Source: Sulfitobacter sp. DFL-14
GTDB lineage: Bacteria > Pseudomonadota > Alphaproteobacteria > Rhodobacterales > Rhodobacteraceae
Reading direction: 5' to 3'
NCBI RefSeq assembly: GCF_003335585.1
Contig: NZ_QBFD01000015.1
Span: 320,304 to 384,303 of the forward strand
Length of the DNA stretch: 64,000 nt
The translations under genes and the position numbers were made by a program. Shown one piece after another: positions 1 through 64,000 of this stretch; the stretch's first letter is position 1; each line of letters starts with the position of its first letter. The notes under the pieces were generated by a model. The model made no database searches, had not been told where the DNA came from, and worked only from the letters and a program-made list of their open reading frames with translations.

Positions 1-149
1 TTGGACAAAGCCGGGTCTTTACCGCCTTCGGGCATCATCACATCGGGTTGACGGGTGGTCCAAAAACGGGCCGACTGGTCGCCGGATTGATCGCAGGGCA
101 ACCGGTCAACACCGACCTTGCCCCCTACCATCCTCAGCGCTTCAAATAG
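1..149 (+). CDS. D-amino-acid dehydrogenase-like FAD oxidoreductase, C-terminal end only
   Basis: Reading from base 3 gives 48 residues up to the TAG at 147-149. They contain FTAFGHHHIGLTGGPKTGRL followed by a DLAPYHPQRF ending. The G-H-x-H-x-G-L-T plus G-P-x-T-G pattern and the DLxPxxPxRF tail are how DadA-type FAD-dependent D-amino-acid dehydrogenases (DAO superfamily) finish; the first part closes the FAD-binding fold. The N-terminal Rossmann region lies outside the window. Known family members oxidise D-amino acids to 2-oxo acids and pass electrons to the membrane quinone pool. Only 31 bases separate it from dctP, so it is probably the first or an early gene of the TRAP/5-oxoprolinase cluster. 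Exact substrate cannot be read. Confidence 0.75.
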   Translation, partial: GQSRVFTAFGHHHIGLTGGPKTGRLVAGLIAGQPVNTDLAPYHPQRFK

Positions 150-180
150 CGCCATTAAAAACCAACCGGGAGACGAAAAA

Positions 181-1170
181 ATGAAACGCACACAGAAACT
201 GATGGCAACAGCGGCAACAGCCGCCCTGACGCTTGGCACCGCCCTGCCCGCTTTCGCGGCAGAGAAATGGGACATGCCGATGGCCTATTCGGCATCAAAC
301 TTCCACTCTGAAAATGGCGTCGAGTTCGCCAAATGCGTGACCGACGGCACAGGCGGCGAGATCGAAATCACCGTTCACCCCGGCGGTGCGCTCTTTGCCG
401 GCGCCGACATCAAACGCGCGATCCAGACCGGCCAGGTCCAGATCGGTGAGCGGCTGCTGTCCGGCCACCAGAACGAAAACGCGCTGTTCGGCTTTGACAG
501 CATCCCGTTCCTCGCCCCCTCCTTCGATGACAGTGGCAAACTGTGGGAGGCCGCCAAGCCCGGGATCGAAGCACTGCTGGAAGAGCAGGGACTGCATCTG
601 CTCTACAACGTGCCGTGGCCGCCGCAGGGTCTTTACTTCAAGAAAGAAGTAAACAGCGTGGACGATATGGCGGGCGTCAAGTTCCGGTCCTACAACAACA
701 CCACCGCGCGTCTGGCTGAATTGACAGGCATGGCCCCCGTGACCATCGAAGCCGCCGAGGTCAGCCAGGCCTTTGCGACCGGCGTGGCGGAATCGATGAT
801 TTCCTCGGGCGCGACGGGCTATGACCAGAAGGTCTGGGAAAGCCTGACGCACTTCTACGAAGTGGACGCCTGGTTGCCGCGCAACTACGTCATGGTGAAC
901 GCGGATGTCTGGTCGGGTGTTTCAGACGCCAACAAGGAAGTGATCAACAACTGCGCTTCCGAAGCCGAAGAGCGCGGCCTGCAAAAGTCCAAGGACTACA
1001 CGCAGTTCACCTATGATGGTCTGAAAGAGGGCGGCATGATCGTGCAACCCGCCAGCGAAGAGCTGATGTCGGGCCTGCGCGAGATTGGTGAGACAATGAC
1101 CAACGAATGGCTGGAAGCGGCCGGTGAAGAGGGCAAAACGCTGGTCGATACCTACAAATCCATGAACTGA
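181..1170 (+). CDS. dctP: TRAP transporter substrate-binding protein (DctP family)
   Basis: A 329-residue periplasmic solute receptor. The ATG at 181 is preferred over the upstream TTG at 118 because it has a GGGAG-type ribosome site and begins a Sec signal peptide (MKRTQK, then a hydrophobic A/T/L stretch, cleavage near AFA-AE at residues 23-24). The mature part has the DctP layout, including the VKFRSYNN stretch whose arginine binds the ligand carboxylate in the family, and the FATGVAESMISS region of the ligand lobe. It should deliver an organic acid to the DctQM permease encoded next. Clustering with a D-amino-acid dehydrogenase-like gene and pxpBCA suggests an amino-acid-derived or 5-oxoproline-like ligand; that is inference. 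Confidence 0.93.
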   Translation: MKRTQKLMATAATAALTLGTALPAFAAEKWDMPMAYSASNFHSENGVEFAKCVTDGTGGEIEITVHPGGALFAGADIKRAIQTGQVQIGERLLSGHQNENALFGFDSIPFLAPSFDDSGKLWEAAKPGIEALLEEQGLHLLYNVPWPPQGLYFKKEVNSVDDMAGVKFRSYNNTTARLAELTGMAPVTIEAAEVSQAFATGVAESMISSGATGYDQKVWESLTHFYEVDAWLPRNYVMVNADVWSGVSDANKEVINNCASEAEERGLQKSKDYTQFTYDGLKEGGMIVQPASEELMSGLREIGETMTNEWLEAAGEEGKTLVDTYKSMN

Positions 1171-1183
1171 TCACGACACCTCG

Positions 1184-1208
1184 GGCGGCCCTTCGACGGG
1201 CCGCCTTT
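1184..1208 (+). terminator. Hairpin between dctP and dctQ, probable partial terminator
   Basis: GGCGGCCC (1184-1191) pairs perfectly with GGGCCGCC (1198-1205) across a six-base loop and is followed by TTT. It lies 14 bases after the dctP stop. In such TRAP operons the binding protein is needed in excess, so a leaky terminator or a 3-prime mRNA stabiliser here would raise DctP over DctQM. The T run is short, so full termination is unlikely. Confidence 0.55.
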
Positions 1209-1234
1209 CCTGTTCGCACAAGGAGGCGGGTCAG

Positions 1235-1759
1235 ATGACAGCACTACGCAGAACGCTGGATGGACTTTACGTTGCGGCGGGGGCTGTGGCTGCTCTCTGC
1301 CTTGTGGCAATTCTGCTAATGATCGTGGCGCAGATGGTCGCGAGATGGACCGGTGCCGTCTTTCCGGGCGCCGCCAGCTATGCCGGCTACGCGATGGCCG
1401 GTGCCAGTTTCCTTGCCTTCGCAAATGCGCTGAACCGCGGCGCGCACATTCGCGTTTCGATCCTGTTGAACACGCTTTCAAAAGGGCCCAAACGCCTGCT
1501 GGAAATCTGGTGCTTCGGCCTTGCGGCGGCAATTGCCTGGTATTTCACCTATTACGCCTATTGGTTCGTCTACTGGTCGTGGAAGTTCAAGGAAGTCAGC
1601 CAGGATCAGGACGCCACCCTGCTGTGGATGCCGCAATCGGTCATGGTCATCGGTGGCGCAATCCTTGCCATCGCGCTGACCGACAACCTGCTGCATGTCG
1701 TCTTCAAGGGCAATCACCGCCTCAGCCGCGACCTTGTCGATCAAAGCTTCGGAGAATGA
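1235..1759 (+). CDS. dctQ: TRAP transporter small permease subunit (DctQ family)
   Basis: A 174-residue membrane protein with four hydrophobic segments at roughly residues 12-34, 43-62, 85-106 and 131-153, the DctQ arrangement. An AAGGAGG ribosome site lies 7-8 bases before the ATG. The NRGAHIRV sequence between helices 2 and 3 matches the family's conserved R-G-x-H-I-R-V signature. It forms the membrane permease with DctM, which starts four bases after this stop. Assignment is firm; substrate is unknown. Confidence 0.93.
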   Translation: MTALRRTLDGLYVAAGAVAALCLVAILLMIVAQMVARWTGAVFPGAASYAGYAMAGASFLAFANALNRGAHIRVSILLNTLSKGPKRLLEIWCFGLAAAIAWYFTYYAYWFVYWSWKFKEVSQDQDATLLWMPQSVMVIGGAILAIALTDNLLHVVFKGNHRLSRDLVDQSFGE

Positions 1760-1763
1760 TGCC

Positions 1764-3074
1764 ATGACCGAAGTCTACGCCATCACGCTTTTCCTCTTTG
1801 TCCTGTTCTTCCTGCTGGGCACCGGCGTCTGGGTCGGTCTGGCCCTCATGGGTGTCGCCTGGGTCGGGATGGAGCTCTTCACGACGCGCCCCGTCGGCGA
1901 CACGATGATCACCACGATCTGGGCCTCGTCCAGCTCCTGGACACTGACCGCCCTGCCCCTTTTCATCTGGATGGGTGAAATCCTGTACCGAACGCGCCTG
2001 TCCGAGGACATGTTCAAGGGCCTTGCCCCCTGGCTCGCACGCCTGCCCGGCGGGCTGGTCCATACCAATATCGTCGGCTGTACCGTCTTTGCCGCCGTTT
2101 CGGGATCATCGGCGGCGACGCTGACGACCGTGGGCAAGATGTCGATCCCCGAGTTGCGCAGTCGGAATTATCCCGAAAAGATGATCATCGGTACGCTGGC
2201 CGGGGCGGCCACGCTGGGCCTGATGATCCCGCCGTCTCTCGCCCTGATCGTCTACGGGGTGACGGTGAACGAAAGCATCACCAAGCTGTTCTTCGCCGGT
2301 GTCTTTCCCGGTCTCATCCTCGCCCTGATGTTCATGGCCTATGTTGCTTTCACAGCGCTGACGTCAAAGGACTGGAAACCCAACGCCGAACCCTCCATGA
2401 CCTTCGCGCAGAAGCTGGCCAATTCGCGGTTCCTGCTGCCGGTCTTTGCGCTGATCACCGTCGTGATCGGGTCGATGTACCTCGGCTTTGCCACCGCGAC
2501 CGAGGCGGCGGCGATCGGGGTCATCGGTGCCCTGGTGCTGGCGCTGTTCCAGGGGTCGCTCAACTGGGGCAGCTTCCGCGAAAGCCTGATGGGGGCGATG
2601 CGCACCTCCGCCATGATCGCGCTGATCCTCGCGGGTGCGGCCTTCCTGAAGCTGTCGATGGGCTTTACCGGCCTGCCCCGCGCCCTGGCCGACGGCATCG
2701 CGGCGATGGAGCTGACGCGGTTCCAGCTGCTGATGGCGCTGCTGGTGTTCTACATCGTGCTGGGCATGTTCCTTGACGGGATCTCTTCGGTCGTTCTCAC
2801 CATGGCGGTGGTGGAGCCGATGGTACGTGGAGCGGGCATCGACCTGATCTGGTTCGGCATCTTCGTCGTGGTCGTGGTCGAGATGGCGCAGATCACTCCG
2901 CCCATCGGGTTCAACCTGTTCGTCCTTCAAGGCATGACCAATCACGAAATGGGATACATCACCAGGGCCGCCCTGCCGATGTTCGCGATCATGGTGGTGA
3001 TGGTCTTTGTCCTCATCTTCTTCCCCGACATCGCCACCTGGCTGCCTGATAACCTGCGCCAGGGGCCGTCATGA
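1764..3074 (+). CDS. dctM: TRAP transporter large permease subunit (DctM family)
   Basis: A 436-residue polytopic protein with about 12 hydrophobic segments, the normal DctM length. The ATG at 1764 is chosen because the hydrophobic N-terminus begins there (MTEVYAITLFLFV) and it follows the dctQ stop directly; the reading frame extends further upstream only inside dctQ. Family landmarks are AAVSGSSAATLTTVGKM (the S-G-S-x-A-A-T motif), GLMIPPSLALIVYG and the late ITPPIGFNLFVLQG. It catalyses sodium-coupled uptake of the ligand captured by DctP. The stop overlaps the beginning of the next gene's ribosome-binding region. Confidence 0.95.
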   Translation: MTEVYAITLFLFVLFFLLGTGVWVGLALMGVAWVGMELFTTRPVGDTMITTIWASSSSWTLTALPLFIWMGEILYRTRLSEDMFKGLAPWLARLPGGLVHTNIVGCTVFAAVSGSSAATLTTVGKMSIPELRSRNYPEKMIIGTLAGAATLGLMIPPSLALIVYGVTVNESITKLFFAGVFPGLILALMFMAYVAFTALTSKDWKPNAEPSMTFAQKLANSRFLLPVFALITVVIGSMYLGFATATEAAAIGVIGALVLALFQGSLNWGSFRESLMGAMRTSAMIALILAGAAFLKLSMGFTGLPRALADGIAAMELTRFQLLMALLVFYIVLGMFLDGISSVVLTMAVVEPMVRGAGIDLIWFGIFVVVVVEMAQITPPIGFNLFVLQGMTNHEMGYITRAALPMFAIMVVMVFVLIFFPDIATWLPDNLRQGPS

Positions 3075-3083
3075 GGACTTGCC

Positions 3084-4019
3084 TTGATCCGGTTTCTTCA
3101 TCTGGTGGCAACCCATGCCCGCGCCTGCCTGATCGCCGGGCTTGCGGCGGGGCTGCTGCTGCCGGGGCTCGCCCGCGCGCTTTATCCTTGGCTGGCCGAG
3201 ATTGTGGCGCTGCTCCTTCTGCTGACCGCGCTGCGCATCGGACGGCGCTCGACCCTGGGCGCGGTGCGGGATCTGCGCTGGGGGCTGGGCGCGATTGCCC
3301 TGCTGCAATTGGCCCTGCCGCTGACGCTTTACGCCTGTCTCGTTCCGTTTGGATTGCACAATACACCCGGCGCGCTTGCGCTGGTGTTGACCTGCGCGGC
3401 TCCTGCAATTTCAGGGTCACCGAACCTCGCCTTGATGATGGAGCAGGACGCGGGACGGACCATGCAGATCCTCGTCCTGGGCACGGCGGCCTTTCCGCTG
3501 ACCGTCCTGCCCATCCTCGCGCTGATACCGCAGCTCGGCCCGGCAGAGGCCGTCCTCGCCTCGTCATTTCGGTTGCTCCTGGTGATCATCGTCTCGACAG
3601 GTCTGGGCTTCGCGCTCAGACATTGGCTGCTCCGCGCGCCGACACCCTCCCAGATCAAGGCGATGGATGGCGCATCCACCCTGGCGTTTTCGATCATCGT
3701 CATCGGGCTGATGGCCGCGCTCAACCCGGCGCTGCGCACGACACCGGGGCTGGTCGCCCTGTGGATGCTGCTGGCCTTCGCAATCAGCTATGGCTTGCAA
3801 ATCGCGGTGCTGCTGACCCTGCGACACACCCGCCTGCGACCCGTCGCAGGGCCTTTGGCCATAGGCGCAGGCACCCGCAACATCGCGCTGTTCCTCGTGG
3901 CGCTCCCGGCCGATGTGCTGGCACCGCTGCTGGTCTTCATCGGTTGCTGGCAGGTGCCGATGTACCTCACGCCAATCCTGCTGCCCCGCCTCTACCGAAA
4001 GATGCTCTCCGATGACTGA
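3084..4019 (+). CDS. Polytopic membrane protein resembling bile acid:sodium symporter (SBF/BASS) transporters
   Basis: A 311-residue protein with about nine or ten hydrophobic segments. I chose the TTG at 3084 because GAGGA lies seven bases upstream and the first helix starts immediately (IRFLHLVATHARACLIAGL). Halfway through, CAAPAISGSPNLALMMEQDA followed by a hydrophobic stretch resembles the discontinuous core-helix region of SBF-type transporters, but similarity is weak and the family call is tentative. It sits between dctM and pxpB and overlaps pxpB by 8 bases, so it is co-transcribed and possibly exports or imports a metabolite of the same pathway. An alternative reading frame over the same region (from 3071) is a shadow with no membrane pattern. 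Confidence 0.6.
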   Translation: MIRFLHLVATHARACLIAGLAAGLLLPGLARALYPWLAEIVALLLLLTALRIGRRSTLGAVRDLRWGLGAIALLQLALPLTLYACLVPFGLHNTPGALALVLTCAAPAISGSPNLALMMEQDAGRTMQILVLGTAAFPLTVLPILALIPQLGPAEAVLASSFRLLLVIIVSTGLGFALRHWLLRAPTPSQIKAMDGASTLAFSIIVIGLMAALNPALRTTPGLVALWMLLAFAISYGLQIAVLLTLRHTRLRPVAGPLAIGAGTRNIALFLVALPADVLAPLLVFIGCWQVPMYLTPILLPRLYRKMLSDD

Positions 4020-4749
4020 CTGGCCGCAAATCCGCCGCGTCGGGCTGTCCGGGATCCTTGTCACCTTCGCCGAAGCGATGACCGAACCCGCCAACCGCGC
4101 CGCACTCGCCCTGCGCGCGGCGATCGAGGACGCGGATTGGCCGGAGGTGACCGAGACGAGCACCTCCCTTGTCTCCACCTTTCTGCAGGTGAACCTTGCC
4201 GTGACCCCGGCAGAGGAAATGACGGAACGCCTGAGCGACCTGCTGACCAGCCGCGACTGGTACAAGGCGGACCTGCCACCGGGCCGGACCCTTTGGCACA
4301 TTCCCACCGTCTACGGCACCGATCTTGCGCCGCAGCTTGAAGAAGCCGCCGAAGTCGCCGGTGTCGACCCGGACGAGGCGATCCGCCAGATCTCGGGCGC
4401 GCGTGTGCGCGTGCTGACCATCGGTTTCGCCCCCGGCCAGCCCTACCTGGGCGAACTGAGCGAAACCTGGAACATCCCCCGCCAGCAGGCCCTGTCAAAG
4501 TCGGTCCCCGCCGGGGCGCTGATCATCGCGATCCGGCAGCTGGTCCTGTTCACCAATGCCTCCCCCACCGGATGGCGCCATATCGGACAGACCGCGTTCC
4601 GCACCTTCCGCCCCGAAAGCGAGGAAGCCTTTGCCCTCTCACCGGGGGACGAGCTGTGTTTTCCCGCGATTGAGCCCGCCGAGCTGGAGAAGATCCGCAG
4701 CAAGGATCAATCCGGCGATGGCGGCGCAAGCAGCGAGGTCCTGGCATGA
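4012..4749 (+). CDS. pxpB: 5-oxoprolinase subunit B (PxpB/KipI family)
   Basis: A 245-residue protein starting at the ATG at 4012, inside the last codons of the preceding gene. It carries the carboxyltransferase-domain subdomain C/D fold of PxpB: IPTVYGTDLAPQLEEAAEVA is close to the family's P-V-x-Y-G-x-x-x-G-P-D-L pattern, and GFAPGQPYLGEL matches the conserved G-F-x-P-G-x-x-Y-L. With PxpA and PxpC it forms the ATP-dependent prokaryotic 5-oxoprolinase that opens pyroglutamate to glutamate. The stop overlaps the pxpC start (ATGA), indicating translational coupling. Confidence 0.9.
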   Translation: MTDWPQIRRVGLSGILVTFAEAMTEPANRAALALRAAIEDADWPEVTETSTSLVSTFLQVNLAVTPAEEMTERLSDLLTSRDWYKADLPPGRTLWHIPTVYGTDLAPQLEEAAEVAGVDPDEAIRQISGARVRVLTIGFAPGQPYLGELSETWNIPRQQALSKSVPAGALIIAIRQLVLFTNASPTGWRHIGQTAFRTFRPESEEAFALSPGDELCFPAIEPAELEKIRSKDQSGDGGASSEVLA

Positions 4750-5771
4750 GCGCGACACTGACCGTTGTGCAGGCCGGTCCCGCGCTGAGCATTCAGGATT
4801 TCGGTCGCACGGGATACCGCGCGCAGGGGCTGACCAGGGGCGGCGCCGCCGACCCTATCGCCCTGCACGAAGGGGCTGCCCTGCTCCGTCAACCGGCGGG
4901 GGCCGCGATCGAGATGATCGGCGCAGGCGGCACATTCACCAGCGACACCGACCTGCGCATCGCGATGACCGGGGCGGCGATGACCGCCAATATCGACGGG
5001 GCCGCGATCGTCTGGAATGCCAGCCACCTTTTGCCCGCCGGCGCCAAGCTGACCATCGGCGGGGCGACGGGCGGCACCTATGGCTACCTGCATATCGGCG
5101 GCGGGCTTGCCACGCCGGAACTGATGGGGTCGCGGTCCAGCCACCTGAGCGCCGGTCTGGGGGCGGCGCTGAAATCCGGCGACACGCTGGCCATCGGGCC
5201 GGACAAGGGGTCGGAGACCGGCATGGCGCTGCCACGCGACAACCGTTTCGACGGCGGTACGGTACATGTGGTGGAAAGCATGCAGACCGTTCATTTCAGT
5301 GCCGATACCCGCGCGCGTTTTACCCGGACGACGTTCAGACGCGATCCGCGCGCAAACCGGCAGGGTGTCCGGATGGACAGCGATGGTGAGGGGTTCTTTT
5401 CTGACGGTCAGCTCAGCATCGTCTCGGAAGTGATCGTGCAGGGGGATGTCCAGATCACCGGTGACGGTGCGCCCTTCGTGCTGATGTGCGAAAGCCAGAC
5501 AACCGGGGGCTATCCGCGCATTGCCACCGTGCTGCCAGCCGATCTGCCCCGCATCGCCCAGGCCCCGGCAGGTGCCGCAATCCGGTTCGCCTTCGTGTCG
5601 CTGGAAAAAGCCATCGCCATCGAAAAGCGTGCCGCCGCCGAGCTGACTGCCCTGCCCGGCAAACGCTATCCATTGGTCCGCAATCCTGCAGAAATGCGCG
5701 ATCTGCTGTCCTATCAACTGATTGGCGGCGCCGTATCTGCCAATGCAAACCCATTTGAAGAGGGAACATGA
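4746..5771 (+). CDS. pxpC: 5-oxoprolinase subunit C (PxpC/KipA, biotin-dependent carboxyltransferase-like)
   Basis: A 341-residue protein with the PxpC/KipA opening (LTVVQAGPALSIQDFGRTGY, then GLTRGGAADP) in which the family's D-x-G-R-x-G-x-x-x-x-G-V-x-x-S-G-A-x-D pattern is recognisable. Later LMCESQTTGGYPRIATV matches the conserved T-G-G-Y-P stretch. Length is normal for the family. It overlaps pxpB by four bases and pxpA starts one base after its stop, so the three subunits should be made together. Confidence 0.9.
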   Translation: MSATLTVVQAGPALSIQDFGRTGYRAQGLTRGGAADPIALHEGAALLRQPAGAAIEMIGAGGTFTSDTDLRIAMTGAAMTANIDGAAIVWNASHLLPAGAKLTIGGATGGTYGYLHIGGGLATPELMGSRSSHLSAGLGAALKSGDTLAIGPDKGSETGMALPRDNRFDGGTVHVVESMQTVHFSADTRARFTRTTFRRDPRANRQGVRMDSDGEGFFSDGQLSIVSEVIVQGDVQITGDGAPFVLMCESQTTGGYPRIATVLPADLPRIAQAPAGAAIRFAFVSLEKAIAIEKRAAAELTALPGKRYPLVRNPAEMRDLLSYQLIGGAVSANANPFEEGT

Positions 5772-5772
5772 C

Positions 5773-6543
5773 ATGCCATCCGTCGATCTGAACGCCGACA
5801 TGGGCGAAAGCTATGGTGCCTGGAAGATGGGTGACGATGCGGCCCTGCTGGATATCGTCACTTCTGCCAATATCGCCTGTGGCGGTCATGCCGGGGACGC
5901 CGATGTGATGGCCGCGACCATGCGCATTGCTCATGACAACGGGGTCGGCATCGGCGCGCATCCGGGGTTCATGGACATCGCCGGGTTTGGCCGCAACCGC
6001 ATGTCGGTGCCGCGCGCCACCTTGCAGAACCAGATCCGCTACCAGGTTGCCGCAAGTGTCGGCATGGCCCGCAGCCTGGGCGCTGAAGTTCGCCATCTCA
6101 AGCTGCATGGCGCCCTGGCCAACATGGCCTCGGAAGATGAAGGTCTCGCCCGCGATCTTTACGAAGCGGCGTTGAGCGTGGCCCCAGAGCTGATCGTCAT
6201 GGTGCTGTCTGCCACGGCGCAACAGAGCGCGGCAGAGGCGCTTGGCTGCGCCTGGGCCGGAGAGATTTTCGCGGATCGCGCCTACAACGACAACGCCACT
6301 CTGGTGGATCGTTCCCTGCCCGGTGCCGTGATCCACGATGCGGCCCTCGCAGGCAAACGGATGGTCGAGATGGTGCGCGCAGGGGCGATCATCACGGAAA
6401 GCGGCAAGCACATCCAGACGCGGATCGACACGATCTGCCTGCACGGCGATACCGCCGAGGCGGTTCAGATCGCCGCCGCTGTCCGGTCAGAGCTGGAAGC
6501 CGCAGGCATATCCCTGGCGCAGTTCAAGGGGCAAAGAGCTTAA
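5773..6543 (+). CDS. pxpA: 5-oxoprolinase subunit A (PxpA, LamB/YcsF family)
   Basis: A 256-residue protein starting at the ATG at 5773; GAGGGAA lies about ten bases upstream. The LamB/YcsF hallmarks are plain: VDLNADMGESYG at the N-terminus, SANIACGGHAGD, GAHPGFMD, and HLKLHGALANMA. In the family this subunit carries the catalytic site for ATP-dependent opening of 5-oxoproline. Its stop codon overlaps, tail to tail, the stop of the permease/beta-propeller gene on the other strand (shared bases 6540-6543), so no terminator separates the convergent units. Confidence 0.93.
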   Translation: MPSVDLNADMGESYGAWKMGDDAALLDIVTSANIACGGHAGDADVMAATMRIAHDNGVGIGAHPGFMDIAGFGRNRMSVPRATLQNQIRYQVAASVGMARSLGAEVRHLKLHGALANMASEDEGLARDLYEAALSVAPELIVMVLSATAQQSAAEALGCAWAGEIFADRAYNDNATLVDRSLPGAVIHDAALAGKRMVEMVRAGAIITESGKHIQTRIDTICLHGDTAEAVQIAAAVRSELEAAGISLAQFKGQRA

Positions 6544-9500
6544 CCGTTGCCGGCGGTGCGGCTGATCCGATAGATATTACCTGCGTCAAGCTGGCCTTCG
6601 ATGGTGGTTTCAGTGCCATCTGCCCAGCGCAGCGACAGCTTTGTCGCGCGGCCAGTTTCACCCAACCCGAAATGCACGCGCGGCGCATCGAAAGACATGA
6701 AGCCGCCGCCCATCTGCACCTCGCGCATCTGGGTCAGCCCGTTTGCATCCGTCAGGCGCAGCACGGCACCGATGCCGTCACGGTTGCCCGCCATATCCGC
6801 CAGTTCGAACACGATGCCCGGGGTCTGGCTGTTGTTGCGGAAAACGACCAGCGGGCCGTTGACGGGGTGGGTCAGCAGGTCAAGATCGCCGTCGTTGTCC
6901 ATGTCGAACTGGGTCGCGGCGGCTGTCATCAGGTAATCTTCCAGCCCGAAGGTCCCGGAGGCTTCCTTGAAGGTGCCGTTCCCCTGATTGTGGAAAAACA
7001 AGTTGGACGGTGACACTTCGTTGGGCACCCAGGTGCCGTTCACGATGTATACGTCCTGCCAGCCGTCATTGTCGAAATCAAAGATCTTGGTGTCCCAGCT
7101 CCAGCCGCCGACATCAAGGCCAACCTCTGCAGCCTGATCGGAATAGGCATTTTCCCCCCAGGACAGCAGCACGTTGGACCGCAGGATTTGCGGGTGGGTC
7201 AGGGCGATTTCCTCCGGCTTTGGCTGACGCACCGGCATGAAATGAGCATCGCAATAGGCGCGGGGAATGGTCTGCCCCACGGGGATCAGGGTGCAAATGC
7301 CGGGGTCTTCCTTCTGGATCGCCAGGTCCTTGACCAGCATGGCGCGGCATTCGTCCTTGTAACGTCCTTCCAGCTCCTGGCACCGGCTGGCGTAGGTCGG
7401 GTCAAAGTTGTTGCCGGACTTGTACCAGGTCTTGATCTCCATGTTCCTGGCGCAGGTGGCCTTGGCCTGTGGATCGGCGATGCCGTCGCAATATTGGTCC
7501 AGCGACTGCATCTTGAGCTTTCTGGACACGCCCGACGACCGGCCCGCGATCTGCGCAAGATAGATCTCCGGTGTGCCGTCGTTGGACAGGTCCGCCGTCT
7601 TTACCGCCATGGTTGTCGTGGTTGTATGCGGGATCAGCCCCGAGGCGTGGTCGATCATCGACAGCCCGCCAGCGCCGTCACCGCGATAGAAATAATCCGG
7701 GATGTCGAAATCGTTTCCGACCACCAGATCGGCGGCCCCATCACTGTCAAGATCGGTCCACAGGATGCTCAGCGTTTCGCCGGGCAATCCCGGAAGATCG
7801 GTAAATTGCTGTCCCGAAAGCGCGCCGTCATCGTTCCAGATCACCCGGTTGCGCGATTCCTCTCCCGGAATGCGGCGATACCAGCCAGCGGCCCAGTTCC
7901 CAAGTGCAACATCAAGATCGCCATCGCGGTCCGCATCGGCAAAGCTGAGCGAGAGAGCCAGTATATCTGTGTCCCGGCCCTGCACCGGGCGCAGGCTGTC
8001 CGTGCTGAACTGCCCATCTACATTCCGCCAGATGTAATTGCCCTGACGGTAAGTGCCGAGGAAGAGATCAAGCCAGCCATCATTGTCGATATCCACCAGA
8101 GCCGACTGAAACACAGCCATATCGGCCAGCGGCCCCATGTCGATCTTCTGCCGTGTGAACTGTCCTTGCCCGTCATTCAGGTAAAGGTACAACCCCACCT
8201 CGGTGGAGGCGATGGCGAGGTCAAGGTCACCGTCACGGTCAATATCCCCCGAAGAAACCGACCGGCCTTCCCAGAACGGCGGCCACATGTCGCGAAAGGA
8301 AAACTCGACAGGTTTGTCGATGCCAATCGTGCTCGCCTCCATCCGGGTGAAACCTGTCTCGGCGGAGTTCGAAAGCGGTGCTAGCGGCTGGGCAGCCAAT
8401 GTGATCCGGTCCGCATCCTCGCTGGTGACTTGCCAGGGATCGGTCCCCGCTGCCTCCGCAGCCATAAAGAGCGGCGCGTTGACCGGAGCGGCATTGCCCT
8501 GCAACAGAATGTCCAGGGCTCGATCCGATTGCCTGTCATAATAGATTTGCGCGCCAAGACCGGCGATGATCCCCAGCACGCCGACCGCGGCGGCCAGCAA
8601 ACCAGCCGCCCGCAACCCGATGGCCTGCCAGACGATAAAGAAGGAATAGACCGAAAAGGTGCCCAGCGTGAACAACAGCCCCATCACGTATCCATGTGAC
8701 AGCCCCGCGCTCAGCAATGCCCCCGTGACTACGACGTCAAAGGCGATCGGCACCGGCAGGAACAACCCGACCAGCGCAATGGCGATCAGGGCCAGAACCG
8801 AAAAGGACAGACCGGTAATTATGTCCTGCGGCAGCAACACGGCGGCCACCGTCCCCAGGAAACCGGCCAGCAGCATCAGGGGAACGGTCAGCTTTAGGAT
8901 GTACCACAGGTTCTGCAGATACTCCTTGGCCACATTGACCACCGCCCCCACCGGGCTGTTGCCCAGCCGCTTTCCCGCCATCAGTCCGCCACCGGGGCTC
9001 ATCGCGCAAACGACCTCGTCCTGCGGCAGTTCATTCCGTGCCAAAGTGCGGCAGATCAACGGCACGATGACCAGGATCACCACAAGGCTCAACGCGATCT
9101 TTGCCACCGCCATGAAGAACGGCAGGATCGAAAACGCCATCGTCAGCACCACAACGTTGAGCGTCGGTGATGCGATCATCGCGGAGAGGGTGGTTTCCGC
9201 CCGCAGACCCGCAGAATACATGCCCTTTGCAATCGGGGCGGCACAGTTCACACAAACGCCCAGTGGCGCGCCGATCACCATGCCCAGAAATGAATTGGCA
9301 AACCCGCCCTTGAAGCTGCGCCGTCGCAGATAGGGGATCATCGTCAGGAAGGCCGCGGCAAACAGGACGCCAAAGGTCATGCCCTTCTTGTTGGTGTTGA
9401 TCCAGTTCAGCGTGGACCAGAAAATCCGTTGGGGCAGGGTCATATCCGCCGTGATCGGGAACTTGGCCTCGAAACTCAGTGAATCTTCAAGCTGGATTGC

Positions 9501-9638
9501 ACCCGACATCATCGCCTTTTCGTCCAGCGCCGGATAGCGCGATCCGGTCCAGAACAGGTAGGCAAGAACGGCAACAATCAGAACACTCAGGACAAGTCGT
9601 AGAGTGTGGGGGCCTGTCGGCGCGGATGCATCTGTCAT
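6540..9638 (-). CDS. ArsP/DUF318-like permease fused to FG-GAP (VCBS) beta-propeller with UnbV/ASPIC C-terminus
   Basis: About 1032 residues. The N-terminal 400 contain nine or ten hydrophobic segments and the sequence GAPLGVCVNCAAPIAKGMYS, followed by ASPTLNVVVLTM; this resembles the cysteine-containing core of ArsP_1/DUF318 permeases, with C-V-N-C in place of the usual C-S-C-G. The next 550 residues hold at least six D-x-D-x-D-G-x-x-D calcium loops (for example DIDRDGDLDLAI, DIDNDGWLDLFLG, DADRDGDLDVALG, DLDSDGAADLVVG, DFDNDGWQDVYIV, DMDNDGDLDLLTH), typical of integrin-like FG-GAP propellers. A segment with six cysteines is inserted before the last two loops. The C-terminus (NRDGIGAVLRL, later RVHFGLGE and LRWADG) is an ASPIC/UnbV domain. 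An upstream TTG at 9674 with GAGG is an alternative start. Probably co-transcribed with the sulfotransferase and glycosyltransferase; function unknown. Confidence 0.85.
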   Translation of the reverse strand: MTDASAPTGPHTLRLVLSVLIVAVLAYLFWTGSRYPALDEKAMMSGAIQLEDSLSFEAKFPITADMTLPQRIFWSTLNWINTNKKGMTFGVLFAAAFLTMIPYLRRRSFKGGFANSFLGMVIGAPLGVCVNCAAPIAKGMYSAGLRAETTLSAMIASPTLNVVVLTMAFSILPFFMAVAKIALSLVVILVIVPLICRTLARNELPQDEVVCAMSPGGGLMAGKRLGNSPVGAVVNVAKEYLQNLWYILKLTVPLMLLAGFLGTVAAVLLPQDIITGLSFSVLALIAIALVGLFLPVPIAFDVVVTGALLSAGLSHGYVMGLLFTLGTFSVYSFFIVWQAIGLRAAGLLAAAVGVLGIIAGLGAQIYYDRQSDRALDILLQGNAAPVNAPLFMAAEAAGTDPWQVTSEDADRITLAAQPLAPLSNSAETGFTRMEASTIGIDKPVEFSFRDMWPPFWEGRSVSSGDIDRDGDLDLAIASTEVGLYLYLNDGQGQFTRQKIDMGPLADMAVFQSALVDIDNDGWLDLFLGTYRQGNYIWRNVDGQFSTDSLRPVQGRDTDILALSLSFADADRDGDLDVALGNWAAGWYRRIPGEESRNRVIWNDDGALSGQQFTDLPGLPGETLSILWTDLDSDGAADLVVGNDFDIPDYFYRGDGAGGLSMIDHASGLIPHTTTTTMAVKTADLSNDGTPEIYLAQIAGRSSGVSRKLKMQSLDQYCDGIADPQAKATCARNMEIKTWYKSGNNFDPTYASRCQELEGRYKDECRAMLVKDLAIQKEDPGICTLIPVGQTIPRAYCDAHFMPVRQPKPEEIALTHPQILRSNVLLSWGENAYSDQAAEVGLDVGGWSWDTKIFDFDNDGWQDVYIVNGTWVPNEVSPSNLFFHNQGNGTFKEASGTFGLEDYLMTAAATQFDMDNDGDLDLLTHPVNGPLVVFRNNSQTPGIVFELADMAGNRDGIGAVLRLTDANGLTQMREVQMGGGFMSFDAPRVHFGLGETGRATKLSLRWADGTETTIEGQLDAGNIYRISRTAGNG

Positions 9639-9680
9639 TGTGAAACTCAATTTTAAAAAATCCAATGTGCGCAAGATACC

Positions 9681-10550
9681 TCAATCTTGCGAAATCGCCA
9701 AACCCAATTGAAAGTCCGCCACCGCCTGCCGCAGATCGGTGGGAATTACCGACAGATCATTGGTGCCAGCACGTCCGATGGTGGTCGGACGTACCAGATC
9801 CGGGGGCGGTATCGAACCCGCCTTGCCGCCGGACAGCGCCTTGATCAGATGCCAGTAGCGCATCGGGTCGGTGCAGAAATCCTCGTATCGGATGACCATG
9901 AAGCGGCCCTGCATCCGTGTCTGGCCATAGGTCAACGCGCGGCGGTTCGCAGCCAGCCAGTAGCGCAGCTGGAGTACGGGCAGCGGCACATCGGGGTCAG
10001 GCGGAAGGCCAAGGATATGACCCCAGTTCTGCGCCTGCCAGGTGTTGCCGCTGAAAGCCATATCCAGCCCGTCCCGGACAATGTGGATGTAGCGAAAATC
10101 CGGCAGCAGCTGATCCAGGTATGGCAGGAAGACATGCGTGTTCGGTTCTTTCCATCCCCACGGCCCGCCCATGGCGACCGGCGATCCACCGCTTTGCAGC
10201 AGGTTCCGGGCCTGCGCGATCTTGGCCCCGCTGTCCCATGTCCCGTCTGGCAGCAGGTCCTGTTGCAGCATCTCGATCAGCGCCTGATCCGGCCCCGACA
10301 ATCCTGCAGCAAGCCCAAGTGTCATCGCCTGCCGGAACAGCCTGATCGCGGTCACGATCTGCGACACGTGCGGCGGTTTGTCCGTCCAGTCGCGACGTTT
10401 GAAAAGGACAGTGAACCACAGATTGTCCAACGGACCGTTCAGATCCTCGCCGATAAACACACCTGCCTGCCGCAACATTGCGGCGACGACCCGGGTGCCG
10501 CTGCCGCCCAGCCCCCCGATTGCCGTGATGGGTGCGGTCGGGACGTTCAT
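9681..10550 (-). CDS. Sulfotransferase family protein
   Basis: A 289-residue protein. The N-terminal GGLGGSGTRVVAAML is a PAPS-type P-loop (5-prime phosphosulfate loop), and the central YIHIVRDGLDMAFSGN supplies the R-D/S 3-prime phosphate-binding motif of sulfotransferases. No signal peptide, so it acts in the cytosol. Its start overlaps the stop of the upstream glycosyltransferase by four bases, and the permease/beta-propeller gene follows within about 40 bases. That context suggests sulfation of a glycan or surface protein; the acceptor is not identifiable. Confidence 0.82.
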   Translation of the reverse strand: MNVPTAPITAIGGLGGSGTRVVAAMLRQAGVFIGEDLNGPLDNLWFTVLFKRRDWTDKPPHVSQIVTAIRLFRQAMTLGLAAGLSGPDQALIEMLQQDLLPDGTWDSGAKIAQARNLLQSGGSPVAMGGPWGWKEPNTHVFLPYLDQLLPDFRYIHIVRDGLDMAFSGNTWQAQNWGHILGLPPDPDVPLPVLQLRYWLAANRRALTYGQTRMQGRFMVIRYEDFCTDPMRYWHLIKALSGGKAGSIPPPDLVRPTTIGRAGTNDLSVIPTDLRQAVADFQLGLAISQD

Positions 10551-11437
10551 TTAAGAAACGGCATCGCTGCGGCGGGCATACCCCCGACATAGATCGGGTT
10601 TGGTACCGGCACGGGGACAAAGCGTGCGCCGCGCAGGTCTGTGTATTCCTCGTGAAAAGCCTGCAACGGATGCTGCCTGGGCGGTGAATTGGTTGCGATC
10701 CCGCCGTGCACCTGGTGAAAGACGCCTTCACCCAGCAGTTTGACCGGCACGACACCGGGCTGTTGCAGCACCCGGTTTCGGAAGTCATGGTTACAGAACC
10801 CGCCCCCCGGTGACTGGAACGCGGGATCGAAGCCGCCCATGTCCAGGAACCTGTCCCGGGAAAGGGCGATCCAGCTGCATTCCACCGGGAAATCGCCAAA
10901 GAAACCGGTGCCGGACGAGGGTGCTATCGTGGATATGTCAAACAGGCGATACCCGTCCCCGCGCCAGGCTGCCTGTTCCAGCAAGGCGTCTTCGACCGTT
11001 TGATTGTACCCCTCCTGCGTCGATTTGGGCTGCACATCCGGCCCCAGATGCCACGACAGCGCACAGACAACCGCCTCAGGATATGCGGTGAAAGCCGACA
11101 GGGTGTGATGCAAGATACCGGGTGTTGCCATGCGTGCGCCATCCACGATGAGTGCCAGCACCTCTCCCTTGGCCATCTGCGCACCCAGGTTGATCGCATC
11201 AACGGGGGACTTGCTGGCTGTTTTGTGGAAATGATATTGAAACTGCGGCCCGAAGCGGGTCACGTCGGCCATGTCCAGCGGCGCGGAAGAGCCATTGTCA
11301 ATCACGATCACTTCGTAGTCGTCAGGCTTCACCCCGATCTGATGTGCAAGACTAAGGGAATACAGCGTGCGCGCCGCCTCCCGCCGCATGTTGTGCATGA
11401 TCACGACAACGGACAGTTTCATGGGGGAAAGGTTCAT
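10547..11437 (-). CDS. Glycosyltransferase family 2 protein
   Basis: A 296-residue GT-A enzyme. It opens with KLSVVVIMHNMRREAARTLYSL and has YEVIVIDNGSS (nucleotide-sugar binding), followed by VLALIVDGARMA where D-G replaces the usual D-x-D metal motif. The later WIALSRDRFLDMGGFDPAF is the acceptor-side region of GT2 enzymes. The ATG at 11437 is used; a second ATG six codons on is possible. First gene of the operon glycosyltransferase, sulfotransferase, permease/propeller. Likely sugar addition to a surface polymer; donor and acceptor unknown. Confidence 0.85.
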   Translation of the reverse strand: MNLSPMKLSVVVIMHNMRREAARTLYSLSLAHQIGVKPDDYEVIVIDNGSSAPLDMADVTRFGPQFQYHFHKTASKSPVDAINLGAQMAKGEVLALIVDGARMATPGILHHTLSAFTAYPEAVVCALSWHLGPDVQPKSTQEGYNQTVEDALLEQAAWRGDGYRLFDISTIAPSSGTGFFGDFPVECSWIALSRDRFLDMGGFDPAFQSPGGGFCNHDFRNRVLQQPGVVPVKLLGEGVFHQVHGGIATNSPPRQHPLQAFHEEYTDLRGARFVPVPVPNPIYVGGMPAAAMPFLK

Positions 11438-11571
11438 GTGTGCCCTGTATCTCTTGTGGTCAAACGACAGTCCGCGGTGAAAGGTGGAAACCTGGGATGA
11501 GCTGCGTTCTGGTCTGCCCGAACAGAGCTACCCCATTGAGATATCGACCTCAATGCGCACCAGCAGAAACG

Positions 11572-11605
11572 CCAACCGCCACCCCGTTGCCGGAGCGGCG
11601 GCTGG
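11572..11605 (-). terminator. Imperfect hairpin after the fibre-like gene
   Basis: CCAACCGCC (11572-11580) pairs with GGCGGCTGG (11597-11605) with one G-T pair and a 16-base loop. It lies just downstream of the minus-strand gene ending at 11631 and is followed on that strand by only three T residues (GTTTC). A weak intrinsic terminator is possible; the large loop lowers confidence. Confidence 0.3.
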
Positions 11606-11630
11606 TCTTTATCTTCGCGGTTCGCCCTGA

Positions 11631-12821
11631 TCAGTTGGCGCTTTTCAGCGTTTCGACTTCCGCTTTCAGCTCTGAAATCAGCGCCTGCTGCTCAAGCGTG
11701 TAGAGGGTCAGTTCTTCGACCTTCTCCAGCAACTTCAGCTGCATATCCACGACGTTGAAACGCAGTTCCGAATTGATCTTGTGCGCCGAAGGAACCCCCG
11801 GCAAGTGACCGTTTGCTTCGATGAACGCCTCGACTTCTGCCAGCGGCAAGAGCTTGTAATCCGGCTCGAAGACGTAATCCGGCACGTTCAGCGGTGTGCC
11901 GTTAACGATGATCTGGCCCGTGACGATGACAGCGTCGGAATTGGCATTGTCACCGATTTTCAGCAGGTTATTGTCCGCGCCTTCGTCCACCTTGATCGGT
12001 GTGTTGCCGCCGACCACACCGATGTTCAGACGCCCGGAATCCGCCTGCGCGCGGAATTCCCATGTCCCCGTGACCGCACCAGCGGTTTCCAGTGCAAAGG
12101 ACGCGTCATTGCCCCCGCCGTTGGCCTCGATCAAAAGGTTCGCAGGGCCGTTGGACCGTTTCACATGCAAAGATGCTTCGGGGTTTGTGCCGGCGCTCAT
12201 ACCTACGTTTTCGTTGCCGGCAATATGGATGGAGGATGATGCCGCGCCGGGCGCGATGCGGAAAGGCAATGTGCTCCCGTTGGTAGCGTCACGAATGAAA
12301 AAGCTCGTCTCGTTGCCGGCCACGTCCCATGTTTGCGCCGCAAACCCGCTGGATGTGTCCTGTTCAAGACGCAGGGTGGGCGTGTTTCCATTCCTGGCAT
12401 GCAGATCAGTAACAGGCGTCGCGGTTCCGAAACCGACCTTCCCGGAACTGTTCACAAAGATCGAGTTCGAACGCGCGCCGGACAAGATGGTGAAGGGCGT
12501 TCTGCCATTGTCGATTTCATCAACGGAAAACTTGTTGGCGCCGCCGCTGGTGGAATCGTTGAAAGTCAGTTGCCAGTCCACGCTCGGGAAAGTGCCAACT
12601 GACGTATCCATCGCTTTGATCCGCAGGTTGTTTTCCTTGAGCCGGATCGTGTCGGAACCGAAGGCCTCGCCGTTGGCACAATCGAACCCCACGCAAAGCG
12701 ACCGCGTAATGATCACGTCGTCGGCATGAACGACATCCGCCATCGCCATGCCGGATGTCAGCAACAGGGCACCCGCGGCCAGCGCGGTGCTACCCCTTAT
12801 TCTGGATGCGGTAATAGACAT
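11631..12821 (-). CDS. Secreted fibre-like protein with tail-spike-type C-terminal module
   Basis: A 396-residue exported protein. A Sec signal peptide (TALAAGALLLTSGMAMA, cleavage near residue 28) precedes a Gly/Asn/Ser/Thr-rich body built of repeated short strands such as SGKVGFGTATPVTDLHARNG and NVGMSAGTNPEASLHVKRSN, the G-I-G-T-x-x-P-x-x-x-L-x-V pattern of trimeric tail-fibre and adhesin shafts. The end (PDYVFEPDYKLLPLAEVEAF, then NGHLPGVPSA) followed by a Leu/Glu-rich coiled coil is the conserved module that caps many such proteins and resembles the region preceding S74-type intramolecular chaperones. AAGGGAA precedes the ATG. Being a folded-type fibre next to a type II secretion system, it is a good candidate substrate; that is inference. 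Confidence 0.75.
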   Translation of the reverse strand: MSITASRIRGSTALAAGALLLTSGMAMADVVHADDVIITRSLCVGFDCANGEAFGSDTIRLKENNLRIKAMDTSVGTFPSVDWQLTFNDSTSGGANKFSVDEIDNGRTPFTILSGARSNSIFVNSSGKVGFGTATPVTDLHARNGNTPTLRLEQDTSSGFAAQTWDVAGNETSFFIRDATNGSTLPFRIAPGAASSSIHIAGNENVGMSAGTNPEASLHVKRSNGPANLLIEANGGGNDASFALETAGAVTGTWEFRAQADSGRLNIGVVGGNTPIKVDEGADNNLLKIGDNANSDAVIVTGQIIVNGTPLNVPDYVFEPDYKLLPLAEVEAFIEANGHLPGVPSAHKINSELRFNVVDMQLKLLEKVEELTLYTLEQQALISELKAEVETLKSAN

Positions 12822-13127
12822 GTTAATTTCCCTTCATAATATGCGGTCAATGCCGCGAAATCATTTGTCAGCAATGGTCGGCTGTCAGTTTCGGCTGCTA
12901 TGCGCATTGTTCGCATCGACCGTTTAAAAGAAAGAAATACAAATTCGCTAAATCGCACCGACCGCGGCTGCATAGTTCAATAAAATATCAAACAAGGTTT
13001 GCCGCAGGCAAACATTATCTCAAAATCGTCTTGTTTCGAAGCATTTTGTTACGCTTCCAACCAATTGTCCCTGATCCCCAAACAGTGGCGAAGCCGGTCT
13101 TCTACTTATGGTAGAAACGCGCGCAGA
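12822..13127. other. 306-base intergenic region, AT-richer, promoter of the fibre-like gene
   Basis: This gap lies between the start of the fibre-like gene (12821, minus strand) and the stop of the second Sel1 gene (13128). It is visibly richer in A/T than its surroundings and must hold the promoter of the fibre-like gene, but I cannot assign a convincing -35/-10 pair. It also holds the hairpin at 12997-13013, a six-base-pair hairpin at 13100-13116, and a nine-base inverted repeat TCCCTGATC / GATCAGGGA whose right arm overlaps the Sel1 stop. No coding sequence is apparent. Confidence 0.5.
12997..13013 (-). terminator. Perfect short hairpin, possible terminator of the Sel1 operon
   Basis: GTTTGCC, loop GCA, GGCAAAC: a perfect seven-base-pair stem. 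On the minus strand it is followed by CTTGTTTGATATTTTA, which is T-rich though not a clean run. It lies about 115 bases beyond the Sel1 gene stop, so it could end that transcript before the fibre-like gene promoter. Confidence 0.4.
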
Positions 13128-14315
13128 TCAGGGAATCACTTTGGCACGCGCCTGAGCCTCGTTTATCTGCGCCGCTGTCATCTGCTTGATGTAGCCATCG
13201 CTAATGTTTTTCGCCTCTTCCGCGCCCCCCGCCGCCGCCCGAAGGATCCACATCTGTGCAAGTACGAAGTCCTGCGGCACCCCTTTCCCCTGAAAATAAA
13301 GGCTGCCGAGATTGGCCATGGCTGGCGCATATCCGGCTTCAGCGGCCGCACGGAACAGGGCGGCGGCCTGGAATTGATTTTGAAACGGCGCATCGGGCGA
13401 TTGCAGCAACACCCAACCCAGTTGGAACATCGCAACCGGGTCCCCGCCGGAGGCCCGGGATTGCACATCTTTCAGCACCTGCTCGGACAGATCCAGTGGT
13501 TTGAGCCGCGCATCATAGATCAATGCAGATTGCTGTTCTGCGTCGGGTTCGGTCTGCCTTCCCCCGGCGCGGTACAGCGCCTTCGCCCGCTCTTCATCAA
13601 GCTCGACGCCATAACCATTCTCGTAAAGCACGCCCAGATTGGTCATCGCGGTTGGCAGCCCCAATTCGACTGCAGCGGTAAAATACTCTGCCGCGCGCGC
13701 ATAATCCTGCGGCACGCCGGTGCCCCGCACGTAAAGAAGCCCCAGATTGTTCAACGCACGCCCGTTGCCCTGCGCCGCAGGACCCTCGTAAAGCTCAAGC
13801 GCACGGAGATAATCCTGCTCGACCCCACGCCCTTCCTGGTAGAGAACACCAAGGCTGACAGCGGCATCATCTAGGCCAGCGTCGGTGGCCTGCTGATAAA
13901 GCTGTGCCACCCGGCTCATATCGTCTCCGACCACTTCCAAGGCGCGCGCCAGATCAAAGACATGCTGTGGATCACCAGATGCCGCAGCGCTCTCGAAAAG
14001 GCGCAAGGCCTCTTCGACATCCTTGTCGCCGCCCAGCCCCTCGAACCGGTAGCGCGCCAATTGGTTGCTGGCACCCGGATGCCCCTGTGCCGCAGCAAGC
14101 GCGAACCACCGCGCCGCCGCTGCATAATCCTCCGATGCGCCTTCGCCCGTATGGTAACGCATGCCCAGCGCGAATTGCGCGTCGGCCTGCCCGGCCTCTG
14201 CCGCCACTTCCAACTCGGCCAACGGTATTTCGTTCAGGGTCTGCGCCCAGACTTGCCCGCCTGAACAAACCAGTGCCAAGGCAAGGATCGCGTGAAGTAC
14301 CGGACGGAACGCCAT
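13128..14315 (-). CDS. Periplasmic Sel1-repeat (TPR-like) protein, downstream partner
   Basis: A 395-residue protein with a Sec signal peptide (AILALALVCSGGQVWAQ). It consists of Sel1-like repeats of about 36 residues with the A-x-x-x-L-G-x-x-Y-x-x-G-x-G-V-x-x-D-x-x-x-A pattern, for example ALNNLGLLYVRGTGVPQDYA and AMTNLGVLYENGYGVELDEE. A stretch at roughly residues 245-290 is less repetitive and may be a linker. The start codon shares one base with the stop of the upstream Sel1 gene (TGATG), so translation is coupled. Sel1 proteins usually scaffold complexes; position beside the type II secretion genes suggests a role with envelope assembly, which is inference. Confidence 0.83.
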   Translation of the reverse strand: MAFRPVLHAILALALVCSGGQVWAQTLNEIPLAELEVAAEAGQADAQFALGMRYHTGEGASEDYAAAARWFALAAAQGHPGASNQLARYRFEGLGGDKDVEEALRLFESAAASGDPQHVFDLARALEVVGDDMSRVAQLYQQATDAGLDDAAVSLGVLYQEGRGVEQDYLRALELYEGPAAQGNGRALNNLGLLYVRGTGVPQDYARAAEYFTAAVELGLPTAMTNLGVLYENGYGVELDEERAKALYRAGGRQTEPDAEQQSALIYDARLKPLDLSEQVLKDVQSRASGGDPVAMFQLGWVLLQSPDAPFQNQFQAAALFRAAAEAGYAPAMANLGSLYFQGKGVPQDFVLAQMWILRAAAGGAEEAKNISDGYIKQMTAAQINEAQARAKVIP

Positions 14316-15946
14316 CAGTCGCGCGCTGTCGGTTCGGAGGAACCAGGATCAGAGGTCCGGACCACCTGATCCGTCTGCGGGGCGCGCGCCCGCGCCGTGT
14401 CGAAATATGCACGGGCTTCGGCCTGTGCCTCTGCAATCTGATCCGGCGTCATCAGGTCACCGACAACCCCCCTTGTCTCTGCCGCTTCCGGGTGTCCACT
14501 GGCGGCCGCGATGTTCAGCCACTTGTGCGCTGCGACATAATCCAGATCGACCCCGTCACCGGTTACATACAGATTGCCCAGCTGAAACTGGGCCGGAACG
14601 CTTCCCGCCATTGCGGCGCGCTGGATCAGGTCGACGCCTTCAGCCTTCTTGCCTTCCTTTTGCAGATAGAATTCTCCCAGGTTGACCTGGGCGATCCGCA
14701 CCCCGGCATCCGCCTGGCCCAAGAGCCACGCCTCAGCCTCTGCATCGGCATTCTGGATCAGGTCGGTCATGACCCAGGGGACCGCCTGATGCGGCGACAT
14801 CAGACCGTCAAGCAGCCCGGCCTTGGCCATTTGCGAAATTGCCAGCGCGCCATTCAACTCACCCTGCTGTGCCGCCTTGTCATAAAGCGCCACGGCCTTG
14901 GCCAGGTCCTGTTCAGTTCCCGTACCGTTTGCATAAAGCTGCCCGAGCGCAAAGGTGGATCGGCCCAGGTTCAGGTCCGACGCCTGTTCGAACCACCTGA
15001 GCGCCTTGTTGTAATCCTGCGGCAACAAACCACCGCTGACATATCCGATACCGAGGTTGTGCATGGCCGACCGGTCGCCCGCCTCTGCCGCGGCGCCAAG
15101 CCAGCGCAGGGCCTCTGCCGCGTCTGGTGTCACACCATCTGCGCCGACAAGATACTTGGTACCCAGTTCGCGCTGCGCTTGCGGCTGTCCGTTCTCGGCG
15201 GCGCGACGAAACCAGTCCAGCGCCGCTTGCTTGTCCACGGGCACCCCGCCGCCATTGTCCAGCGCATTGGCCAGAAAATACTGTGCTTCAGGCAAACCGG
15301 CCCCGGCTGCTTCTTCCAGCCAGCGCAGCGCCTCCGGCGGGTTTGCTTCGGTGCCCTGCCCCCGGGAGTAGGCTTTGCTCAACTCGAATTGCGCGTGCAT
15401 GTTGCCGCCCTCGCTTGCCGCGAGAAACCAGTCAAAGGCACGGCCGACATCCTGTCCCACCCCTTTGCCGGACAGCAAAAGCAGCCCAAGGTAATATTGC
15501 GCCTCGTCATCGCCGCGTGTCGCGGCGTTCGACAATAGCTCCGCAGCGCGCTCCGCATTCCCTTCGCCCTTGCTGCTGAGCAAAACACGCGCCAGCAGCG
15601 TGGCGGCATCCGCATTGTTCTGCGCGACCGCTTTTTCAAGCCAGCCGACGGCGCCCTGCACGTCTCTCGGCCCGCCTGTGCCCTCCAGCAGAACCCGCCC
15701 ATAGCGGTATTGCGCGAGGGCTGTGCCCTCCTCCTCGGCCAGGGTCTTGAGCCCCCTGCGGACAAAGACGAAATCGCCGCGTTGCCATGCCTGTTCGACC
15801 TCTGTCATTGTCGCGGGCGCGGCTGCTTCATCTGTCGCGCTGTCGGATGTGGCGCTGCTGTCCTGCGCAGCCAATGGCACAGCCAGTCCCGCAAGCAAAA
15901 GGGTCACCGAAAGAAGGCGGGTTGCGGAATTCTGAAATGAAATCAT
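14315..15946 (-). CDS. Periplasmic Sel1-repeat (TPR-like) protein, upstream partner
   Basis: A 543-residue protein. The ATG at 15946 is chosen because it begins a signal peptide (SVTLLLAGLAVPLAAQ); the frame is open upstream for 25 codons without signal-like sequence. It holds about ten or eleven Sel1 repeats such as AQYYLGLLLLSGKGVGQDVG, AQYFLANALDNGGGVPVDKQ and AMHNLGIGYVSGGLLPQDYN, followed by a charged C-terminal tail ending in SEPTARD. Acts presumably in the periplasm as a protein-protein scaffold. It forms a two-gene unit with the shorter Sel1 gene; paralogy suggests duplication and specialisation. Confidence 0.83.
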   Translation of the reverse strand: MISFQNSATRLLSVTLLLAGLAVPLAAQDSSATSDSATDEAAAPATMTEVEQAWQRGDFVFVRRGLKTLAEEEGTALAQYRYGRVLLEGTGGPRDVQGAVGWLEKAVAQNNADAATLLARVLLSSKGEGNAERAAELLSNAATRGDDEAQYYLGLLLLSGKGVGQDVGRAFDWFLAASEGGNMHAQFELSKAYSRGQGTEANPPEALRWLEEAAGAGLPEAQYFLANALDNGGGVPVDKQAALDWFRRAAENGQPQAQRELGTKYLVGADGVTPDAAEALRWLGAAAEAGDRSAMHNLGIGYVSGGLLPQDYNKALRWFEQASDLNLGRSTFALGQLYANGTGTEQDLAKAVALYDKAAQQGELNGALAISQMAKAGLLDGLMSPHQAVPWVMTDLIQNADAEAEAWLLGQADAGVRIAQVNLGEFYLQKEGKKAEGVDLIQRAAMAGSVPAQFQLGNLYVTGDGVDLDYVAAHKWLNIAAASGHPEAAETRGVVGDLMTPDQIAEAQAEARAYFDTARARAPQTDQVVRTSDPGSSEPTARD

Positions 15947-16045
15947 ATGCTCGCTCGGATAAGGGGACAGGTGCCGCAGCAATGGTCCTGCAGGCGGAAT
16001 TTCTAAATGCACCGCGACCATACCCGGCGCGAACGTGAAGTCAAT

Positions 16046-16816
16046 TCACCAGGCCATGGGCGCCAGCTGCGGTCCGGTCAGCCAGAGCATCGCCGCAGCG
16101 GCACAGAGGGCAGCGCCAAATGGCAGGGGGCGGTCGGCAGCAAGCGATTGTCTGTTCACCAACCTCTGACCCAGCGCGACCACCAAGGCCATAACCGCTG
16201 CAAGCAGAACCAGAAGCGGCAGGTCGTATGGCCCACTAAAGGCCCCGAGCCCCACCATCAGCTTTACATCCCCCAGACCCAGCCCTTCGCGCCGCCGCAA
16301 CAGCCAATAGCCCCAGCGCAGCGCAGCGAAACTGCCCGCGCCCAGCGCCGCGCCCAGAGCGGCCTGTTCCAGACCCACACCCTGCGGTGCCAGCGCCATG
16401 GCAAAAGCCACCAGTGCCAGCGCCGCCGTCAGCGGATCGAACAGCCGAAACCAAATCAGGTCGGCTGTTGCCAGCGCCGCAAGAAGCCACAGGAAAGCCG
16501 CCGACAAGACAACCTCCGTTGCGCCACCGCCCCGCAGAACAGCCAGAATGCCCAGGCCAAGGCAGATCAGTTCAAGATAGAGCAGCCAGGACGGTATCAC
16601 GGCACCACAGTTTTTGCACCGCCCCCTCTGGATCAGAAACGACAGGATCGGGACCATCTGCCAAGCCTTGAGCGCCGTACCACAGCTGCGACACCCCGAT
16701 GCGCGCAGGACGGTATCCTCTCCGCGCGGCAGCCTGTCCACAAGCACGGCGAGGAAAGACCCGATTGCCGGCCCGAGCAGGATCACCAGCAATAGCAACG
16801 GCTGCGCCCCTGTCAT
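16046..16816 (-). CDS. gspO: Prepilin peptidase / N-methyltransferase (GspO, type IV prepilin peptidase family)
   Basis: A 256-residue membrane protein with about seven hydrophobic segments. The ATG at 16816 places the first helix (LLLLVILLGPAIGSFLAVLV) at the N-terminus as in the family; longer starts add no membrane sequence. Two C-x-x-C pairs (CRSC and CKNC, about residues 44-75) form the zinc-binding cytosolic loop. The catalytic aspartates sit in TADLIWFRLFDP and GLGLGDVKLMVGLG, the second being the G-x-G-D-x-K/F signature. It should cleave and methylate the GspG-K pseudopilins. It is divergent from gspG, leaving about 90 bases for back-to-back promoters. Confidence 0.92.
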   Translation of the reverse strand: MTGAQPLLLLVILLGPAIGSFLAVLVDRLPRGEDTVLRASGCRSCGTALKAWQMVPILSFLIQRGRCKNCGAVIPSWLLYLELICLGLGILAVLRGGGATEVVLSAAFLWLLAALATADLIWFRLFDPLTAALALVAFAMALAPQGVGLEQAALGAALGAGSFAALRWGYWLLRRREGLGLGDVKLMVGLGAFSGPYDLPLLVLLAAVMALVVALGQRLVNRQSLAADRPLPFGAALCAAAAMLWLTGPQLAPMAW

Positions 16817-16908
16817 CCGACCGGCCGTCCCTTCAAATTTTGCAACATCGCATAGACAATCATATCGCCCCCCTCCTATCATGCGCTGAATTGAAAAGGA
16901 CATATTTG

Positions 16909-17382
16909 ATGAAACGTGCTGCTTCGCGCAGAAACATTGACCGGGCAAGGACGCCATCCAGACGCGACGCAGGTTTTTCGCTGCTGGAACTTATGGTTGT
17001 GGTCGTCATCCTGTCAATTCTTGCTCTGGTGATTGTCCCCCGTGTCATTGACCGCCCCGATCAGGCCCGTGCCGCGCGTGCGCAATCGGATATCGCTGCA
17101 ATTTCCGGTGCGGTGAACCTCTACCGTCTGGACAATTTTCGCTATCCGACAACCGAACAGGGATTGGCCGCACTGGTGAACCCGCCAACCACCGATCCAC
17201 AGCCGCCGAACTGGGCAACAAATGGCTACATGGAACGGCTGCCCATCGACCCATGGGGCCAGCCCTATCAATACCTGCAACCGGGGGTCCACGGGGATTT
17301 CGACGTGTTCTCCTATGGTGCGGACGGGGTGTCAGGCGGCACCGGTCCGGATTCCGACATCGGATCATGGAACCAGAACTGA
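16909..17382 (+). CDS. gspG: Type II secretion major pseudopilin GspG
   Basis: A 157-residue pseudopilin. The ATG at 16909 has AAAAGGA eight bases upstream. A basic leader of 22 residues ends in glycine, followed by FSLLELMVVVVILSILALVI with the conserved glutamate at mature position 5. The C-terminal part has the GspG signatures YPTTEQGLAAL, DPWGQPYQY and the calcium-site region ending GPDSDIGSWNQN. It forms the shaft of the periplasmic pseudopilus. The leader is longer than the usual 6-8 residues. It overlaps gspH by 16 bases. Confidence 0.96.
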   Translation: MKRAASRRNIDRARTPSRRDAGFSLLELMVVVVILSILALVIVPRVIDRPDQARAARAQSDIAAISGAVNLYRLDNFRYPTTEQGLAALVNPPTTDPQPPNWATNGYMERLPIDPWGQPYQYLQPGVHGDFDVFSYGADGVSGGTGPDSDIGSWNQN

Positions 17383-17840
17383 AATCCAATCCTGCGCCCG
17401 ACCAGGGCTTTACCCTGATCGAATTGCTTGTTGTCATCTCGGTGCTTGCGGTGCTTTCGGTGGGGGCAACGCTGGCAGTATCCGGCCGCGGTACGGACAG
17501 CGCCGCATCGGACCGCGCCTGGTTCGAGGCACAGTTTCGCGCCCTTCAGGACCTTGCGATGCAGGGACGCAACAGCAAGGGTCTGAACATTACGCCAGAA
17601 GGCCTCGGCTTTGCCCGCAGAACGGACCAGGGCTGGGACATCGGCGACCCGGTCCGCCGCTGGCAAAGTGATGTGACCATCGCCAATCTTCAGCCGCGGC
17701 CGGGGCTGGATGAACCCCAGATCATCCTGCTGGCGAACGGGCAGACAACCGCCTTCAACATCCTGTTTTCAGGGAGCCGTGGCGCATCGCGAAGCTGCCA
17801 GAGCGACGGATGGACGGGGCTGAAATGCGGCGGCGATTGA
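17367..17840 (+). CDS. gspH: Type II secretion minor pseudopilin GspH
   Basis: A 157-residue protein starting within the end of gspG. Leader MEPELKSNPAPDQG is followed by FTLIELLVVISVLAVLSVGA with glutamate at mature position 5. The globular part (AQFRALQDLAMQGRNSKGLN, then EPQIILLANG) and the ending GWTGLKCGGD fit GspH-type minor pseudopilins. Cys near both RSCQSDGW and LKCGGD may form a disulfide. Part of the tightly overlapping gspG-K series. Confidence 0.85.
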   Translation: MEPELKSNPAPDQGFTLIELLVVISVLAVLSVGATLAVSGRGTDSAASDRAWFEAQFRALQDLAMQGRNSKGLNITPEGLGFARRTDQGWDIGDPVRRWQSDVTIANLQPRPGLDEPQIILLANGQTTAFNILFSGSRGASRSCQSDGWTGLKCGGD

Positions 17841-18196
17841 AGGGTGACAGGGGCCTGACCCTGATCGAACTGGCCGTCGCCGTGCTGGTCCTGGCAATCG
17901 GAAGCATCGCCGCCCTGCGCGCAGCCGATCAATCCCGGCTGGCCATCGGCGGTGCCGCTGACCGGCTGCTGGCGCAGATCGTGGCCCGGAACCGGGCCGA
18001 GGAACTGCGCCTGCTCCCACCCGAGGAACGCGCCGCCCTGCCAACAGAAATCACCATGGGAGGCCAGACGATCAGCCTGGCCACAACCACCAAGACGACC
18101 GCTGCCGGACTGGCCGAGACAACGGTGACGGCCCGGGCACAGCGCGGCGGCGGCGCGATTTTCGTGATCTACCTCCCGGTGGAGCCCGCATCATGA
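17810..18196 (+). CDS. gspI: Type II secretion minor pseudopilin GspI
   Basis: A 128-residue minor pseudopilin overlapping gspH by 31 bases and gspJ by four. Leader ends R-G, followed by LTLIELAVAVLVLAIGSIAA with glutamate at mature position 5. The region ARNRAEELRLLP corresponds to the GspI W/R-N-x-x-E motif. An ATG at 17825 (MRRRLK) gives a more usual leader and is equally plausible as the start; neither has a strong ribosome site. GspI nucleates the pseudopilus tip with GspJ and GspK. Confidence 0.85.
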   Translation: MDGAEMRRRLKGDRGLTLIELAVAVLVLAIGSIAALRAADQSRLAIGGAADRLLAQIVARNRAEELRLLPPEERAALPTEITMGGQTISLATTTKTTAAGLAETTVTARAQRGGGAIFVIYLPVEPAS

Positions 18197-18864
18197 CCGA
18201 TCAGCGCCGTGATACCGGGATGACCCTGATTGAACTTGTGGTGGCCATGGCGATCTTTGCACTGGTTGCCGTCATGGGGCTTCAGGGATTGACCGGCATG
18301 CTGCACATCCGGGACCGGTTGACAGAACTGGATGACAGCACCTCGGAGCTGTCACGCGCAGTCGCCCTGATGCGCAACGATCTGACAGCGATCATGCCGA
18401 TGCGGTTCTTTCCCCCGGACAGCCCGTCGGCAGAGGCAGTCGGGCAAAGCACCGATGGGCGCGTCTTTTCCCTTTCGGTTTCGGGGCAACCTGCCTTGGG
18501 CGCGCCGGAGTTGTCCGATCACCTGCAGCGCGTGGAATGGCGGCTGGCGCCCGAGGACGGCACGCTTTTCCGGCGCGTCTGGACAACACTCATCCCGGCA
18601 GACACCCAGGCCCTGCAGCCTGAAACCACAGTAATGGCCGGTGTCGAAGACCTGCGCATCCGCAGCTACTGGAGCGGCCTGGGCTGGATCGACGGGCCAA
18701 CCAATCCGGTGCTGCAGAACCGACCAGCCCCAAGCGCCGAAGAAGACGACGACCGGGTAGGCCCGGCTGCGGAAAACTACTCCGACTTCGTTCCGCTGGC
18801 GATCGAGGTTACGCTGGTCACCACAACATGGGGCGAGATCACCTTGATCGAGACACTGAAATGA
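18193..18864 (+). CDS. gspJ: Type II secretion minor pseudopilin GspJ
   Basis: A 223-residue protein starting in the gspI stop (ATGA). A short leader MTDQRRDTG precedes MTLIELVVAMAIFALVAVMG with glutamate at mature position 5. The size and features such as LQRVEWRLAPEDGTLFRRVW and DLRIRSYWSGLGWIDG fit GspJ. A variable insert (about residues 185-200, rich in Asp/Glu/Pro) precedes the end. Overlaps gspK by four bases. Confidence 0.87.
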   Translation: MTDQRRDTGMTLIELVVAMAIFALVAVMGLQGLTGMLHIRDRLTELDDSTSELSRAVALMRNDLTAIMPMRFFPPDSPSAEAVGQSTDGRVFSLSVSGQPALGAPELSDHLQRVEWRLAPEDGTLFRRVWTTLIPADTQALQPETTVMAGVEDLRIRSYWSGLGWIDGPTNPVLQNRPAPSAEEDDDRVGPAAENYSDFVPLAIEVTLVTTTWGEITLIETLK

Positions 18865-19775
18865 CCCGCCAGGCCGGTTTCGTGCTGGTGAACGCGCTGG
18901 TGATTGTTGCGGCCCTTGCCGGGGCGGCGGTGTTCCTGCTGACCCGGGCCGAAGGTGGTCGCGCGCGTTTGCAGGCCAGCCAGACCGCCGGGCAACTCAG
19001 CTATTATCTGGATGCCTTCGACGCGCTGGCGATCACCATGCTGAATGCCGACCTGATGACCAGCAATCATGATGATGCCAATGAAGCCTGGGCAAAGACC
19101 GACATCGCCGTTCCGCTGGACCGGGGCCGCGTCGCCGGCCGGATTCTGGATCAGCAGGCATTGTTCAACCTCAACTGGCTGAATGACCCGACCCATGAGG
19201 CGGCGCAGAGCGCCTTTGACAAGCTCTTGCAACGGGCCAGCCTGTCGCCCCGCGTCGGCGATCTGATCAGGGATTTCATTCAACCGGGCGGACCGGACAA
19301 CAAACGCGCCTATGCCGCGCTGACCCCGGCCCGCGCCCCGATTGGCGGTGCCCTGCTGATGTTTGACCAGATCAGCGAGATTCCCGGCCTCAGACCACAG
19401 GAAACAGACCGCCTGCGCGCCGTTGCGACTGCGCTGCCCGGCGGGCTTCCGGTGAACATCAACACCGCCTCCGTGGAGATGCTCGTGGACCTCATGCCGA
19501 CACTGCCGCCCAGCACATTGTACCAGATACTGAACACCCGCGACCGGACGCCTTTTCTGTCTGTCGATGGTTTCATCGACGCGCTGGAAGATCGCCTGGG
19601 CGAGCAGTTGCCGGAAGAATTTTCACCAGCACGCCTTACGGTGTCCTCGGAATGGTTCCGCACAGACATCGCTGCCGAACTGGACGGGCAGCAGGCAAGA
19701 CGCATGACATTGCTTTACCGTCTCAACCGCCAGAGCGGGACACATGTGCGCCTCCGGGTCAGCCAATTTGACTGA
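18861..19775 (+). CDS. gspK: Type II secretion pseudopilus tip protein GspK
   Basis: A 304-residue protein starting in the gspJ stop. The N-terminus MTRQAG then FVLVNALVIVAALAGAAVFL is a pseudopilin helix without glutamate at mature position 5, as in GspK. The large globular part contains FNLNWL, the GLRPQETDRLRA segment and LPVNINTASVEMLVDLMPTL, the helix-hairpin-helix-like SAM domain region typical of GspK. It caps the pseudopilus. A 75-base gap separates it from gspL. Confidence 0.92.
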   Translation: MTRQAGFVLVNALVIVAALAGAAVFLLTRAEGGRARLQASQTAGQLSYYLDAFDALAITMLNADLMTSNHDDANEAWAKTDIAVPLDRGRVAGRILDQQALFNLNWLNDPTHEAAQSAFDKLLQRASLSPRVGDLIRDFIQPGGPDNKRAYAALTPARAPIGGALLMFDQISEIPGLRPQETDRLRAVATALPGGLPVNINTASVEMLVDLMPTLPPSTLYQILNTRDRTPFLSVDGFIDALEDRLGEQLPEEFSPARLTVSSEWFRTDIAAELDGQQARRMTLLYRLNRQSGTHVRLRVSQFD

Positions 19776-19850
19776 CTTGGATGCCTGCCCATTGATCAAT
19801 CCTCGCGGAGCCTGCATCGTGGCACCGCATAAAAGGGCAGGATACGATAG

Positions 19851-21041
19851 GTGACCGAAGTGGCCACATATGACGCGGGCAAGGACTTTGTCGCGCTGAC
19901 CGGCGACGGCACCGCCCCCGGTGCCCAGCAGGTTGCGGTTGTCTGCGGCGCGGATGTTCCGGTCATCACTCTGGAGTTGCCGCCAGGCCTGCGCGGGCAG
20001 GCCCGCGAGCAGGTCGCCCGTCGCCAATTGCAGGACCGCGCAGGGCTGACGGCGGAAACCACCGAGATCAGGCCCATCTATCCTCCGAAGCAGAGCGAGA
20101 ATTGGTCGAAGGTCCTGATCGCGGACGCCGCCCTGTTGGCAGAGTGGAAGGCCATCGCCGGCCCCCATTGCCGCGCTGTTTTGCCCGACTACCTGACCTT
20201 GCCGACCGCCTCGGGCATCTGGTCGATGGCGATGCGGAACGACATGCTGATGGTGCGCCTTGGGCCTGACGAAGGGTTCACCGCGCAACCTGATCTGGCA
20301 ATGGTGATGCTGGAAATGCAACTTGATCAGGCCAGGGACCTCCTGCCCGGTGCCATATTATGCCTTGGCGCCGCACCGGACGGGCTGAAAGCACTTGCTG
20401 ACATCCACGATGTCCCACTCATCGCCTCCCCCGCCGACGCCAAGGGCCTGGGGCTGGAGGTGCCTGCCGTTCTCACCCATGGCGAGATTGAATTCGATCT
20501 GCGGCGCGACCCTCAGATGGCGCGGACCAAATTACGCAAACAGGTCCTGCCCTGGCGCTGGCCGCTGCTTTTCGCGCTGATTGCTGCAGGCCTGTGGTCT
20601 GCCTCTCAGGTCATCGAAACGCGGCGGATCGAAACCCGAACCGCCCAACTGAACACCCAGACCCGTGAATTGGTACGCGAGAAATTCATCCCGACGGGGC
20701 CGCTGCTGGACATGCGCATTCAGGTCAGCCAGGTGCTGGCCGAGCGTCAGCTGCGCGCAGCGGGCTGGCAGGACAAGATAACGGCGCTGGACCTTTTTGC
20801 GACAGCGGCCGGCGTTCTCAGCACCCGTGGCGTGGAAACCGATCAGGTCAGCACCGTATCCGCAACAGAGGTTGCTCTGGATGTGACAATGCCCGATTTC
20901 GCCAGCGTCGACCAACTTGCCAGCGACCTGCGCGCGGCGGGGCTGACGGTAACTGTCGTGCAATCGCGTGTCAGCGAAGGCTCCGCCGCCGTGCGCAGCG
21001 AAATCCGCCTGCGACCCCCTGAGACGGAGGCGGCAAAATGA
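19851..21041 (+). CDS. gspL: Type II secretion inner-membrane platform protein GspL
   Basis: A 396-residue bitopic protein read from a GTG with AGGATA upstream. The cytosolic half (residues 1-230) is the actin-like GspL domain that docks GspE; a single transmembrane helix lies near residues 238-257 (WPLLFALIAAGLWSASQVI); the periplasmic part ends with a ferredoxin-like fold region (LDVTMPDFASVDQLASDLRA). It overlaps gspM by four bases. Sequence conservation is low, so position and topology carry much of the call. Confidence 0.85.
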   Translation: MTEVATYDAGKDFVALTGDGTAPGAQQVAVVCGADVPVITLELPPGLRGQAREQVARRQLQDRAGLTAETTEIRPIYPPKQSENWSKVLIADAALLAEWKAIAGPHCRAVLPDYLTLPTASGIWSMAMRNDMLMVRLGPDEGFTAQPDLAMVMLEMQLDQARDLLPGAILCLGAAPDGLKALADIHDVPLIASPADAKGLGLEVPAVLTHGEIEFDLRRDPQMARTKLRKQVLPWRWPLLFALIAAGLWSASQVIETRRIETRTAQLNTQTRELVREKFIPTGPLLDMRIQVSQVLAERQLRAAGWQDKITALDLFATAAGVLSTRGVETDQVSTVSATEVALDVTMPDFASVDQLASDLRAAGLTVTVVQSRVSEGSAAVRSEIRLRPPETEAAK

Positions 21042-21529
21042 GCGGGCGGTTGATTGATTTTCTGCTTCAGCGGTCCGGGCGCGAACGGATGTTGCTGGCC
21101 GTACTCTTTGCTGTCGGCCTGCCCCTGCTTGTGATTTTTGCGGTTCTGCTGCCATTGAAGGACGGCAGGGATGCTGCGCTCGCGGAAAATGCCGAGGCCG
21201 TTGCGCTGAACATCTGGGTCCGGGACCGCGCTGCCGAACTGGACCAAATCGCCCAGGGCCCGGAACAGACCGCAACCGCACCTATCGGATCAAGCGCCAT
21301 AGAGGAAAGCCTGATCGCTGCCGGTCTGCGGCCTTTTGTCAGCGAGTTGGCGGTGGCCGATCAGGGCGTCGTCGAATTGCGGTTCGATCAGGTCAAATTC
21401 ACTGCCTTGGCAGACTGGATGTCCGCCAACAGCCGCAGTTGGGGCTATGACATCTCGTCCTTCCGCTTCGAAACAACAGAGGAATCCGGCAAGGTCAGCG
21501 CCAGACTGGCCCTGACCCCGGCCTCCTGA
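21038..21529 (+). CDS. gspM: Type II secretion inner-membrane protein GspM
   Basis: A 163-residue bitopic protein: short cytosolic N-terminus, one helix (about residues 17-39, ERMLLAVLFAVGLPLLVIFA), then a periplasmic helix and ferredoxin-like domain. Size and order after gspL match GspM, which positions GspL in the platform. It is the last gene of the first gsp transcript; the following gene is on the opposite strand with its stop only three bases away. Confidence 0.85.
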   Translation: MSGRLIDFLLQRSGRERMLLAVLFAVGLPLLVIFAVLLPLKDGRDAALAENAEAVALNIWVRDRAAELDQIAQGPEQTATAPIGSSAIEESLIAAGLRPFVSELAVADQGVVELRFDQVKFTALADWMSANSRSWGYDISSFRFETTEESGKVSARLALTPAS

Positions 21530-21532
21530 ACC

Positions 21533-22051
21533 TTACCTCATCCCGCTGAGACGCGACTGGATGCTGGCCTTGCGACCAGCCAGGCTGCCCAGGGGGTCCA
21601 GATCAGGGTTGGTCGCCAGCACTTCGGTCAGCGCCGCCTCTGCCTGCTCAAGGTAGGATTTTCCGGCCTCCCTGTCGCCTTTTGCCAGCGCCCTGAGGCC
21701 AAGTTCATGCACCGCGGTGGCCTGCACAGACAGGGCTGCCGCACGTCCATCGCCATTTTGCGACTTCGCCAGCTTGCCCGCTTCCTGCGCGGCGGCATCG
21801 AAATCACCCGCGCGCAGATAGCCATGGGAAAGCTCCAGACGGATACGCGGCTCGAACCCGCCTGCATCGGGAACAAGACGTTTGTAGACGCGGTTCGCCT
21901 TGGCAAAATCGCCGCCTTCCAAGGCGTTTCGCGCAGTAGAATACTCTGTTTCAAAGGACTTTTGACCAAGGCTGCCGTTCTCGGCACAGCTTGAGATCAG
22001 AAGGGCGCACAGAACAATCGTCCCGGCCCGGGCGTGCGTGTATACCTGCAT
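21533..22051 (-). CDS. TPR-containing lipoprotein inside the gsp cluster (candidate secretin pilotin)
   Basis: A 172-residue protein with a lipoprotein signal ending ALLISSC, giving an acylated cysteine at residue 22. The mature part consists of TPR-like helical pairs (EYSTARNALEGGDFAKANRV, LELSHGYLRAGDFDAAAQEA, LGLRALAKGDREAGKSYLEQ). It lies convergent with gspM and divergent from gspC, splitting the secretion cluster. PilF/PilW/Tgl-type pilotins that pilot type IV pilus secretins are TPR lipoproteins, so by analogy this may guide GspD to the outer membrane; no GspS-like gene is otherwise present. The function is inference; the lipoprotein and TPR calls are seen directly. Confidence 0.8.
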   Translation of the reverse strand: MQVYTHARAGTIVLCALLISSCAENGSLGQKSFETEYSTARNALEGGDFAKANRVYKRLVPDAGGFEPRIRLELSHGYLRAGDFDAAAQEAGKLAKSQNGDGRAAALSVQATAVHELGLRALAKGDREAGKSYLEQAEAALTEVLATNPDLDPLGSLAGRKASIQSRLSGMR

Positions 22052-22151
22052 TTGCCTGCTCTTTATTTATTGGTTTATTAAGTTTACCTTTACCACAGGA
22101 CGGGATTTGCGTCTACAAATCCCGCCCCAAACGCGCAGGAGCGGTGCAACA

Positions 22152-22649
22152 ATGCGACTGATAGCTGCGATTATGACACTGATTGCCCTCGCCGCCTCGG
22201 GGCTGGCGGGTCAAAAGCTTCATGAAACGCTGAACACCCCAGGCGACGAAGTCACAGGCGTCCGTGTCACGGATGGAGAGGTTGCCGAACCGCAACCACC
22301 GGCCCAGCCGCCAAGGCCAAGGCGCTGGCCCGCCGTGTTCGGAGAGCTTCAGCCCCCCAAACCGCCACCCGCTGCCGAACCGCAGCCCCCTGCCCCGACA
22401 CCCGAACCTCAGCCGCCGCGCCCCCCGCTGGACAGCCTCGGCTATGCCCTGAAAGGTGTTGTGCGCGTGGATCAGAAGATCTGGGCGATGGTGTCGCATC
22501 CCACCGGCGATCAACTGATGCGGGTGGGCGACACGCTCAGCAACGGGGCGACCGTCAAGCGCATCGACGAGCAGGGCGTGTGGGTCGACAACGGGGGCGA
22601 TGATCTTGCGCTCCTCGGATTTGTCGAGGAAAAGCAACCGCCCGGCTGA
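22152..22649 (+). CDS. gspC: Type II secretion protein GspC (short form, HR domain without PDZ)
   Basis: A 165-residue protein starting at the ATG at 22152 with AGGAGCGG upstream. One N-terminal helix (MRLIAAIMTLIALAASGLAG) is followed by a long Pro/Gln/Pro linker (about residues 47-95) and a C-terminal HR domain (SLGYALKGVVRVDQKIWAMV, MRVGDTL, VKRIDEQGVWVDN). This is the GspC arrangement that links the platform to GspD, but it stops after HR; the usual C-terminal PDZ or coiled coil is missing. Adjacent to gspD-E-F. Confidence 0.78.
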   Translation: MRLIAAIMTLIALAASGLAGQKLHETLNTPGDEVTGVRVTDGEVAEPQPPAQPPRPRRWPAVFGELQPPKPPPAAEPQPPAPTPEPQPPRPPLDSLGYALKGVVRVDQKIWAMVSHPTGDQLMRVGDTLSNGATVKRIDEQGVWVDNGGDDLALLGFVEEKQPPG

Positions 22650-22802
22650 CATAGCCGCGCGACCGATTGGCCACAGCCTGCGGGATTGCGCATGAAAGAC
22701 GTGCATCGCTGTCGATTATGCGCTAGGATTCAAGCCAATACATGGCAAATCCCCGAATGCGGTCATCAAGAACCTGCACCGGGCTTGAGGCAGAGAGCGG
22801 TC

Positions 22803-24782
22803 ATGAAACGTATTTTATCCCTGAGGGCGGCAATGCTGGCCCTTTCTATGGCATGTTGTCAGGCCCTCGCATGGGTTGTGGTCACGGCCCCCCCGGCTGC
22901 TGCTCAGATTGAACTGGATCTGCGCGATGCGGATCTGCGCAGCTTTGTCGAGATCGTGTCAGAGGCAACCAACCGCAGCTTTGTGCTGGACCCCAATGTG
23001 CGCGGCACCGTCACCGTGCTGGCCCCGGATACGCTGACCCCGGCCGAACTCTACGACGTCTTCCTGAACGTTCTTGAACTGAACCGGCTGACCATCGTGC
23101 AGGGTTCCAGCGTCGACCGGATCGTCCCGATGAACGTTGCGCGCGAACTGTCCTCCGGCCCGGCACGGACAGCACCCAAAGGCTTCGAGACCCGGGTGAT
23201 CGAGGTCAACAATGTACCGCTGACAGAGATCATCGAAGTGATCCGCCCCCTGCTCCCGGCAGAGGCAGTCCTGTCCCCCGTTCCGGGATCCAACCTGCTG
23301 ATCCTGTCGGACAGGGGCCAGAACCACGCCCGGATCGAAGCCTTGATCCGCCGTCTGGACACCCCGCGTGAACGGCCCATCGAAATGGTACGCCTGCGCA
23401 ATGCGGATGCCGCTGAGGTGCTGCAGGTGATCCAGTCCATGCAGATCGTTCCCGACGACGCGGCTGTCTCGATCGACCGGCGTTCCAATGCGCTGATCGT
23501 CTCCGGCTCTGACAGCCTGGTGCAGCAGATCCGCACGCTTGCCTCGCGGCTGGACACGCAGAACGCCAATGTCGCCTCCCGCGCGATAGAGCTGAACTAT
23601 GCCGATGCCACCCGCCTCGCGGATGTGGTGACCCGCGCCATTACCAACGAACAACGTGCGGAAACCGACGCGGTTGTGCGCATCATCCCGGAGACGCAGA
23701 CAAATACCTTGCTGATCTCTGCCCCGCCCGAACAGATGAGCGACATCATCGAAATGGTGCATTTCCTTGATCGCCGCCCCACGCAGGTGCTGGTCGAAGC
23801 GGTCATCTTTGAAATGTCGGTCATTGGCTTCGCCGACCTGTCCGCGCAATTCGGCGCAATCCTCAATGACGCGATCATTGGTGGCGTAGAGTTCACTCTG
23901 GACGGGCGTCCCAGCCTGACAAGTCTTGTGTCCTCCGTTCTGAACAACACGACAAACACCGTACCGACGCCGGGCAACGGCGGCTTTTTCGGCGTCGGCG
24001 CGCGCAATTCCAGTGGTGAGGGCATCGTCGGGCTGCTCAGCGCCATCGCCTCCACGAATTCGACCCGCCTTTTGTCCACCCCCTCGATCATGACCCTGAA
24101 CAACCAGGAAGCCGAGATCGTGGTGGCGCAGAACGTGCCGTTCGTGACCGGTTCCTTCGCCCAGGTTGGCGAAACCGCCCAGCCGGACAACCCGTTCCAG
24201 ACGATCGAACGCCAGGATGTGGGCCTGACCCTCAAGGTGACACCGCAGATCAACGCGGACCGCACCGTGCGGATGGAGATCGAACAGGAAGTATCGAACC
24301 TGACCAACAGCACTTCCTCAGCGGGGGGAGAGATCACGGCACGCCGCGCTCTGTCCACAACCGTTCTGGTGCGCGACGGCAATGTGATCATGTTGGGCGG
24401 GCTGTTGGAAAATGGCTCCGGGTCCGTGTCGCAGCGGGTTCCCGGGCTCAGCAAATTGCCACTTGTCGGTGGTCTGTTCCGGGGCAAGAACGCCAACAAG
24501 AACCAGCGCGTGCTGCTGGTCATGTTGCGCCCGCGGGTGGTCAAGGATGACCACGAGGCCCGCAAGATCACCACTGCGCTTGCCCGTGAGGCGAAAAACG
24601 CAACCCTTGCGCTGCAACCCCCCGATGATGGACAGTACCCGAAGACGCCCAGTGGCACCCTGCCCTTCGATGGCGTGGATTTGAACCAACCCTTTGACGC
24701 CGGATTTGTCGATGACTTTGCGCAAAACCGAAACTATCCCCCCCTCCCGACCCGGCTTCGGTTCAAAGGAGGACGTGACTGA
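22803..24782 (+). CDS. gspD: Type II secretion outer-membrane secretin GspD
   Basis: A 659-residue protein. The ATG at 22803 begins a signal peptide ending APPAAAQ. N0 (IELDLRDADLRSFVEIVSEA) is followed by N1-N3 repeats (VIEVNNVPLTEIIEVIRPLL; MVRLRNADAAEVLQVIQSM; IELNYADATRLADVVTRA) and the secretin core with STNSTRLLSTPSIMTLNNQE, VPFVTGSF, VGLTLKVTPQI and the VPGLSKLPLVGGLFRGKN signature. It ends shortly after the core with a Pro/Asp-rich tail rather than a clear S-domain. It forms the outer-membrane pore. Confidence 0.96.
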   Translation: MKRILSLRAAMLALSMACCQALAWVVVTAPPAAAQIELDLRDADLRSFVEIVSEATNRSFVLDPNVRGTVTVLAPDTLTPAELYDVFLNVLELNRLTIVQGSSVDRIVPMNVARELSSGPARTAPKGFETRVIEVNNVPLTEIIEVIRPLLPAEAVLSPVPGSNLLILSDRGQNHARIEALIRRLDTPRERPIEMVRLRNADAAEVLQVIQSMQIVPDDAAVSIDRRSNALIVSGSDSLVQQIRTLASRLDTQNANVASRAIELNYADATRLADVVTRAITNEQRAETDAVVRIIPETQTNTLLISAPPEQMSDIIEMVHFLDRRPTQVLVEAVIFEMSVIGFADLSAQFGAILNDAIIGGVEFTLDGRPSLTSLVSSVLNNTTNTVPTPGNGGFFGVGARNSSGEGIVGLLSAIASTNSTRLLSTPSIMTLNNQEAEIVVAQNVPFVTGSFAQVGETAQPDNPFQTIERQDVGLTLKVTPQINADRTVRMEIEQEVSNLTNSTSSAGGEITARRALSTTVLVRDGNVIMLGGLLENGSGSVSQRVPGLSKLPLVGGLFRGKNANKNQRVLLVMLRPRVVKDDHEARKITTALAREAKNATLALQPPDDGQYPKTPSGTLPFDGVDLNQPFDAGFVDDFAQNRNYPPLPTRLRFKGGRD

Positions 24783-26259
24783 TCCGGCCCCGGCAGAGCG
24801 GCGTTTGCCGTTCGTCTTTGCCCGCGATCAGCAGGTGATACTGGATGGTTCGGATATCATCCTGGGACCGGCCGCCACCCAGACAGGCCTGCGCGAAGCG
24901 CAGCGGCGCGCGGCAAGACAGGGGCCACTGACCCTTGTCACACAGGATGCAGCAGGTTTCGAAACAACGCTGGCACGGGTCTACCAATCCAAAGACGACA
25001 GCACCGACACGCAAAATACGTTGTCCTTTGACCTGGAAGACGCCGGCGGCGGTGGTCAGGGCCCGGCCCGCCAGCGCGATCTTCTGGAAGATTCCGGCGA
25101 TGCTCCGGTCATTCAACTGGTAAATCAACTGCTGCGCCGCGCTGTGACGGCAGGTGCGTCGGACCTGCACATCGAGCCCTATGAAGGCGGCCTGCGGGCG
25201 CGGATGCGTGTCGATGGTTTTCTCAAGACGATGATGGACCGCTCTGACGTCCCCGTAAAGCGGGTGGTGTCGCGGCTCAAGGTGATGGCCGGTCTCGACA
25301 TCGCGGAAACGCGGCTGCCGCAGGACGGGCGCATTCCCCTGTCCTTGGGCGGGCGGCAGATCGACACACGCGTCAGCTCGCTTCCCGGCAACTACGGCGA
25401 ACGGATCGTTCTGCGAATTCTCGACCGCTCTGCCGGGCTCATGGAATTGTCCGACCTGGGTCTCAGCAAGGATCAGGTCACGCTGCTGCACCGGCTGGCG
25501 GCGCTGCCAAACGGCGTAATCCTCGCCACCGGGCCGACAGGTGCGGGCAAGACGACAACACTCTACTCCCTGCTGAAGCTGGCCAACCGGGACGAGCGCA
25601 ATATCGTCACTGTCGAGGATCCCATCGAATACGATCTTCCCGGCATCTCCCAGTCCCAGATCAACGCCGAGATCGGGATGACCTTTGCCAACGGGCTGCG
25701 CGCCACCCTGCGGCAGGATCCGGATGTGATCCTCGTGGGGGAGATCCGCGATGGCGAAACCTCCAGCGTGGCCGCACAGGCCGCACTGACCGGCCACCTC
25801 GTGTTTTCCTCGCTGCACGCCAACGGGTCGGTGGGCGCGGTGGTGCGCCTGCGCGACCTGGGGCTGGACGACTTCCTGATCGCGGCCACCCTGCGCGGTG
25901 TGATTGCCCAGCGGCTGCTGCGCCGCCTGTGCAGCGCCTGCCGCCGCCCCCATGCACCAAGCGAGGCCGAGGCCGAACATTTCACCCGCCATGGCCTGCG
26001 GGTGCCCGAAACCATTTACGCAGCAGAAGGCTGCACAGCCTGCGGCAATTCCGGTTATGCAGGCCGGGTCGGTATCTTCGAGATGATCGAAGTGGGTGAA
26101 GCCCTGCGCGCGGCCATTGATGCAGGCGCCAGCGAAGCCGAGATGCGCAGGCTGGCACTGACCGGGCGGGAAACCCTGATCGGACAGGGCCTGATCGAAG
26201 TCGCGGCGGGACGGACCAGCATCGCCGAGACCCTCCGCGTGGTCGGGGACGTCGCGTGA
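24775..26259 (+). CDS. gspE: Type II secretion ATPase GspE
   Basis: A 494-residue ATPase if started at the GTG at 24775, which follows AAAGGAGG very closely and gives a usual N-terminus (MTDPAPAERRLPFVFARD); ATG 24712 or TTG 24694 inside gspD are alternatives. Key parts: ASDLHIEPYEGGLRARMRVDG (N2E), Walker A GPTGAGKTT near residue 253, Asp box/Walker B DPDVILVGEIRDGET near 314-328, LTGHLVFSSLHAN, and the C-terminal zinc-binding tetracysteine (CSAC ... CTAC). It powers pseudopilus growth from the cytosolic face. Overlaps gspF by three bases (GTGA). Confidence 0.96.
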   Translation: MTDPAPAERRLPFVFARDQQVILDGSDIILGPAATQTGLREAQRRAARQGPLTLVTQDAAGFETTLARVYQSKDDSTDTQNTLSFDLEDAGGGGQGPARQRDLLEDSGDAPVIQLVNQLLRRAVTAGASDLHIEPYEGGLRARMRVDGFLKTMMDRSDVPVKRVVSRLKVMAGLDIAETRLPQDGRIPLSLGGRQIDTRVSSLPGNYGERIVLRILDRSAGLMELSDLGLSKDQVTLLHRLAALPNGVILATGPTGAGKTTTLYSLLKLANRDERNIVTVEDPIEYDLPGISQSQINAEIGMTFANGLRATLRQDPDVILVGEIRDGETSSVAAQAALTGHLVFSSLHANGSVGAVVRLRDLGLDDFLIAATLRGVIAQRLLRRLCSACRRPHAPSEAEAEHFTRHGLRVPETIYAAEGCTACGNSGYAGRVGIFEMIEVGEALRAAIDAGASEAEMRRLALTGRETLIGQGLIEVAAGRTSIAETLRVVGDVA

Positions 26260-27470
26260 GAGCTTACGCCTATGTCGCGTATACCAAAGCGGGAAAGCGC
26301 AAATCCGGCACAGTGATCGCCGATACCGAGGCCCATGCCGCTGCCCAGCTTGCCGAGAAGGGCCTTTTCGTCTCTGAGCTGACTGAACGGCGCAACAGGA
26401 CGACATCGGGGCTTTTTTCCGGCCAGAGACGCACCACATTGAACCCTGACCTTCAAGCGGTGTTCACCCGGCAAATGGCCGTCCTGCTGGGTGCCGAACT
26501 GCCGGTGGACGAGGCATTGGAAGCGGTCCGGCAAGGCGGACACCCCAGCCTTGATGCGGTGGCCGCACGAGCCCGCGCGGACCTGATGGATGGCTCAACC
26601 CTGTCGGATGCATTGCGACGGACGCAGGCGGGCTTTGCCCCCTATTATGTCGCATCCGTCCGGGCCGGTGAAACGGCGGGAAACCTCGCCGGTGTGTTCA
26701 ACGAACTTGCCGATCACCTTGAAAACCAGGGGGTGGACAAGGCACAGATCTCGACCGCGCTGATCTATCCAGCATTTGTCGCCGCCGTCGCCCTGCTGGT
26801 CTGTGCGATCCTCATGGTCAACGTCGCACCTGAAATCGTGGCGATGTACGAGCTGTCCGACCAGCCGCTGCCCTCCATCACGCAGGTGGTGCTGGGGATC
26901 AGCAACTGGATACAGGCCAATTTCACCATTCTGCTGATTGGCCTGGCCTGCCTTGTCGCTTTCGGCTTTGCCTCCGGGCGCGTGCCTGCCATCCGGGCCC
27001 AGCGCGACAAGCTGTTCTTGCGCCTGCCATTGGTGGGCCGTTTCATGCGCCTGTCCGCCGCCGTGCAATATCTGCGTACGCTGGCGCTGGTTCTCAGCAG
27101 CAGGAACACCGTGCCGGTCGCCATCCAGAACGCCTCCGAAGTCTTGGATGTGGCCCGGTTCCAACAGGAAGCCGCACAGGTTTCGCTGGCGATCTCGCGG
27201 GGCGAGACGATGTCGCAGGCGCTGCGCGCGCTTACGATCATCCCGCCGGTCGCAAGGCAACTCATCCAGGCGGGGGAGGCCTCTGTCAGGCTGGCCAGCA
27301 TGACAGAGCGCAGCGCGGTGCTGGTCGAGAACGGCCTTTCCACCGAACGCAAACGCATTGCCGCATTGCTTGAACCAGCCTTGATGATGCTGGTGGGCGC
27401 AATGGTGCTGGTCATTGTCCTTGCCGTGCTGCTGCCGATCTTCGATCTTCAGGCCGTTGTGGCGGGCTGA
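26256..27470 (+). CDS. gspF: Type II secretion inner-membrane platform protein GspF
   Basis: A 404-residue polytopic protein starting with GTG in the gspE stop (GTGA). Two GspF domains are visible: the first with FTRQMAVLLGAELPVDEALE and SVRAGETAGNLAGVFNELAD, the second with LPLVGRFMRLSAAVQYLRTL and LIQAGEASVRLASM. Three transmembrane segments lie near residues 170-190, 218-240 and 375-398. The ending PALMMLVGAMVLVIVLAVLL is typical. Last gene of the secretion cluster. Confidence 0.95.
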   Translation: MRAYAYVAYTKAGKRKSGTVIADTEAHAAAQLAEKGLFVSELTERRNRTTSGLFSGQRRTTLNPDLQAVFTRQMAVLLGAELPVDEALEAVRQGGHPSLDAVAARARADLMDGSTLSDALRRTQAGFAPYYVASVRAGETAGNLAGVFNELADHLENQGVDKAQISTALIYPAFVAAVALLVCAILMVNVAPEIVAMYELSDQPLPSITQVVLGISNWIQANFTILLIGLACLVAFGFASGRVPAIRAQRDKLFLRLPLVGRFMRLSAAVQYLRTLALVLSSRNTVPVAIQNASEVLDVARFQQEAAQVSLAISRGETMSQALRALTIIPPVARQLIQAGEASVRLASMTERSAVLVENGLSTERKRIAALLEPALMMLVGAMVLVIVLAVLLPIFDLQAVVAG

Positions 27471-27558
27471 GCCCCGATTCCGGCGCGCCTCCTGCACGTG
27501 CGGTACCGTCCGCCCACCTGATCGAATGCCCATGCGTGAAACAGCGCGGCAAAAGAGT

Positions 27559-27588
27559 TTCACTGAATTGCCGATTCGACTGTATAAT
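27559..27588 (+). promoter_or_regulatory. Predicted sigma-70-type promoter upstream of the unknown gene at 27633
   Basis: A perfect -10 hexamer TATAAT at 27583-27588 is preceded 18 bases upstream by TTCACT (27559-27564; four of six matches to TTGACA). It lies 45 bases before the start codon, in a short stretch much richer in A/T than the flanking genes. Perfect TATAAT is uncommon in GC-rich alphaproteobacteria, so constitutive expression of the two genes downstream is plausible. Confidence 0.5.
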
Positions 27589-27632
27589 CTTCTGGTTTAA
27601 TCCACTTGATTTCCACTTCGGAGCTTTTCTGA

Positions 27633-28343
27633 ATGCGCCAAGCAACTGGCAAATCTGCACCAATTTGCAATTTCCCGGCTGCCAACCCGTCAGATGCACC
27701 CGATTGGCTACTCCTGCCTCCGCCGCCCTCGCTCCGTTGGCCGGAGACGCAGTTCAACCAGGCTTATCAGAACTTCCTGGATGCACATGTCGCCTACTGG
27801 GGCAGCGAGGAATGCGTTGTTCTGCCCAAATTCGCTGGAAATGCCCTGCGGACCGTGTCCAACTGGCGGCGCGGCTGCCGCGCCGTCGATGTGATCATGC
27901 CCATGGGCACCCCGGTTGCCAGTTTCATGGACCGGCGCGGACGGCCCAGTGATCGCTGGGATGGCGGCGAGGGTCTGGGGATCACCGGCAATCACACCAC
28001 CCATTCCGGTGTGCTGGCGGGCTACCTGCTGGACGCCTACGGATCGGTCATCGGCCTGAAGCTTTGGGAAATCTACCCCGGCGCCGGCCGGGTGCGTCGG
28101 CGGATCTATCCGGTGGACGACAGCCGCTTTGGCACGGCAAACGCGCGGGCCTACCATGCAGTATTCGATATCGACCAGGCACCGCTTGGCGGCCCGGATA
28201 ATCCGTATTACCGCCTTTGGCTGACAAAACGTCAGACGCCTTCGGTCCGGTCAGGCTGGGCCGCCCGCACGCCAACCGCAGTCGGCCGTTGCGCAACGCC
28301 CCTGCCGCGTGTCCAATCCTTGCACGAAGGCCCCAAGGCGTGA
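27633..28343 (+). CDS. Unrecognised protein, translationally coupled to a glycosyltransferase
   Basis: A 236-residue protein with no signal peptide or membrane segment. GGAG lies nine bases before the ATG. I do not recognise a family. Visible features are a Pro-rich start, a tryptophan- and aromatic-rich core (NFLDAHVAYWGSEECVVLPK, VIMPMGTPVASFMDRRGRPS, GEGLGITGNHTTHSGVLAGY, LKLWEIYPGAGRVRRRIYPV) and a basic C-terminus that covers the glycosyltransferase start. Codon use resembles the neighbours and the protein composition is not that of a shadow frame. The stop overlaps the next start (GTGA). Context points to glycan or surface-polymer work; no function is assigned. Confidence 0.72.
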   Translation: MRQATGKSAPICNFPAANPSDAPDWLLLPPPPSLRWPETQFNQAYQNFLDAHVAYWGSEECVVLPKFAGNALRTVSNWRRGCRAVDVIMPMGTPVASFMDRRGRPSDRWDGGEGLGITGNHTTHSGVLAGYLLDAYGSVIGLKLWEIYPGAGRVRRRIYPVDDSRFGTANARAYHAVFDIDQAPLGGPDNPYYRLWLTKRQTPSVRSGWAARTPTAVGRCATPLPRVQSLHEGPKA

Positions 28344-29599
28344 CCGGCAGCTCCAGCTTCCTGCGCCGCCTGCTGCGACGATCCGCCAGTGCTTCTGATA
28401 ACCTCAATAATATTCCGCCAGCCCCCCAACGCATTCTGATCACGCAGCGGGAGCTGAAGAACTACGGCGGCTCGGAGTTCTTCGCCATCGAAGTCGCGCG
28501 CGCCCTCAAGAACCGGGGGCGCGAGGTTGCCATCTATTGCCCTGCCCCCGGAAAGCTGGCCAATATCGTCACGCCCAGCGGTATCCCGGTCTGCGAAACA
28601 CCTGCTGAGGTGCCCTTCACACCTGATGTGATCCACGGTCAGCATCATTTGCCGACCATGGCGGCGCTCGCGCATTTCCCGGACACGCCCGCGATCTATT
28701 GCTGGCACGGCACAAGGCCCTGGGTCGAACGCCCCCCCGTCCATCCCCGCATCCGCTTTCATGTGGTCACATCGGAGCGGATGGCCCCCCGGCTGGCCAC
28801 CGAAACCACCATCCCCGAAGACCGTATCGTCACAATCCCCAATTTCGTCGATCTGGAGCGTTTCTCCCGGGTGCGCAAGACCATCGCCAGACCGGCACGC
28901 GCTGTCCTTTATGGCCAGTCAGGGTTCTACCCCGCAGAGCTTGAACTGCTTGAAACGGCTTGCGCGGATCATGGCATCGCACTGGACAAGGTTGGCTATG
29001 CATATGGCAACCCCCGCCCCCGCCCGGAGTATTTCCTGCCAGACTACGACATCGCATTTGCCATCGGACGCTCGGCCATCGAAGCGGCGGCCAGCGGATG
29101 CGCGGTGATCCCGGTTGTGCCGCAACTTGCCGGGGCAATTGTGGTTCCGGACACGCTCGACGATTGGGCTGCTTCCAATTTCAGCCCGCGCTATTTTACC
29201 TCGGCCAGCGTCATGGACAGCGATTGGCTGGGCCGGCAACTGGAAGACTTCGACCAGGAAAAGGTGCGCCAGGTCACCCATGCGATCCGCGATCGCTTCT
29301 CGATTGGTCCCGCAATCACTTCATTCGAAAGCCTGTATCGGCGCGCGGGATCAACCGGCCCGGCACAGGGAAGCGGGTCTGAATTCGGGCACTACCTGAC
29401 CACCATGGCCCATGAAATAGACGCCATGTGGGGCGAACTGGAGTGCCGCAAGGTAGATGAACCCACAATCCAGGCCCGCATCGCCGCGCTGGAGGCGGCG
29501 CTGGCCGACGCAGAGAACCGCACGCGCGCCCTGACGGACAAACTGCTGGAACAGGCTCCGGCACCATCCGGTTCGGACAATAAAGCCGTTGGTCGTTGA
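28340..29599 (+). CDS. Glycosyltransferase (GT4-like) with C-terminal coiled coil
   Basis: A 419-residue protein when started at the GTG at 28340, which overlaps the previous stop by four bases; the frame is open further upstream inside that gene. The GT-B pattern is seen: RILITQRELKNYGGSEFFAI at the start of the N-terminal Rossmann domain, HGQHHLPTM and CWHGTRPW, then TIPEDRIVTIPNFVDLERFS (the typical inter-domain segment) and YDIAFAIGRSAIEAAASGCA, where the E-A-x-A-x-G-x-A-V motif binds the nucleotide sugar. Residues about 355-410 form a Glu/Ala-rich coiled coil. Likely a cytosolic, membrane-associated sugar transferase. Confidence 0.83.
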   Translation: MTGSSSFLRRLLRRSASASDNLNNIPPAPQRILITQRELKNYGGSEFFAIEVARALKNRGREVAIYCPAPGKLANIVTPSGIPVCETPAEVPFTPDVIHGQHHLPTMAALAHFPDTPAIYCWHGTRPWVERPPVHPRIRFHVVTSERMAPRLATETTIPEDRIVTIPNFVDLERFSRVRKTIARPARAVLYGQSGFYPAELELLETACADHGIALDKVGYAYGNPRPRPEYFLPDYDIAFAIGRSAIEAAASGCAVIPVVPQLAGAIVVPDTLDDWAASNFSPRYFTSASVMDSDWLGRQLEDFDQEKVRQVTHAIRDRFSIGPAITSFESLYRRAGSTGPAQGSGSEFGHYLTTMAHEIDAMWGELECRKVDEPTIQARIAALEAALADAENRTRALTDKLLEQAPAPSGSDNKAVGR

Positions 29600-29982
29600 T
29601 ACGCCCTTCCAGCTTCCCGCGTTCACGGGTGATCATCTGGGAGTCGACCGATATCTGGTCACGCCATCCCAAGCTTATGCGCTCACACTTGGCTGGGATC
29701 AGTCGGCCCAAATCCGTTTGTGGTTTCGCATGCCTGACTTTACGCCTCTCAAAGTCCATACGTGGCGGTTGGTATAGGCGCTAACATGCTGTTATTGGAT
29801 AACTGATATCACTCAGGAAATGGCGTAAGTTTGCGCTGTGTCTGTCGCTACTTGTGGTTGCAGACCCAGCCTTTGGCCCACAGACGGCCTTCGCCCCCGG
29901 TTCATGATCTTGCGCAAGCAAAGCAGCCGTTGGTCCCGGCCACCGAACGCTTTGATCTGGCTTAAACGGATCGCCACCCGTT
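29600..29982. other. 383-base gene-free region upstream of imuA
   Basis: No reading frame here looks coding: the short open frames on either strand have no ribosome site and no recognisable sequence. There is a small palindrome GTTAT-TGG-ATAAC at 29791-29803. The promoter of the imuA operon must lie in this stretch, but no good -35/-10 pair and no GTTC-N7-GTTC or GAAC-N7-GAAC LexA-type box is seen before the imuA start. Confidence 0.5.
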
Positions 29983-30573
29983 ATGATGCATCTCATGACC
30001 TCGACTAGCGACATACCGCTTCCCTTGCGCAATGCCCGTGTTCACGAGGCGTTCGGGCCGGGTGCGGTAAGTTTTGCGGCCGTTGCAGCGGCGCGGGCCG
30101 GGACTGTGCTGTGGATCCGGGAGGCCTGGCAGACAGAGGCCATCAATCCGATGGGACTGTCGGTCTTCTTCGACCCGTCGAAACTGCTGCTGGCCCAGAC
30201 CAGGGACCAGACCGAATCGCTCGCCGTCGCGGAAGAGGCGCTAAAGGACGGCGCGGTGCCGCTGGTCATTATCGAAACCAGCCGTCCGCTTGATCTGCGC
30301 ATGGGGCGGCGGTTGCTGCTTGCCGCAAAGGCGGGCCAGGCCACCGGATTGTGCCTGATCCCCGAAGGCATGGGCGGCAACGCTGCCGAAACCCGGTGGC
30401 ATTGCACCCCGGTTTTCGATGCCGATGACTCGACTCTGATGCGCTGGGAAACTATCAAGAACAAATCAGGAACATTGGGGGCCTGGCATGTTCGATGGCA
30501 TACAACGGCGCATCGTCTCGATGTGGTTTCCCCGGCTGGCAAGCGACCGGGTTCTGCGGACGCGCCCGGTTGA
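29983..30573 (+). CDS. imuA: ImuA, RecA-like accessory protein of the ImuA-ImuB-DnaE2 mutasome
   Basis: A 196-residue protein. ImuA-type landmarks are RVHEAFGPGAVSFAA near the start, GTVLWIREAW (the position of the RecA-fold first strand), and GRRLLLAAKAGQATGLCLIP. ATG at 29983 or 29995 are both possible; neither has a good ribosome site. ImuA recruits ImuB and DnaE2 to damaged DNA under SOS control in alphaproteobacteria. It overlaps imuB by 86 bases, so the two are coupled. A GTTC-N7-GTTC repeat lies within the coding sequence at 30040-30054. Confidence 0.87.
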   Translation: MMHLMTSTSDIPLPLRNARVHEAFGPGAVSFAAVAAARAGTVLWIREAWQTEAINPMGLSVFFDPSKLLLAQTRDQTESLAVAEEALKDGAVPLVIIETSRPLDLRMGRRLLLAAKAGQATGLCLIPEGMGGNAAETRWHCTPVFDADDSTLMRWETIKNKSGTLGAWHVRWHTTAHRLDVVSPAGKRPGSADAPG

Positions 30574-31966
30574 AGGCCCCTTCGCGCTGACACTCAAACA
30601 GGCAAATGCAGAACGGCTGCATTGCCTGAACATGGAGGCCGAGCGGCAGGGCCTGTACCGGGGGATGACCCTTGCCGATGCGCGCGCCTTTTGTCCCGGT
30701 CTGTTCAGCCGTCCGGCCGATCCTGTTGCGGACACAGGCTTTCTGCATGTGCTGCGCCGCTGGGCCACGCGCTATTGCCCATGGGTCGGGATCGAGGGCG
30801 ATGATGGCCTGGTGCTGGACATCACCGGGTCCGCGCATCTGTTCGGCAGCGAGGCGATGATGTTGGCCGATATGCGCCAGCGGTTGAGCCGTGCCGGGCT
30901 GACCGCGCGGATCGGGCTGGGCGATACGCGCGGCGCGGCCTGGGCGCTGGCCCATCACGGCGAAGGCCGGGCCGAAACCGGGGCGCCACTGGAGGCTTTG
31001 GTCGATTTGCCCGTTGCCGCGCTGCGGCTGGAAGAAGCCACCATTACGGGTCTGCAACGGCTGGGCCTGCGCAGGATCGGCGACCTGGAAAGCGCCGCCC
31101 GCGCCCCACTGGCCCGGCGCTTCGGCCCGGACCTGCTGCTGCGGCTGGATCAGGCGCTTGGCCGTCAGCCGGAACAGGTCACCCCGCTGTCCGAGCCGCC
31201 CCATTACGGGATCCGCCTGAGCCTGCCTGAGCCAATCGGCCTGACGGATGACGTGATGGCGGCCACATCGCGCCTGCTGGAGCAGCTTTGCGCCAAGCTG
31301 AAAGCGCAGGAAGCCGGGGCGCGGGTGCTCTGCCTGACGCTGCGCCGGGTCGATCAAGAGGCGCAGACAGTCGAGTTACGCCTGGCCAGCCCACTCCGTG
31401 ACGCGGCGCGCATCCTGCCGCTGTTCGCGCGCGGTGTGGGTGAGGTCGATGCCGGTTATGGGATCGACCAGATACGATTGGAGGCGGTGCAGGTTGAGCC
31501 GCTGCCGGTGCATCAGGTCAGCCATGTGTCTACAGGACGGGCGGACCAGCTGGATGACCTGATCACCCGGATCGGCACCCGGATCGGGCTGGAGAATGTG
31601 CAGCGTTTCCTGCCCGCCGACAGCCATATCCCCGAGCGCAGTTTCCTGATCGCCGCCGCTGCCTGGTCCGAACCGGGCGGATCGTGGGTGGCCCCGCGCC
31701 CGCGCCCTGTGCGCCTGTTTCCGCCGGAATCGATTACCGGAACCGGGGCGCGCCCACCCCGTCAGTTCCGTTGGCGGCGTATGTCGCTGACCACGGCGCG
31801 GGCGACGGGGCCGGAACGGATCGCCCCGGAATGGTGGCTGCCCGATGACAACTGGCGCAGCGGAATACGAGACTACTGGCATGCGGAAACCCGGCAAGGG
31901 CGGCGGCTGTGGCTGTTCTACACGCCGCAAAACCCCGGCTGGTTCGTGCAGGGGGAATTCGCATGA
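30488..31966 (+). CDS. imuB: ImuB, Y-family DNA polymerase-like protein lacking catalysis
   Basis: A 492-residue Y-family-related protein. It opens RRIVSMWFPRLASDRVLRTR where active polymerases have the D-x-D-x-F metal site, so the first catalytic aspartate is absent, as is usual for ImuB. GLVLDITGSAHLFGSE corresponds to the second motif, and LQRLGLRRIGDLESAARAPL is the helix-hairpin-helix thumb. The LPLFARGVGEVDAGYGIDQI region belongs to the little finger. ImuB bridges DnaE2 and the beta clamp. Its stop overlaps the dnaE2 start by four bases. Confidence 0.92.
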   Translation: MFDGIQRRIVSMWFPRLASDRVLRTRPVEGPFALTLKQANAERLHCLNMEAERQGLYRGMTLADARAFCPGLFSRPADPVADTGFLHVLRRWATRYCPWVGIEGDDGLVLDITGSAHLFGSEAMMLADMRQRLSRAGLTARIGLGDTRGAAWALAHHGEGRAETGAPLEALVDLPVAALRLEEATITGLQRLGLRRIGDLESAARAPLARRFGPDLLLRLDQALGRQPEQVTPLSEPPHYGIRLSLPEPIGLTDDVMAATSRLLEQLCAKLKAQEAGARVLCLTLRRVDQEAQTVELRLASPLRDAARILPLFARGVGEVDAGYGIDQIRLEAVQVEPLPVHQVSHVSTGRADQLDDLITRIGTRIGLENVQRFLPADSHIPERSFLIAAAAWSEPGGSWVAPRPRPVRLFPPESITGTGARPPRQFRWRRMSLTTARATGPERIAPEWWLPDDNWRSGIRDYWHAETRQGRRLWLFYTPQNPGWFVQGEFA

Positions 31967-34900
31967 CGGCATTCCCGCGTAATGACCGCGCCGTGAACCC
32001 ACCCGGGGATTTTGGCCCGCGCAACAACTATGCCGAGCTCTGCGTGACCACCAATTTCACCTTCCTCACCGGCGCGTCCCATCCCGAAGAACTGGTCGTT
32101 CGGGCAGCGGAGCTTGGTCTGGCCGCCATCGCTATCACGGACCGCAATTCTCTGGCCGGGGTGGTGCGGGCCTACCGGGCGTTGAAAGAATTGCGGCGGG
32201 ATATGGAAAACGACATCCGCATCCGTTCGCAGCACCAGATCGATCACTGCTCGCGTCAGGAGGTGGGGCAGCCCAGCCCGATCACGCGGCCGGATACCGT
32301 GCATTTGCCAAAGCTGATCGTCGGATGCCGCCTTGTCCTGCGGGACAGTGCAGTGGACTGGATCGCCCTGCCGCGCGACAAGGCGGCCTATCAGCGGCTG
32401 ACGCGGCTTTTGACCCTGGGCAAGCGGCGGGCGGAAAAAGGCGGTTGCCATCTTGACCGGGCGGACCTGTATGAAGGTTGCGCGGGCATGATCCTGATCG
32501 CGCTGCCACAGGGCAAGCTGCACGCCGCCGCCCCGCATATCCGGCAGATGCAGCGCCGCTTCCCCGGCCATGTCTTTCTGGGGGCGGCACCGCGCTATGA
32601 CGGCTCCGATCAGGCCTATCTGAGGGAATGCGCCCGGCTGGCACTTGGAACTTCGGCGCCGATGGTGGCGGTGGGGGATGTGCTGATGCACCGGGCCAGC
32701 CGCCGGCAATTGGCCGATGTGCTGACCTGCATGCGCGCCCATATCACGATTGACCGGATCGGCACCCGCGCCCTGGCCAACAGCGAACGCCGGTTGAAAG
32801 GGCACGCGGATATGGCGCGGGTGTTCCGCGACCATCCCGCCGCCCTGCGCCGCACGCTGGAGATCACCACCCGGTGCAGCTTTGACCTGAGCGAACTCAG
32901 TTATGAGTACCCCGATGAGATATCCCAAGGCGAAACCCCGCAGGCACGGCTTGAGCGACTGACACGCGACGGGCTGAAACGGCGCTATCCGGCAGGCGCG
33001 CCGCAGCGGGTCCATGACCTGATAGACAAGGAATTGAAACTGGTCGAGGAACTGGGCTTTCCGGCCTATTTCCTGACCGTTTACGATATTGTCCAGTTCG
33101 CCCGCGCGCAGGGCATCCTGTGTCAGGGGCGCGGCTCGGCAGCCAATTCGATCCTGTGCTACCTGCTGGGCATCACCGATGTCTCCCCCGATCAGATCGC
33201 CATGGTGTTCGAGCGTTTCATCTCCAAACACCGGGGCGAACCGCCCGATATCGACGTGGATTTCGAACATGAACGCCGCGAGGAGGTGATCCAGTGGATC
33301 TACGAAAAATACGGCCGCCACCGCGCCGGGCTCTGTGCCACGGTGATTCATTTCCGCAGCCGCGCCGCGATCCGCGAAGTCGGCAAGGTGATGGGGTTGT
33401 CACAGGATGTGACGGCAAGCCTGTCCGGGCAAATCTGGGGCATGTCCGACGATGGAGCCGACCCGGACAGGGTCAAGGAGCTTGGCCTTGATCCGACCGA
33501 CCGACGCCTTGCCCAGACCATCCGCCTGATCAGAGAGATCATCGGCTTTCCCCGTCACCTGTCCCAGCATGTGGGCGGTTTCGTCATTACCAAGGGGCGG
33601 CTGGATGAGCTTGCCCCCATCGAAAACGCGGCGATGGAGGACCGCACCATCATCGAATGGGACAAGGACGATATCGACACGCTGAACATCCTCAAGGTCG
33701 ATGTGCTGGGGCTGGGGATGCTGTCCTGCATCCGCAAGGCCTTCGACCTGATGCGCGACCACGAGGGGCATGACCTGAGCATCGCCGCTGTTCCGCAAGA
33801 GGATACCACCACCTATGACATGCTTTGCGTGGCCGATGCGGTGGGGGTGTTTCAGGTGGAAAGCCGCGCCCAGATGAATTTCCTGCCCCGGATGCGGCCA
33901 CGGACCTTTTATGATCTGGTGATCGAGGTCGCCATCGTCCGCCCGGGCCCCATCCAGGGCGGCATGGTACAACCCTATATCAAACGGCGACAGGGGCTGG
34001 AAAAGGCCGAGCCTTTCGGCCCCGCGCTGGAGGCCGTGACGCGCCGCACCCTCGGCGTGCCGCTGTTTCAGGAACAGGCATTGCAGATCGCCGTGGTCGG
34101 CGCGGGCTATAGCCCGGAAGAGGCCGACCATCTGCGCCGCTCGCTGGCCTCGTTCAAGCGGATGGGCACGATTGGCACACACCGGGATAAATTCATCAAG
34201 GGCATGCTGGCCAACGGCTACAGCCCCGAAATCGCCGAACGCTGTTTCGGCCAGATCGAGGGCTTTGCCGATTACGGTTTTCCCGAAAGCCACGCAGCGG
34301 CCTTTGCGATGCTCGCCTATGTCTCGGCCTGGCTGAAATGCCATTACCCGGCGATCTTTGCCTGTGCTTTGCTGAATTCACAGCCGATGGGCTTCTACGC
34401 GCCTGCCCAGATCGTGCGCGACGTCCGCGAACACCGGGTCGAGGTCCGCCCGATCTGCGTCAATGCCAGCCATTGGGACAACAGGCTGGAACGCCGCGCC
34501 GACGGGGCACTGGCCCTGCGGCTGGGCTTTCGGCAGATCAAGGGCTTCAAAGAGGAGGACGCCGGCTGGATCGTGGCCGCCCGGGGCAATGGCTACCGCG
34601 ATCCTGAATCGGTCTGGTTGCGCGCCGGAGTGGCCCCCGTGGTGTTGGAACGGCTGGCCGAGGCCGATGCCTTTACCGATATGGGACTGACCCGGCGCGA
34701 TGCACTCTGGCAGGTGCGGGCCATTCGCGGGCAGGCCCCGTTACCCTTGTTCAACGATCGCCTTGACGGCGAGAGCATTCACGAACCCACGATTGTGCTG
34801 CCGCAAATGCAACTGGGTGAAGAGGTTGTCGAAGATTACGTCTCTATGCGTCTGACCTTGCGCGCCCATCCCATGGAATTGCTGCGCCCCTCCATTCCCG

Positions 34901-35328
34901 GGCTGGTCACACATGACAGCCTGCATAACGTGCCGCTGGGGCGTTACAGCGTCTGCGGCCTTGTCATCACCCGTCAGCGCCCCGGCACGGCGTCAGGCGT
35001 TATTTTCCTGACGCTCGAAGATGAAACCGGGGTCTCGAATGTGGTGGTCTGGCCAAAGGTCTATGAGCAGTTCCGCCGCATCGTCATGGGCGGGCGCCTG
35101 CTGCGCGTGACAGGCTACCTGCAACGCGAAGGCATCGTCGTACATCTGATCGCCCAGCAGATCGAAGACCTCTCGCCCCGCCTGTCCGATCTCGGCCACC
35201 CGATGGACAGCGCCATCGGCCAGACAACCTCCAAAACAGACACCGCCCCGCGCCCCCTGCCACCCCCACGCGCAACGCACCCGAGGGATCAGGCCAAGCG
35301 GCTGTTCCCGAGCCGGGACTTTCATTAA
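31963..35328 (+). CDS. dnaE2: Error-prone DNA polymerase DnaE2 (ImuC)
   Basis: A 1121-residue C-family polymerase, normal length. The ATG at 31963 (ATGA overlap with imuB) is used. An N-terminal PHP domain (YAELCVTTNFTFLTGASHPE, AIAITDRNSLAGVVRAY) leads into the palm, with GRGSAANSILCYLLGIT and the PDIDVDFEHERREE catalytic aspartates. A C-terminal OB fold (SGVIFLTLEDETGVSNVVVW) is present. It performs lesion bypass and SOS mutagenesis with ImuA and ImuB. It is the last gene of the operon. Confidence 0.95.
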   Translation: MTAFPRNDRAVNPPGDFGPRNNYAELCVTTNFTFLTGASHPEELVVRAAELGLAAIAITDRNSLAGVVRAYRALKELRRDMENDIRIRSQHQIDHCSRQEVGQPSPITRPDTVHLPKLIVGCRLVLRDSAVDWIALPRDKAAYQRLTRLLTLGKRRAEKGGCHLDRADLYEGCAGMILIALPQGKLHAAAPHIRQMQRRFPGHVFLGAAPRYDGSDQAYLRECARLALGTSAPMVAVGDVLMHRASRRQLADVLTCMRAHITIDRIGTRALANSERRLKGHADMARVFRDHPAALRRTLEITTRCSFDLSELSYEYPDEISQGETPQARLERLTRDGLKRRYPAGAPQRVHDLIDKELKLVEELGFPAYFLTVYDIVQFARAQGILCQGRGSAANSILCYLLGITDVSPDQIAMVFERFISKHRGEPPDIDVDFEHERREEVIQWIYEKYGRHRAGLCATVIHFRSRAAIREVGKVMGLSQDVTASLSGQIWGMSDDGADPDRVKELGLDPTDRRLAQTIRLIREIIGFPRHLSQHVGGFVITKGRLDELAPIENAAMEDRTIIEWDKDDIDTLNILKVDVLGLGMLSCIRKAFDLMRDHEGHDLSIAAVPQEDTTTYDMLCVADAVGVFQVESRAQMNFLPRMRPRTFYDLVIEVAIVRPGPIQGGMVQPYIKRRQGLEKAEPFGPALEAVTRRTLGVPLFQEQALQIAVVGAGYSPEEADHLRRSLASFKRMGTIGTHRDKFIKGMLANGYSPEIAERCFGQIEGFADYGFPESHAAAFAMLAYVSAWLKCHYPAIFACALLNSQPMGFYAPAQIVRDVREHRVEVRPICVNASHWDNRLERRADGALALRLGFRQIKGFKEEDAGWIVAARGNGYRDPESVWLRAGVAPVVLERLAEADAFTDMGLTRRDALWQVRAIRGQAPLPLFNDRLDGESIHEPTIVLPQMQLGEEVVEDYVSMRLTLRAHPMELLRPSIPGLVTHDSLHNVPLGRYSVCGLVITRQRPGTASGVIFLTLEDETGVSNVVVWPKVYEQFRRIVMGGRLLRVTGYLQREGIVVHLIAQQIEDLSPRLSDLGHPMDSAIGQTTSKTDTAPRPLPPPRATHPRDQAKRLFPSRDFH

Positions 35329-35426
35329 CCGCGGAAGCATTCGACCCCATTGAAGAAACATTCGACATGGTGGCGCTCTTTATCGAGCGCGCGGTCTCGA
35401 CAGGTCTCCGCAAGATCGACCCGAAC

Positions 35427-36440
35427 CTACAATCGGTATGATCCCGGCGTCCGGCTGGTCCATTTGCGAAAGGCGCGATGAAAGTTCGCAGGGGCGGAAA
35501 AGCCGGTGTCAAAGGCGATTTGTTCGATGCTCTCCGTGCCTTGCTGAAGCGCGCGGATGGCGATGTCGCGGCGCAATGCGTCCTTTATATTCTGAAAGGA
35601 TGTCCCTTCCTCTTTCAGGCGACGGTTCAGCGTCCGGGGCGTCATCTTCAGGGCCTGGGCCGCTTCCGGAAGCTGACAGCTCTGCCATGCCGCGCCGTAA
35701 AGGAAGGCGCGGACACGCAGGCTGTTCGTATGCGCGCGCGAGCTGGTGAAGATCCAGTCAAGCGGCGCACGTTCAAGAAACACGGACGCCTCGGCGGGAC
35801 TGCGGGCGATCGGGCCAGCGAATTGGCGCGGGTTGAACAGGATGCTGGTCTGCGCTGCGTCAAACGAGACCGGGCAAGGGAACACAACCGCGTAATCGGC
35901 GGCAAAATCCGGACGGGTAAAGGCAAATCGCACCTCCTTCACACCCGTTTCCGACCCACTGAGCCAGGACAGGAGCCCATGCGCCAGTTTCAGGATCAGC
36001 ATGTGACCAAATCGCTGCGGGGCGGTTTCACGCAGGTAAGGGACCAATGCCAGTTCCACCTCCTCCGGGTTGCTCCGCAATTCCAGGCGGAAATCATCCA
36101 AAAGCAGGTTCCAGAACGTCGTGAACCGAAACAGAGCCGAAACCAGGCTGCTCGCCTCACGCTGCACGGTCAACAGATGCTGCAGGGCGCGGGGGCGGAT
36201 CGGACGGCTCCAGAGTCCCATCATTTCATCCCCGGTCTCCGGCGCGGCAAGCTGATAGAGCCGGGCGATTTCTTCCAGCGTAACGCGCTGCGCGGGTGCC
36301 ATCGGGCCGGTTTGCAGCCCTGAACGCTGCAGCAGGGAGGTCATTGCTTCCGGCGTGCATCGGGCGTTCAACGCATCGAGCCAGTCCTGGATGAAACCTG
36401 CCGATACGGTCGTCAGAGAGATGGGGTCATGACTGCTCAT
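35427..36440 (-). CDS. AraC-family transcriptional regulator with arabinose-binding-like N-terminal domain
   Basis: A 337-residue regulator. The ATG at 36440 (AAGG upstream) is chosen over a start 30 codons earlier. The N-terminal part (residues 1-210) matches the OruR/ArgR-like Arabinose_bd domain type. The C-terminal AraC module has both helix-turn-helix units: AAQALKMTPRTLNRRLKEEG and IEQIAFDTGFSAPANFHRAF. It is divergent from the acyl-CoA dehydrogenase with 113 bases between starts, where a perfect TTGACA (36494-36499) lacks a well-spaced -10, as at activator-dependent promoters. It probably controls the neighbouring fatty-acyl genes. Confidence 0.88.
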   Translation of the reverse strand: MSSHDPISLTTVSAGFIQDWLDALNARCTPEAMTSLLQRSGLQTGPMAPAQRVTLEEIARLYQLAAPETGDEMMGLWSRPIRPRALQHLLTVQREASSLVSALFRFTTFWNLLLDDFRLELRSNPEEVELALVPYLRETAPQRFGHMLILKLAHGLLSWLSGSETGVKEVRFAFTRPDFAADYAVVFPCPVSFDAAQTSILFNPRQFAGPIARSPAEASVFLERAPLDWIFTSSRAHTNSLRVRAFLYGAAWQSCQLPEAAQALKMTPRTLNRRLKEEGTSFQNIKDALRRDIAIRALQQGTESIEQIAFDTGFSAPANFHRAFRKWTSRTPGSYRL

Positions 36441-36553
36441 GTCGAGGCCTTGAATGGCGTGATCGGATAAGAACTTGGCAAAAGATGAGCTTATTGACAA
36501 GGAAAGCAGCGGATAGATGACGGGAAACAATAGTCGCTGCCGGAGAGCCAGTC

Positions 36554-38317
36554 ATGTCCTATCAGCCGCCCGTGGAGGATTTAATGTTTTGCATCGAACA
36601 TCTGTCCCATTGGGAAAACCTGTTTGCACTGGATGTGTATTCTGAATGCGAACTATCGGATATCGGCGCCGCGCTGGACGGCTATGCCCGGTTCTGCACC
36701 GAACAGGTCGCGCCCTTGTCTCAGGTCGGGGACAGGCTGGGCGCCCGGTTCGACAAGGGTCGCGTGACCATGCCCGAAGGCCACGCCCGGGCCTATGCGC
36801 AGTTTGTCGAGATGGGCTGGCAGGCGCTGATCCACCCGGTGGAACATGGCGGCGTCGGGCTGCCGCGCGTGGTTGGAGCGGCAGCGGTCGAGATGCTGAA
36901 TGCCGCCGACATGAGCTTTGGCCTCTGCCCGCTCCTGACCGATGGGGCGATCGAGGCGCTGCTGCTGACCGGCTCGGACGAACAGAAATCCACCTACCTC
37001 GGGCCATTGATTGCAGGGCGCTGGTCCGGCACGATGAACCTGACCGAACCGCAGGCGGGCAGCGATCTGGGCCGGGTGACGACAAAGGCGGTACGGCGCG
37101 AAGATGGCAGCTTTGGCATCACCGGCACCAAGATTTTCATCACCTACGGCGCCCATGATCTGACCGAGAACATCATCCATCTCGTGCTGGCGCGCATAGC
37201 GGATGCGCCAGCCGGGCCCAAGGGGCTGAGTCTGTTCATCGTGCCGCAGAAACTGGTGGAAACGGACGGAACGCCGGGGACCGAGAACGCAGTCAGCTGT
37301 GTGAGCATCGAACATAAACTGGGCGTGCATGCCAGCCCGACGGCCGTGCTGGATTACGATGACGCCACCGGGTTTCTGATCGGCCAGGAAAACTGCGGGC
37401 TGGAGTACATGTTCATCATGATGAACGCGGCGCGGTTTTCGGTGGGAGTGCAGGGTGTTGCGATTTCCGACCGGGCCTATCAGCGGGCGCTGGCCTATGC
37501 GCGGGGCCGGGTACAAAGCCGCCCGGTGAACGGTCTGGGCCAGAACGCCGTCCCGATCATCGACCACCCGGACGTGCGCCGCATGCTCCTGCGGATGCGC
37601 AGTTTGACCGAAGGCGGACGGGCAATGGCGGCCGCGACCGCGGGGCTGCTGGATGTCGCGCATCATGGGGATGACCGCGAGGCGCTCGCCCTGGCCGAAT
37701 TCATGGTCCCGCTGGTCAAGGGCTTTTGTTCGGAACGCGCGGTCGAGGTCGCGTCCCTGGGTGTGCAAATCCACGGCGGCATGGGATTCATCGAGGAAAC
37801 GGGGGCCGCGCAGCACTACCGCGACGCCCGCATTCTGCCGATTTACGAAGGCACCACGGCCATTCAGGCCAATGACCTTCTGGGGCGCAAGGTGATGCGG
37901 GACGGGGGGGCGACAGCCCGCCTTTTCGCCAGCCGGATTGCGCAAACCGAAGCACAGCTTGCCAGAGGTGACGCCTCGGCTCGGGCGATCGGCACAAGCC
38001 TCGCACAGGCGCGCGGCGCATACGAAACCGCGTTGGACTGGATGCTGGAAAACAGCCACAAGAACATCGACAAGGCCTTTGCCGGCTCTGTCCCCTTCCT
38101 GATGCTGTCGGGCACGTTGGCGGCGGGCTGGATGCTCGCCAAGGGCGCCCTTGCGGCGCAAACCGCGCGCGCCGCCGGGCAGGACAGCGCGTTCATGACC
38201 CGGAAAATCGCGACCGCCCTGTTCTTTGCCCAGCACATTCTGCCCGAATGCACCACCGAACAAACCCGCATCCTGCAGGGCGCGCCCAGCCTGCTGGACG
38301 CGACTTTCCCTGATTAA
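36554..38317 (+). CDS. Acyl-CoA dehydrogenase, DmdC-like large form
   Basis: A 587-residue flavoprotein, the long form with an extra C-terminal domain. GGAGAG precedes the ATG. N-terminal YQPPVEDLMFCIEHL is typical of the DmdC (3-methylmercaptopropionyl-CoA dehydrogenase) group. The FAD-binding region is NLTEPQAGSDLG, then TKIFITYGAHDLTENIIHLV; the catalytic glutamate is in LPIYEGTTAIQANDL. It oxidises an acyl-CoA to the enoyl-CoA in the cytosol; the crotonase downstream could hydrate the product. Whether the substrate is methylmercaptopropionyl-CoA cannot be decided from sequence, since such paralogues are many in roseobacters. Confidence 0.88.
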   Translation: MSYQPPVEDLMFCIEHLSHWENLFALDVYSECELSDIGAALDGYARFCTEQVAPLSQVGDRLGARFDKGRVTMPEGHARAYAQFVEMGWQALIHPVEHGGVGLPRVVGAAAVEMLNAADMSFGLCPLLTDGAIEALLLTGSDEQKSTYLGPLIAGRWSGTMNLTEPQAGSDLGRVTTKAVRREDGSFGITGTKIFITYGAHDLTENIIHLVLARIADAPAGPKGLSLFIVPQKLVETDGTPGTENAVSCVSIEHKLGVHASPTAVLDYDDATGFLIGQENCGLEYMFIMMNAARFSVGVQGVAISDRAYQRALAYARGRVQSRPVNGLGQNAVPIIDHPDVRRMLLRMRSLTEGGRAMAAATAGLLDVAHHGDDREALALAEFMVPLVKGFCSERAVEVASLGVQIHGGMGFIEETGAAQHYRDARILPIYEGTTAIQANDLLGRKVMRDGGATARLFASRIAQTEAQLARGDASARAIGTSLAQARGAYETALDWMLENSHKNIDKAFAGSVPFLMLSGTLAAGWMLAKGALAAQTARAAGQDSAFMTRKIATALFFAQHILPECTTEQTRILQGAPSLLDATFPD

Positions 38318-38338
38318 TCCCACAAAAGGACCCAACCG

Positions 38339-39148
38339 ATGAATGATGTCGTGAACCCCGATACCTACGAACGCCTCGCCATTTCCGCGCGTGACAACGG
38401 CTTGTATGTCGTGACGCTGAACCGCCCTTCCAAACGCAACGCTCTGGATGTGGCCACGATCGAGGAACTGATCCGCTTTTTCAGCGGCGCGCGGATGGCG
38501 GGCGTCAGGGCCGTGTTGCTGGCCGGAGAGGGCGATCACTTCTGCGCCGGTCTCGATCTGGTCGAACATTGGAAGGCCGACCGCAGCCCCGATGATTTCA
38601 TGCATGTCTGCCTGCGTTGGCACGAGGCCTTCAACAAGATGGAATATGGCGGCGTACCGATCATTGCCGCGCTGCAGGGCGCGGTTGTCGGCGGCGGTCT
38701 GGAACTGGCCAGCGCCGCCCATGTGCGCGTGATCGACCCCGGCACCTATTTCGCCCTGCCCGAAGGACAGCGCGGGATCTTCACCGGCGGCGGCGCAACG
38801 ATCCGGGTGTCGGACATGATCGGCAAGTACCGGATGATCGACATGATCCTGACCGGGCGCGTCTACCAGGGGCAAGAGGCCGTCGATCTGGGTCTGGCGC
38901 AATATATCACCGAAGACGGGGGCAGCTTTGCCAAGGCGATGGAACTGGCGGAAAAGGTCGCGCAGAACCTGCCGCTGACGAACTTCGCGATCTGCTCGGC
39001 GGTCAGCCACATGAACAACATGTCCGGCCTGGACGCCGCTTTTGCCGAAGCCTTCGTGGGCGGAATCGTCAACACCCAGTCAGCCGCGCGCGCGCGCCTC
39101 GAAGCCTTCGCCAACAAGACCGCTGCCCGTGTACGGCCAAACAGCTAA
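38339..39148 (+). CDS. Enoyl-CoA hydratase/isomerase family (crotonase) protein
   Basis: A 269-residue crotonase with AAAAGGA ahead of the ATG. Oxyanion-hole motifs are [11 protein letters not shown] and [13 protein letters not shown]; the first catalytic glutamate position is in GGGLELAS and the second in [14 protein letters not shown]. Acts on enoyl-CoA esters and is likely to follow the acyl-CoA dehydrogenase just upstream (21 bases). DmdD-type methylthioacryloyl-CoA hydratases belong to the same fold and use these two glutamates, so this pair could act on sulfur compounds, but general beta-oxidation is equally possible. Confidence 0.88.
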
Positions 39149-39246
39149 GTCAGGCGTGATCAGCTTTGCCGTCGGAGGCGCTGGCCGGAATGCATGGCCG
39201 ATTCCGCCGTCGCGAAACTGACCGCCTGCCCCAATGGCGCACGCAA

Positions 39247-39277
39247 TTTGGCGAACCTTCCGGGGAGGTTCGTCAAA
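39247..39277. terminator. Strong hairpin between the crotonase gene and tRNA-Lys
   Basis: TTTGGCGAACCT (39247-39258) pairs with AGGTTCGTCAAA (39266-39277): twelve pairs, one of them G-T, with a seven-base loop. It stands between two convergent genes and could end transcription from either side. No T run follows on either strand, so it may be an mRNA end-protecting structure instead of a classical terminator. Confidence 0.4.
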
Positions 39278-39320
39278 TCCGGCACCAAACCCAAACAGGG
39301 AAAGGATAATTTGTGTGAAG

Positions 39321-39396
39321 TGGTGAGCCGTGTTGGGTTCGAACCAACGACCTACTGATTAAAAGTCAGTTGCTCTACCAACTGAGCTAACGGCCC
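39321..39396 (-). tRNA. tRNA-Lys, anticodon TTT
   Basis: On the minus strand the sequence runs from GGGCCGTTAGCTCAGTTGG at 39396 to a genomically encoded CCA at 39321-39323. The acceptor arm GGGCCGT/ACGGCTC has one G-T pair; the D arm holds AGCTCAGTTGGTAGAGC; the anticodon arm is ACTGACTTTTAATCAGT with TTT in the loop; the T arm has GGTTCGAACCC. All four arms fold. Confidence 0.97.
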
Positions 39397-39493
39397 ACTA
39401 GGACGCGTATCTAGAAAGGTGAGCGAGGGGGGTCAAGCCCTTAATCCACGATTCTTCAGGTGTCCGCTGGATTAGTCAGGCAGGCGGGGTTAT

Positions 39494-40336
39494 ATGCGCA
39501 AAATGTGCAGTGATACGACATCCGGTTTGCCCTTCATGAAAATGCACGGGCTTGGCAACGATTTCGTTGTTGTTGACGCGCGCGCGCTGGCAACACAGAT
39601 CACGCCCGGCATGGCAAAAGCCATCGGAGATCGCCATTTCGGCGTCGGTTTCGACCAGCTTGCGGTGATATCCAAAGGAACTGGGGACGCGCATCTGACC
39701 TTTTACAATGCCGACGGATCGCTATCGGCCGCCTGCGGCAACGCGACACGCTGCATCGCACGCTACCTGATGGATGAAACCGGTGTGGCCCGTCTGCATC
39801 TGACAACCGACAGGGGCGATCTTTACGCCGAGGATCAGGGGGGTGGCATCACATCTGTCAACATGGGTCAGCCGCAACTGCTGTGGCACGAGGTGCCACT
39901 GGCGCAGGAGATGGACACGCTGACCTTGCCCATTGACGGCGCGCCGACGGCAACCGGTATGGGCAACCCGCATTGCACCTTCTTTGTCGATGATGTTGGC
40001 GCGGTTGAGCTTGAAACTTTCGGCCCGGCGATAGAACACCACCCGCTTTACCCGCAACGCACCAATGTGCAGGTCGCACAGGTGGTGGGGCCGGACCACA
40101 TCCGCATGCGGGTCTGGGAACGCGGTGTGGGGGTGACATGGGCCTCCGGCTCATCCTCCTGCGCCTGTGCCGTCGCCGCGGCGCGGCGCGGCCTGACGGG
40201 GCGCAAGGTGCAGATCGACCTCGACGGTGGCACCCTGCACATCGACTGGCGCGAGGACGGCGTGTGGATGACCGGCCCGACCGTACATGTCTTTTCCGGC
40301 ACCCTGACATCCGCATTCCTGGACAACATCACATGA
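39494..40336 (+). CDS. dapF: Diaminopimelate epimerase (DapF) with Ser at the second catalytic Cys position
   Basis: A 280-residue enzyme of lysine and peptidoglycan precursor synthesis, converting LL- to meso-diaminopimelate. AGGCGGGG precedes the ATG at 39494. The opening MKMHGLGNDFVVVDA, the first active-site motif NADGSLSAACGNATRC (Cys81) and GMGNPHCTFF are canonical. In the second motif, WERGVGVTWASGSSSCACAV, the position normally occupied by the second catalytic cysteine (A-C-G) is Ser218, with cysteines at 223 and 225. The general-base glutamate position (Glu209) is kept. It overlaps mtaB by four bases. Confidence 0.93.
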   Translation: MRKMCSDTTSGLPFMKMHGLGNDFVVVDARALATQITPGMAKAIGDRHFGVGFDQLAVISKGTGDAHLTFYNADGSLSAACGNATRCIARYLMDETGVARLHLTTDRGDLYAEDQGGGITSVNMGQPQLLWHEVPLAQEMDTLTLPIDGAPTATGMGNPHCTFFVDDVGAVELETFGPAIEHHPLYPQRTNVQVAQVVGPDHIRMRVWERGVGVTWASGSSSCACAVAAARRGLTGRKVQIDLDGGTLHIDWREDGVWMTGPTVHVFSGTLTSAFLDNIT

Positions 40337-41586
40337 ACGCCCCGGTCTTTTCCAACCACGGCTGCCGCCTGAACGCCTATGAAGTTGAGGCGATGAAGGA
40401 CCTTGCCGGACAGGCCGGTCTGGCCAATGCAGTTGTGGTCAACACCTGCGCTGTCACGGCAGAGGCTGTGCGCAAGGCGCGCCAGGACATCCGCAAGCTG
40501 CGCAAGGCACATCCCGATGCCCGTCTGATCGTCACCGGATGTGCTGCACAAACCGAACCCGACACCTTTGCCAGCATGGCCGAGGTCGATGCAGTCATCG
40601 GCAACACCGAAAAGATGCAGCCAGGCACCTGGCAGGGCCTCGCTGCGGACTTCATCGGAGAGACGGAATCGGTTCAGGTCGACGACATCATGTCCGTGAC
40701 TGAAACTGCCGGGCACCTGATCGACGGGTTCGGCACCCGCAGCCGCGCCTATGTACAGGTGCAGAACGGCTGCGACCACCGCTGCACCTTTTGCATCATT
40801 CCCTATGGCCGGGGCAATTCACGTTCCGTCCCGGCGGGTGTCGTCGTGGATCAGATCAAGCGCCTGGTGGACAAGGGGTTCAACGAGGTGGTTCTGACCG
40901 GCGTCGACCTGACCTCATGGGGCGCCGACCTTCCGGCGGCACCGCGTCTGGGTGATCTGGTCATGCGCATCCTCAGGCTGGTCCCGGATCTGCCGCGCCT
41001 CAGGATCAGCTCCATCGATTCCATCGAGGTGGACGAGAACCTGATGGCCGCCATCGCGACCGAACCCCGCCTGATGCCCCATCTGCACCTCAGCCTGCAG
41101 CATGGCGATGACATGATCCTCAAACGGATGAAGCGGCGGCACCTGCGCGATGACGCCATCGCCTTTTGCAACGAGGCGCGCAGGCTGCGCCCTGACATGA
41201 CCTTTGGCGCGGATATCATCGCGGGCTTTCCGACCGAAACGGAAGCGATGTTCGACAATGCCCTGCGCATGGTTGATGAATGTGATCTGACGTGGCTGCA
41301 TGTCTTTCCCTATTCCGCCCGCCCCGGCACCCCGGCTGCGCGGATGCCGGCGGTCAACGGCCGCACGATCAAGGACCGCGCCGCCCGCCTGCGTGCGGCC
41401 GGTGAGGCGCAGGTTCAGCGCCATTTGCAACAGCAAGTCGGTCAGACCCACCATATCCTGATGGAAAGCCCGACCATGGGCCGCACCGAACAATTCACCG
41501 AAGTCCATTTCGATACGCCGCAGGTCGAAGGCGCGATTGTCACGGCCAGAGTGACCGGGAAATCTCGGAACGCGCTGATCGCCTGA
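40333..41586 (+). CDS. mtaB: tRNA N6-threonylcarbamoyladenosine (37) 2-methylthiotransferase MtaB
   Basis: A 417-residue radical-SAM methylthiotransferase. Three N-terminal cluster cysteines sit in SNHGCRLNAYE, VVNTCAVTAE and VTGCAAQ; the radical-SAM cluster is CDHRCTFC. The MtaB subgroup is indicated by the N-H-G-C-R-L-N start and the short C-terminal TRAM domain. It adds the methylthio group to t6A37 of tRNAs reading ANN codons, among them the Lys tRNA gene nearby. Coupled to dapF (ATGA). Confidence 0.93.
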   Translation: MNAPVFSNHGCRLNAYEVEAMKDLAGQAGLANAVVVNTCAVTAEAVRKARQDIRKLRKAHPDARLIVTGCAAQTEPDTFASMAEVDAVIGNTEKMQPGTWQGLAADFIGETESVQVDDIMSVTETAGHLIDGFGTRSRAYVQVQNGCDHRCTFCIIPYGRGNSRSVPAGVVVDQIKRLVDKGFNEVVLTGVDLTSWGADLPAAPRLGDLVMRILRLVPDLPRLRISSIDSIEVDENLMAAIATEPRLMPHLHLSLQHGDDMILKRMKRRHLRDDAIAFCNEARRLRPDMTFGADIIAGFPTETEAMFDNALRMVDECDLTWLHVFPYSARPGTPAARMPAVNGRTIKDRAARLRAAGEAQVQRHLQQQVGQTHHILMESPTMGRTEQFTEVHFDTPQVEGAIVTARVTGKSRNALIA

Positions 41587-41664
41587 ATCGGCAACCGCCC
41601 CGCGACTTTCAGTACAATTTCTGATTGAATTGCTGTAGCTTCCCCGCAAAGGCGGCGGGGGCAT

Positions 41665-42339
41665 ATGAACGATCAACATCTATTTGATTGCGGTTTTCTG
41701 GCAGAGGCGTCCCCGGCACTCAGAGAGACGATGGCCGCACTCGCGACGGAAACAACCCTGCGGGCCGGTGAGGTCCTGTTCGAGCATGGAGACCCCGGCG
41801 ATACCCTCTATGCGATCCTTGAAGGCGCGCTGGAATTCAGCGTTATTTCGGTGGGGGGGCGCAAACTCTCGCTGGATGTGATGCACCCTGGCGCGGTCTT
41901 CGGAGAGATTGCCCTCTTCGACCCCGGACCGCGCACGGCAACTGTCACCGCGCTGGAGCAATCCCGTGTTCTGGGTATCCGCAATGCCGATGCGATGACG
42001 GCCTTGCAACGCTCTCCCGATTTCGGGATCGACATGCTGCGGCTTGCCGGAAAGCGGATGCGCTGGATGGGCTATCAGCTGTCAGAACAGGTCTTTCTGC
42101 CCCTGCCCGCCCGCCTGGCCAAGAAGGTCCTGCATCTGACCGCCCATATCTCTGATCCCGAACCATTGCTGATCCTGTCCCAGACAGAGCTGGCCGAATT
42201 CGCGGGCGCGAGCCGCGAAGCGGTTTCAAAGATCCTTTCGAGATGGGGACGCAGTGGCATTGTCAGCGCCTCCCGTGGCGGGCTGCGCCTGTTGAATCGC
42301 GACGCGCTGAGAGACCTCGCCGATATCAACGAAATCTAG
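41665..42339 (+). CDS. Crp/Fnr-family transcriptional regulator
   Basis: A 224-residue regulator. The N-terminal cyclic-nucleotide-binding barrel has GDPGDTLYAILEGALEFS and the phosphate-binding cassette GEIALFDPGPRTATVTA, with the G-E and R-T residues that contact cyclic nucleotides in Crp. No N-terminal cysteine cluster, so it is not an Fnr oxygen sensor. The helix-turn-helix is LSQTELAEFAGASREAVSKI; its recognition helix keeps Arg-Glu and has Lys where E. coli Crp has Arg185, which favours TGTGA-type half-sites. A perfect TGTGA-N6-TCACA lies 21 bases beyond the stop. Confidence 0.9.
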   Translation: MNDQHLFDCGFLAEASPALRETMAALATETTLRAGEVLFEHGDPGDTLYAILEGALEFSVISVGGRKLSLDVMHPGAVFGEIALFDPGPRTATVTALEQSRVLGIRNADAMTALQRSPDFGIDMLRLAGKRMRWMGYQLSEQVFLPLPARLAKKVLHLTAHISDPEPLLILSQTELAEFAGASREAVSKILSRWGRSGIVSASRGGLRLLNRDALRDLADINEI

Positions 42340-42620
42340 AATCCAACTTTTTCAGCTTGTGTGACCCAGATCACAGACTGCCATTACGTCAAGATTTAGG
42401 TTGGAACTATAGTAACGACGCTGCTCTGGTTCCTCGATCGCCTTATTCATCGGCGCATTGCAGGGCAAAGTTAGAAAAGTTCTGGATCAGGTTGCAGAGA
42501 GGGCGGCTAAGCCGTGCGTATCTGCCCAAGGGTGGTCTGTGCCACTGACCCGGCTCCGGTATTGTATCTGTCCCCGTTTTCCGGGCACCTCACCCATTAT
42601 GAGGGCCCCCGGAAAGCAAA
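42340..42620. other. Gene-free region with a CRP site, possible promoter and possible small RNA
   Basis: About 280 bases between the convergent Crp/Fnr gene and petC hold no credible reading frame. The region contains the palindrome at 42360-42375, a TATAGT hexamer at 42409-42414 inside the palindrome ACTATAGT, and several short self-complementary stretches (for example GTGG...CCAC near 42532-42545), and ends at the bidirectional hairpin at 42621-42651. A Crp-regulated small RNA of about 230 bases would fit; this is a hypothesis. Confidence 0.35.
42360..42375. promoter_or_regulatory. Perfect CRP-type binding palindrome
   Basis: TGTGACCCAGATCACA matches the symmetric consensus TGTGA-N6-TCACA at all ten fixed positions. 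It is 21 bases downstream of the Crp/Fnr gene stop and centred about 53 bases before a start site that would follow TATAGT at 42409-42414, close to a class I activator position. The neighbouring regulator has a Crp-like recognition helix. No protein gene starts within 2 kb downstream on the plus strand. Confidence 0.6.
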
Positions 42621-42651
42621 AGCCCTCCCGACCGCAACAGTCGGGAGGGCT
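42621..42651 (-). terminator. Intrinsic terminator of the petABC operon
   Basis: An eleven-base perfect stem, GCCCTCCCGAC (42622-42632) with GTCGGGAGGGC (42640-42650), plus one A-T pair and a seven-base loop. On the minus strand it is followed by TTTTGCTTTCC. It lies 26 bases after the petC stop. On the plus strand it is followed by CTTT, so it may also stop transcripts from the other side. Confidence 0.85.
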
Positions 42652-42676
42652 CTTTAGCATGTCGCCGCGCGCTGGA

Positions 42677-43522
42677 TCAGTCTTCGCGCTTGTATTTGAC
42701 CGACGCCCAAAGACGCTTGTTCGTCAGGTACAGAAGAACCGCGAGCAGGGTCAGGAAGATCACACCCGCAAAACCGGCCTGTTTACGGGCCATCATCTTG
42801 GGTTCTGCCGTCCACATCAGGAAGGCCGCCACATCCATGGCTTCGTGATGGACGTCTGCTTCGTGACCGTCCGCGAACTCAACGTCATCACCCGCCAGCG
42901 GCGGTGCCATGGCAATCCAGCTGCCCGTGACGGTCGAATGACCTTCTTCATCACGGCAGGAATCGGGGATACCGCCTGCGGCGAACACCTTGTTGTACGA
43001 ACCGGGGAAATCCTCGGGTGCGCAATCCGGCGCTTCCTCGTATCCGGTCAGCAGGGAAGCGATGTACTCCGGCCCGCCAATCCCTTTGAAGAACTGGTTG
43101 ATGCCAAGACCGTAAGGACCGTGGAAACCCGCGCGCTTCTTGGCCATCAGCGACAGGTCGGGCGCATTGTCCAAAGACGAGGCCGGGAAGTGATCAACCG
43201 GAGTCGCTTCGCGGAAATCATCCAGTTCCGGGTCGAACACTTCGAACTGCTTGGCGTATTCGCGCACCTGATCTTCGGGCATGCTGGGTCCGCCGTCGTC
43301 CGCAAGTGTGCGGATCGGGACGAATTTCAGCCCGTGACAGGCCGAACAGATTTCCGTGTAGATCTGCAGGCCGCGCTGCAACTGGTTCACGTCATAGGCG
43401 CCAAAAGGCCCTTCGAAGGAAAAGTCGAAATCCTCGACATGGGCTTCGCCGCCGGCAGCCAGGGCACCGGTGGTGCCAAGGCCAAGTGCCACAAGGGCGG
43501 AGAGGGTCAGTTTCTTGATCAT
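42677..43522 (-). CDS. petC: Cytochrome c1 of the cytochrome bc1 complex
   Basis: A 281-residue protein starting at the ATG at 43522, six bases after GGAG; two ATGs upstream are too close to that site. A Sec signal peptide ([16 protein letters not shown]) precedes the haem c motif CSACHGL near residue 60; the axial methionine is in [14 protein letters not shown]-terminal anchor helix ([17 protein letters not shown]) holds it in the membrane. It accepts electrons from the Rieske protein. Last gene of the minus-strand petA-petB-petC operon. Confidence 0.97.
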
Positions 43523-43533
43523 TGTCATCTCCG

Positions 43534-44877
43534 TCATTGCGCCGGTTTCACGATGGTCTTGGTGCCACCGGCCTTGGGCGCGTAATGGGCGTCAAAGTCT
43601 TCTTCGATGGTTGCCGGCTGCGGCAGCGGTTTCTCGATCACGCCCAGCAGTGGCAGGATCACCAGGAAGTACGCGAACCAATATGCCGATGCGATCAGCG
43701 AGAAGGACGCATAGGGTTCTTCCGCAGGCATCGCCCCAAGCCACATCAGGGCAAAGAAATCGATCACCAGCAGCGCGAACCACCACTTGAACATCGGACG
43801 ATAACGGCCGGAACGCACGCTGGATGTATCCAGCCACGGCACCAGTGCCATCACCGCGATTGCACCGAACATTGCCAGCACGCCAAAGAACTTGGCGTCG
43901 ATGATGCCACCGGTCACGAAGGACGCGATCTGCACAACCCAAACGTCAGAGGTAAAGGCCCGCAGGATCGCGTAGAACGGCAGGAAGTACCATTCAGGAA
44001 CGATATGCGCAGGCGTCGCCAGCGGGTTCGCCTCGATATAGTTATCGGGGTGGCCCAGGTAGTTGGGCATGAAGCCGACGATGGCAAAGAACACCGCCAG
44101 AATCACCGCGAGTGCGAAGAGGTCCTTGATCACGAAATAGGGCCAGAACGGCAGCGTGTCCTTCTGCGCCTCTTCCTTGGACCCGCGGCGCACTTCAACA
44201 CCCGTGGGGTTGTTGTTGCCGGTGGTGTGGAAGGCCCAGATGTGCACGATCACCAGGCCCGCGATGACGAAGGGCAGCAGGTAGTGCAGCGAGAAGAAGC
44301 GGTTCAGCGTGGCATTATCCACGGCAGGTCCGCCCAGCAGGAAGGTCTGCAGCGACTCGCCCACAAAGGGGATTGCGCCGAACAGGCCGGTGATCACGGT
44401 CGCACCCCAGAAGGACATCTGCCCCCAGGGCAGCACATAGCCCATGAAGCCGGTGGCCATCATCAGCAGATAGATCAGCATGCCGATGATCCAGGTAATC
44501 TCGCGCGGGGCCTTGTACGAACCGTAGTAAAGGCCGCGGAAGATATGTGCATAGACCGCCACAAAGAACAGCGAGGCGCCGTTCGCATGCAGGTAGCGCA
44601 GCATATAGCCGCCGTTCACGTCGCGCATGATGTGCTCGACCGAGCTGAACGCCAGATCGACATGCGGTGTGTAGTGCATGACCAGTACGATGCCGGTGAC
44701 AATCTGCAACGCCAGGCAGAAGGTCAGGACGATGCCCCAGATCCACATCCAGTTCAGGTTCTTGGGCGTCGGGATCGTCAAAGTGTCATAGAGCAGGCCA
44801 ACGACTGGCAGGCGGCGTGCAAGCCACTTTTCGCCGCCTGACTTTGGCTCGTAGTGGTCGTGAGGAATTCCAGACAT
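43534..44877 (-). CDS. petB: Cytochrome b of the cytochrome bc1 complex
   Basis: A 447-residue protein. The ATG at 44877 has GGGAG upstream; the open frame extends further but without family sequence. Eight transmembrane helices, haem-ligating histidines in [20 protein letters not shown] and [20 protein letters not shown], and the Qo-site [13 protein letters not shown] are all present. An insert rich in charged residues ([18 protein letters not shown]) follows helix D as in alphaproteobacteria. The stop is 11 bases before petC. Confidence 0.97.
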
Positions 44878-44888
44878 ATCTTTCTCCC

Positions 44889-45452
44889 TTAACCCAGTTT
44901 GATCGTTGTTTCGTCCAGGAATTCCGCAATCGGGATATCCAGGTTGCGCGGTGCCGGACCTTTGCGGATTCGACCGGCGGTATCGTAATGAGAGCCGTGG
45001 CAAGGGCAGAACCAACCGCCAAAGTCTCCGGCACCGTCCCCGATTGGAACGCAGCCCAGATGTGTACAAACACCGATCATGACCAGCCATTCGCCGGTTT
45101 CGTCCAGCGCGCGGTTTTCGTCAGTCGCAGGCGCATTCGCCGCAATATTCGCGTTTTCGGCGTTCTGATCCGGCAGGTCGCCGACATTGACGGCACGTGC
45201 CTCTTCAATCTCTTTCTCGGTACGCCGGCGGATGAACACGGGCTTGCCCAGCCATTTGACTGTCAGCTGCGTTCCTTCTGCGATCCCGCTCACATCAACG
45301 CGGATAGACGACAGCGCCAGAACATCGGCAGAGGGGTTCATCTGGTTCACCAGCGGCCAGACAGCCGCGCCAACGGCGACGGCACCTGTGCCAGCGGTTG
45401 CGTAATACAGGAAATCCCTCCGGGTGCCTGCGTGATCTTCTGCGTTGGACAC
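44889..45452 (-). CDS. petA: Rieske iron-sulfur protein of the cytochrome bc1 complex
   Basis: A 187-residue protein. I chose the GTG at 45452: GGAG lies seven bases upstream and the product begins [20 protein letters not shown], the usual start in this group; an ATG 13 codons earlier is less likely. T-R-R-D-F-L is a twin-arginine export motif and the following hydrophobic stretch is the membrane anchor. The [2Fe-2S] ligands are in CTHLGC and CPCHGSHYD. First gene of petABC. Confidence 0.96.
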
Positions 45453-45582
45453 GGCTCTACTCCACTTCTTGGCACAGAGGCCATTGGACATACCGGGGGC
45501 GGTTCAGCCCCCTGACTTCATCGCGCTGTCTAGCGGGCTGGCGCGCGTCCGTCCAGATGGCAAAGGCGCGCAAACCGTCGCA

Positions 45583-45602
45583 GGCAGGGAATTATTCCTG
45601 CC
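45583..45602 (-). terminator. Hairpin just after the glutathione transferase gene
   Basis: GGCAGGGA and TTCCTGCC form an eight-pair stem (one G-T) around a four-base loop, 12 bases beyond the minus-strand stop at 45615. It is positioned as a terminator separating this gene from petA, but no T run follows. A second hairpin, GGGGGC-GGTTCA-GCCCCC at 45495-45512, lies in the petA leader. Confidence 0.35.
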
Positions 45603-45614
45603 AATGCTGCCGAT

Positions 45615-46226
45615 TCAGGCCTCAGGCGGCCTGGTTGCCTGCATCGAAGGACGCGATTCGAACCCGTTGAACCACTCCGAAAGCGCATCCTTGTCGCGCC
45701 GCCAGCCGCGCGCAGCATGACGAAACTCCACATAACCCAATGCGCAGGCAATCGCGATCTGACCCATGTCCAGCGGGCCGCTCAGATGGCTCATCCAGCG
45801 GGCATTCAGCGCGGTCAGCGCCCGGTCAACCTTGTTCCACTGCGCTTCGACCCACTCGGGCATCTGCGCGCTTTCCGGGCGAAGCCGGCCTTCATAGACC
45901 ATCAAAAGTGCTGCATCCAGAATACCGTCCGCCGTTGCCTCAAGGGTCAAGGTATCCCAATGCCGCGATCCGGTGCCATAAAGCTTGCCACCCGCGCGGT
46001 CATCCAGATAGGCGCAGATCACCCGGCTGTCGTACAGCGTCGGCCCCTCCGGACGCTCCAGCGCAGGCACCTTCCCCAGCGGGTTCTGCGGCAACAGCGC
46101 GCTGTCCGGCTCGACCGGTGTGGTGTGCATGGTTTCCAACGTGACATCGTCAAGCTGACCGGTTTCATGCAGCAAAACCATAACCTTGCGGACATAGGGC
46201 GAAGTGGGTGAATAGGCGAGTTTCAT
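45615..46226 (-). CDS. Glutathione S-transferase family protein
   Basis: A 203-residue two-domain protein. AGGAG precedes the ATG at 46226. The thioredoxin-like N-terminal domain has YSPTSPYVRKVMVLLHE, with serine in the usual catalytic position, NPLGKVPALE with the cis-proline, and LYDSRVICAYLDDR, where D-S binds the glutathione gamma-glutamyl group. An all-helical C-terminal domain follows. Cytosolic; substrate unknown. Confidence 0.9.
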   Translation of the reverse strand: MKLAYSPTSPYVRKVMVLLHETGQLDDVTLETMHTTPVEPDSALLPQNPLGKVPALERPEGPTLYDSRVICAYLDDRAGGKLYGTGSRHWDTLTLEATADGILDAALLMVYEGRLRPESAQMPEWVEAQWNKVDRALTALNARWMSHLSGPLDMGQIAIACALGYVEFRHAARGWRRDKDALSEWFNGFESRPSMQATRPPEA

Positions 46227-46294
46227 GGCGGATCTCCTGTCGCTTTGGGACAGTATCACAGGCGCTGTGGTGACAGGCAATGACCTGCGGCGCG

Positions 46295-46918
46295 CTATTT
46301 GTTGCGGGCTGCCCGCATCTGCGCGGCCAACACCTCCACCTCACTGCCGAATCCATAGCCTGCCATATGCTGCGCCGCCGCGTCACGCACCGCATCGGGC
46401 TTGTTCTGGCTCAGTTTCCAGGTGCCGTCCACGCCGGTGATCCGCATCCGGCACGGCACGATCATCCGCATGAACTTGTCCATGACCTCCGGCGTCATCT
46501 TGTCCGTTTTCCAGGGTGCCTTGGGAAGCAGACGCTCTTCATAAGCTGCCGACTGACGGTCCAGAAGTTCGCGCAGCTCGCCGGCGGGCCGAACCTCCAG
46601 CGTTCCGGTCAGATGAACGGCGACGTAATTCCACGTCGGCACCTGGTCGGGCACGCCATACCAATCGGGCGAGACATATGAATCACCCCCGGAAACGGCG
46701 ATTGTCACGTCAAGCGGGGTCTTGAGCGCGCGGGCAATCGGGTTCGAACGCACCAGATGCAACTCAACCACCGCGCCATCCTCGCTGATCAGAAAGGGCA
46801 CATGGCTGAGCATCGGGGCACCCGCCCCCTGCGCCGCCAGAACACCAAATCCCCTGTCCCGCGCAAAGGCGATATTCCGGTCGGTATCGGCATCATGGAA
46901 AACCGGGTTCGGATGCAT
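46295..46918 (-). CDS. PaiB-like FMN-binding protein (FMN-binding negative transcriptional regulator family)
   Basis: A 207-residue protein started at the ATG at 46918 (MHPNPVF), with GAAGG upstream. Split-barrel flavin-fold features of the PaiB family are MLSHVPFLISEDGAVVELHL, the GDSYVSPDWYG motif, VPTWNYVAVHLTGTLEV and the C-terminal GTWKLSQNKPDAVR. Despite the family name, members lack a clear DNA-binding domain and may be flavoenzymes. It is divergent from the FMN riboswitch and ribH, a suggestive pairing of a flavin-binding protein with flavin synthesis. Confidence 0.88.
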   Translation of the reverse strand: MHPNPVFHDADTDRNIAFARDRGFGVLAAQGAGAPMLSHVPFLISEDGAVVELHLVRSNPIARALKTPLDVTIAVSGGDSYVSPDWYGVPDQVPTWNYVAVHLTGTLEVRPAGELRELLDRQSAAYEERLLPKAPWKTDKMTPEVMDKFMRMIVPCRMRITGVDGTWKLSQNKPDAVRDAAAQHMAGYGFGSEVEVLAAQMRAARNK

Positions 46919-46986
46919 CGTATTCACCTTCGTCACGCAACGATTCCTACTTGCAGACAATTCTGCGGCTTGGCAACATAAGCCTA

Positions 46987-47131
46987 TTCTCAGGGCGGGG
47001 CGAAATTCCCCACCGGCGGTAGGGGAGCAATCCCGAGCCCGCGAGCGCTGGTGCCACCTTCGGGCGGCACCGGGTCAGCAGATCTGGTCAAAGTCCAGAG
47101 CCGACGGTCACAGTCCGGATGGAAGAGAATG
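46987..47131 (+). promoter_or_regulatory. FMN riboswitch (RFN element)
   Basis: The conserved RFN blocks occur in order: TTCTCAGGGCGGGG, CCCACCGGCGGTA, GAGCCCGCGAGC, a variable stem GGTGCC/GGCACC, GGTCAGCAGATCTGGT, CCAGAGCCGACGGT, ACAGTCCGGATGGAAGAGAA. It lies about 80 bases before the ribH start and should shut down ribH expression when FMN is high, by a mechanism (termination or masking of the ribosome site) I cannot distinguish by eye. Confidence 0.95.
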
Positions 47132-47212
47132 CGAAGGCAAGGGGGGCCACCAGCCCCTGTTGTTGTCGTGATCGCCTTGGGTGGACGTGTCTGGACCAGA
47201 AGGAGATCACAT

Positions 47213-47662
47213 ATGACACTTGGCTATCAACGCCCCGCCCGCTTCGCCTTTGTCAAAGCTGCGTGGCATGCCGATATCGTGGACCGCGCGCTTGACGGCT
47301 TTACCGAAATCATTCCCGCCGACCAGGTCGATGTCTTCGACGTGCCCGGCGCGTTCGAAATGCCGCTCATGGCGCAGAAACTGGCCCGGCAGGACCGCTA
47401 TGCCGCCATCGCCTGTGCCGCCTTCGTCGTGGACGGTGGCATCTACCGGCACGACTTTGTCGCCGCTGCGGTGGTGGACGGGCTGATGCGCGTGGGGCTT
47501 GAAACCGGTGTGCCCGTGCTGTCCGTGTCCCTGACACCGCACCAGTACCAGGAAACCGCACATCACAATGCCATCTATCGCGACCACTTCATGCTCAAGG
47601 GGAAAGAAGCCGCAAAAGCGGCGCTGGGCATGCTTGAGGCCCTGGAACCGATCCCGGCGTAA
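47213..47662 (+). CDS. ribH2: 6,7-dimethyl-8-ribityllumazine synthase, RibH2 type
   Basis: A 149-residue enzyme; AAGGAGA precedes the ATG. It condenses a pyrimidinedione with dihydroxybutanone phosphate in riboflavin synthesis. Conserved features are AFVKAAWHADIVDRAL, VPGAFEMPLMAQKLAR (the P-G-A/S-x-E-x-P motif) and FVVDGGIYRHDFVA. The region SVSLTPHQYQETAHHNAIYR differs from canonical RibH and is the pattern of the decameric RibH2 type of Brucella/Mesorhizobium. A separate RibH1 is expected elsewhere. Monocistronic under the FMN riboswitch. Confidence 0.92.
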   Translation: MTLGYQRPARFAFVKAAWHADIVDRALDGFTEIIPADQVDVFDVPGAFEMPLMAQKLARQDRYAAIACAAFVVDGGIYRHDFVAAAVVDGLMRVGLETGVPVLSVSLTPHQYQETAHHNAIYRDHFMLKGKEAAKAALGMLEALEPIPA

Positions 47663-47709
47663 CCCGATCTTTTTGAAAAGATCGGGCCGGAATTTTCGAA
47701 AATTCCGGC
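47663..47709. terminator. Two tandem perfect palindromes between convergent ribH2 and thiQ
   Basis: CCCGATCTTT-TTGA-AAAGATCGGG (47663-47686) is followed directly by CCGGAATTTT-CG-AAAATTCCGG (about 47687-47708). Both are perfect and contain T/A blocks that give a T run on either strand, so they can act as a bidirectional terminator for ribH2 and thiQ, whose stops flank them within five bases. Confidence 0.7.
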
Positions 47710-47713
47710 ACCT

Positions 47714-48406
47714 TCAGCCCAGGTAATCCCTCAGTTCCGGCGGCGGGTTGTCCATCAACGCCGCCGCCGGTTGCGGCGCCTCGGCCACGCCGCCCGCGAC
47801 AAAGATCACCTCATCCGCGATCCGGCGCACATCATCGGGCGAATGGGTCACCATGATCAGTGCCGCCCCCGTTTCGGCCACCAGATCCTGCACCAGATCC
47901 AGCATCTCGTTGCGCAGCGCCGGTCCCAATGCAGAAAAGGGTTCGTCCAGCAACAGAAGCGGCCGCGCCTGCACCAGCACGCGCGCCAGCGCCACACGGC
48001 CCTGCTGCCCGCCGGACAGCGCGCCGGGCCGCTTGTCCGCATATGCGCTCAGCCCCACCCGTTCCAGCGCCTGCAGCACCCGGCTGCGGTCCTCCGCACT
48101 CAGCCGCATATCGGGGTTGATCCCCAACCCGACATTCTGCGTCACGCTCAGGTGCGGAAACAGGTTGTTGTCCTGAAACAGCATCGTCATGGGCCGTGCG
48201 CCCGGGGACGCTTGCGTGATGTCCTGTCCCTGCCAGATCAACCGCCCTGCCGTCAGCGGCACGAACCCGCCCAGCGCCCCCAGCAGCGTCGATTTTCCCG
48301 CGCCCGAAGGGCCGATCACCGCATATTTCCGACCCTGTTCAAGCGTCATGTCAGCGGACAGCCGAAAACTGCCCAGCGTGATTTCCGCTTTCTCAATCCG
48401 CAGCAT
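47714..48406 (-). CDS. thiQ: Thiamine ABC transporter ATP-binding protein
   Basis: A 230-residue ABC ATPase. Walker A is GPSGAGKST, the Q-loop is MLFQDNNLFPHLSV, the signature is LSGGQQGRVALAR, and Walker B is LLLLDEPFSALGP. The compact size, the N-N-L-F Q-loop and position after thiB and thiP under a TPP riboswitch identify ThiQ. It overlaps thiP by 14 bases. Confidence 0.94.
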   Translation of the reverse strand: MLRIEKAEITLGSFRLSADMTLEQGRKYAVIGPSGAGKSTLLGALGGFVPLTAGRLIWQGQDITQASPGARPMTMLFQDNNLFPHLSVTQNVGLGINPDMRLSAEDRSRVLQALERVGLSAYADKRPGALSGGQQGRVALARVLVQARPLLLLDEPFSALGPALRNEMLDLVQDLVAETGAALIMVTHSPDDVRRIADEVIFVAGGVAEAPQPAAALMDNPPPELRDYLG

Positions 48407-49946
48407 GCCAGCGCCCTCCCCTGTCGCAAATCCAGAACACGCCCAGCGCCATGACCAGCAGCAGCACCGCCGCGCCGGCAGCCGCCTGCATCTGGTAGGA
48501 CCCCATCAGCCGGTACATCTGCAAAGGCAAGGTGGCGCGGTCCGGATCGGCAAAAAGCGCAATCACGCCCAGATCCCCGATTGACAACGCCCCCGTCAGC
48601 CCCGCCGCAAAGCCGACCTGAGGCCGCAGGCGCGGCAGGATCACCCAACGCCACAGCGACCAGCCGCGCATCTGCAGCGAAGCACTCAATCGGCCGTATT
48701 CATGCAACGTGTCCCGCAGGCGCGGCACCAGGATCCGCAGCGCAAAGGGCAGGGCCATCAGTGCATTCACCAGCGCCGTCACCGGCAGCGCCAATGCCAC
48801 CGGGTCCACCACCGGGTTGAGCAGGATGAACCACCCCGTCCCGATCATCAGCGGAGAGGCGGACAGGCCAAACAGGCCGATGGCCTCCACCCCACCCGAC
48901 GCCCTGTCGGCGATCCAGCCCGCCATGGGCAATGCCAGCACCAGCAAAACGACGATACTGAGCATGGCCACGCCCAACGACGCCCCCGCCGCCTGCCAGA
49001 CCGAGGCCGGCATCATCGGCAGCCCGGCAACGCCCCTCAGCACAACTGCCCCCAGTGGCAGCAGCAGAAAGGCCGCGCCCAGCAGGATCAGTGCAACATC
49101 GCCCCAGCGCTGGATGCCGCCGCGCGCGTCCCAACGGCGCGGCACCCGGTCCAGCCCGCCGCCAATGCCCACCGAAGGGATGAACCATAGCGCCACCAGC
49201 GCCGCGCTGCCCGCCACAACCAGCTGAACCAGCGACAGCAACGCCGCGCGCGTCAGGTCGAAATCATAGCGAAAGGTCTGATAGATGGCGAGTTCGATGG
49301 TCGTGGCCCTTGGCCCCCCGCCCAGGGTCAGCGCCACGGCAAAACTGGTCAGGCAGATGACAAAGATCAGCGCAAAGGCCCCCGGTACGACCTGGCGCAA
49401 CAGCGGCCATTCCAGCGTTCGCGCCACGGCGCGTGGGCTCAGATCAAGCTGCGCCACCAGCCGGAATCGCTCGGCCGGGATGGATTGCCACCCCTGCAGC
49501 AGCAACCGCGTGGCGAGGGGCAGGTTGAAAAAGACATGCGCCAGCACCACACCGTGCAAGCCGTAGATCGACAGTTCCGGCAGTCCCATGGCGCCAAGCA
49601 CGGTATTCAGCATGCCATTCCGGCCAAACACCGCCAGCAAGCCGATCACGGCGACAATCACCGGAAGGATGAAGGGCACCCCCAGCAGCATCACCAACAG
49701 GCCGTGCCCGAAGAACTGCCGCCGCGCCAGTGCCCGCGCCAGCGGCACCGCCAGCACAACGGAAAACCCGGCCGACAGCAGCGCCTGCATGACCGTGAAC
49801 CGGATCGCGGCGCCGTCGCCGGGGCCAAATCCCCCCGGTTCGGCACGTGAGACAATCCCGACACAGGCCGCCAGCACAACCGCCACCGTCAAACCGGCGG
49901 CGGTCATGCCCGCAATGCGCGTTACTGGGTCAGCGCGCTGCGCCAT
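48393..49946 (-). CDS. thiP: Thiamine ABC transporter permease
   Basis: A 517-residue permease with about 12 helices in two homologous halves, each with the EAA-type cytosolic loop (for example IPAERFRLVAQLDLSPRAVA and RLSASLQMRGWSLWRWVILP). Full-length ThiP is a duplicated permease of this size. Start at the ATG at 49946 overlaps thiB by 25 bases; an ATG at 49907 is an alternative. It carries thiamine, TPP or TMP across the inner membrane with ThiB and ThiQ. Confidence 0.93.
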   Translation of the reverse strand: MAQRADPVTRIAGMTAAGLTVAVVLAACVGIVSRAEPGGFGPGDGAAIRFTVMQALLSAGFSVVLAVPLARALARRQFFGHGLLVMLLGVPFILPVIVAVIGLLAVFGRNGMLNTVLGAMGLPELSIYGLHGVVLAHVFFNLPLATRLLLQGWQSIPAERFRLVAQLDLSPRAVARTLEWPLLRQVVPGAFALIFVICLTSFAVALTLGGGPRATTIELAIYQTFRYDFDLTRAALLSLVQLVVAGSAALVALWFIPSVGIGGGLDRVPRRWDARGGIQRWGDVALILLGAAFLLLPLGAVVLRGVAGLPMMPASVWQAAGASLGVAMLSIVVLLVLALPMAGWIADRASGGVEAIGLFGLSASPLMIGTGWFILLNPVVDPVALALPVTALVNALMALPFALRILVPRLRDTLHEYGRLSASLQMRGWSLWRWVILPRLRPQVGFAAGLTGALSIGDLGVIALFADPDRATLPLQMYRLMGSYQMQAAAGAAVLLLVMALGVFWICDRGGRWHAAD

Positions 49947-50905
49947 GCCTCGATCGCTTTCTCCTGCACGGCGGCGGCTTCGGTCTCATCGTAGAACAGC
50001 ACTTTTTCCGGCAGATCCAGCTTGGCCCAGCCGTCAGGCCATTGATCCTGCGGCAGGGCCGAGGGCAGCGACCAGTTGGCGGCCGGGATCAGTTTCTGGA
50101 AGGTTTCGGACATCACGAAGCCCATGAACTGATCCGCCAGTTCCGGTACATCCGTATCTGCCACCTTGGCCACGGTTTCGACCATGAAATAATGCCCCTC
50201 CGGAAAGAGCGCGGCATGTTTGGTAAAGTCTTCCTCGGCAAACATGTGATAGGCGGGCGAAGTGGTATAGCTCAGCACCATGTCTGCCTCACCATCGGTG
50301 AACATTCCGTAGGAGGTCGACCAATCCTTCGTCACCGTCAGGATTTTCGGGGCCAGCTTGCCCCAGGCTTCCTGCGCCTTGTCGCCATAAACCGCCTCGA
50401 CCCACAGCACCAGCGCGAGGCCCGAGATGGATGTACGCGGATCCTGGATCACGATCTTGACGTCGTCAGGCATGTTCAGCAGATCGTCGAAGGTCGCGGG
50501 CGGGTTTTCCATGCGCGTGTCATCAAAGACAAAGGCGGTATGCCCGTAGTTGAAGGGCAGGAACACATCATCCGTCCATTCGATCGGCAGCGTCAACGCG
50601 CTGTTGTCCTGCCCGTGCGGCGCAAAAAGCCCGGTCGCCCGCGCCTTGGCCGTCACGTCAGAGGTCAGGCCGATCACCACATCCGCCTTGGTCCGCTTGC
50701 CCTCCAGCAGCAGGCGCGGCAGCAGATCGCCGGTCGAGAATTGCAGATCGCAATCGCAGACCTTTTCAAATTCCGCCTCGATGACCGGGCCGGGGCCCCA
50801 TTCGGATGTGAAATAATCGCCGGCATAGACTGTCAGCACAGGCGTCTCGGCCTGTGCTGCGCCAGCGGCGAGTGTCATTACAGCAGCAAAAGTGAGATGT
50901 TTCAT
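49922..50905 (-). CDS. thiB: Thiamine ABC transporter substrate-binding protein
   Basis: A 327-residue periplasmic protein. The ATG at 50905, five bases after GGAGG, begins a signal peptide (LTFAAVMTLAAGAAQA). The mature start LTVYAGDYFTSEWGPGPVIE and LPFNYGHTAFVFDDTRM, SGLALVLWVEAVYG and KDWSTSYGMFTDGEADMVLS are typical of ThiB/TbpA. First gene of thiBPQ, directly downstream of the TPP riboswitch. Confidence 0.95.
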   Translation of the reverse strand: MKHLTFAAVMTLAAGAAQAETPVLTVYAGDYFTSEWGPGPVIEAEFEKVCDCDLQFSTGDLLPRLLLEGKRTKADVVIGLTSDVTAKARATGLFAPHGQDNSALTLPIEWTDDVFLPFNYGHTAFVFDDTRMENPPATFDDLLNMPDDVKIVIQDPRTSISGLALVLWVEAVYGDKAQEAWGKLAPKILTVTKDWSTSYGMFTDGEADMVLSYTTSPAYHMFAEEDFTKHAALFPEGHYFMVETVAKVADTDVPELADQFMGFVMSETFQKLIPAANWSLPSALPQDQWPDGWAKLDLPEKVLFYDETEAAAVQEKAIEAWRSALTQ

Positions 50906-50953
50906 GGCATCCTCCATCATGCGGCGTCAGAAAGCCTTGGATGGATGTCCAGA

Positions 50954-51033
50954 CCTTCCCTCCGCCGGTGTTAACCGGTTCAGGTTCAACGGGTCAGCTT
51001 GCGCAATCTCAGCCCGATTGGGCCCCCCGAGGT
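50954..51033 (-). promoter_or_regulatory. TPP riboswitch (THI element)
   Basis: Read on the minus strand the thi box elements appear in order: CCTCGGGGGGCCC, GGGCTGAGATTGCGC, TGACCCGTTGAACCTGA, ACCGGTTAACACCGGCGGA and GGGAAGG. CTGAGA and ACCC-GTT-GAACCTGA are the ligand-binding core. It lies about 50 bases before the thiB start and should repress thiBPQ when thiamine pyrophosphate is plentiful. Confidence 0.96.
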
Positions 51034-51130
51034 GAATCAAGAGCTAGGACGCTCTTACCCGACTTGCAAGGCGAAATCCCTTGAGGCCCCTTTGCACGCC
51101 CGGTAACAGGGTCATCAAAGGAGCGTCCGT

Positions 51131-52462
51131 ATGTCGATCAACAGCTTTGGCCACCTTTTTCGTGTCACCACATGGGGCGAAAGCCACGGGCCCGCGCTTG
51201 GCGCCACGGTTGACGGCTGCCCCCCCGGCGTGCCGGTTGATGCGGCGATGATCCAGCACTGGCTGGACAAACGGAAACCGGGCCAGAACAAGTACACCAC
51301 CCAGCGCCGCGAGGCGGACGAGGTCCGCATCCTGTCCGGCGTGTTCGAAGGCGTCACGACCGGCACGCCCGTGCAACTGATGATCGAGAATACCGACCAG
51401 CGGTCAAAGGATTACGGCGACATCAAGGACAAGTTCCGCCCGGGCCATGCCGACATCACCTATTTCCAGAAATACGGCGTGCGCGACTATCGCGGCGGCG
51501 GCCGGTCCTCTGCCCGCGAAACTGCGAGCCGGGTTGCGGCAGGCGGTCTGGCCCGCGAGGCGATCAAGGCAATTGCGCCCCAGGTGCAGATCACCGGCTA
51601 CATGGTGCAGATGGGCCCGCACAAGATCGACCGCGATGCCTTTGACTGGAACCAGATCGAACAAAACCCCTTCTGGGTGCCCGACGCCAGGGCCGCAACC
51701 GATTGGGCGGAATACCTCGACGGTCTGCGCAAATCGGGCAGCAGCGTCGGCGCGATCATCGAGGTCGTGGCGCGTGGCGTACCTGCGGGCCTTGGTGCGC
51801 CGGTCTATGGCAAACTGGATACCGACCTGGCCGCCGCGATGATGAGCATCAACGCGGTCAAAGGCGTGGAGATCGGCGAGGGCATGTCGGCGGCGATGCT
51901 GACCGGCGAACTGAACGCGGATGAGATATTTGCACCCCCTGCATCCGAAGACATCGTCGAGATCTTTTTCAAAGGTGCCAGACTGGAATCCACGGGAACA
52001 TATATCATCCGACCTCAGAACGAGAACGACAAGGAACGCTGGTTCAAGGTGAAGGATCTGTTCCATTTCACCGAGACCGAGGGCGGCATGACGCTTCAGG
52101 TCGCGCGCAAGGCGCTGAACAAACGCATGATCGCAAATGGCGGCCTGCCGATCGTGAAACGGGCGGAGCCGAGATATTCTTCCAACCACGCGGGTGGCAT
52201 CCTCGGCGGGATCAGCACCGGGCAGGACATCGTGGTGCGTTTCGCGGTGAAACCGACCTCCAGCATCCTGACCACGCGCAAGACCATCACCAAGACCGGC
52301 GAGGAAACCGAAATTATCACCAAGGGCCGCCACGACCCCTGTGTCGGCATCCGGGCGGTTCCGGTGGGCGAGGCGATGATGGCCTGTGTGCTGCTTGACC
52401 ACATGCTGCTGCACCGGGGACAGGTGGGCGAGAACCGCGGTACCATCGGCCCGGACGCATGA
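51131..52462 (+). CDS. aroC: Chorismate synthase with a large in-frame insertion
   Basis: A 443-residue enzyme that makes chorismate from EPSP in the shikimate pathway. AAAGGAG precedes the ATG. All family motifs are present: [87 protein letters not shown] and [20 protein letters not shown]. Usual length is about 360-370; here roughly 75 extra residues (about 268-347, bases 51932-52170) sit between NADEI and SNHAGG, normally joined by under a dozen residues. The insert includes [20 protein letters not shown] and is richer in A/T at its start. The reading frame is intact. Confidence 0.93.
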
Positions 52463-52469
52463 GCCATTC

Positions 52470-53405
52470 ATGAAGGTAGAAGATTTTTCCGAAAGACCCG
52501 CGCTCGGGGTTGCACTCAAGATCACCGCAATCTTTCTGTTCACCTGCATGTCGGCGATCATCAAGTCCACCTCGGACGAGATCCCGCCGGGCGAGCAGGT
52601 CTTTTTCCGCTCGCTCTTTGCGATTCCGATCATCCTGATCTGGCTGGCCCAGCGCGGGCAGTTGAAGATCGGGCTCAAGGCCAGGAACCCCATGGGCCAC
52701 GTCTGGCGCGGGCTGTTCGGGACCACCGCAATGGGCCTGACCTTTGCCGGGCTCGGCCTGCTGCCCCTGCCCGAAGTCACGGCCATCGGTTTCGCCACGC
52801 CGATCTTCACCGTGGTACTGGCCGCCGTGATGCTGGGTGAGCGCATTCGCCTGCTGCGCATCAGCGCCGTGGCGGTGGGGTTGATTGGGGTGATCATCAT
52901 CCTGTGGCCCCGCTTTGGCAGTTCACAGCTTGACCATATGGCCACCATCGGTGCCATGCTGATCCTTGGCGCCACGATGATGCGCAGCCTCGTACAGGTG
53001 CACCTGCGCCAGCTGGTGCAGAACGAACATACCGCTGCCATCGTCTTCTACTTTTCCGCCACCGCAACCGTGCTGTCGCTGCTTACCATGCCCTTTGGCT
53101 GGGTGGTCCCGACCGGCCAGACCGCAGCACTACTGGTGATGGCAGGGCTGGTGGGCGGTGTTGCCCAGATCCTCGTCACCTCGTCCTATCGCTTTGGATC
53201 GGTGTCGATGCTGGCACCCTATGATTATACCTCGATGCTGTTCGCAATTGTTCTGGGCTATGTCATCTTTGGCGAACTGCCCACGATCATGATGCTGGCG
53301 GGGGCCGCGCTGGTGATTTGCGCGGGCGTCCTCGTCATCTGGCGCGAACACCAGCTCGGCATGGACCGCAGCAAGGTGCGCGCCGTGTCCGACCCCAAGT
53401 CCTGA
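52470..53405 (+). CDS. EamA/DMT-family transporter
   Basis: A 311-residue inner-membrane protein with ten hydrophobic segments in two EamA repeats of about 140 residues. The ATG at 52470 follows the aroC stop closely. Repeat signatures include EQVFFRSLFAIPIILIWLAQ, GLGLLPLPEVTAIGFATPIF and SSYRFGSVSMLAPYDYTSML followed by GYVIFGELPTIMMLAGAALV. Likely exports or imports small metabolites; substrate unknown. Confidence 0.88.
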   Translation: MKVEDFSERPALGVALKITAIFLFTCMSAIIKSTSDEIPPGEQVFFRSLFAIPIILIWLAQRGQLKIGLKARNPMGHVWRGLFGTTAMGLTFAGLGLLPLPEVTAIGFATPIFTVVLAAVMLGERIRLLRISAVAVGLIGVIIILWPRFGSSQLDHMATIGAMLILGATMMRSLVQVHLRQLVQNEHTAAIVFYFSATATVLSLLTMPFGWVVPTGQTAALLVMAGLVGGVAQILVTSSYRFGSVSMLAPYDYTSMLFAIVLGYVIFGELPTIMMLAGAALVICAGVLVIWREHQLGMDRSKVRAVSDPKS

Positions 53406-53425
53406 CCCCGTAAAAGGAGAGTGCC

Positions 53426-54022
53426 ATGACCGACCAGTCCCATAAGGAAAAGATGCAGGAGCGTCAGACCGAGCAGCGCAAGAAGGTGGCCGAACTGCAG
53501 GACCCCGAAATGGGCCTGGTGCTGGTCCATACCGGCGCGGGCAAGGGCAAGTCGTCCTCCGCCTTCGGCGTGGTCCTGCGGGCGCTGGGCTGGAAACAGC
53601 GCGTTGGTGTTGTCCAGTTCATCAAGGGCAAGTGGAAAACCGGCGAGCGGCTGTTCTTTGACCGGCTCGGCGGCGTCGACTGGCACACCATGGGCGAAGG
53701 CTTCACCTGGGATACGCAAGACAAGGAACGCGACATCGCCGCCGCTCAGGCCGCCTTTGCCAAGGCGCGTGAGATGATGGAAAGCGGCGATTACGATCTG
53801 GTGGTGCTGGACGAGATCAACATCGCCATGCGCTATGAATACCTGTCGGTCGAACAGGTCATCGCAGGTCTGGAGACGCGCGACAAGCGCACCGGCGTGA
53901 TCCTGACCGGGCGCGACGCCAAGCCGGAGCTGTGCGAATATGCCGATCTGGTCACCGAAATGACCGAGGTGAAACACCCCTTCAAGGCCGGGATCAAAGC
54001 GCAGAAAGGTGTCGATTTCTGA
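53426..54022 (+). CDS. cobO: Cob(I)alamin adenosyltransferase (CobO/BtuR type)
   Basis: A 198-residue cytosolic enzyme; AAAAGGAGAG precedes the ATG. P-loop HTGAGKGKSSSAFGVVLRAL near residues 35-54, RVGVVQFIKGKWKTGE, and DLVVLDEINIAMRYEYL identify the CobA/CobO/BtuR family, which transfers adenosyl from ATP to corrinoids to form coenzyme B12. Its last base is shared with the SDR start (TGATG). Confidence 0.94.
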   Translation: MTDQSHKEKMQERQTEQRKKVAELQDPEMGLVLVHTGAGKGKSSSAFGVVLRALGWKQRVGVVQFIKGKWKTGERLFFDRLGGVDWHTMGEGFTWDTQDKERDIAAAQAAFAKAREMMESGDYDLVVLDEINIAMRYEYLSVEQVIAGLETRDKRTGVILTGRDAKPELCEYADLVTEMTEVKHPFKAGIKAQKGVDF

Positions 54023-54795
54023 TGCCCGCAGAGCAGAGCAGGGCCCAGAAGGTTGCGCTGGTTACCGGCGCTGCACGGGGAATCGGGCTGGCCACCGCAA
54101 GACTCTTCATCGAAGAGGGCTGGCTGGTCGCGGCATTGGACCGCGATGCGGACGCATTGCAAAAGGCAGCCGCCGACCTTGGACAGGCAGCCAGCGCCTT
54201 TGTCTGCGACGTGTCGGACCCTGGCGCCGTGGACCGGACCGTCGCTGATGTGCTGTCCCGCTTCGGGCGGATCGACGCGCTGGTGAACAACGCGGGCGTG
54301 GCCGATTTCGGCCCGATCGAACAGACCGATTTCGCCCGGTGGCGCCGGGTGATGGAGACCAACCTCGATGGCGTTTTCCTGATGTCGCAGGCGGTCACCC
54401 CGGCGCTGAAGGAGACAAAGGGCGCCCTGGTCAACATCGCATCGATCTCGGGGTTGCGCGCCTCTACCCTTCGGGTCGCCTATGGCACCTCCAAGGCCGC
54501 GGTCATCCAGCTGACCAAACAGCAGGCGGCGGAACTGGGTGAATACGGCATCCGCGCCAACTGCGTCTGTCCGGGCCCGGTGCGCACCAAACTGGCGATG
54601 GCCGTGCATACCCAGGATATTATCGACGCCTACCATGACGCGATTCCGCTGAACCGCTACGGCACGGAGCGCGAGATCGCCGAAGTCATCGTATTCCTCT
54701 GCTCGGAGAAGGCCAGCTATGTCACCGGGCAGGTCATCGCCTCTGACGGCGGTTTCGAAAGCACGGGCGTCGGCCTGCCCGCGCTGCGCAAATAG
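54022..54795 (+). CDS. Short-chain dehydrogenase/reductase (SDR) family oxidoreductase
   Basis: A 257-residue classical SDR. The ATG at 54022 overlaps the cobO stop by one base. NAD(P)-binding motif TGAARGIG, LVNNAG, and the active-site Ser/Tyr/Lys in NIASISGLRAS and YGTSKAAV are all present; CPGPVRTKL and GQVIASDGGF complete the pattern. Aspartate after the second strand (ALDRDADAL) favours NAD. Substrate cannot be inferred; it may be co-transcribed with cobO. Confidence 0.9.
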   Translation: MPAEQSRAQKVALVTGAARGIGLATARLFIEEGWLVAALDRDADALQKAAADLGQAASAFVCDVSDPGAVDRTVADVLSRFGRIDALVNNAGVADFGPIEQTDFARWRRVMETNLDGVFLMSQAVTPALKETKGALVNIASISGLRASTLRVAYGTSKAAVIQLTKQQAAELGEYGIRANCVCPGPVRTKLAMAVHTQDIIDAYHDAIPLNRYGTEREIAEVIVFLCSEKASYVTGQVIASDGGFESTGVGLPALRK

Positions 54796-54841
54796 GGCAG
54801 GCCAGACCGGCCCGCCCCATCTGGTATCTCGGATCGAATAA

Positions 54842-56395
54842 TCAGATCGACGCGCCCTTGGGGTCGAGCGTGACCGAGTAAAGCTCGGTGTCTGCGCGGT
54901 CCATCAGACGCACCGTCATCTGCTGGGTCTGCGCGTCAATGTCCACGAGGCCAAAGAACTGCAATCCGGCACTGGGCGGCAGGTTCACCTGACCCTCTGC
55001 GGGGGCTTTCACGAACTTCAGCTCCGGCCCGAAGGTCGCGTCCAGCGCATTCGGCCCGAAAGTCCCCGCATGCAGCGGCCCCGAGACGAATTCCCAGAAC
55101 GGTTCAAAGTCCTGGAACTGCGCTTTGTCGGGATTGTAGTAATGCGCCGCGGTGTAATGCACGTCAGCGGTGAACCAGACGGTGTTCTGCACCCGCGCAT
55201 TCTTGATGAAGCGCAGCAGTTCCGCGATTTCCAGCTCGCGACCGCCCGGTGCGCCGTCGTTCTTGTTGGCCACGCCTTCGATCTTTTCGCCATCGGGTAC
55301 GACCAGACCAATCGGCATGTCGCAGGCGATCACCTTCCAGGTCGCGGTGGAATTGGTCAGCTCCCGCTTGAGCCATGCCATCTGTTCGGAACCCAGGATC
55401 GTGCTGTCCGCGTTGATCTCGCTTTCCTGCGATGCGCCGTTCGGGCCACGGTAGCTGCGCAGGTCCAGAAAGAACACGTCGAGCATCGGACCATAGTTGA
55501 TCTTGCGGTAGACGCGGTTCGGCTCTGCCGGGGTGATCCGCAGCGGCGTCATCTCGTGGAACGCCTGGGCGGCACGGGCCGCCAGGACATGCACGGATTT
55601 CTCGGTATAGCGGTCATCGGCGGTCAGGTCCTTGGACGCCGACCAGTTGTTGACGACCTCATGGTCGTCCCACTGCATGAAGGTCGGCACCTGCGCGTTC
55701 AATGCGCGCACATGTTCGTCCAGCATGTTGTATTTCCACTGGCCGCGATATTCGTCCAGCGTTTCGGCGACCTTGCGCTTTTCATCGGGCAGAACCACGT
55801 TCTTCCACAGACCACCGTCAGGCAGGTCGACCTCGTCCTGCATCGGGCCATCGGCATAGATCGTGTCACCGGAATGCAGGAAGAAATCAGGCGTATGGCG
55901 CGCCATCGTGGCATAGGTGCGCATGCCATCCGCGTCGATGCCCCAGCCCTGACCGGCCGTATCGCCCGACCAGGCAAAACGAACGTCGCGGCGTGCGGTC
56001 GGCGCAGTGCGGAACCGCCCCACCAGGGGTTCGGAGGTCACGTTGAGGTCGGTCAGATCCGCGGCGGTGAACCGGTAAAAGATGTCCTGGTCGCTCGGCA
56101 GGTCCTGCAGCAACCGCTTGACCGCCATGTCATGCCCCGGCACCGCGTCCATGCTGGGCAGCTGACGTGCATTGGCAAAGCTCTCCGTGGTCGAAACCTC
56201 GACCATCACCCGCGAGGGGCGGTCGGTGCGGGTCCAGATCATACCGGAGTTCGTGTCCACATCCCCTGACTGAACGCCATGGGTGAATACGGGCCGGGAG
56301 GACGCGCGGCTGATTGCGGGCATTGCGAGCGTTGCGGCAAAGGCGGCGGACCCCGCCAGCACGGAGCGGCGGGTGGGGCGCAGGAGTTTGGTCAT
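54842..56395 (-). CDS. phoD: Alkaline phosphatase D family protein (PhoD-like), Tat-exported
   Basis: A 517-residue secreted metallophosphatase. The N-terminus RPTRRSVLAGSAAFAATLAM is a twin-arginine signal, cleavage near ISRA. An N-terminal PhoD_N domain (FTHGVQSGDVDTNSGMIWTR) precedes the catalytic domain with FAWSGDTAGQGWG, DFFLHSGDTIYADGP, FMQWDDHEVVNNW and VWFTADVHYTAAHYY, the metal-binding D/N/H set. It releases phosphate from phosphodiesters or monoesters outside the cytoplasm. A multi-unit Pho box lies 64 bases upstream, consistent with PhoB control. Confidence 0.93.
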   Translation of the reverse strand: MTKLLRPTRRSVLAGSAAFAATLAMPAISRASSRPVFTHGVQSGDVDTNSGMIWTRTDRPSRVMVEVSTTESFANARQLPSMDAVPGHDMAVKRLLQDLPSDQDIFYRFTAADLTDLNVTSEPLVGRFRTAPTARRDVRFAWSGDTAGQGWGIDADGMRTYATMARHTPDFFLHSGDTIYADGPMQDEVDLPDGGLWKNVVLPDEKRKVAETLDEYRGQWKYNMLDEHVRALNAQVPTFMQWDDHEVVNNWSASKDLTADDRYTEKSVHVLAARAAQAFHEMTPLRITPAEPNRVYRKINYGPMLDVFFLDLRSYRGPNGASQESEINADSTILGSEQMAWLKRELTNSTATWKVIACDMPIGLVVPDGEKIEGVANKNDGAPGGRELEIAELLRFIKNARVQNTVWFTADVHYTAAHYYNPDKAQFQDFEPFWEFVSGPLHAGTFGPNALDATFGPELKFVKAPAEGQVNLPPSAGLQFFGLVDIDAQTQQMTVRLMDRADTELYSVTLDPKGASI

Positions 56396-56458
56396 GGATG
56401 GGTTTTCCCTGTCTGGATGAATTCTGCGCCACTCAAACCGCAGTCGCGTTACGGTCTG

Positions 56459-56498
56459 CCGACAGTTTCATGACAAGTTGTTCAAGGTTTCATGACAG
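56459..56498 (-). promoter_or_regulatory. Pho box (PhoB-binding direct repeats) upstream of phoD
   Basis: On the minus strand four seven-base units spaced by four bases follow each other: CTGTCAT, gaaa, CCTTGAA, caac, TTGTCAT, gaaa, CTGTCGG. Units 1, 3 and 4 match CTGTCAT at 7, 6 and 5 of 7 positions, and the 11-base period is that of PhoB boxes. It lies 64 bases before the phoD start, where it would replace a -35 element. Confidence 0.75.
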
Positions 56499-56670
56499 CA
56501 ACCGACACATCCGTTCCCATCGGGTTCCCTGCGGGTAACTGCCCTGCACCTGCCGGTTTCGGCCCGGGCAGATCCGCCGGGGATTCCCGTGATTGGGTAA
56601 ATTTCGTGTAACCTTTGCGCAGGGCCCGGGCGAATCTCGCCTGAGGCCTCTAATCCTAGGGAGGAAAACC

Positions 56671-57615
56671 ATGACAAGAATGATGACCGTGACACTGGCC
56701 GCGCTGGTGCTGGGGGCGACTGCGAGTTTCGCGCAGGATTGCGCGCCTTCGAAATGGGGTCCGGATGACACGATCGGTTCCGCCAACCTGGTGACACCGG
56801 AGCGCACGCTGGAGGCGGCCAAACTGATCAAGCAGGGCAAATCCATGCCGCTGGGCATCACCATCGGCCCGGACACGCCGGCCTTTCCACCCCGGTCGCT
56901 GAACCTGCAGGTGGTGCAACCCAACCAGCAGGGCGGACAGAAGCTGTCCAGCTTCGGCTACGAGGGCAACTACAACGACGATATCCTGCAAACCTGGATC
57001 GGCATCGGCTCGCAACTGGATGGGCTGGGGCATCTGGGCGAAGGCGGGCATTACTACAACTGCCTCGACGAAAAGGAGATTTCCGCCATCACCGGCCTGA
57101 CCAAGCTGGGCACCCATGATGTGCCGCCACTGGTCGGACGGGCCGTGATCATCGACATGGCGAAACACCTTGGCAAGGAGGTCATGGAAGCCGGGGAACA
57201 CTTCGGATCGACAGAGATCAAGGCCGCCGCCGAGGCACAGGGTGTCACCATGGGTGAGGGCGACATCATCCTGTTTCACACCGGCTGGACCGAAGGCATG
57301 CTGGAAAGCGACCCGATGCAATGGGGCAGCGCCGAACCTGGCCTGACCAACGAGGGCGCGGTCTATCTCGCCTCGCTCAACCCGATGGCGGTGGGCGCGG
57401 ACACCTGGGGGCTGGACGCGATTCCCGCCGCTGAAGGAGACAAGGTGTTCTACGGCCATGTCACCCTGCTCAAGGACAACGGGATCTATATTCTGGAAAC
57501 CATGAATGTCGGCCCGCTGCTGCGCGATGGGGTGAACGAGTTCATGTTTGTGCTGGGCCAGCCCCGGATCAAGGGAACGGTGCAGGCAATGGTTAATCCT
57601 GTCGCGCTGTACTGA
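56671..57615 (+). CDS. Periplasmic cyclase-family (kynurenine formamidase-like) hydrolase
   Basis: A 314-residue protein. GGGAGG sits seven bases before the ATG at 56671, and a signal peptide (MTVTLAALVLGATASFAQ) shows export. It belongs to the metal-dependent cyclase/KynB superfamily: SQLDGLGHLGEGGHYYNC contains the family's metal-site histidine/aspartate cluster in variant form, followed by GRAVIIDMAKHLG and MGEGDIILFHTGWTE. The exported form is not tryptophan catabolism KynB itself; the substrate is unknown. It is divergent from phoD, sharing a 275-base region. Confidence 0.83.
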   Translation: MTRMMTVTLAALVLGATASFAQDCAPSKWGPDDTIGSANLVTPERTLEAAKLIKQGKSMPLGITIGPDTPAFPPRSLNLQVVQPNQQGGQKLSSFGYEGNYNDDILQTWIGIGSQLDGLGHLGEGGHYYNCLDEKEISAITGLTKLGTHDVPPLVGRAVIIDMAKHLGKEVMEAGEHFGSTEIKAAAEAQGVTMGEGDIILFHTGWTEGMLESDPMQWGSAEPGLTNEGAVYLASLNPMAVGADTWGLDAIPAAEGDKVFYGHVTLLKDNGIYILETMNVGPLLRDGVNEFMFVLGQPRIKGTVQAMVNPVALY

Positions 57616-57622
57616 ACCACTG

Positions 57623-57644
57623 GGCGGGACCCCGGGGTCCCGCC
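57623..57644 (+). terminator. Terminator hairpin after the cyclase-family gene
   Basis: GGCGGGACCCC and GGGGTCCCGCC form a perfect inverted repeat with no extra loop bases, giving a stem of about nine pairs with a CCGG turn. It lies seven bases after the plus-strand stop and is followed by TCTGCTTT. It stands between the convergent cyclase and ilvE genes and may serve both. Confidence 0.65.
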
Positions 57645-57660
57645 TCTGCTTTGGGCTATC

Positions 57661-58530
57661 TCAGCTGCGGACCAGCTTTTCGTAGCTTTCCGCGATATCG
57701 CGGGTCATCGCGCCGACTTCAAATGTATAATCGCCGATCTGGCCTACCGGGGTCACTTCGGCTGCCGTGCCGGTCAGCCAGCATTGTTCGAAGCCTTCCA
57801 GCTCTTCCGGCATGATATGGCGCTCATGCACCGCAATGCCCTTGTCCTTGAGCATCCCGATCACCGTCTGGCGCGTGATCCCGTTAAGGAAGCAATCCGC
57901 GTCAGGCGTATGCACCTCGCCGTCCTTGACGAAAAAGATGTTGGCGCCCGTCGCCTCGGCCACGTAGCCCCGATAATCCATGAACAAGGCGTCGGAACAT
58001 CCTTTGGCCTCTGCCGCGTGTTTGGACATGGTGCAGATCATGTAAAGGCCCGCCGCCTTGGCATGGACGGGGATCGTCTCGGGGCTGGGACGTTTCCATT
58101 TGGAGATATCGAGCTTTGCGCCCTTCATCTTGGCATCACCGTAATAGGCGCCCCATTCCCAGGCGGCAATTGCCAGACGGACAGGGTTGCGGGCCGAAGC
58201 GACGCCCATGTCGTCGCCCGCGCCACGCCAGGCCACCGCTCGGACATAGGCATCCGTCAGACCGGACACTTTCAGAACCTCGGCCTTGGCGGCCTCGATC
58301 TCGTCCACGGAGTACGGAATTTCGAAATCAATCATCTCTGCAGAGCGTTTCAAACGCTCCGAATGGGCGCGGCTCTTGAAGATCTTACCACCATAAGCGC
58401 GCTCCCCCTCGAAGACGGAAGAGGCATAATGCATCGCATGGGTCAGGATATGTACATTGGCCTGGCGCCAATCGACCATCTTGCCGTCCATCCAGATGTG
58501 ACCGTCCCGGTCATCATAGGCACCTACCAT
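57661..58530 (-). CDS. ilvE: Branched-chain amino acid aminotransferase
   Basis: A 289-residue fold-type IV PLP enzyme. The ATG at 58530 has AAGGGG upstream. HYASSVFEGERAYGG, the helical segment with SKHAAEAKGCSDALFMDYRG, EATGANIFFVKDGEVHTP, GITRQTVIGMLKDKG and the TGTAAEVTPVG phosphate-cup loop are typical. It interconverts Val, Leu and Ile with their 2-oxo acids in the cytosol. Divergent from the petP-like gene. Confidence 0.94.
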   Translation of the reverse strand: MVGAYDDRDGHIWMDGKMVDWRQANVHILTHAMHYASSVFEGERAYGGKIFKSRAHSERLKRSAEMIDFEIPYSVDEIEAAKAEVLKVSGLTDAYVRAVAWRGAGDDMGVASARNPVRLAIAAWEWGAYYGDAKMKGAKLDISKWKRPSPETIPVHAKAAGLYMICTMSKHAAEAKGCSDALFMDYRGYVAEATGANIFFVKDGEVHTPDADCFLNGITRQTVIGMLKDKGIAVHERHIMPEELEGFEQCWLTGTAAEVTPVGQIGDYTFEVGAMTRDIAESYEKLVRS

Positions 58531-58606
58531 TTTTTCACCCCTTGATTGAATAATGTTGCGCGACAAGGCCCGCGTCGGACACTTTATGTCGTGAAAGTTG
58601 TGGATG

Positions 58607-58633
58607 ACTATCGTTTCGCTCTTGGAGTGTCAA
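58607..58633 (-). promoter_or_regulatory. Possible ilvE promoter
   Basis: On the minus strand a perfect TTGACA (58628-58633) is followed after 15 bases by GATAGT (58607-58612; four of six to TATAAT). Spacing is short by two bases, so the call is weak. It would give a leader of about 70 bases. The -35 lies inside the spacer of the predicted divergent promoter. Confidence 0.3.
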
Positions 58634-58650
58634 CAAGGCTGACGTAATAT
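58622..58650 (+). promoter_or_regulatory. Possible petP promoter with overlapping inverted repeat
   Basis: TTGGAG (58622-58627), a 17-base spacer and TAATAT (58645-58650) lie 28 bases before the MarR-family gene. The spacer contains TGTCA-N7-TGACG, a near-perfect inverted repeat, where an autorepressing MarR protein could bind and also affect the divergent ilvE promoter. Prediction only. Confidence 0.35.
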
Positions 58651-58677
58651 GCCCCCTCAAAGGCAAAGAGGTATATC

Positions 58678-59190
58678 ATGGCGGACGGACGCGCCCCAAC
58701 AGGGATCGGTGGCGAGAACCTGCTGTTTCTGACGGACGAACAACTGCGCCAGGGGAGCGAGGCGATGTTCTTCGCCTATCGCGGTTTTACCGCCGATCCC
58801 GACCGAATTCTGATGGATCTGGCCTATGGCCGGGCGCATCACCGCGCGATCCACTTCATCAACCGGGCGCCGGGCACCACGGTGAACAACCTGCTGAACA
58901 TCCTTGGCGTTACGAAACAGTCACTGAACCGTGTGTTGCGGACCCTGATCGCGGATGGTCTGGTGGAAAGCAAGGTAGGACGGAACGATAAACGTGAACG
59001 CCATCTGCACCTGACCGACGCCGGCAAGGCCCTGGAACGGCAGCTGTCCGATGCGCAGCGCGCCCGGTTGCGGGCTGCCTTCAGGGAAGCGGGGCCAGAA
59101 GCGGTCGCAGGGTTCCGGAAGGTGTTGGAGGCGATGATGGACCCAGAGATGCGTGCAAGCTATGCGCGGCTGCGCGAGACCGGGGGATGA
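58678..59190 (+). CDS. petP: MarR-family regulator, PetP-like
   Basis: A 170-residue winged-helix protein. AGAGG precedes the ATG. The DNA-binding part is TTVNNLLNILGVTKQSLNRV then ADGLVESKVGRNDKRERHLH with the MarR wing D-x-R/K-x-R-x-x-x-L-T. The start overlaps the following response-regulator gene (ATGA). A MarR protein coupled to an orphan OmpR-type regulator of 233 residues is the petP-petR arrangement known from Rhodobacter capsulatus, where petR is needed for cytochrome bc1 expression. The name rests on that arrangement. Confidence 0.8.
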   Translation: MADGRAPTGIGGENLLFLTDEQLRQGSEAMFFAYRGFTADPDRILMDLAYGRAHHRAIHFINRAPGTTVNNLLNILGVTKQSLNRVLRTLIADGLVESKVGRNDKRERHLHLTDAGKALERQLSDAQRARLRAAFREAGPEAVAGFRKVLEAMMDPEMRASYARLRETGG

Positions 59191-59888
59191 CCGCCATGGT
59201 CGCCCATCTGCTGATCGTCGATGACGATGAACGCATTCGCACCCTGCTGAAGAAATTCCTGATGCGGCACGGATTCCTGGTGACCGCCGCGCGGGACGCC
59301 GCCCATGCGCGGCGCATCCTGTCGGGGCTGGATTTCGACCTGATCGTGCTGGACGTGATGATGCCCGGCGAGGACGGTCTGACCCTCACGGCCTCGCTGC
59401 GCGAAACCCGGCAGACCCCGATCCTGCTGCTGACGGCCAAGGGCGAGACCGGGAACCGGATCGAAGGGCTGGAGGCGGGGGCGGATGATTACCTCGCCAA
59501 GCCGTTCGAGCCGAAGGAGCTGCTGCTGCGGATCAACGCGATCCTGCGCCGGATGCCCGAGACCCGGCCGGAGGATACCGCGCCCAAGGTTCTGTCGCTG
59601 GGTCACAACCGCTACGACATGGAACGCGGCGAGCTGTGGCAGGGCGACGAGCTGGTCCGGCTGACGGCGACCGAGGTGCAACTGATGCGGATATTTGCGG
59701 CCCAGCCCGGTGAGCCGATGAGCCGTGCACGCCTGGTCGAGGAACTGGGCCGTGACCGGGGTCAGGCCCAGGAACGCGCGGTGGATGTGCAGATCACCCG
59801 GCTGCGGCGCAAGATCGAGGTGAACCCCAAGCAGCCGCAATACCTGCAGACGGTGCGCGGCGCGGGCTACATGCTGGCCCCTGACTGA
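59187..59888 (+). CDS. petR: OmpR/PhoB-family response regulator, PetR-like
   Basis: A 233-residue response regulator. Receiver: LLIVDDDERIRTLLKKFL (acidic pocket), phosphorylation Asp in LIVLDVMMPGEDG, the Thr in ILLLTAKGE and Lys in DYLAKPFEPKELLLR. C-terminal winged helix: LTATEVQLMRIFAAQPGEPM, AVDVQITRLRRKIEVNPKQP, then QTVRGAGYML. No histidine kinase gene is adjacent, as for PetR, which is reported to act without a dedicated kinase in Rhodobacter. Coupled to the upstream MarR-family gene. Confidence 0.87.
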   Translation: MTAMVAHLLIVDDDERIRTLLKKFLMRHGFLVTAARDAAHARRILSGLDFDLIVLDVMMPGEDGLTLTASLRETRQTPILLLTAKGETGNRIEGLEAGADDYLAKPFEPKELLLRINAILRRMPETRPEDTAPKVLSLGHNRYDMERGELWQGDELVRLTATEVQLMRIFAAQPGEPMSRARLVEELGRDRGQAQERAVDVQITRLRRKIEVNPKQPQYLQTVRGAGYMLAPD

Positions 59889-60016
59889 CGCGCTTGCTGC
59901 AACCGCCGGGGGCTGTTTGCACCCGGAATATTTTTGCCAAAAAGAAGCGGGGGCATGGCTGGCAGCCATCGGCGATCATCGCTATTGTGCCGCAACCTAT
60001 GATCAGTGAGGCACCG

Positions 60017-60259
60017 ATGTCCGACACACCCGTTGAAGAAATGAGTTTTGAAACCGCCATGGCGGAGTTGGAGAAGGTCCTGGGCCAGCTGGAGCGCGGC
60101 GATGTCGCGCTGGACGAGAGTATCGCGCTCTATGAGCGCGGCGCCGCCCTGAAAGCCCGGTGCGAGGCAAAGCTGAAAGAAGCCGAGGAAAAGGTTGCCG
60201 CAATCACGCTGGATGGCGATGGCAACCCCACCGGTATCAAGGCGGTCGAAGGCCTGTAG
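60017..60259 (+). CDS. xseB: Exodeoxyribonuclease VII small subunit
   Basis: An 80-residue protein starting at the ATG at 60017. MSFETAMAELEKVLGQLERG followed by LDESIALYERGAALKARCEA is the XseB signature. It pairs with XseA (not in this window) to degrade single-stranded DNA in the cytosol. Its gene is five bases upstream of ispA, the usual xseB-ispA-dxs order. The C-terminus is slightly longer than minimal. Confidence 0.94.
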   Translation: MSDTPVEEMSFETAMAELEKVLGQLERGDVALDESIALYERGAALKARCEAKLKEAEEKVAAITLDGDGNPTGIKAVEGL

Positions 60260-60264
60260 CAGCG

Positions 60265-61131
60265 GTGTTCCAAAGCAGGCTCTCCGAGGCGGCGGATGCC
60301 GTGGCACAGCACTTTGACCGGGTGTTGGGGTCATTTGACGATCTGCCTTTTGTCCAGGCGATGGCCCATGCCACCCGTGGCGGCAAGTGTCTGCGCGGTT
60401 TCCTGGTGCTGGAATCGGCCCGGCTGCACGGGATATCCCCCGAGCAAGCGATCTGGCCTGCCACTGCGATCGAAGCGCTGCATGCCTATAGTCTGGTGCA
60501 TGACGATCTGCCCTGCATGGATGACGATGATCTGCGGCGCGGCGCGCCGACGGTCCATGTCGCCTGGGACGAGGCGACAGCCGTTCTGGCCGGCGATGCG
60601 CTGCAATCCCTGGCCTTCGAACTGGTCACCCATCCCGATGTGGGTAGTGACAGCGCCCGCATGGAACTGGCGCGCACCCTCGCCCAGGCTGCCGGTGCGC
60701 GGGGCATGGTACTGGGCCAGGCGCTGGATATCGCGGCGGAAACAGCCCTGTCTCCGCTCACGCTTGATCAGATCACCGCCTTGCAGCAGGGCAAGACCGG
60801 CGCGCTGTTCGGCTGGTCCGCCATGGCCGGGCCGCGGATGGCGGGCGCAGATGCCGCACCGCTGGCGGCCTATTCCGGCGCGCTTGGCCTTGCCTTTCAG
60901 ATCGCAGATGACATTCTGGACATCGAGGGTGATGCCGCTACCGTCGGCAAGGCCACCGGCAAGGATGCCAGGGCAGGCAAGGCCACATTCGTGTCCCTGC
61001 TGGGCCTTGAAGAAGCCAGACAGCGTGCAAAGGATCTGGTGCAATCAGCCTGTGATGCGCTTGACGTATATGGCAAAGACGCCGAAACGCTGCGGGACGC
61101 CGCGCGTTTTGCCGTCACCCGCAGGAATTGA
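60265..61131 (+). CDS. ispA: Farnesyl diphosphate synthase (geranyltranstransferase)
   Basis: A 288-residue prenyltransferase read from the GTG at 60265. The first aspartate-rich motif is [14 protein letters not shown] (D-D-x-x-x-x-D) and the second is [31 protein letters not shown] and [10 protein letters not shown] are other family landmarks. It builds C15 farnesyl diphosphate from IPP and DMAPP. The stop overlaps the dxs leader; together with dxs it supplies quinone and carotenoid precursors. Confidence 0.94.
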
Positions 61132-61145
61132 CAGAGGGGGCAGAC

Positions 61146-63074
61146 ATGCCTGACCAACCCGCCACACCGCTGCTGGACAAGATCAACCGCCCTGCTGACA
61201 TGCACGGGCTGACCGATACCCAGCTCATTCAGCTTGCCCGCGAGGTCCGGGCCGAGACCGTCTCTGCCGTCTCCGAAACGGGCGGACACCTGGGCGCCGG
61301 GCTGGGCGTGGTTGAGCTGACGGTCGCATTGCACGCGGTCTTTGACACCCCCCGTGACAAGATCATCTGGGACGTGGGCCACCAGTGCTATCCACACAAG
61401 ATCCTGACGGAGCGGCGTGACCGCATCCGCACCCTGCGCCAAAAGGGCGGGCTGAGCGGGTTCACCAAGCGCAGCGAATCTCCCTATGACCCCTTTGGCG
61501 CGGCGCATAGTTCGACCTCGATCAGCGCGGCGCTCGGCTTTGCCGTGGCGCGTGATCTGGGCGGTGTGGTGCCCGAAGGTCTGGGCGATGCGATTGCGGT
61601 GATCGGCGACGGGGCGATGTCGGCTGGCATGGCCTATGAGGCGATGAACAACGCAGGTCATCTGAAAAAGCGCCTGATCGTGATCCTCAACGACAACGAG
61701 ATGTCCATCGCCCCGCCGGTGGGCGCGATGTCCAGCTATCTCAGTCGCCTTTATGCCGAAGAACCGTTCCAGGATTTCAAGGCGGCGGCCAAGGGCGCGG
61801 TCAGCCTGCTGCCCTATCCGTTCCGCGAAGGCGCGAAACGCGCCAAGGACATGCTCAAGGGCATGGCTGTGGGCGGCACCCTGTTCGAGCAGCTGGGCTT
61901 TTCCTATCTCGGCCCCATCGACGGACACGACATGAACCAGTTGCTGCCGGTGCTGCGCACGGTCAGGGCGCGGGCGACGGGGCCGATTCTGATCCATGTG
62001 CTGACCAAGAAGGGCAAGGGATACGCCCCTGCGGAAAACGCGCGGGACAAGGGGCACGGCGTGTCCAAGTTCAATGTCGTCACCGGCGAACAGAAAAAGG
62101 CACCTTCCAACGCGCCCTCCTATACCTCGGTCTTTGCCAAAACCCTGCTGGAGGAAGCGGCCGAGGACGACAAGATCTGCGCCGTGACCGCTGCGATGCC
62201 GGATGGCACCGGGCTGAACCTTTTCGCCGAACGCTATCCTTCGCGCTGCTTTGACGTGGGCATCGCCGAACAGCATGGGGTGACCTTCTCTGCCGCGCTT
62301 GCCGCCGGCGGGATGCGGCCCTTCTGCACGATGTATTCGACCTTCCTGCAACGCGGGTACGACCAGGTGGTGCATGACGTGGCGATCCAGCGCCTGCCGG
62401 TCCGCTTTGCCATCGACCGCGCGGGTCTGGTAGGGGCTGACGGGGCGACCCATGCGGGCGCATTCGATGTGGCCTACCTTGCCAACCTGCCCGGCTTTGT
62501 CGTTATGGCCGCCGCGGACGAGGCGGAGCTGAAACACATGGTCGCCACGGCGGCCGCCCATGACGACGGGCCCATCGCCTTTCGCTTTCCCCGTGGCGAG
62601 GGCAACGGCGTGGACATGCCGGAGCGCGGCAAACCGCTTGAGATCGGCAAGGGCCGGATGATCCGGCAAGGCAGCCGCGTGGCGCTGCTGTCCTTCGGCA
62701 CCCGGCTGGCCGAGGTCGAAAAAGCCGCCGAGGCGCTAGCGGCGAAGGGGATCACCCCCACCATCGCCGATGCGCGTTTCGCCAAACCGCTGGACCGCGA
62801 CCTGATCCTGTCCCTGGCAGCGGATCACGAGGCGCTGATCACCATCGAGGAAGGTGCTGTGGGTGGTTTCGGCAGCCATGTGGCGCAGCTGCTGGCGGAG
62901 GAAGGTGTCTTTGACAAGGGGCTGAAATACCGCTCCATGGTCTTGCCCGACATCTTCATTGACCAGGCCTCACCGGCAGACATGTATGCGGTCGCAGGTA
63001 TGAACGCCGAACAGATCGAGGCCAAAGTGCTGGATGTTCTGGGCGTGACCCGGATCGGGGCGCAGCGCGCCTGA
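61146..63074 (+). CDS. dxs: 1-deoxy-D-xylulose-5-phosphate synthase
   Basis: A 642-residue thiamine-diphosphate enzyme, normal length. The ATG at 61146, after GAGGGGG, is preferred over a TTG six codons upstream. TPP-binding motif [20 protein letters not shown] with the downstream [18 protein letters not shown], the catalytic-base region [12 protein letters not shown], and [16 protein letters not shown] confirm Dxs. First step of the non-mevalonate isoprenoid pathway, from pyruvate and glyceraldehyde 3-phosphate. Confidence 0.96.
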
Positions 63075-63087
63075 GGCCGCGCAGCAA

Positions 63088-63867
63088 CTAATTGGCCTTC
63101 TGCTGCTCCAGCAACCGGTCAAGGCGTTCCTCGATCGCGATCAGACGCTCGTTTACGCTGTCCCGGTAGGCACCGGTCTCGGCATTCTCTTCCTCGTGGT
63201 GGGCGTCCTGCATGGAGTTCACGATCAGACCGACCAGCAGGTTCACGACCGCGAATGTCGTTACCATGATGAAGGGGATGAAGAACAGCCATGCCAGCGG
63301 ATAGACCTCCATCACCGGTCGGACGATGCCCATGGACCAGCTTTCCAGGGTCATGATCTGGAACAGGGAATAGCCGGATCGGCCCAGGGTGCCGAACCAT
63401 TCGGGAAAGCTGTAGGCAAAGAGCTTGGTCGCGATGACTGCGCCAATGTAAAAGATCAGCGCCATCAGGGAAAAGACGGATGCCATGCCCGGCAGGGCGG
63501 TGATGAACCCCTCGACCACCCGGCGCAGGCGCGGCGCGGCAGAGACCAGCCGCAGCACCCGCAGGATACGCAGGGCCCGCAGCGCGCTGAAGCCCTGCGC
63601 CGCCGGAACCAGCGAGACACCGACAATCACGAAATCGAAGATGTTCCAGCCGTCACGGAAAAACCGGAGGCGGTGAACGACGAGTTTCAGCAGCAGTTCG
63701 ACGACGAAGACTGCCAGGCAGAGCTTGTCCAGCAACACGATCAGCCCGCCCGCATGGTTCATCGCCACCCGTGAGGTTTCAAGCCCCAGCAGGATCGCGT
63801 TGAAGATGATGACCCCCATGATGAAACTGCTGAAACGCGGTGCTTCGACAAAGGATTTCAAATTCAT
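63088..63867 (-). CDS. Voltage-gated sodium channel (NaChBac/NavSp-type ion transporter)
   Basis: A 259-residue six-helix channel subunit. The S4 voltage sensor has arginines every third residue (RALRILRVLRLV); the pore has TLESWSMG, the T-L-E-S-W-S filter of prokaryotic sodium channels such as NaChBac and the Silicibacter NavSp. S6 (FFIPFIMVTTFAVVNLLVGL) is followed by a C-terminal acidic neck and a coiled coil (ERLIAIEERLDRLLEQQ) that holds the tetramer. Convergent with dxs, 13 bases apart. Confidence 0.95.
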   Translation of the reverse strand: MNLKSFVEAPRFSSFIMGVIIFNAILLGLETSRVAMNHAGGLIVLLDKLCLAVFVVELLLKLVVHRLRFFRDGWNIFDFVIVGVSLVPAAQGFSALRALRILRVLRLVSAAPRLRRVVEGFITALPGMASVFSLMALIFYIGAVIATKLFAYSFPEWFGTLGRSGYSLFQIMTLESWSMGIVRPVMEVYPLAWLFFIPFIMVTTFAVVNLLVGLIVNSMQDAHHEEENAETGAYRDSVNERLIAIEERLDRLLEQQKAN

Positions 63868-63937
63868 TTTCTGCGGCCTGCCTCAATCTTTGGACCCTAT
63901 ATGGAGCCTGGTCACGATGCGAACAAGGGACGAAGCG

Positions 63938-64000
63938 TCACGGCCAGAACGACAGGATGGCACCCGCCGATATGGCGATCATGATGTAGCCCAAAAGCAC
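63938..64000 (-). CDS. C-terminal end of a membrane protein, truncated by the window
   Basis: Reading the minus strand from base 64000 gives 20 residues, VLLGYIMIAISAGAILSFWP, and a TGA at 63938-63940. The sequence is one hydrophobic helix ending at the stop, so a polytopic membrane protein is likely. Too short to name. It is upstream of the sodium channel in the same direction, 70 bases away. Confidence 0.5.
   Translation of the reverse strand: MLLGYIMIAISAGAILSFWP

Follow-up and report, generated by a model that had tools for sequence, protein, structure and literature searches.

The window analyzed here, a 64,000-nucleotide stretch of the Sulfitobacter sp. DFL-14 genome (contig NZ_QBFD01000015.1, positions 320,304 to 384,303), encodes a protein in which an ArsP_1 permease is followed by a CRTAC1-type propeller, a six-cysteine segment, and an ASPIC/UnbV end. 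Sequence comparisons established this domain order and its conservation, as well as the association of the fusion with a T2SS, a tail-fibre-like protein, and a small protein. Since the fusion co-occurs with a secretion machine and a tail-fibre-like protein, it probably helps its host marine bacteria to handle or display fibres. It is about as likely as not that the fusion forms the inner-membrane part of a fibre module tied to the T2SS, where it might act as a scaffold, chaperone, or modifier. With slightly less than even confidence, we propose an undescribed surface-fibre system that marine Alphaproteobacteria couple to a T2SS, in which the fusion, a small secreted protein, and Sel1 proteins would aid the assembly or display of tail-fibre-like proteins, maybe with sulfated-glycan decoration specific to each locus. 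No description of the fusion or the fibre module was found in listings and abstract beginnings of the open-access literature, preprints excluded.

A previously unexplained fusion thus gains a testable context, as in the family sampled it occurs one-to-one with the fibre family and only with a T2SS secretin. If the proposal is true, a transporter joined to a calcium-blade propeller would be tied to T2SS cargo handling, as PilY1 is to type IV pili, and roseobacters, which are abundant marine bacteria living on algae and particles, would possess an unrecognized surface-fibre repertoire.

Domain architecture of the fusion protein

The fusion gene is a single stop-free frame of 1044 codons (Table 1). 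Two start candidates are present: TTG at 9674, with GAGG a few bases upstream (1044 aa), and ATG at 9638, lacking a clear ribosome site (1032 aa). The initial annotation, made from the letters alone, had described one frame joining a permease, an FG-GAP propeller, and an ASPIC/UnbV end. This was confirmed by Pfam, where ArsP_1, FG-GAP_3, and UnbV_ASPIC all exceeded their curated cut-offs, and by a search for proteins of the same domain order. One scan retained 80 relatives, and 76 of them share this order, with permease and propeller both matched. The 76 include one protein ending at a contig edge (L088) and two encoded on one contig (L035 and L036); of the remaining four, three consist of the propeller only and one is a truncated copy.

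The resemblance of the membrane part to ArsP_1/DUF318 permeases holds with a Pfam score well over the curated cut-off (PF03773; 5.1e-14, residues 101–373, 52.6 bits vs. 32.3). Its predicted model (pLDDT 84.8, pTM 0.85) comprises an N-terminal helix and two six-element halves. Residue conservation was assessed in an alignment of 42 sequences, namely the fusion from the window and 41 relatives (53–77% identity). The C, N, and C of the C-V-N-C noticed earlier in the permease core are invariant in all 42 fusions, and the full CVNC is kept in 40. The invariant permease residues include C129, N131, C132, P295, P297, and D301, and 19 of the 60 residues in the core (112–171) are invariant, which is too strong a conservation for a mere anchor. 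The permease appears to be an intact and probably active transporter with a changed cysteine site.

Export of organoarsenicals or metals and a C-S-C motif are regarded as typical of the ArsP_1 family. At this site, 14 of the 18 distinct stand-alone relatives have CSC and four have CSF, so C-S-C is not universal among them (three wrong ORFs, L133, L134, and L140, were left out, as was L138, a repeat of L125). The first cysteine of the fusion aligns with that of the membrane cysteine motif of ArsP_1/DUF318 permeases (CuZnOut_SO0444, SaoE), but the fusion has CVNC where most compared stand-alone members have CSC, and carries in addition PIAFD in the second half. It scores far below the cut-offs of the NCBIfam equivalogs CuZnOut_SO0444 and SaoE (41.0/300 and 32.0/325 bits, respectively). 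Stand-alone permeases are indeed the norm, as had been claimed: among the ArsP_1 matches listed for 21 genomes, 25 of 29 fall in ORFs of 151–543 aa, and only the 4 fusions exceed 1000 aa. Foldseek with the permease model gave no solved structure at E 0.001. A second structure search (VIA) retrieved elevator-type transporters at Z up to 11.5, among them NaDC3 (Z 11.5) and ArsB (Z 9.7), a likeness that is suggestive only, as it may reflect a mere common arrangement of helical proteins.

At least six calcium-type loops had been reported for the propeller; seven were counted here, and the propeller probably has seven blades. FG-GAP_3 matched six stretches of it (3.2e-34, 117.7 bits). The predicted fold, C-terminal domain included, matches CRTAC1 (cartilage acidic protein 1, 9etn) with Z 30.9 over 447 residues (rmsd 2.5, 19% identity); an integrin-like propeller was also suggested by profile matches to integrin alpha-6, -4, and -V and by Foldseek hits, all weaker than CRTAC1. 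In CRTAC1 and bacterial ASPIC/UnbV FG-GAP proteins, a calcium-loop propeller is likewise followed by an ASPIC/UnbV domain, although the solved CRTAC1 chain (551 residues), unlike the fusion, leaves no room for a permease. The ASPIC/UnbV C-terminus (residues 967–1027, 57.2 bits, over the cut-off) and the inserted six-cysteine segment, with all six cysteines invariant in the aligned relatives, also stand as first described.

Table 1. Coordinates of the fusion gene, its domains, and neighboring genes in the window
Feature	Position	Strand	Basis
Permease-propeller fusion protein	6540..9674	-	Open frame and Pfam matches; full length kept in relatives
ASPIC/UnbV C-terminal domain	6594..6776	-	Pfam UnbV_ASPIC 1.5e-15
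CRTAC1-type propeller, seven Dx[DNS]x[DNS]G loops	6819..8360	-	Loop count, fold match 9etn
Mostly helical insert between fifth and sixth loop	7203..7541	-	Six invariant cysteines
ArsP_1-like permease domain (N-terminal helix and two six-element halves)	8502..9608	-	Pfam ArsP_1; predicted model
C-V-N-C at break of first permease half	9243..9254	-	Alignment of 42 sequences
Sulfotransferase, next gene upstream of fusion	9681..10550	-	Pfam Sulfotransfer_3 1.5e-11
Family 2 glycosyltransferase	10547..11437	-	Pfam Glycos_transf_2 4.8e-8
Tail-fibre-like protein, signal-peptide-like start (fibre family, alignment A2)	11631..12821	-	Family co-occurrence with fusion
Sel1-repeat protein b	13128..14315	-	Pfam Sel1 8.3e-46
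Sel1-repeat protein a	14315..16021	-	Pfam Sel1 4e-65
Prepilin peptidase (A24)	16046..16957	-	A24_N_bact 8.8e-23, Peptidase_A24 2.7e-14
T2SS pseudopilins GspG, H, I, J, K (first ATG of GspG probably too early)	16699..19775	+	NCBIfam: G, K over cut-off; H, I, J below
GspL	19851..21041	+	TIGR01709, over cut-off
GspM candidate, 163 aa ORF	21038..21529	+	Position only
GspC, GspD, GspE, GspF	22038..27470	+	NCBIfam: D over cut-off; C, E, F below, best matched there

Genomic context and co-occurrence

A single locus holds the fusion, a nearly complete gsp set, and a prepilin peptidase, in which it resembles T2SSs with dedicated accessory genes. We know of no Gsp protein with the architecture of the fusion. 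The window's own fibre copy had no match in a PHROG search; relatives of it match Peptidase_S74 and phage tail-fibre families, and two cysteines (positions 43 and 48) are invariant in the 18 aligned members of the family. Some genomes encode expanded sets of the tail-fibre-like proteins, with at least a dozen variable paralogues. The initial annotation had overlooked both the T2SS and the fibre, and it is this setting that gives the strongest indication.

The full-length fusion occurs in nine of 149 genomes of the host family, and the fibre and the small protein (alignment A6) are each found in these same nine; the fusion count leaves out a genome with a weak match to profile positions 841–1022 only (G424) and includes one despite a single stop (G514). 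All nine belong to the set of 21 genomes in which GspD exceeds its cut-off, a coincidence with a chance of 3.8e-9 if genomes are independent. In G481, G515, G542, and G549, the fusion and the fibre lie on different contigs, and the small protein is right beside the fusion.

Out of 80 loci, 74 have a Sel1, small-protein, or fibre gene in the fetched flanks, and 52 have all three; the fibre is present at 64 and the small protein at 69. For loci without a fibre cluster, a fibre match was found elsewhere in 16 of the 21 genomes searched (as fragments in L085), and the fibre was undetectable in five (L044, L048, L060, L078, and L097). GspD over the cut-off was found in 19 of 24 further genomes carrying the fusion or its propeller and was absent from five (L048, L078, L084, L085, and L097). 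L048 and L078 thus have a full-length fusion with neither a detectable fibre nor GspD over the cut-off, and L097 has only the truncated copy (residues 296–409). In the class sample, one genome that is 77% complete (G406) has the fusion with no fibre found.

In the GspD tree (frames picked by homology, long branches flagged), the nine family genomes form one clade (100/100) with three permease-less genomes and one fusion-less genome, and 14 of the 15 rows from fusion-less genomes lie outside the fusion-genome clade. GspDs of fusion genomes beyond the family (8 rows, 6 genomes) are outside the family clade as well, and some of them, including the fusion-adjacent GspD of Maricaulis, sit in the tree's other half; the module is therefore not bound to one T2SS type.

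Two lineages (L099 with L100, and L101) have no permease and retain the propeller, the T2SS secretin, and the fibre, the latter as a fibre cluster at the L099 and L100 loci and as a genome match for L101. No separate permease homologue was found elsewhere in these three genomes. The propeller-only homologues start, as judged by eye, with a signal-peptide-like stretch in place of the permease, which supports the extracytoplasmic position of the propeller suggested earlier, and they are nested within the fusion tree (midpoint root, quick method). Since both lineages keep the fibre and the secretin, the propeller, rather than propeller-gated transport, seems to provide the core function.

Proposed function and alternatives

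In the proposed mechanism, the permease would reside in the inner membrane with the calcium-loop propeller hanging in the periplasm. Fibre subunits would enter via Sec and then fold and trimerise in the periplasm; the propeller would bind them, perhaps along with the small protein and Sel1 proteins, before delivering the fibres to the T2SS, which would release or display them. The permease would move a small solute and may be helpful yet dispensable, because two lineages do without it. The adjoining sulfotransferases and glycosyltransferases are probably responsible for decorating either the fibre or the cell surface. Calcium could have a structural or regulatory part, as it does in PilY1. An excerpt of PMC3123361 includes PilY1, with 'regulation of pilus biogenesis and motility', among the calcium-blade propellers. 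In type IV pili, such a propeller works with a pilin-type machine. The analogy is functional only: unlike PilY1, the protein considered here carries a permease on the same chain and is associated with a T2SS, and Neisseria_PilC (PF05567) was not among the seven Pfam families matched at E ≤10, a scan in which HMMER filters drop most very weak matches.

The first interpretation stood with respect to domain identities, the unusual fusion, and the extracytoplasmic propeller. Its functional part, in which transport comes first and the propeller serves for ligand capture or as the gate for uptake or efflux through the ArsP_1-like permease, agrees with the strongly conserved permease core and its invariant residues, and with the suggestive likeness of the model to NaDC3 and ArsB. 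This reading is weakened by the permease-less lineages, which keep the propeller, the fibre, and GspD, and no transport or metal-resistance family is present among the annotated recurrent neighbor clusters; we consider it unlikely. The surface receptor offered as its alternative is also unlikely for the full-length form, as anchoring by a permease of inner-membrane type implies that the propeller should face the periplasm.

A low probability is likewise given to a maturation factor, with the permease importing or removing a metal or thiol-reactive solute on which maturation of the fibre and propeller, both of which contain cysteines, would depend. The two invariant cysteines of the fibre, the six in the insert of the fusion, and the CxNC of the membrane part, at a site where CSC prevails among the relatives compared, are consistent with this role, but the fibre is kept in permease-less lineages, and the substrate is not readable from sequence.

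The sulfated-glycan hint of the initial annotation was strengthened. On the upstream side of the fusion gene, over up to 3.5 kb, the ORFs of relatives are enriched in sulfotransferases (Sulfotransfer_3 in 16, Sulfotransfer_2 in 12, and Sulfotransfer_1 in 8 of 83, with possible overlap); among 105 downstream ORFs, 2 matched Sulfotransfer_2 (25 of 97 families listed, so that single matches to other sulfotransferase models may be hidden). The sugar and sulfate enzymes, however, are not constant between loci, and at many loci none is seen. The fusion is quite unlikely to be a receptor or lectin for a sulfated glycan made by neighboring enzymes, even though sulfotransferase genes are enriched upstream and the calcium-blade propellers include a fungal lectin according to the same excerpt (PMC3123361): the four sulfotransferase cluster profiles, which may miss other sulfotransferase clusters, were matched at 27/80 loci, vs. 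64 for the fibre and 69 for the small protein.

It is very improbable that the propeller itself is a T2SS cargo or adhesin, with the permease fusion as a derived anchored form; secreted-looking propeller-only forms do exist, but their nested position in the midpoint-rooted quick tree points the other way, and the permease-anchored form should stay in the inner membrane. An assembly join or frameshift, raised with the initial annotation, is ruled out by the domain order shared in one frame by relatives, nothing was found in its favor, and its probability is negligible.

Co-transcription of the fusion with the sulfotransferase and glycosyltransferase genes, also claimed initially, is plausible from gene spacing, as the ORFs overlap or abut. 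Terminator-like sites in the promoter/terminator scan were no more numerous than in shuffles. A 15-pair stem lies between the fibre and glycosyltransferase genes (11572–11605, minus strand) and may separate transcription of the fibre from that of the genes downstream of it.

Domain Architecture and Conservation of the Fusion

The initial annotation had proposed a single frame joining a permease, an FG-GAP propeller, and an ASPIC/UnbV end. This frame was confirmed as a stop-free ORF of 1044 residues (Table), with Pfam matches to ArsP_1, FG-GAP_3, FG-GAP, and UnbV_ASPIC each above the curated cut-off. Its initial 12 codons are uncertain as to the start; residue 1 is the ATG at 9638, except where the 1044-residue frame is named. 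The claimed minimum of six D-x-D-x-D-G-type loops is borne out by seven Dx[DNS]x[DNS]G loops, and the proposed cysteine insert, located between the fifth and sixth loops, comprises six cysteines between residues 717 and 796 that are the same in all 42 aligned sequences.

Coordinates of features in the window, in the fusion protein, and elsewhere
Feature	Location	Coordinates	Remarks
TRAP transporter (DctP, DctQ, DctM), then further on PxpA	window	118-6543	
5-oxoprolinase PxpA	window	5722-6543	convergent with fusion gene
Fusion gene	window	6540-9674	minus strand
Dx[DNS]x[DNS]G loops	fusion protein	residues 465, 516, 568, 629, 683, 854, 912	
gspG-L and gspC-F	window	16.7-27.5 kb	
gspM candidate	window		assigned by position
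IMS and DNA polymerase III alpha-like proteins	window	29983-35328	
Fiber array L112	own genome, C25	52000-71000	5 paralogs
Fiber array L113	own genome, C24	240000-256000	3 paralogs
Fiber array L114	own genome, C29	318000-337000	5 paralogs
Stand-alone CRTAC1-like protein (L002/L115)	own genome, C29	342986-343528	~494 aa
Giant protein (cluster 12)	L025	11055-19021	DUF7933 repeats

A single scan of genome contigs identified 235 stretches encoding relatives. Both permease and propeller were matched in 76 of the best 80 of these 235, which were retained (L088 is truncated by a contig end), ruling out an artefact origin of the fusion. Matches start at residue 297 of the 1044-residue frame in a truncated copy (L097), and at 413, 367, and 424 in the propeller-only relatives L099, L100, and L101, respectively. 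Two locus copies among the 76 (L035 and L036), with fusions matching equally well, are separated by ~95 kb on a single MAG contig (JADFAE010000007.1), representing a duplication or an assembly repeat. The fusions of MAGs named Robiginitomaculum (L069) and Amylibacter (L094) are almost identical (branches 0.016 and 0), so that either one of the names is probably incorrect or a recent gene transfer took place; the same may apply to L084 (named Nitrosomonas) and L087 (Granulosicoccaceae).

In the alignment of the window protein with 41 relatives, C129, N131, C132, P295, P297, and D301 are identical in 42/42 fusions, and CVNC is exact in 40. Of the stretches measured, the permease core (112-171, mean 0.855) shows the highest conservation (propeller, 0.73-0.78); the permease is therefore under selection and is probably a working transporter. 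In NCBIfam it falls near CuZnOut_SO0444 and SaoE, both with cut-offs far above its scores. Eighteen distinct stand-alone ArsP_1 proteins share the first cysteine, whereas at the CVNC site they carry CSC (14/18) or CSF (4/18).

The predicted model of the whole fusion has a mean pLDDT of 83.7 and a pTM of 0.68. The propeller, together with the C-terminal domain, shows the fold of CRTAC1 (9etn; Z 30.9, 447 residues, rmsd 2.5, identity 19%). Modeled alone (pLDDT 84.8, pTM 0.85), the permease has two halves of six elements each. The cysteine pair occupies the helix break in the first half, the corresponding break in the second contains P295-P297, and D301 opens the next helix. Foldseek found no close solved structure for this model; in the VIA second look, elevator-type transporters top the list and ArsB is among the matches, a likeness that is suggestive only.

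Genomic Neighborhood

Clustering of ORFs from 81 loci (the window's and 80 relatives) revealed a frequent gene order: prepilin peptidase, a pair of Sel1-repeat proteins, a small protein whose start resembles a signal peptide, a tail-fiber-like protein (fiber), variable sugar/sulfate enzymes, and the fusion. By profiles built from the very loci in which they were counted, the 80 relative loci contain Sel1 (63), small protein (69), fiber (64), prepilin peptidase (42), and GspG (36); at least one of Sel1, small protein, and fiber occurs in 74 loci, and all three in 52. In several Maricaulis loci, the genes just before the fusion encode a secretin and a GspK-like protein (the latter assigned by eye). 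The Sel1 proteins and prepilin peptidase were confirmed in the window; the small protein is absent from it and encoded on contig C46 of the same genome.

Core-module clusters were excluded from the ORF sets on both sides. In 45 loci, the 3.5 kb preceding the fusion upstream hold 83 ORFs of 170 aa or longer, with matches to Sulfotransfer_3 (16), Sulfotransfer_2 (12), and Sulfotransfer_1 (8), tallies that may overlap, vs. two Sulfotransfer_2 among the matches listed (25 of 97 families) for 105 downstream ORFs (55 loci); the Fisher comparison is rough, assuming 28 distinct genes vs. 2. Decoration seems common, and its chemistry probably differs between strains, since the sugar/sulfate enzymes split into several clusters (nos. 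17, 11, 16, and 32).

RTX calcium-binding (12/105) and phage tail-collar (5/105) proteins are also common among the downstream matches listed, as if the locus were collecting secreted proteins. A giant protein (~2500 aa) is encoded near the fusion in 8 loci.

Co-occurrence with the Fiber and Type II Secretion

Among 149 sampled genomes (148 genera) of the window's family, the fusion (A1 profile, E<=1e-30) was found in nine (G000, G423, G449, G481, G498, G514, G515, G542, and G549); G424, with a short partial match, was left out, and G514 was counted though its copy has one stop. The fiber occurs in the same nine genomes and no others, as does the small protein, and the type II secretion system (T2SS) secretin GspD exceeds its cut-off in 21/149, including all nine. 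The chances, 3.8e-9 for the fusion genomes all having GspD and 1.3e-14, assume independent genomes, and independence is incomplete. In the class-wide sample (385 genomes), three genomes carry the fusion and two of them the fiber.

For 22 loci without a fiber cluster, 21 genomes were searched (19 carrying a full-length fusion, and those of L097 and L101); a fiber match elsewhere was found in 16, and its absence from the other five counts against the fiber link. Likewise, GspD exceeds the cut-off in 19/24 searched genomes carrying fusion or propeller, and the other five count against the T2SS link. Neither was found in three genomes (L048, L078, and L097, whose fusion copy is truncated).

In the GspD tree (35 rows, 15 from fusion-less genomes, including G493 and G558 below the cut-off), a 100/100 clade unites the nine family fusion genomes, three permease-less genomes, and fusion-less G458. 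Outside it fall 14/15 fusion-less rows and all eight rows from fusion-bearing genomes beyond the family; Maricaulis maris has two GspDs, the fusion-adjacent one (G588 C8, the contig of L072) lying in the tree's other half. The module is thus not bound to one T2SS lineage.

Permease-Less Forms and Proposed Role

L099, L100, and L101 encode the propeller only, preceded by a signal-peptide-like stretch (by eye), and a search of their genomes found no separate permease homolog. In the propeller tree (quick method, midpoint root), L099 and L100 form one clade and L101 falls in a second; both lie amid full fusions, a pattern suggesting that the permease was lost twice. All three genomes retain GspD and the fiber (L099 and L100 within the locus, L101 elsewhere). 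More than any other finding, these forms argue for the propeller being the essential partner of the fiber system and for its location outside the cytoplasm.

The fusion was classified as a membrane accessory to a fiber locus linked to the T2SS. Under the putative topology of the full-length protein, the propeller would handle fibers in the periplasm, with calcium as a structural or regulatory ion; the fiber would trimerize, be bound by the propeller, and be handed over to the T2SS. The permease may move a solute, and the sulfated target would be the fiber or the cell surface. The nearest functional analog is PilY1, which carries a calcium blade in its propeller and is listed as regulating pilus biogenesis and motility (PMC3123361). 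The families of all parts of the module are known already; the sequence, fold prediction, linkage, co-occurrence, and propeller-only forms were established here, and the portion of the open-access literature covered yielded no description of the fusion or fiber module.

Other Observations

Each fiber array of the own genome lies on a single strand, and its paralogs have variable middles and similar C-terminal tails. A Roseovarius genome (L029) has 26 fiber matches, a count to which some genes contribute two pieces. The arrays look like a variable surface-fiber repertoire. The polymerase genes of the window, with the Y-family-like IMS protein, read like an imuA-imuB-dnaE2 mutagenesis cassette, whose first gene, without a Pfam match, is presumably imuA. 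The stand-alone CRTAC1-like protein has relatives in many fusion-less genomes of the genus.
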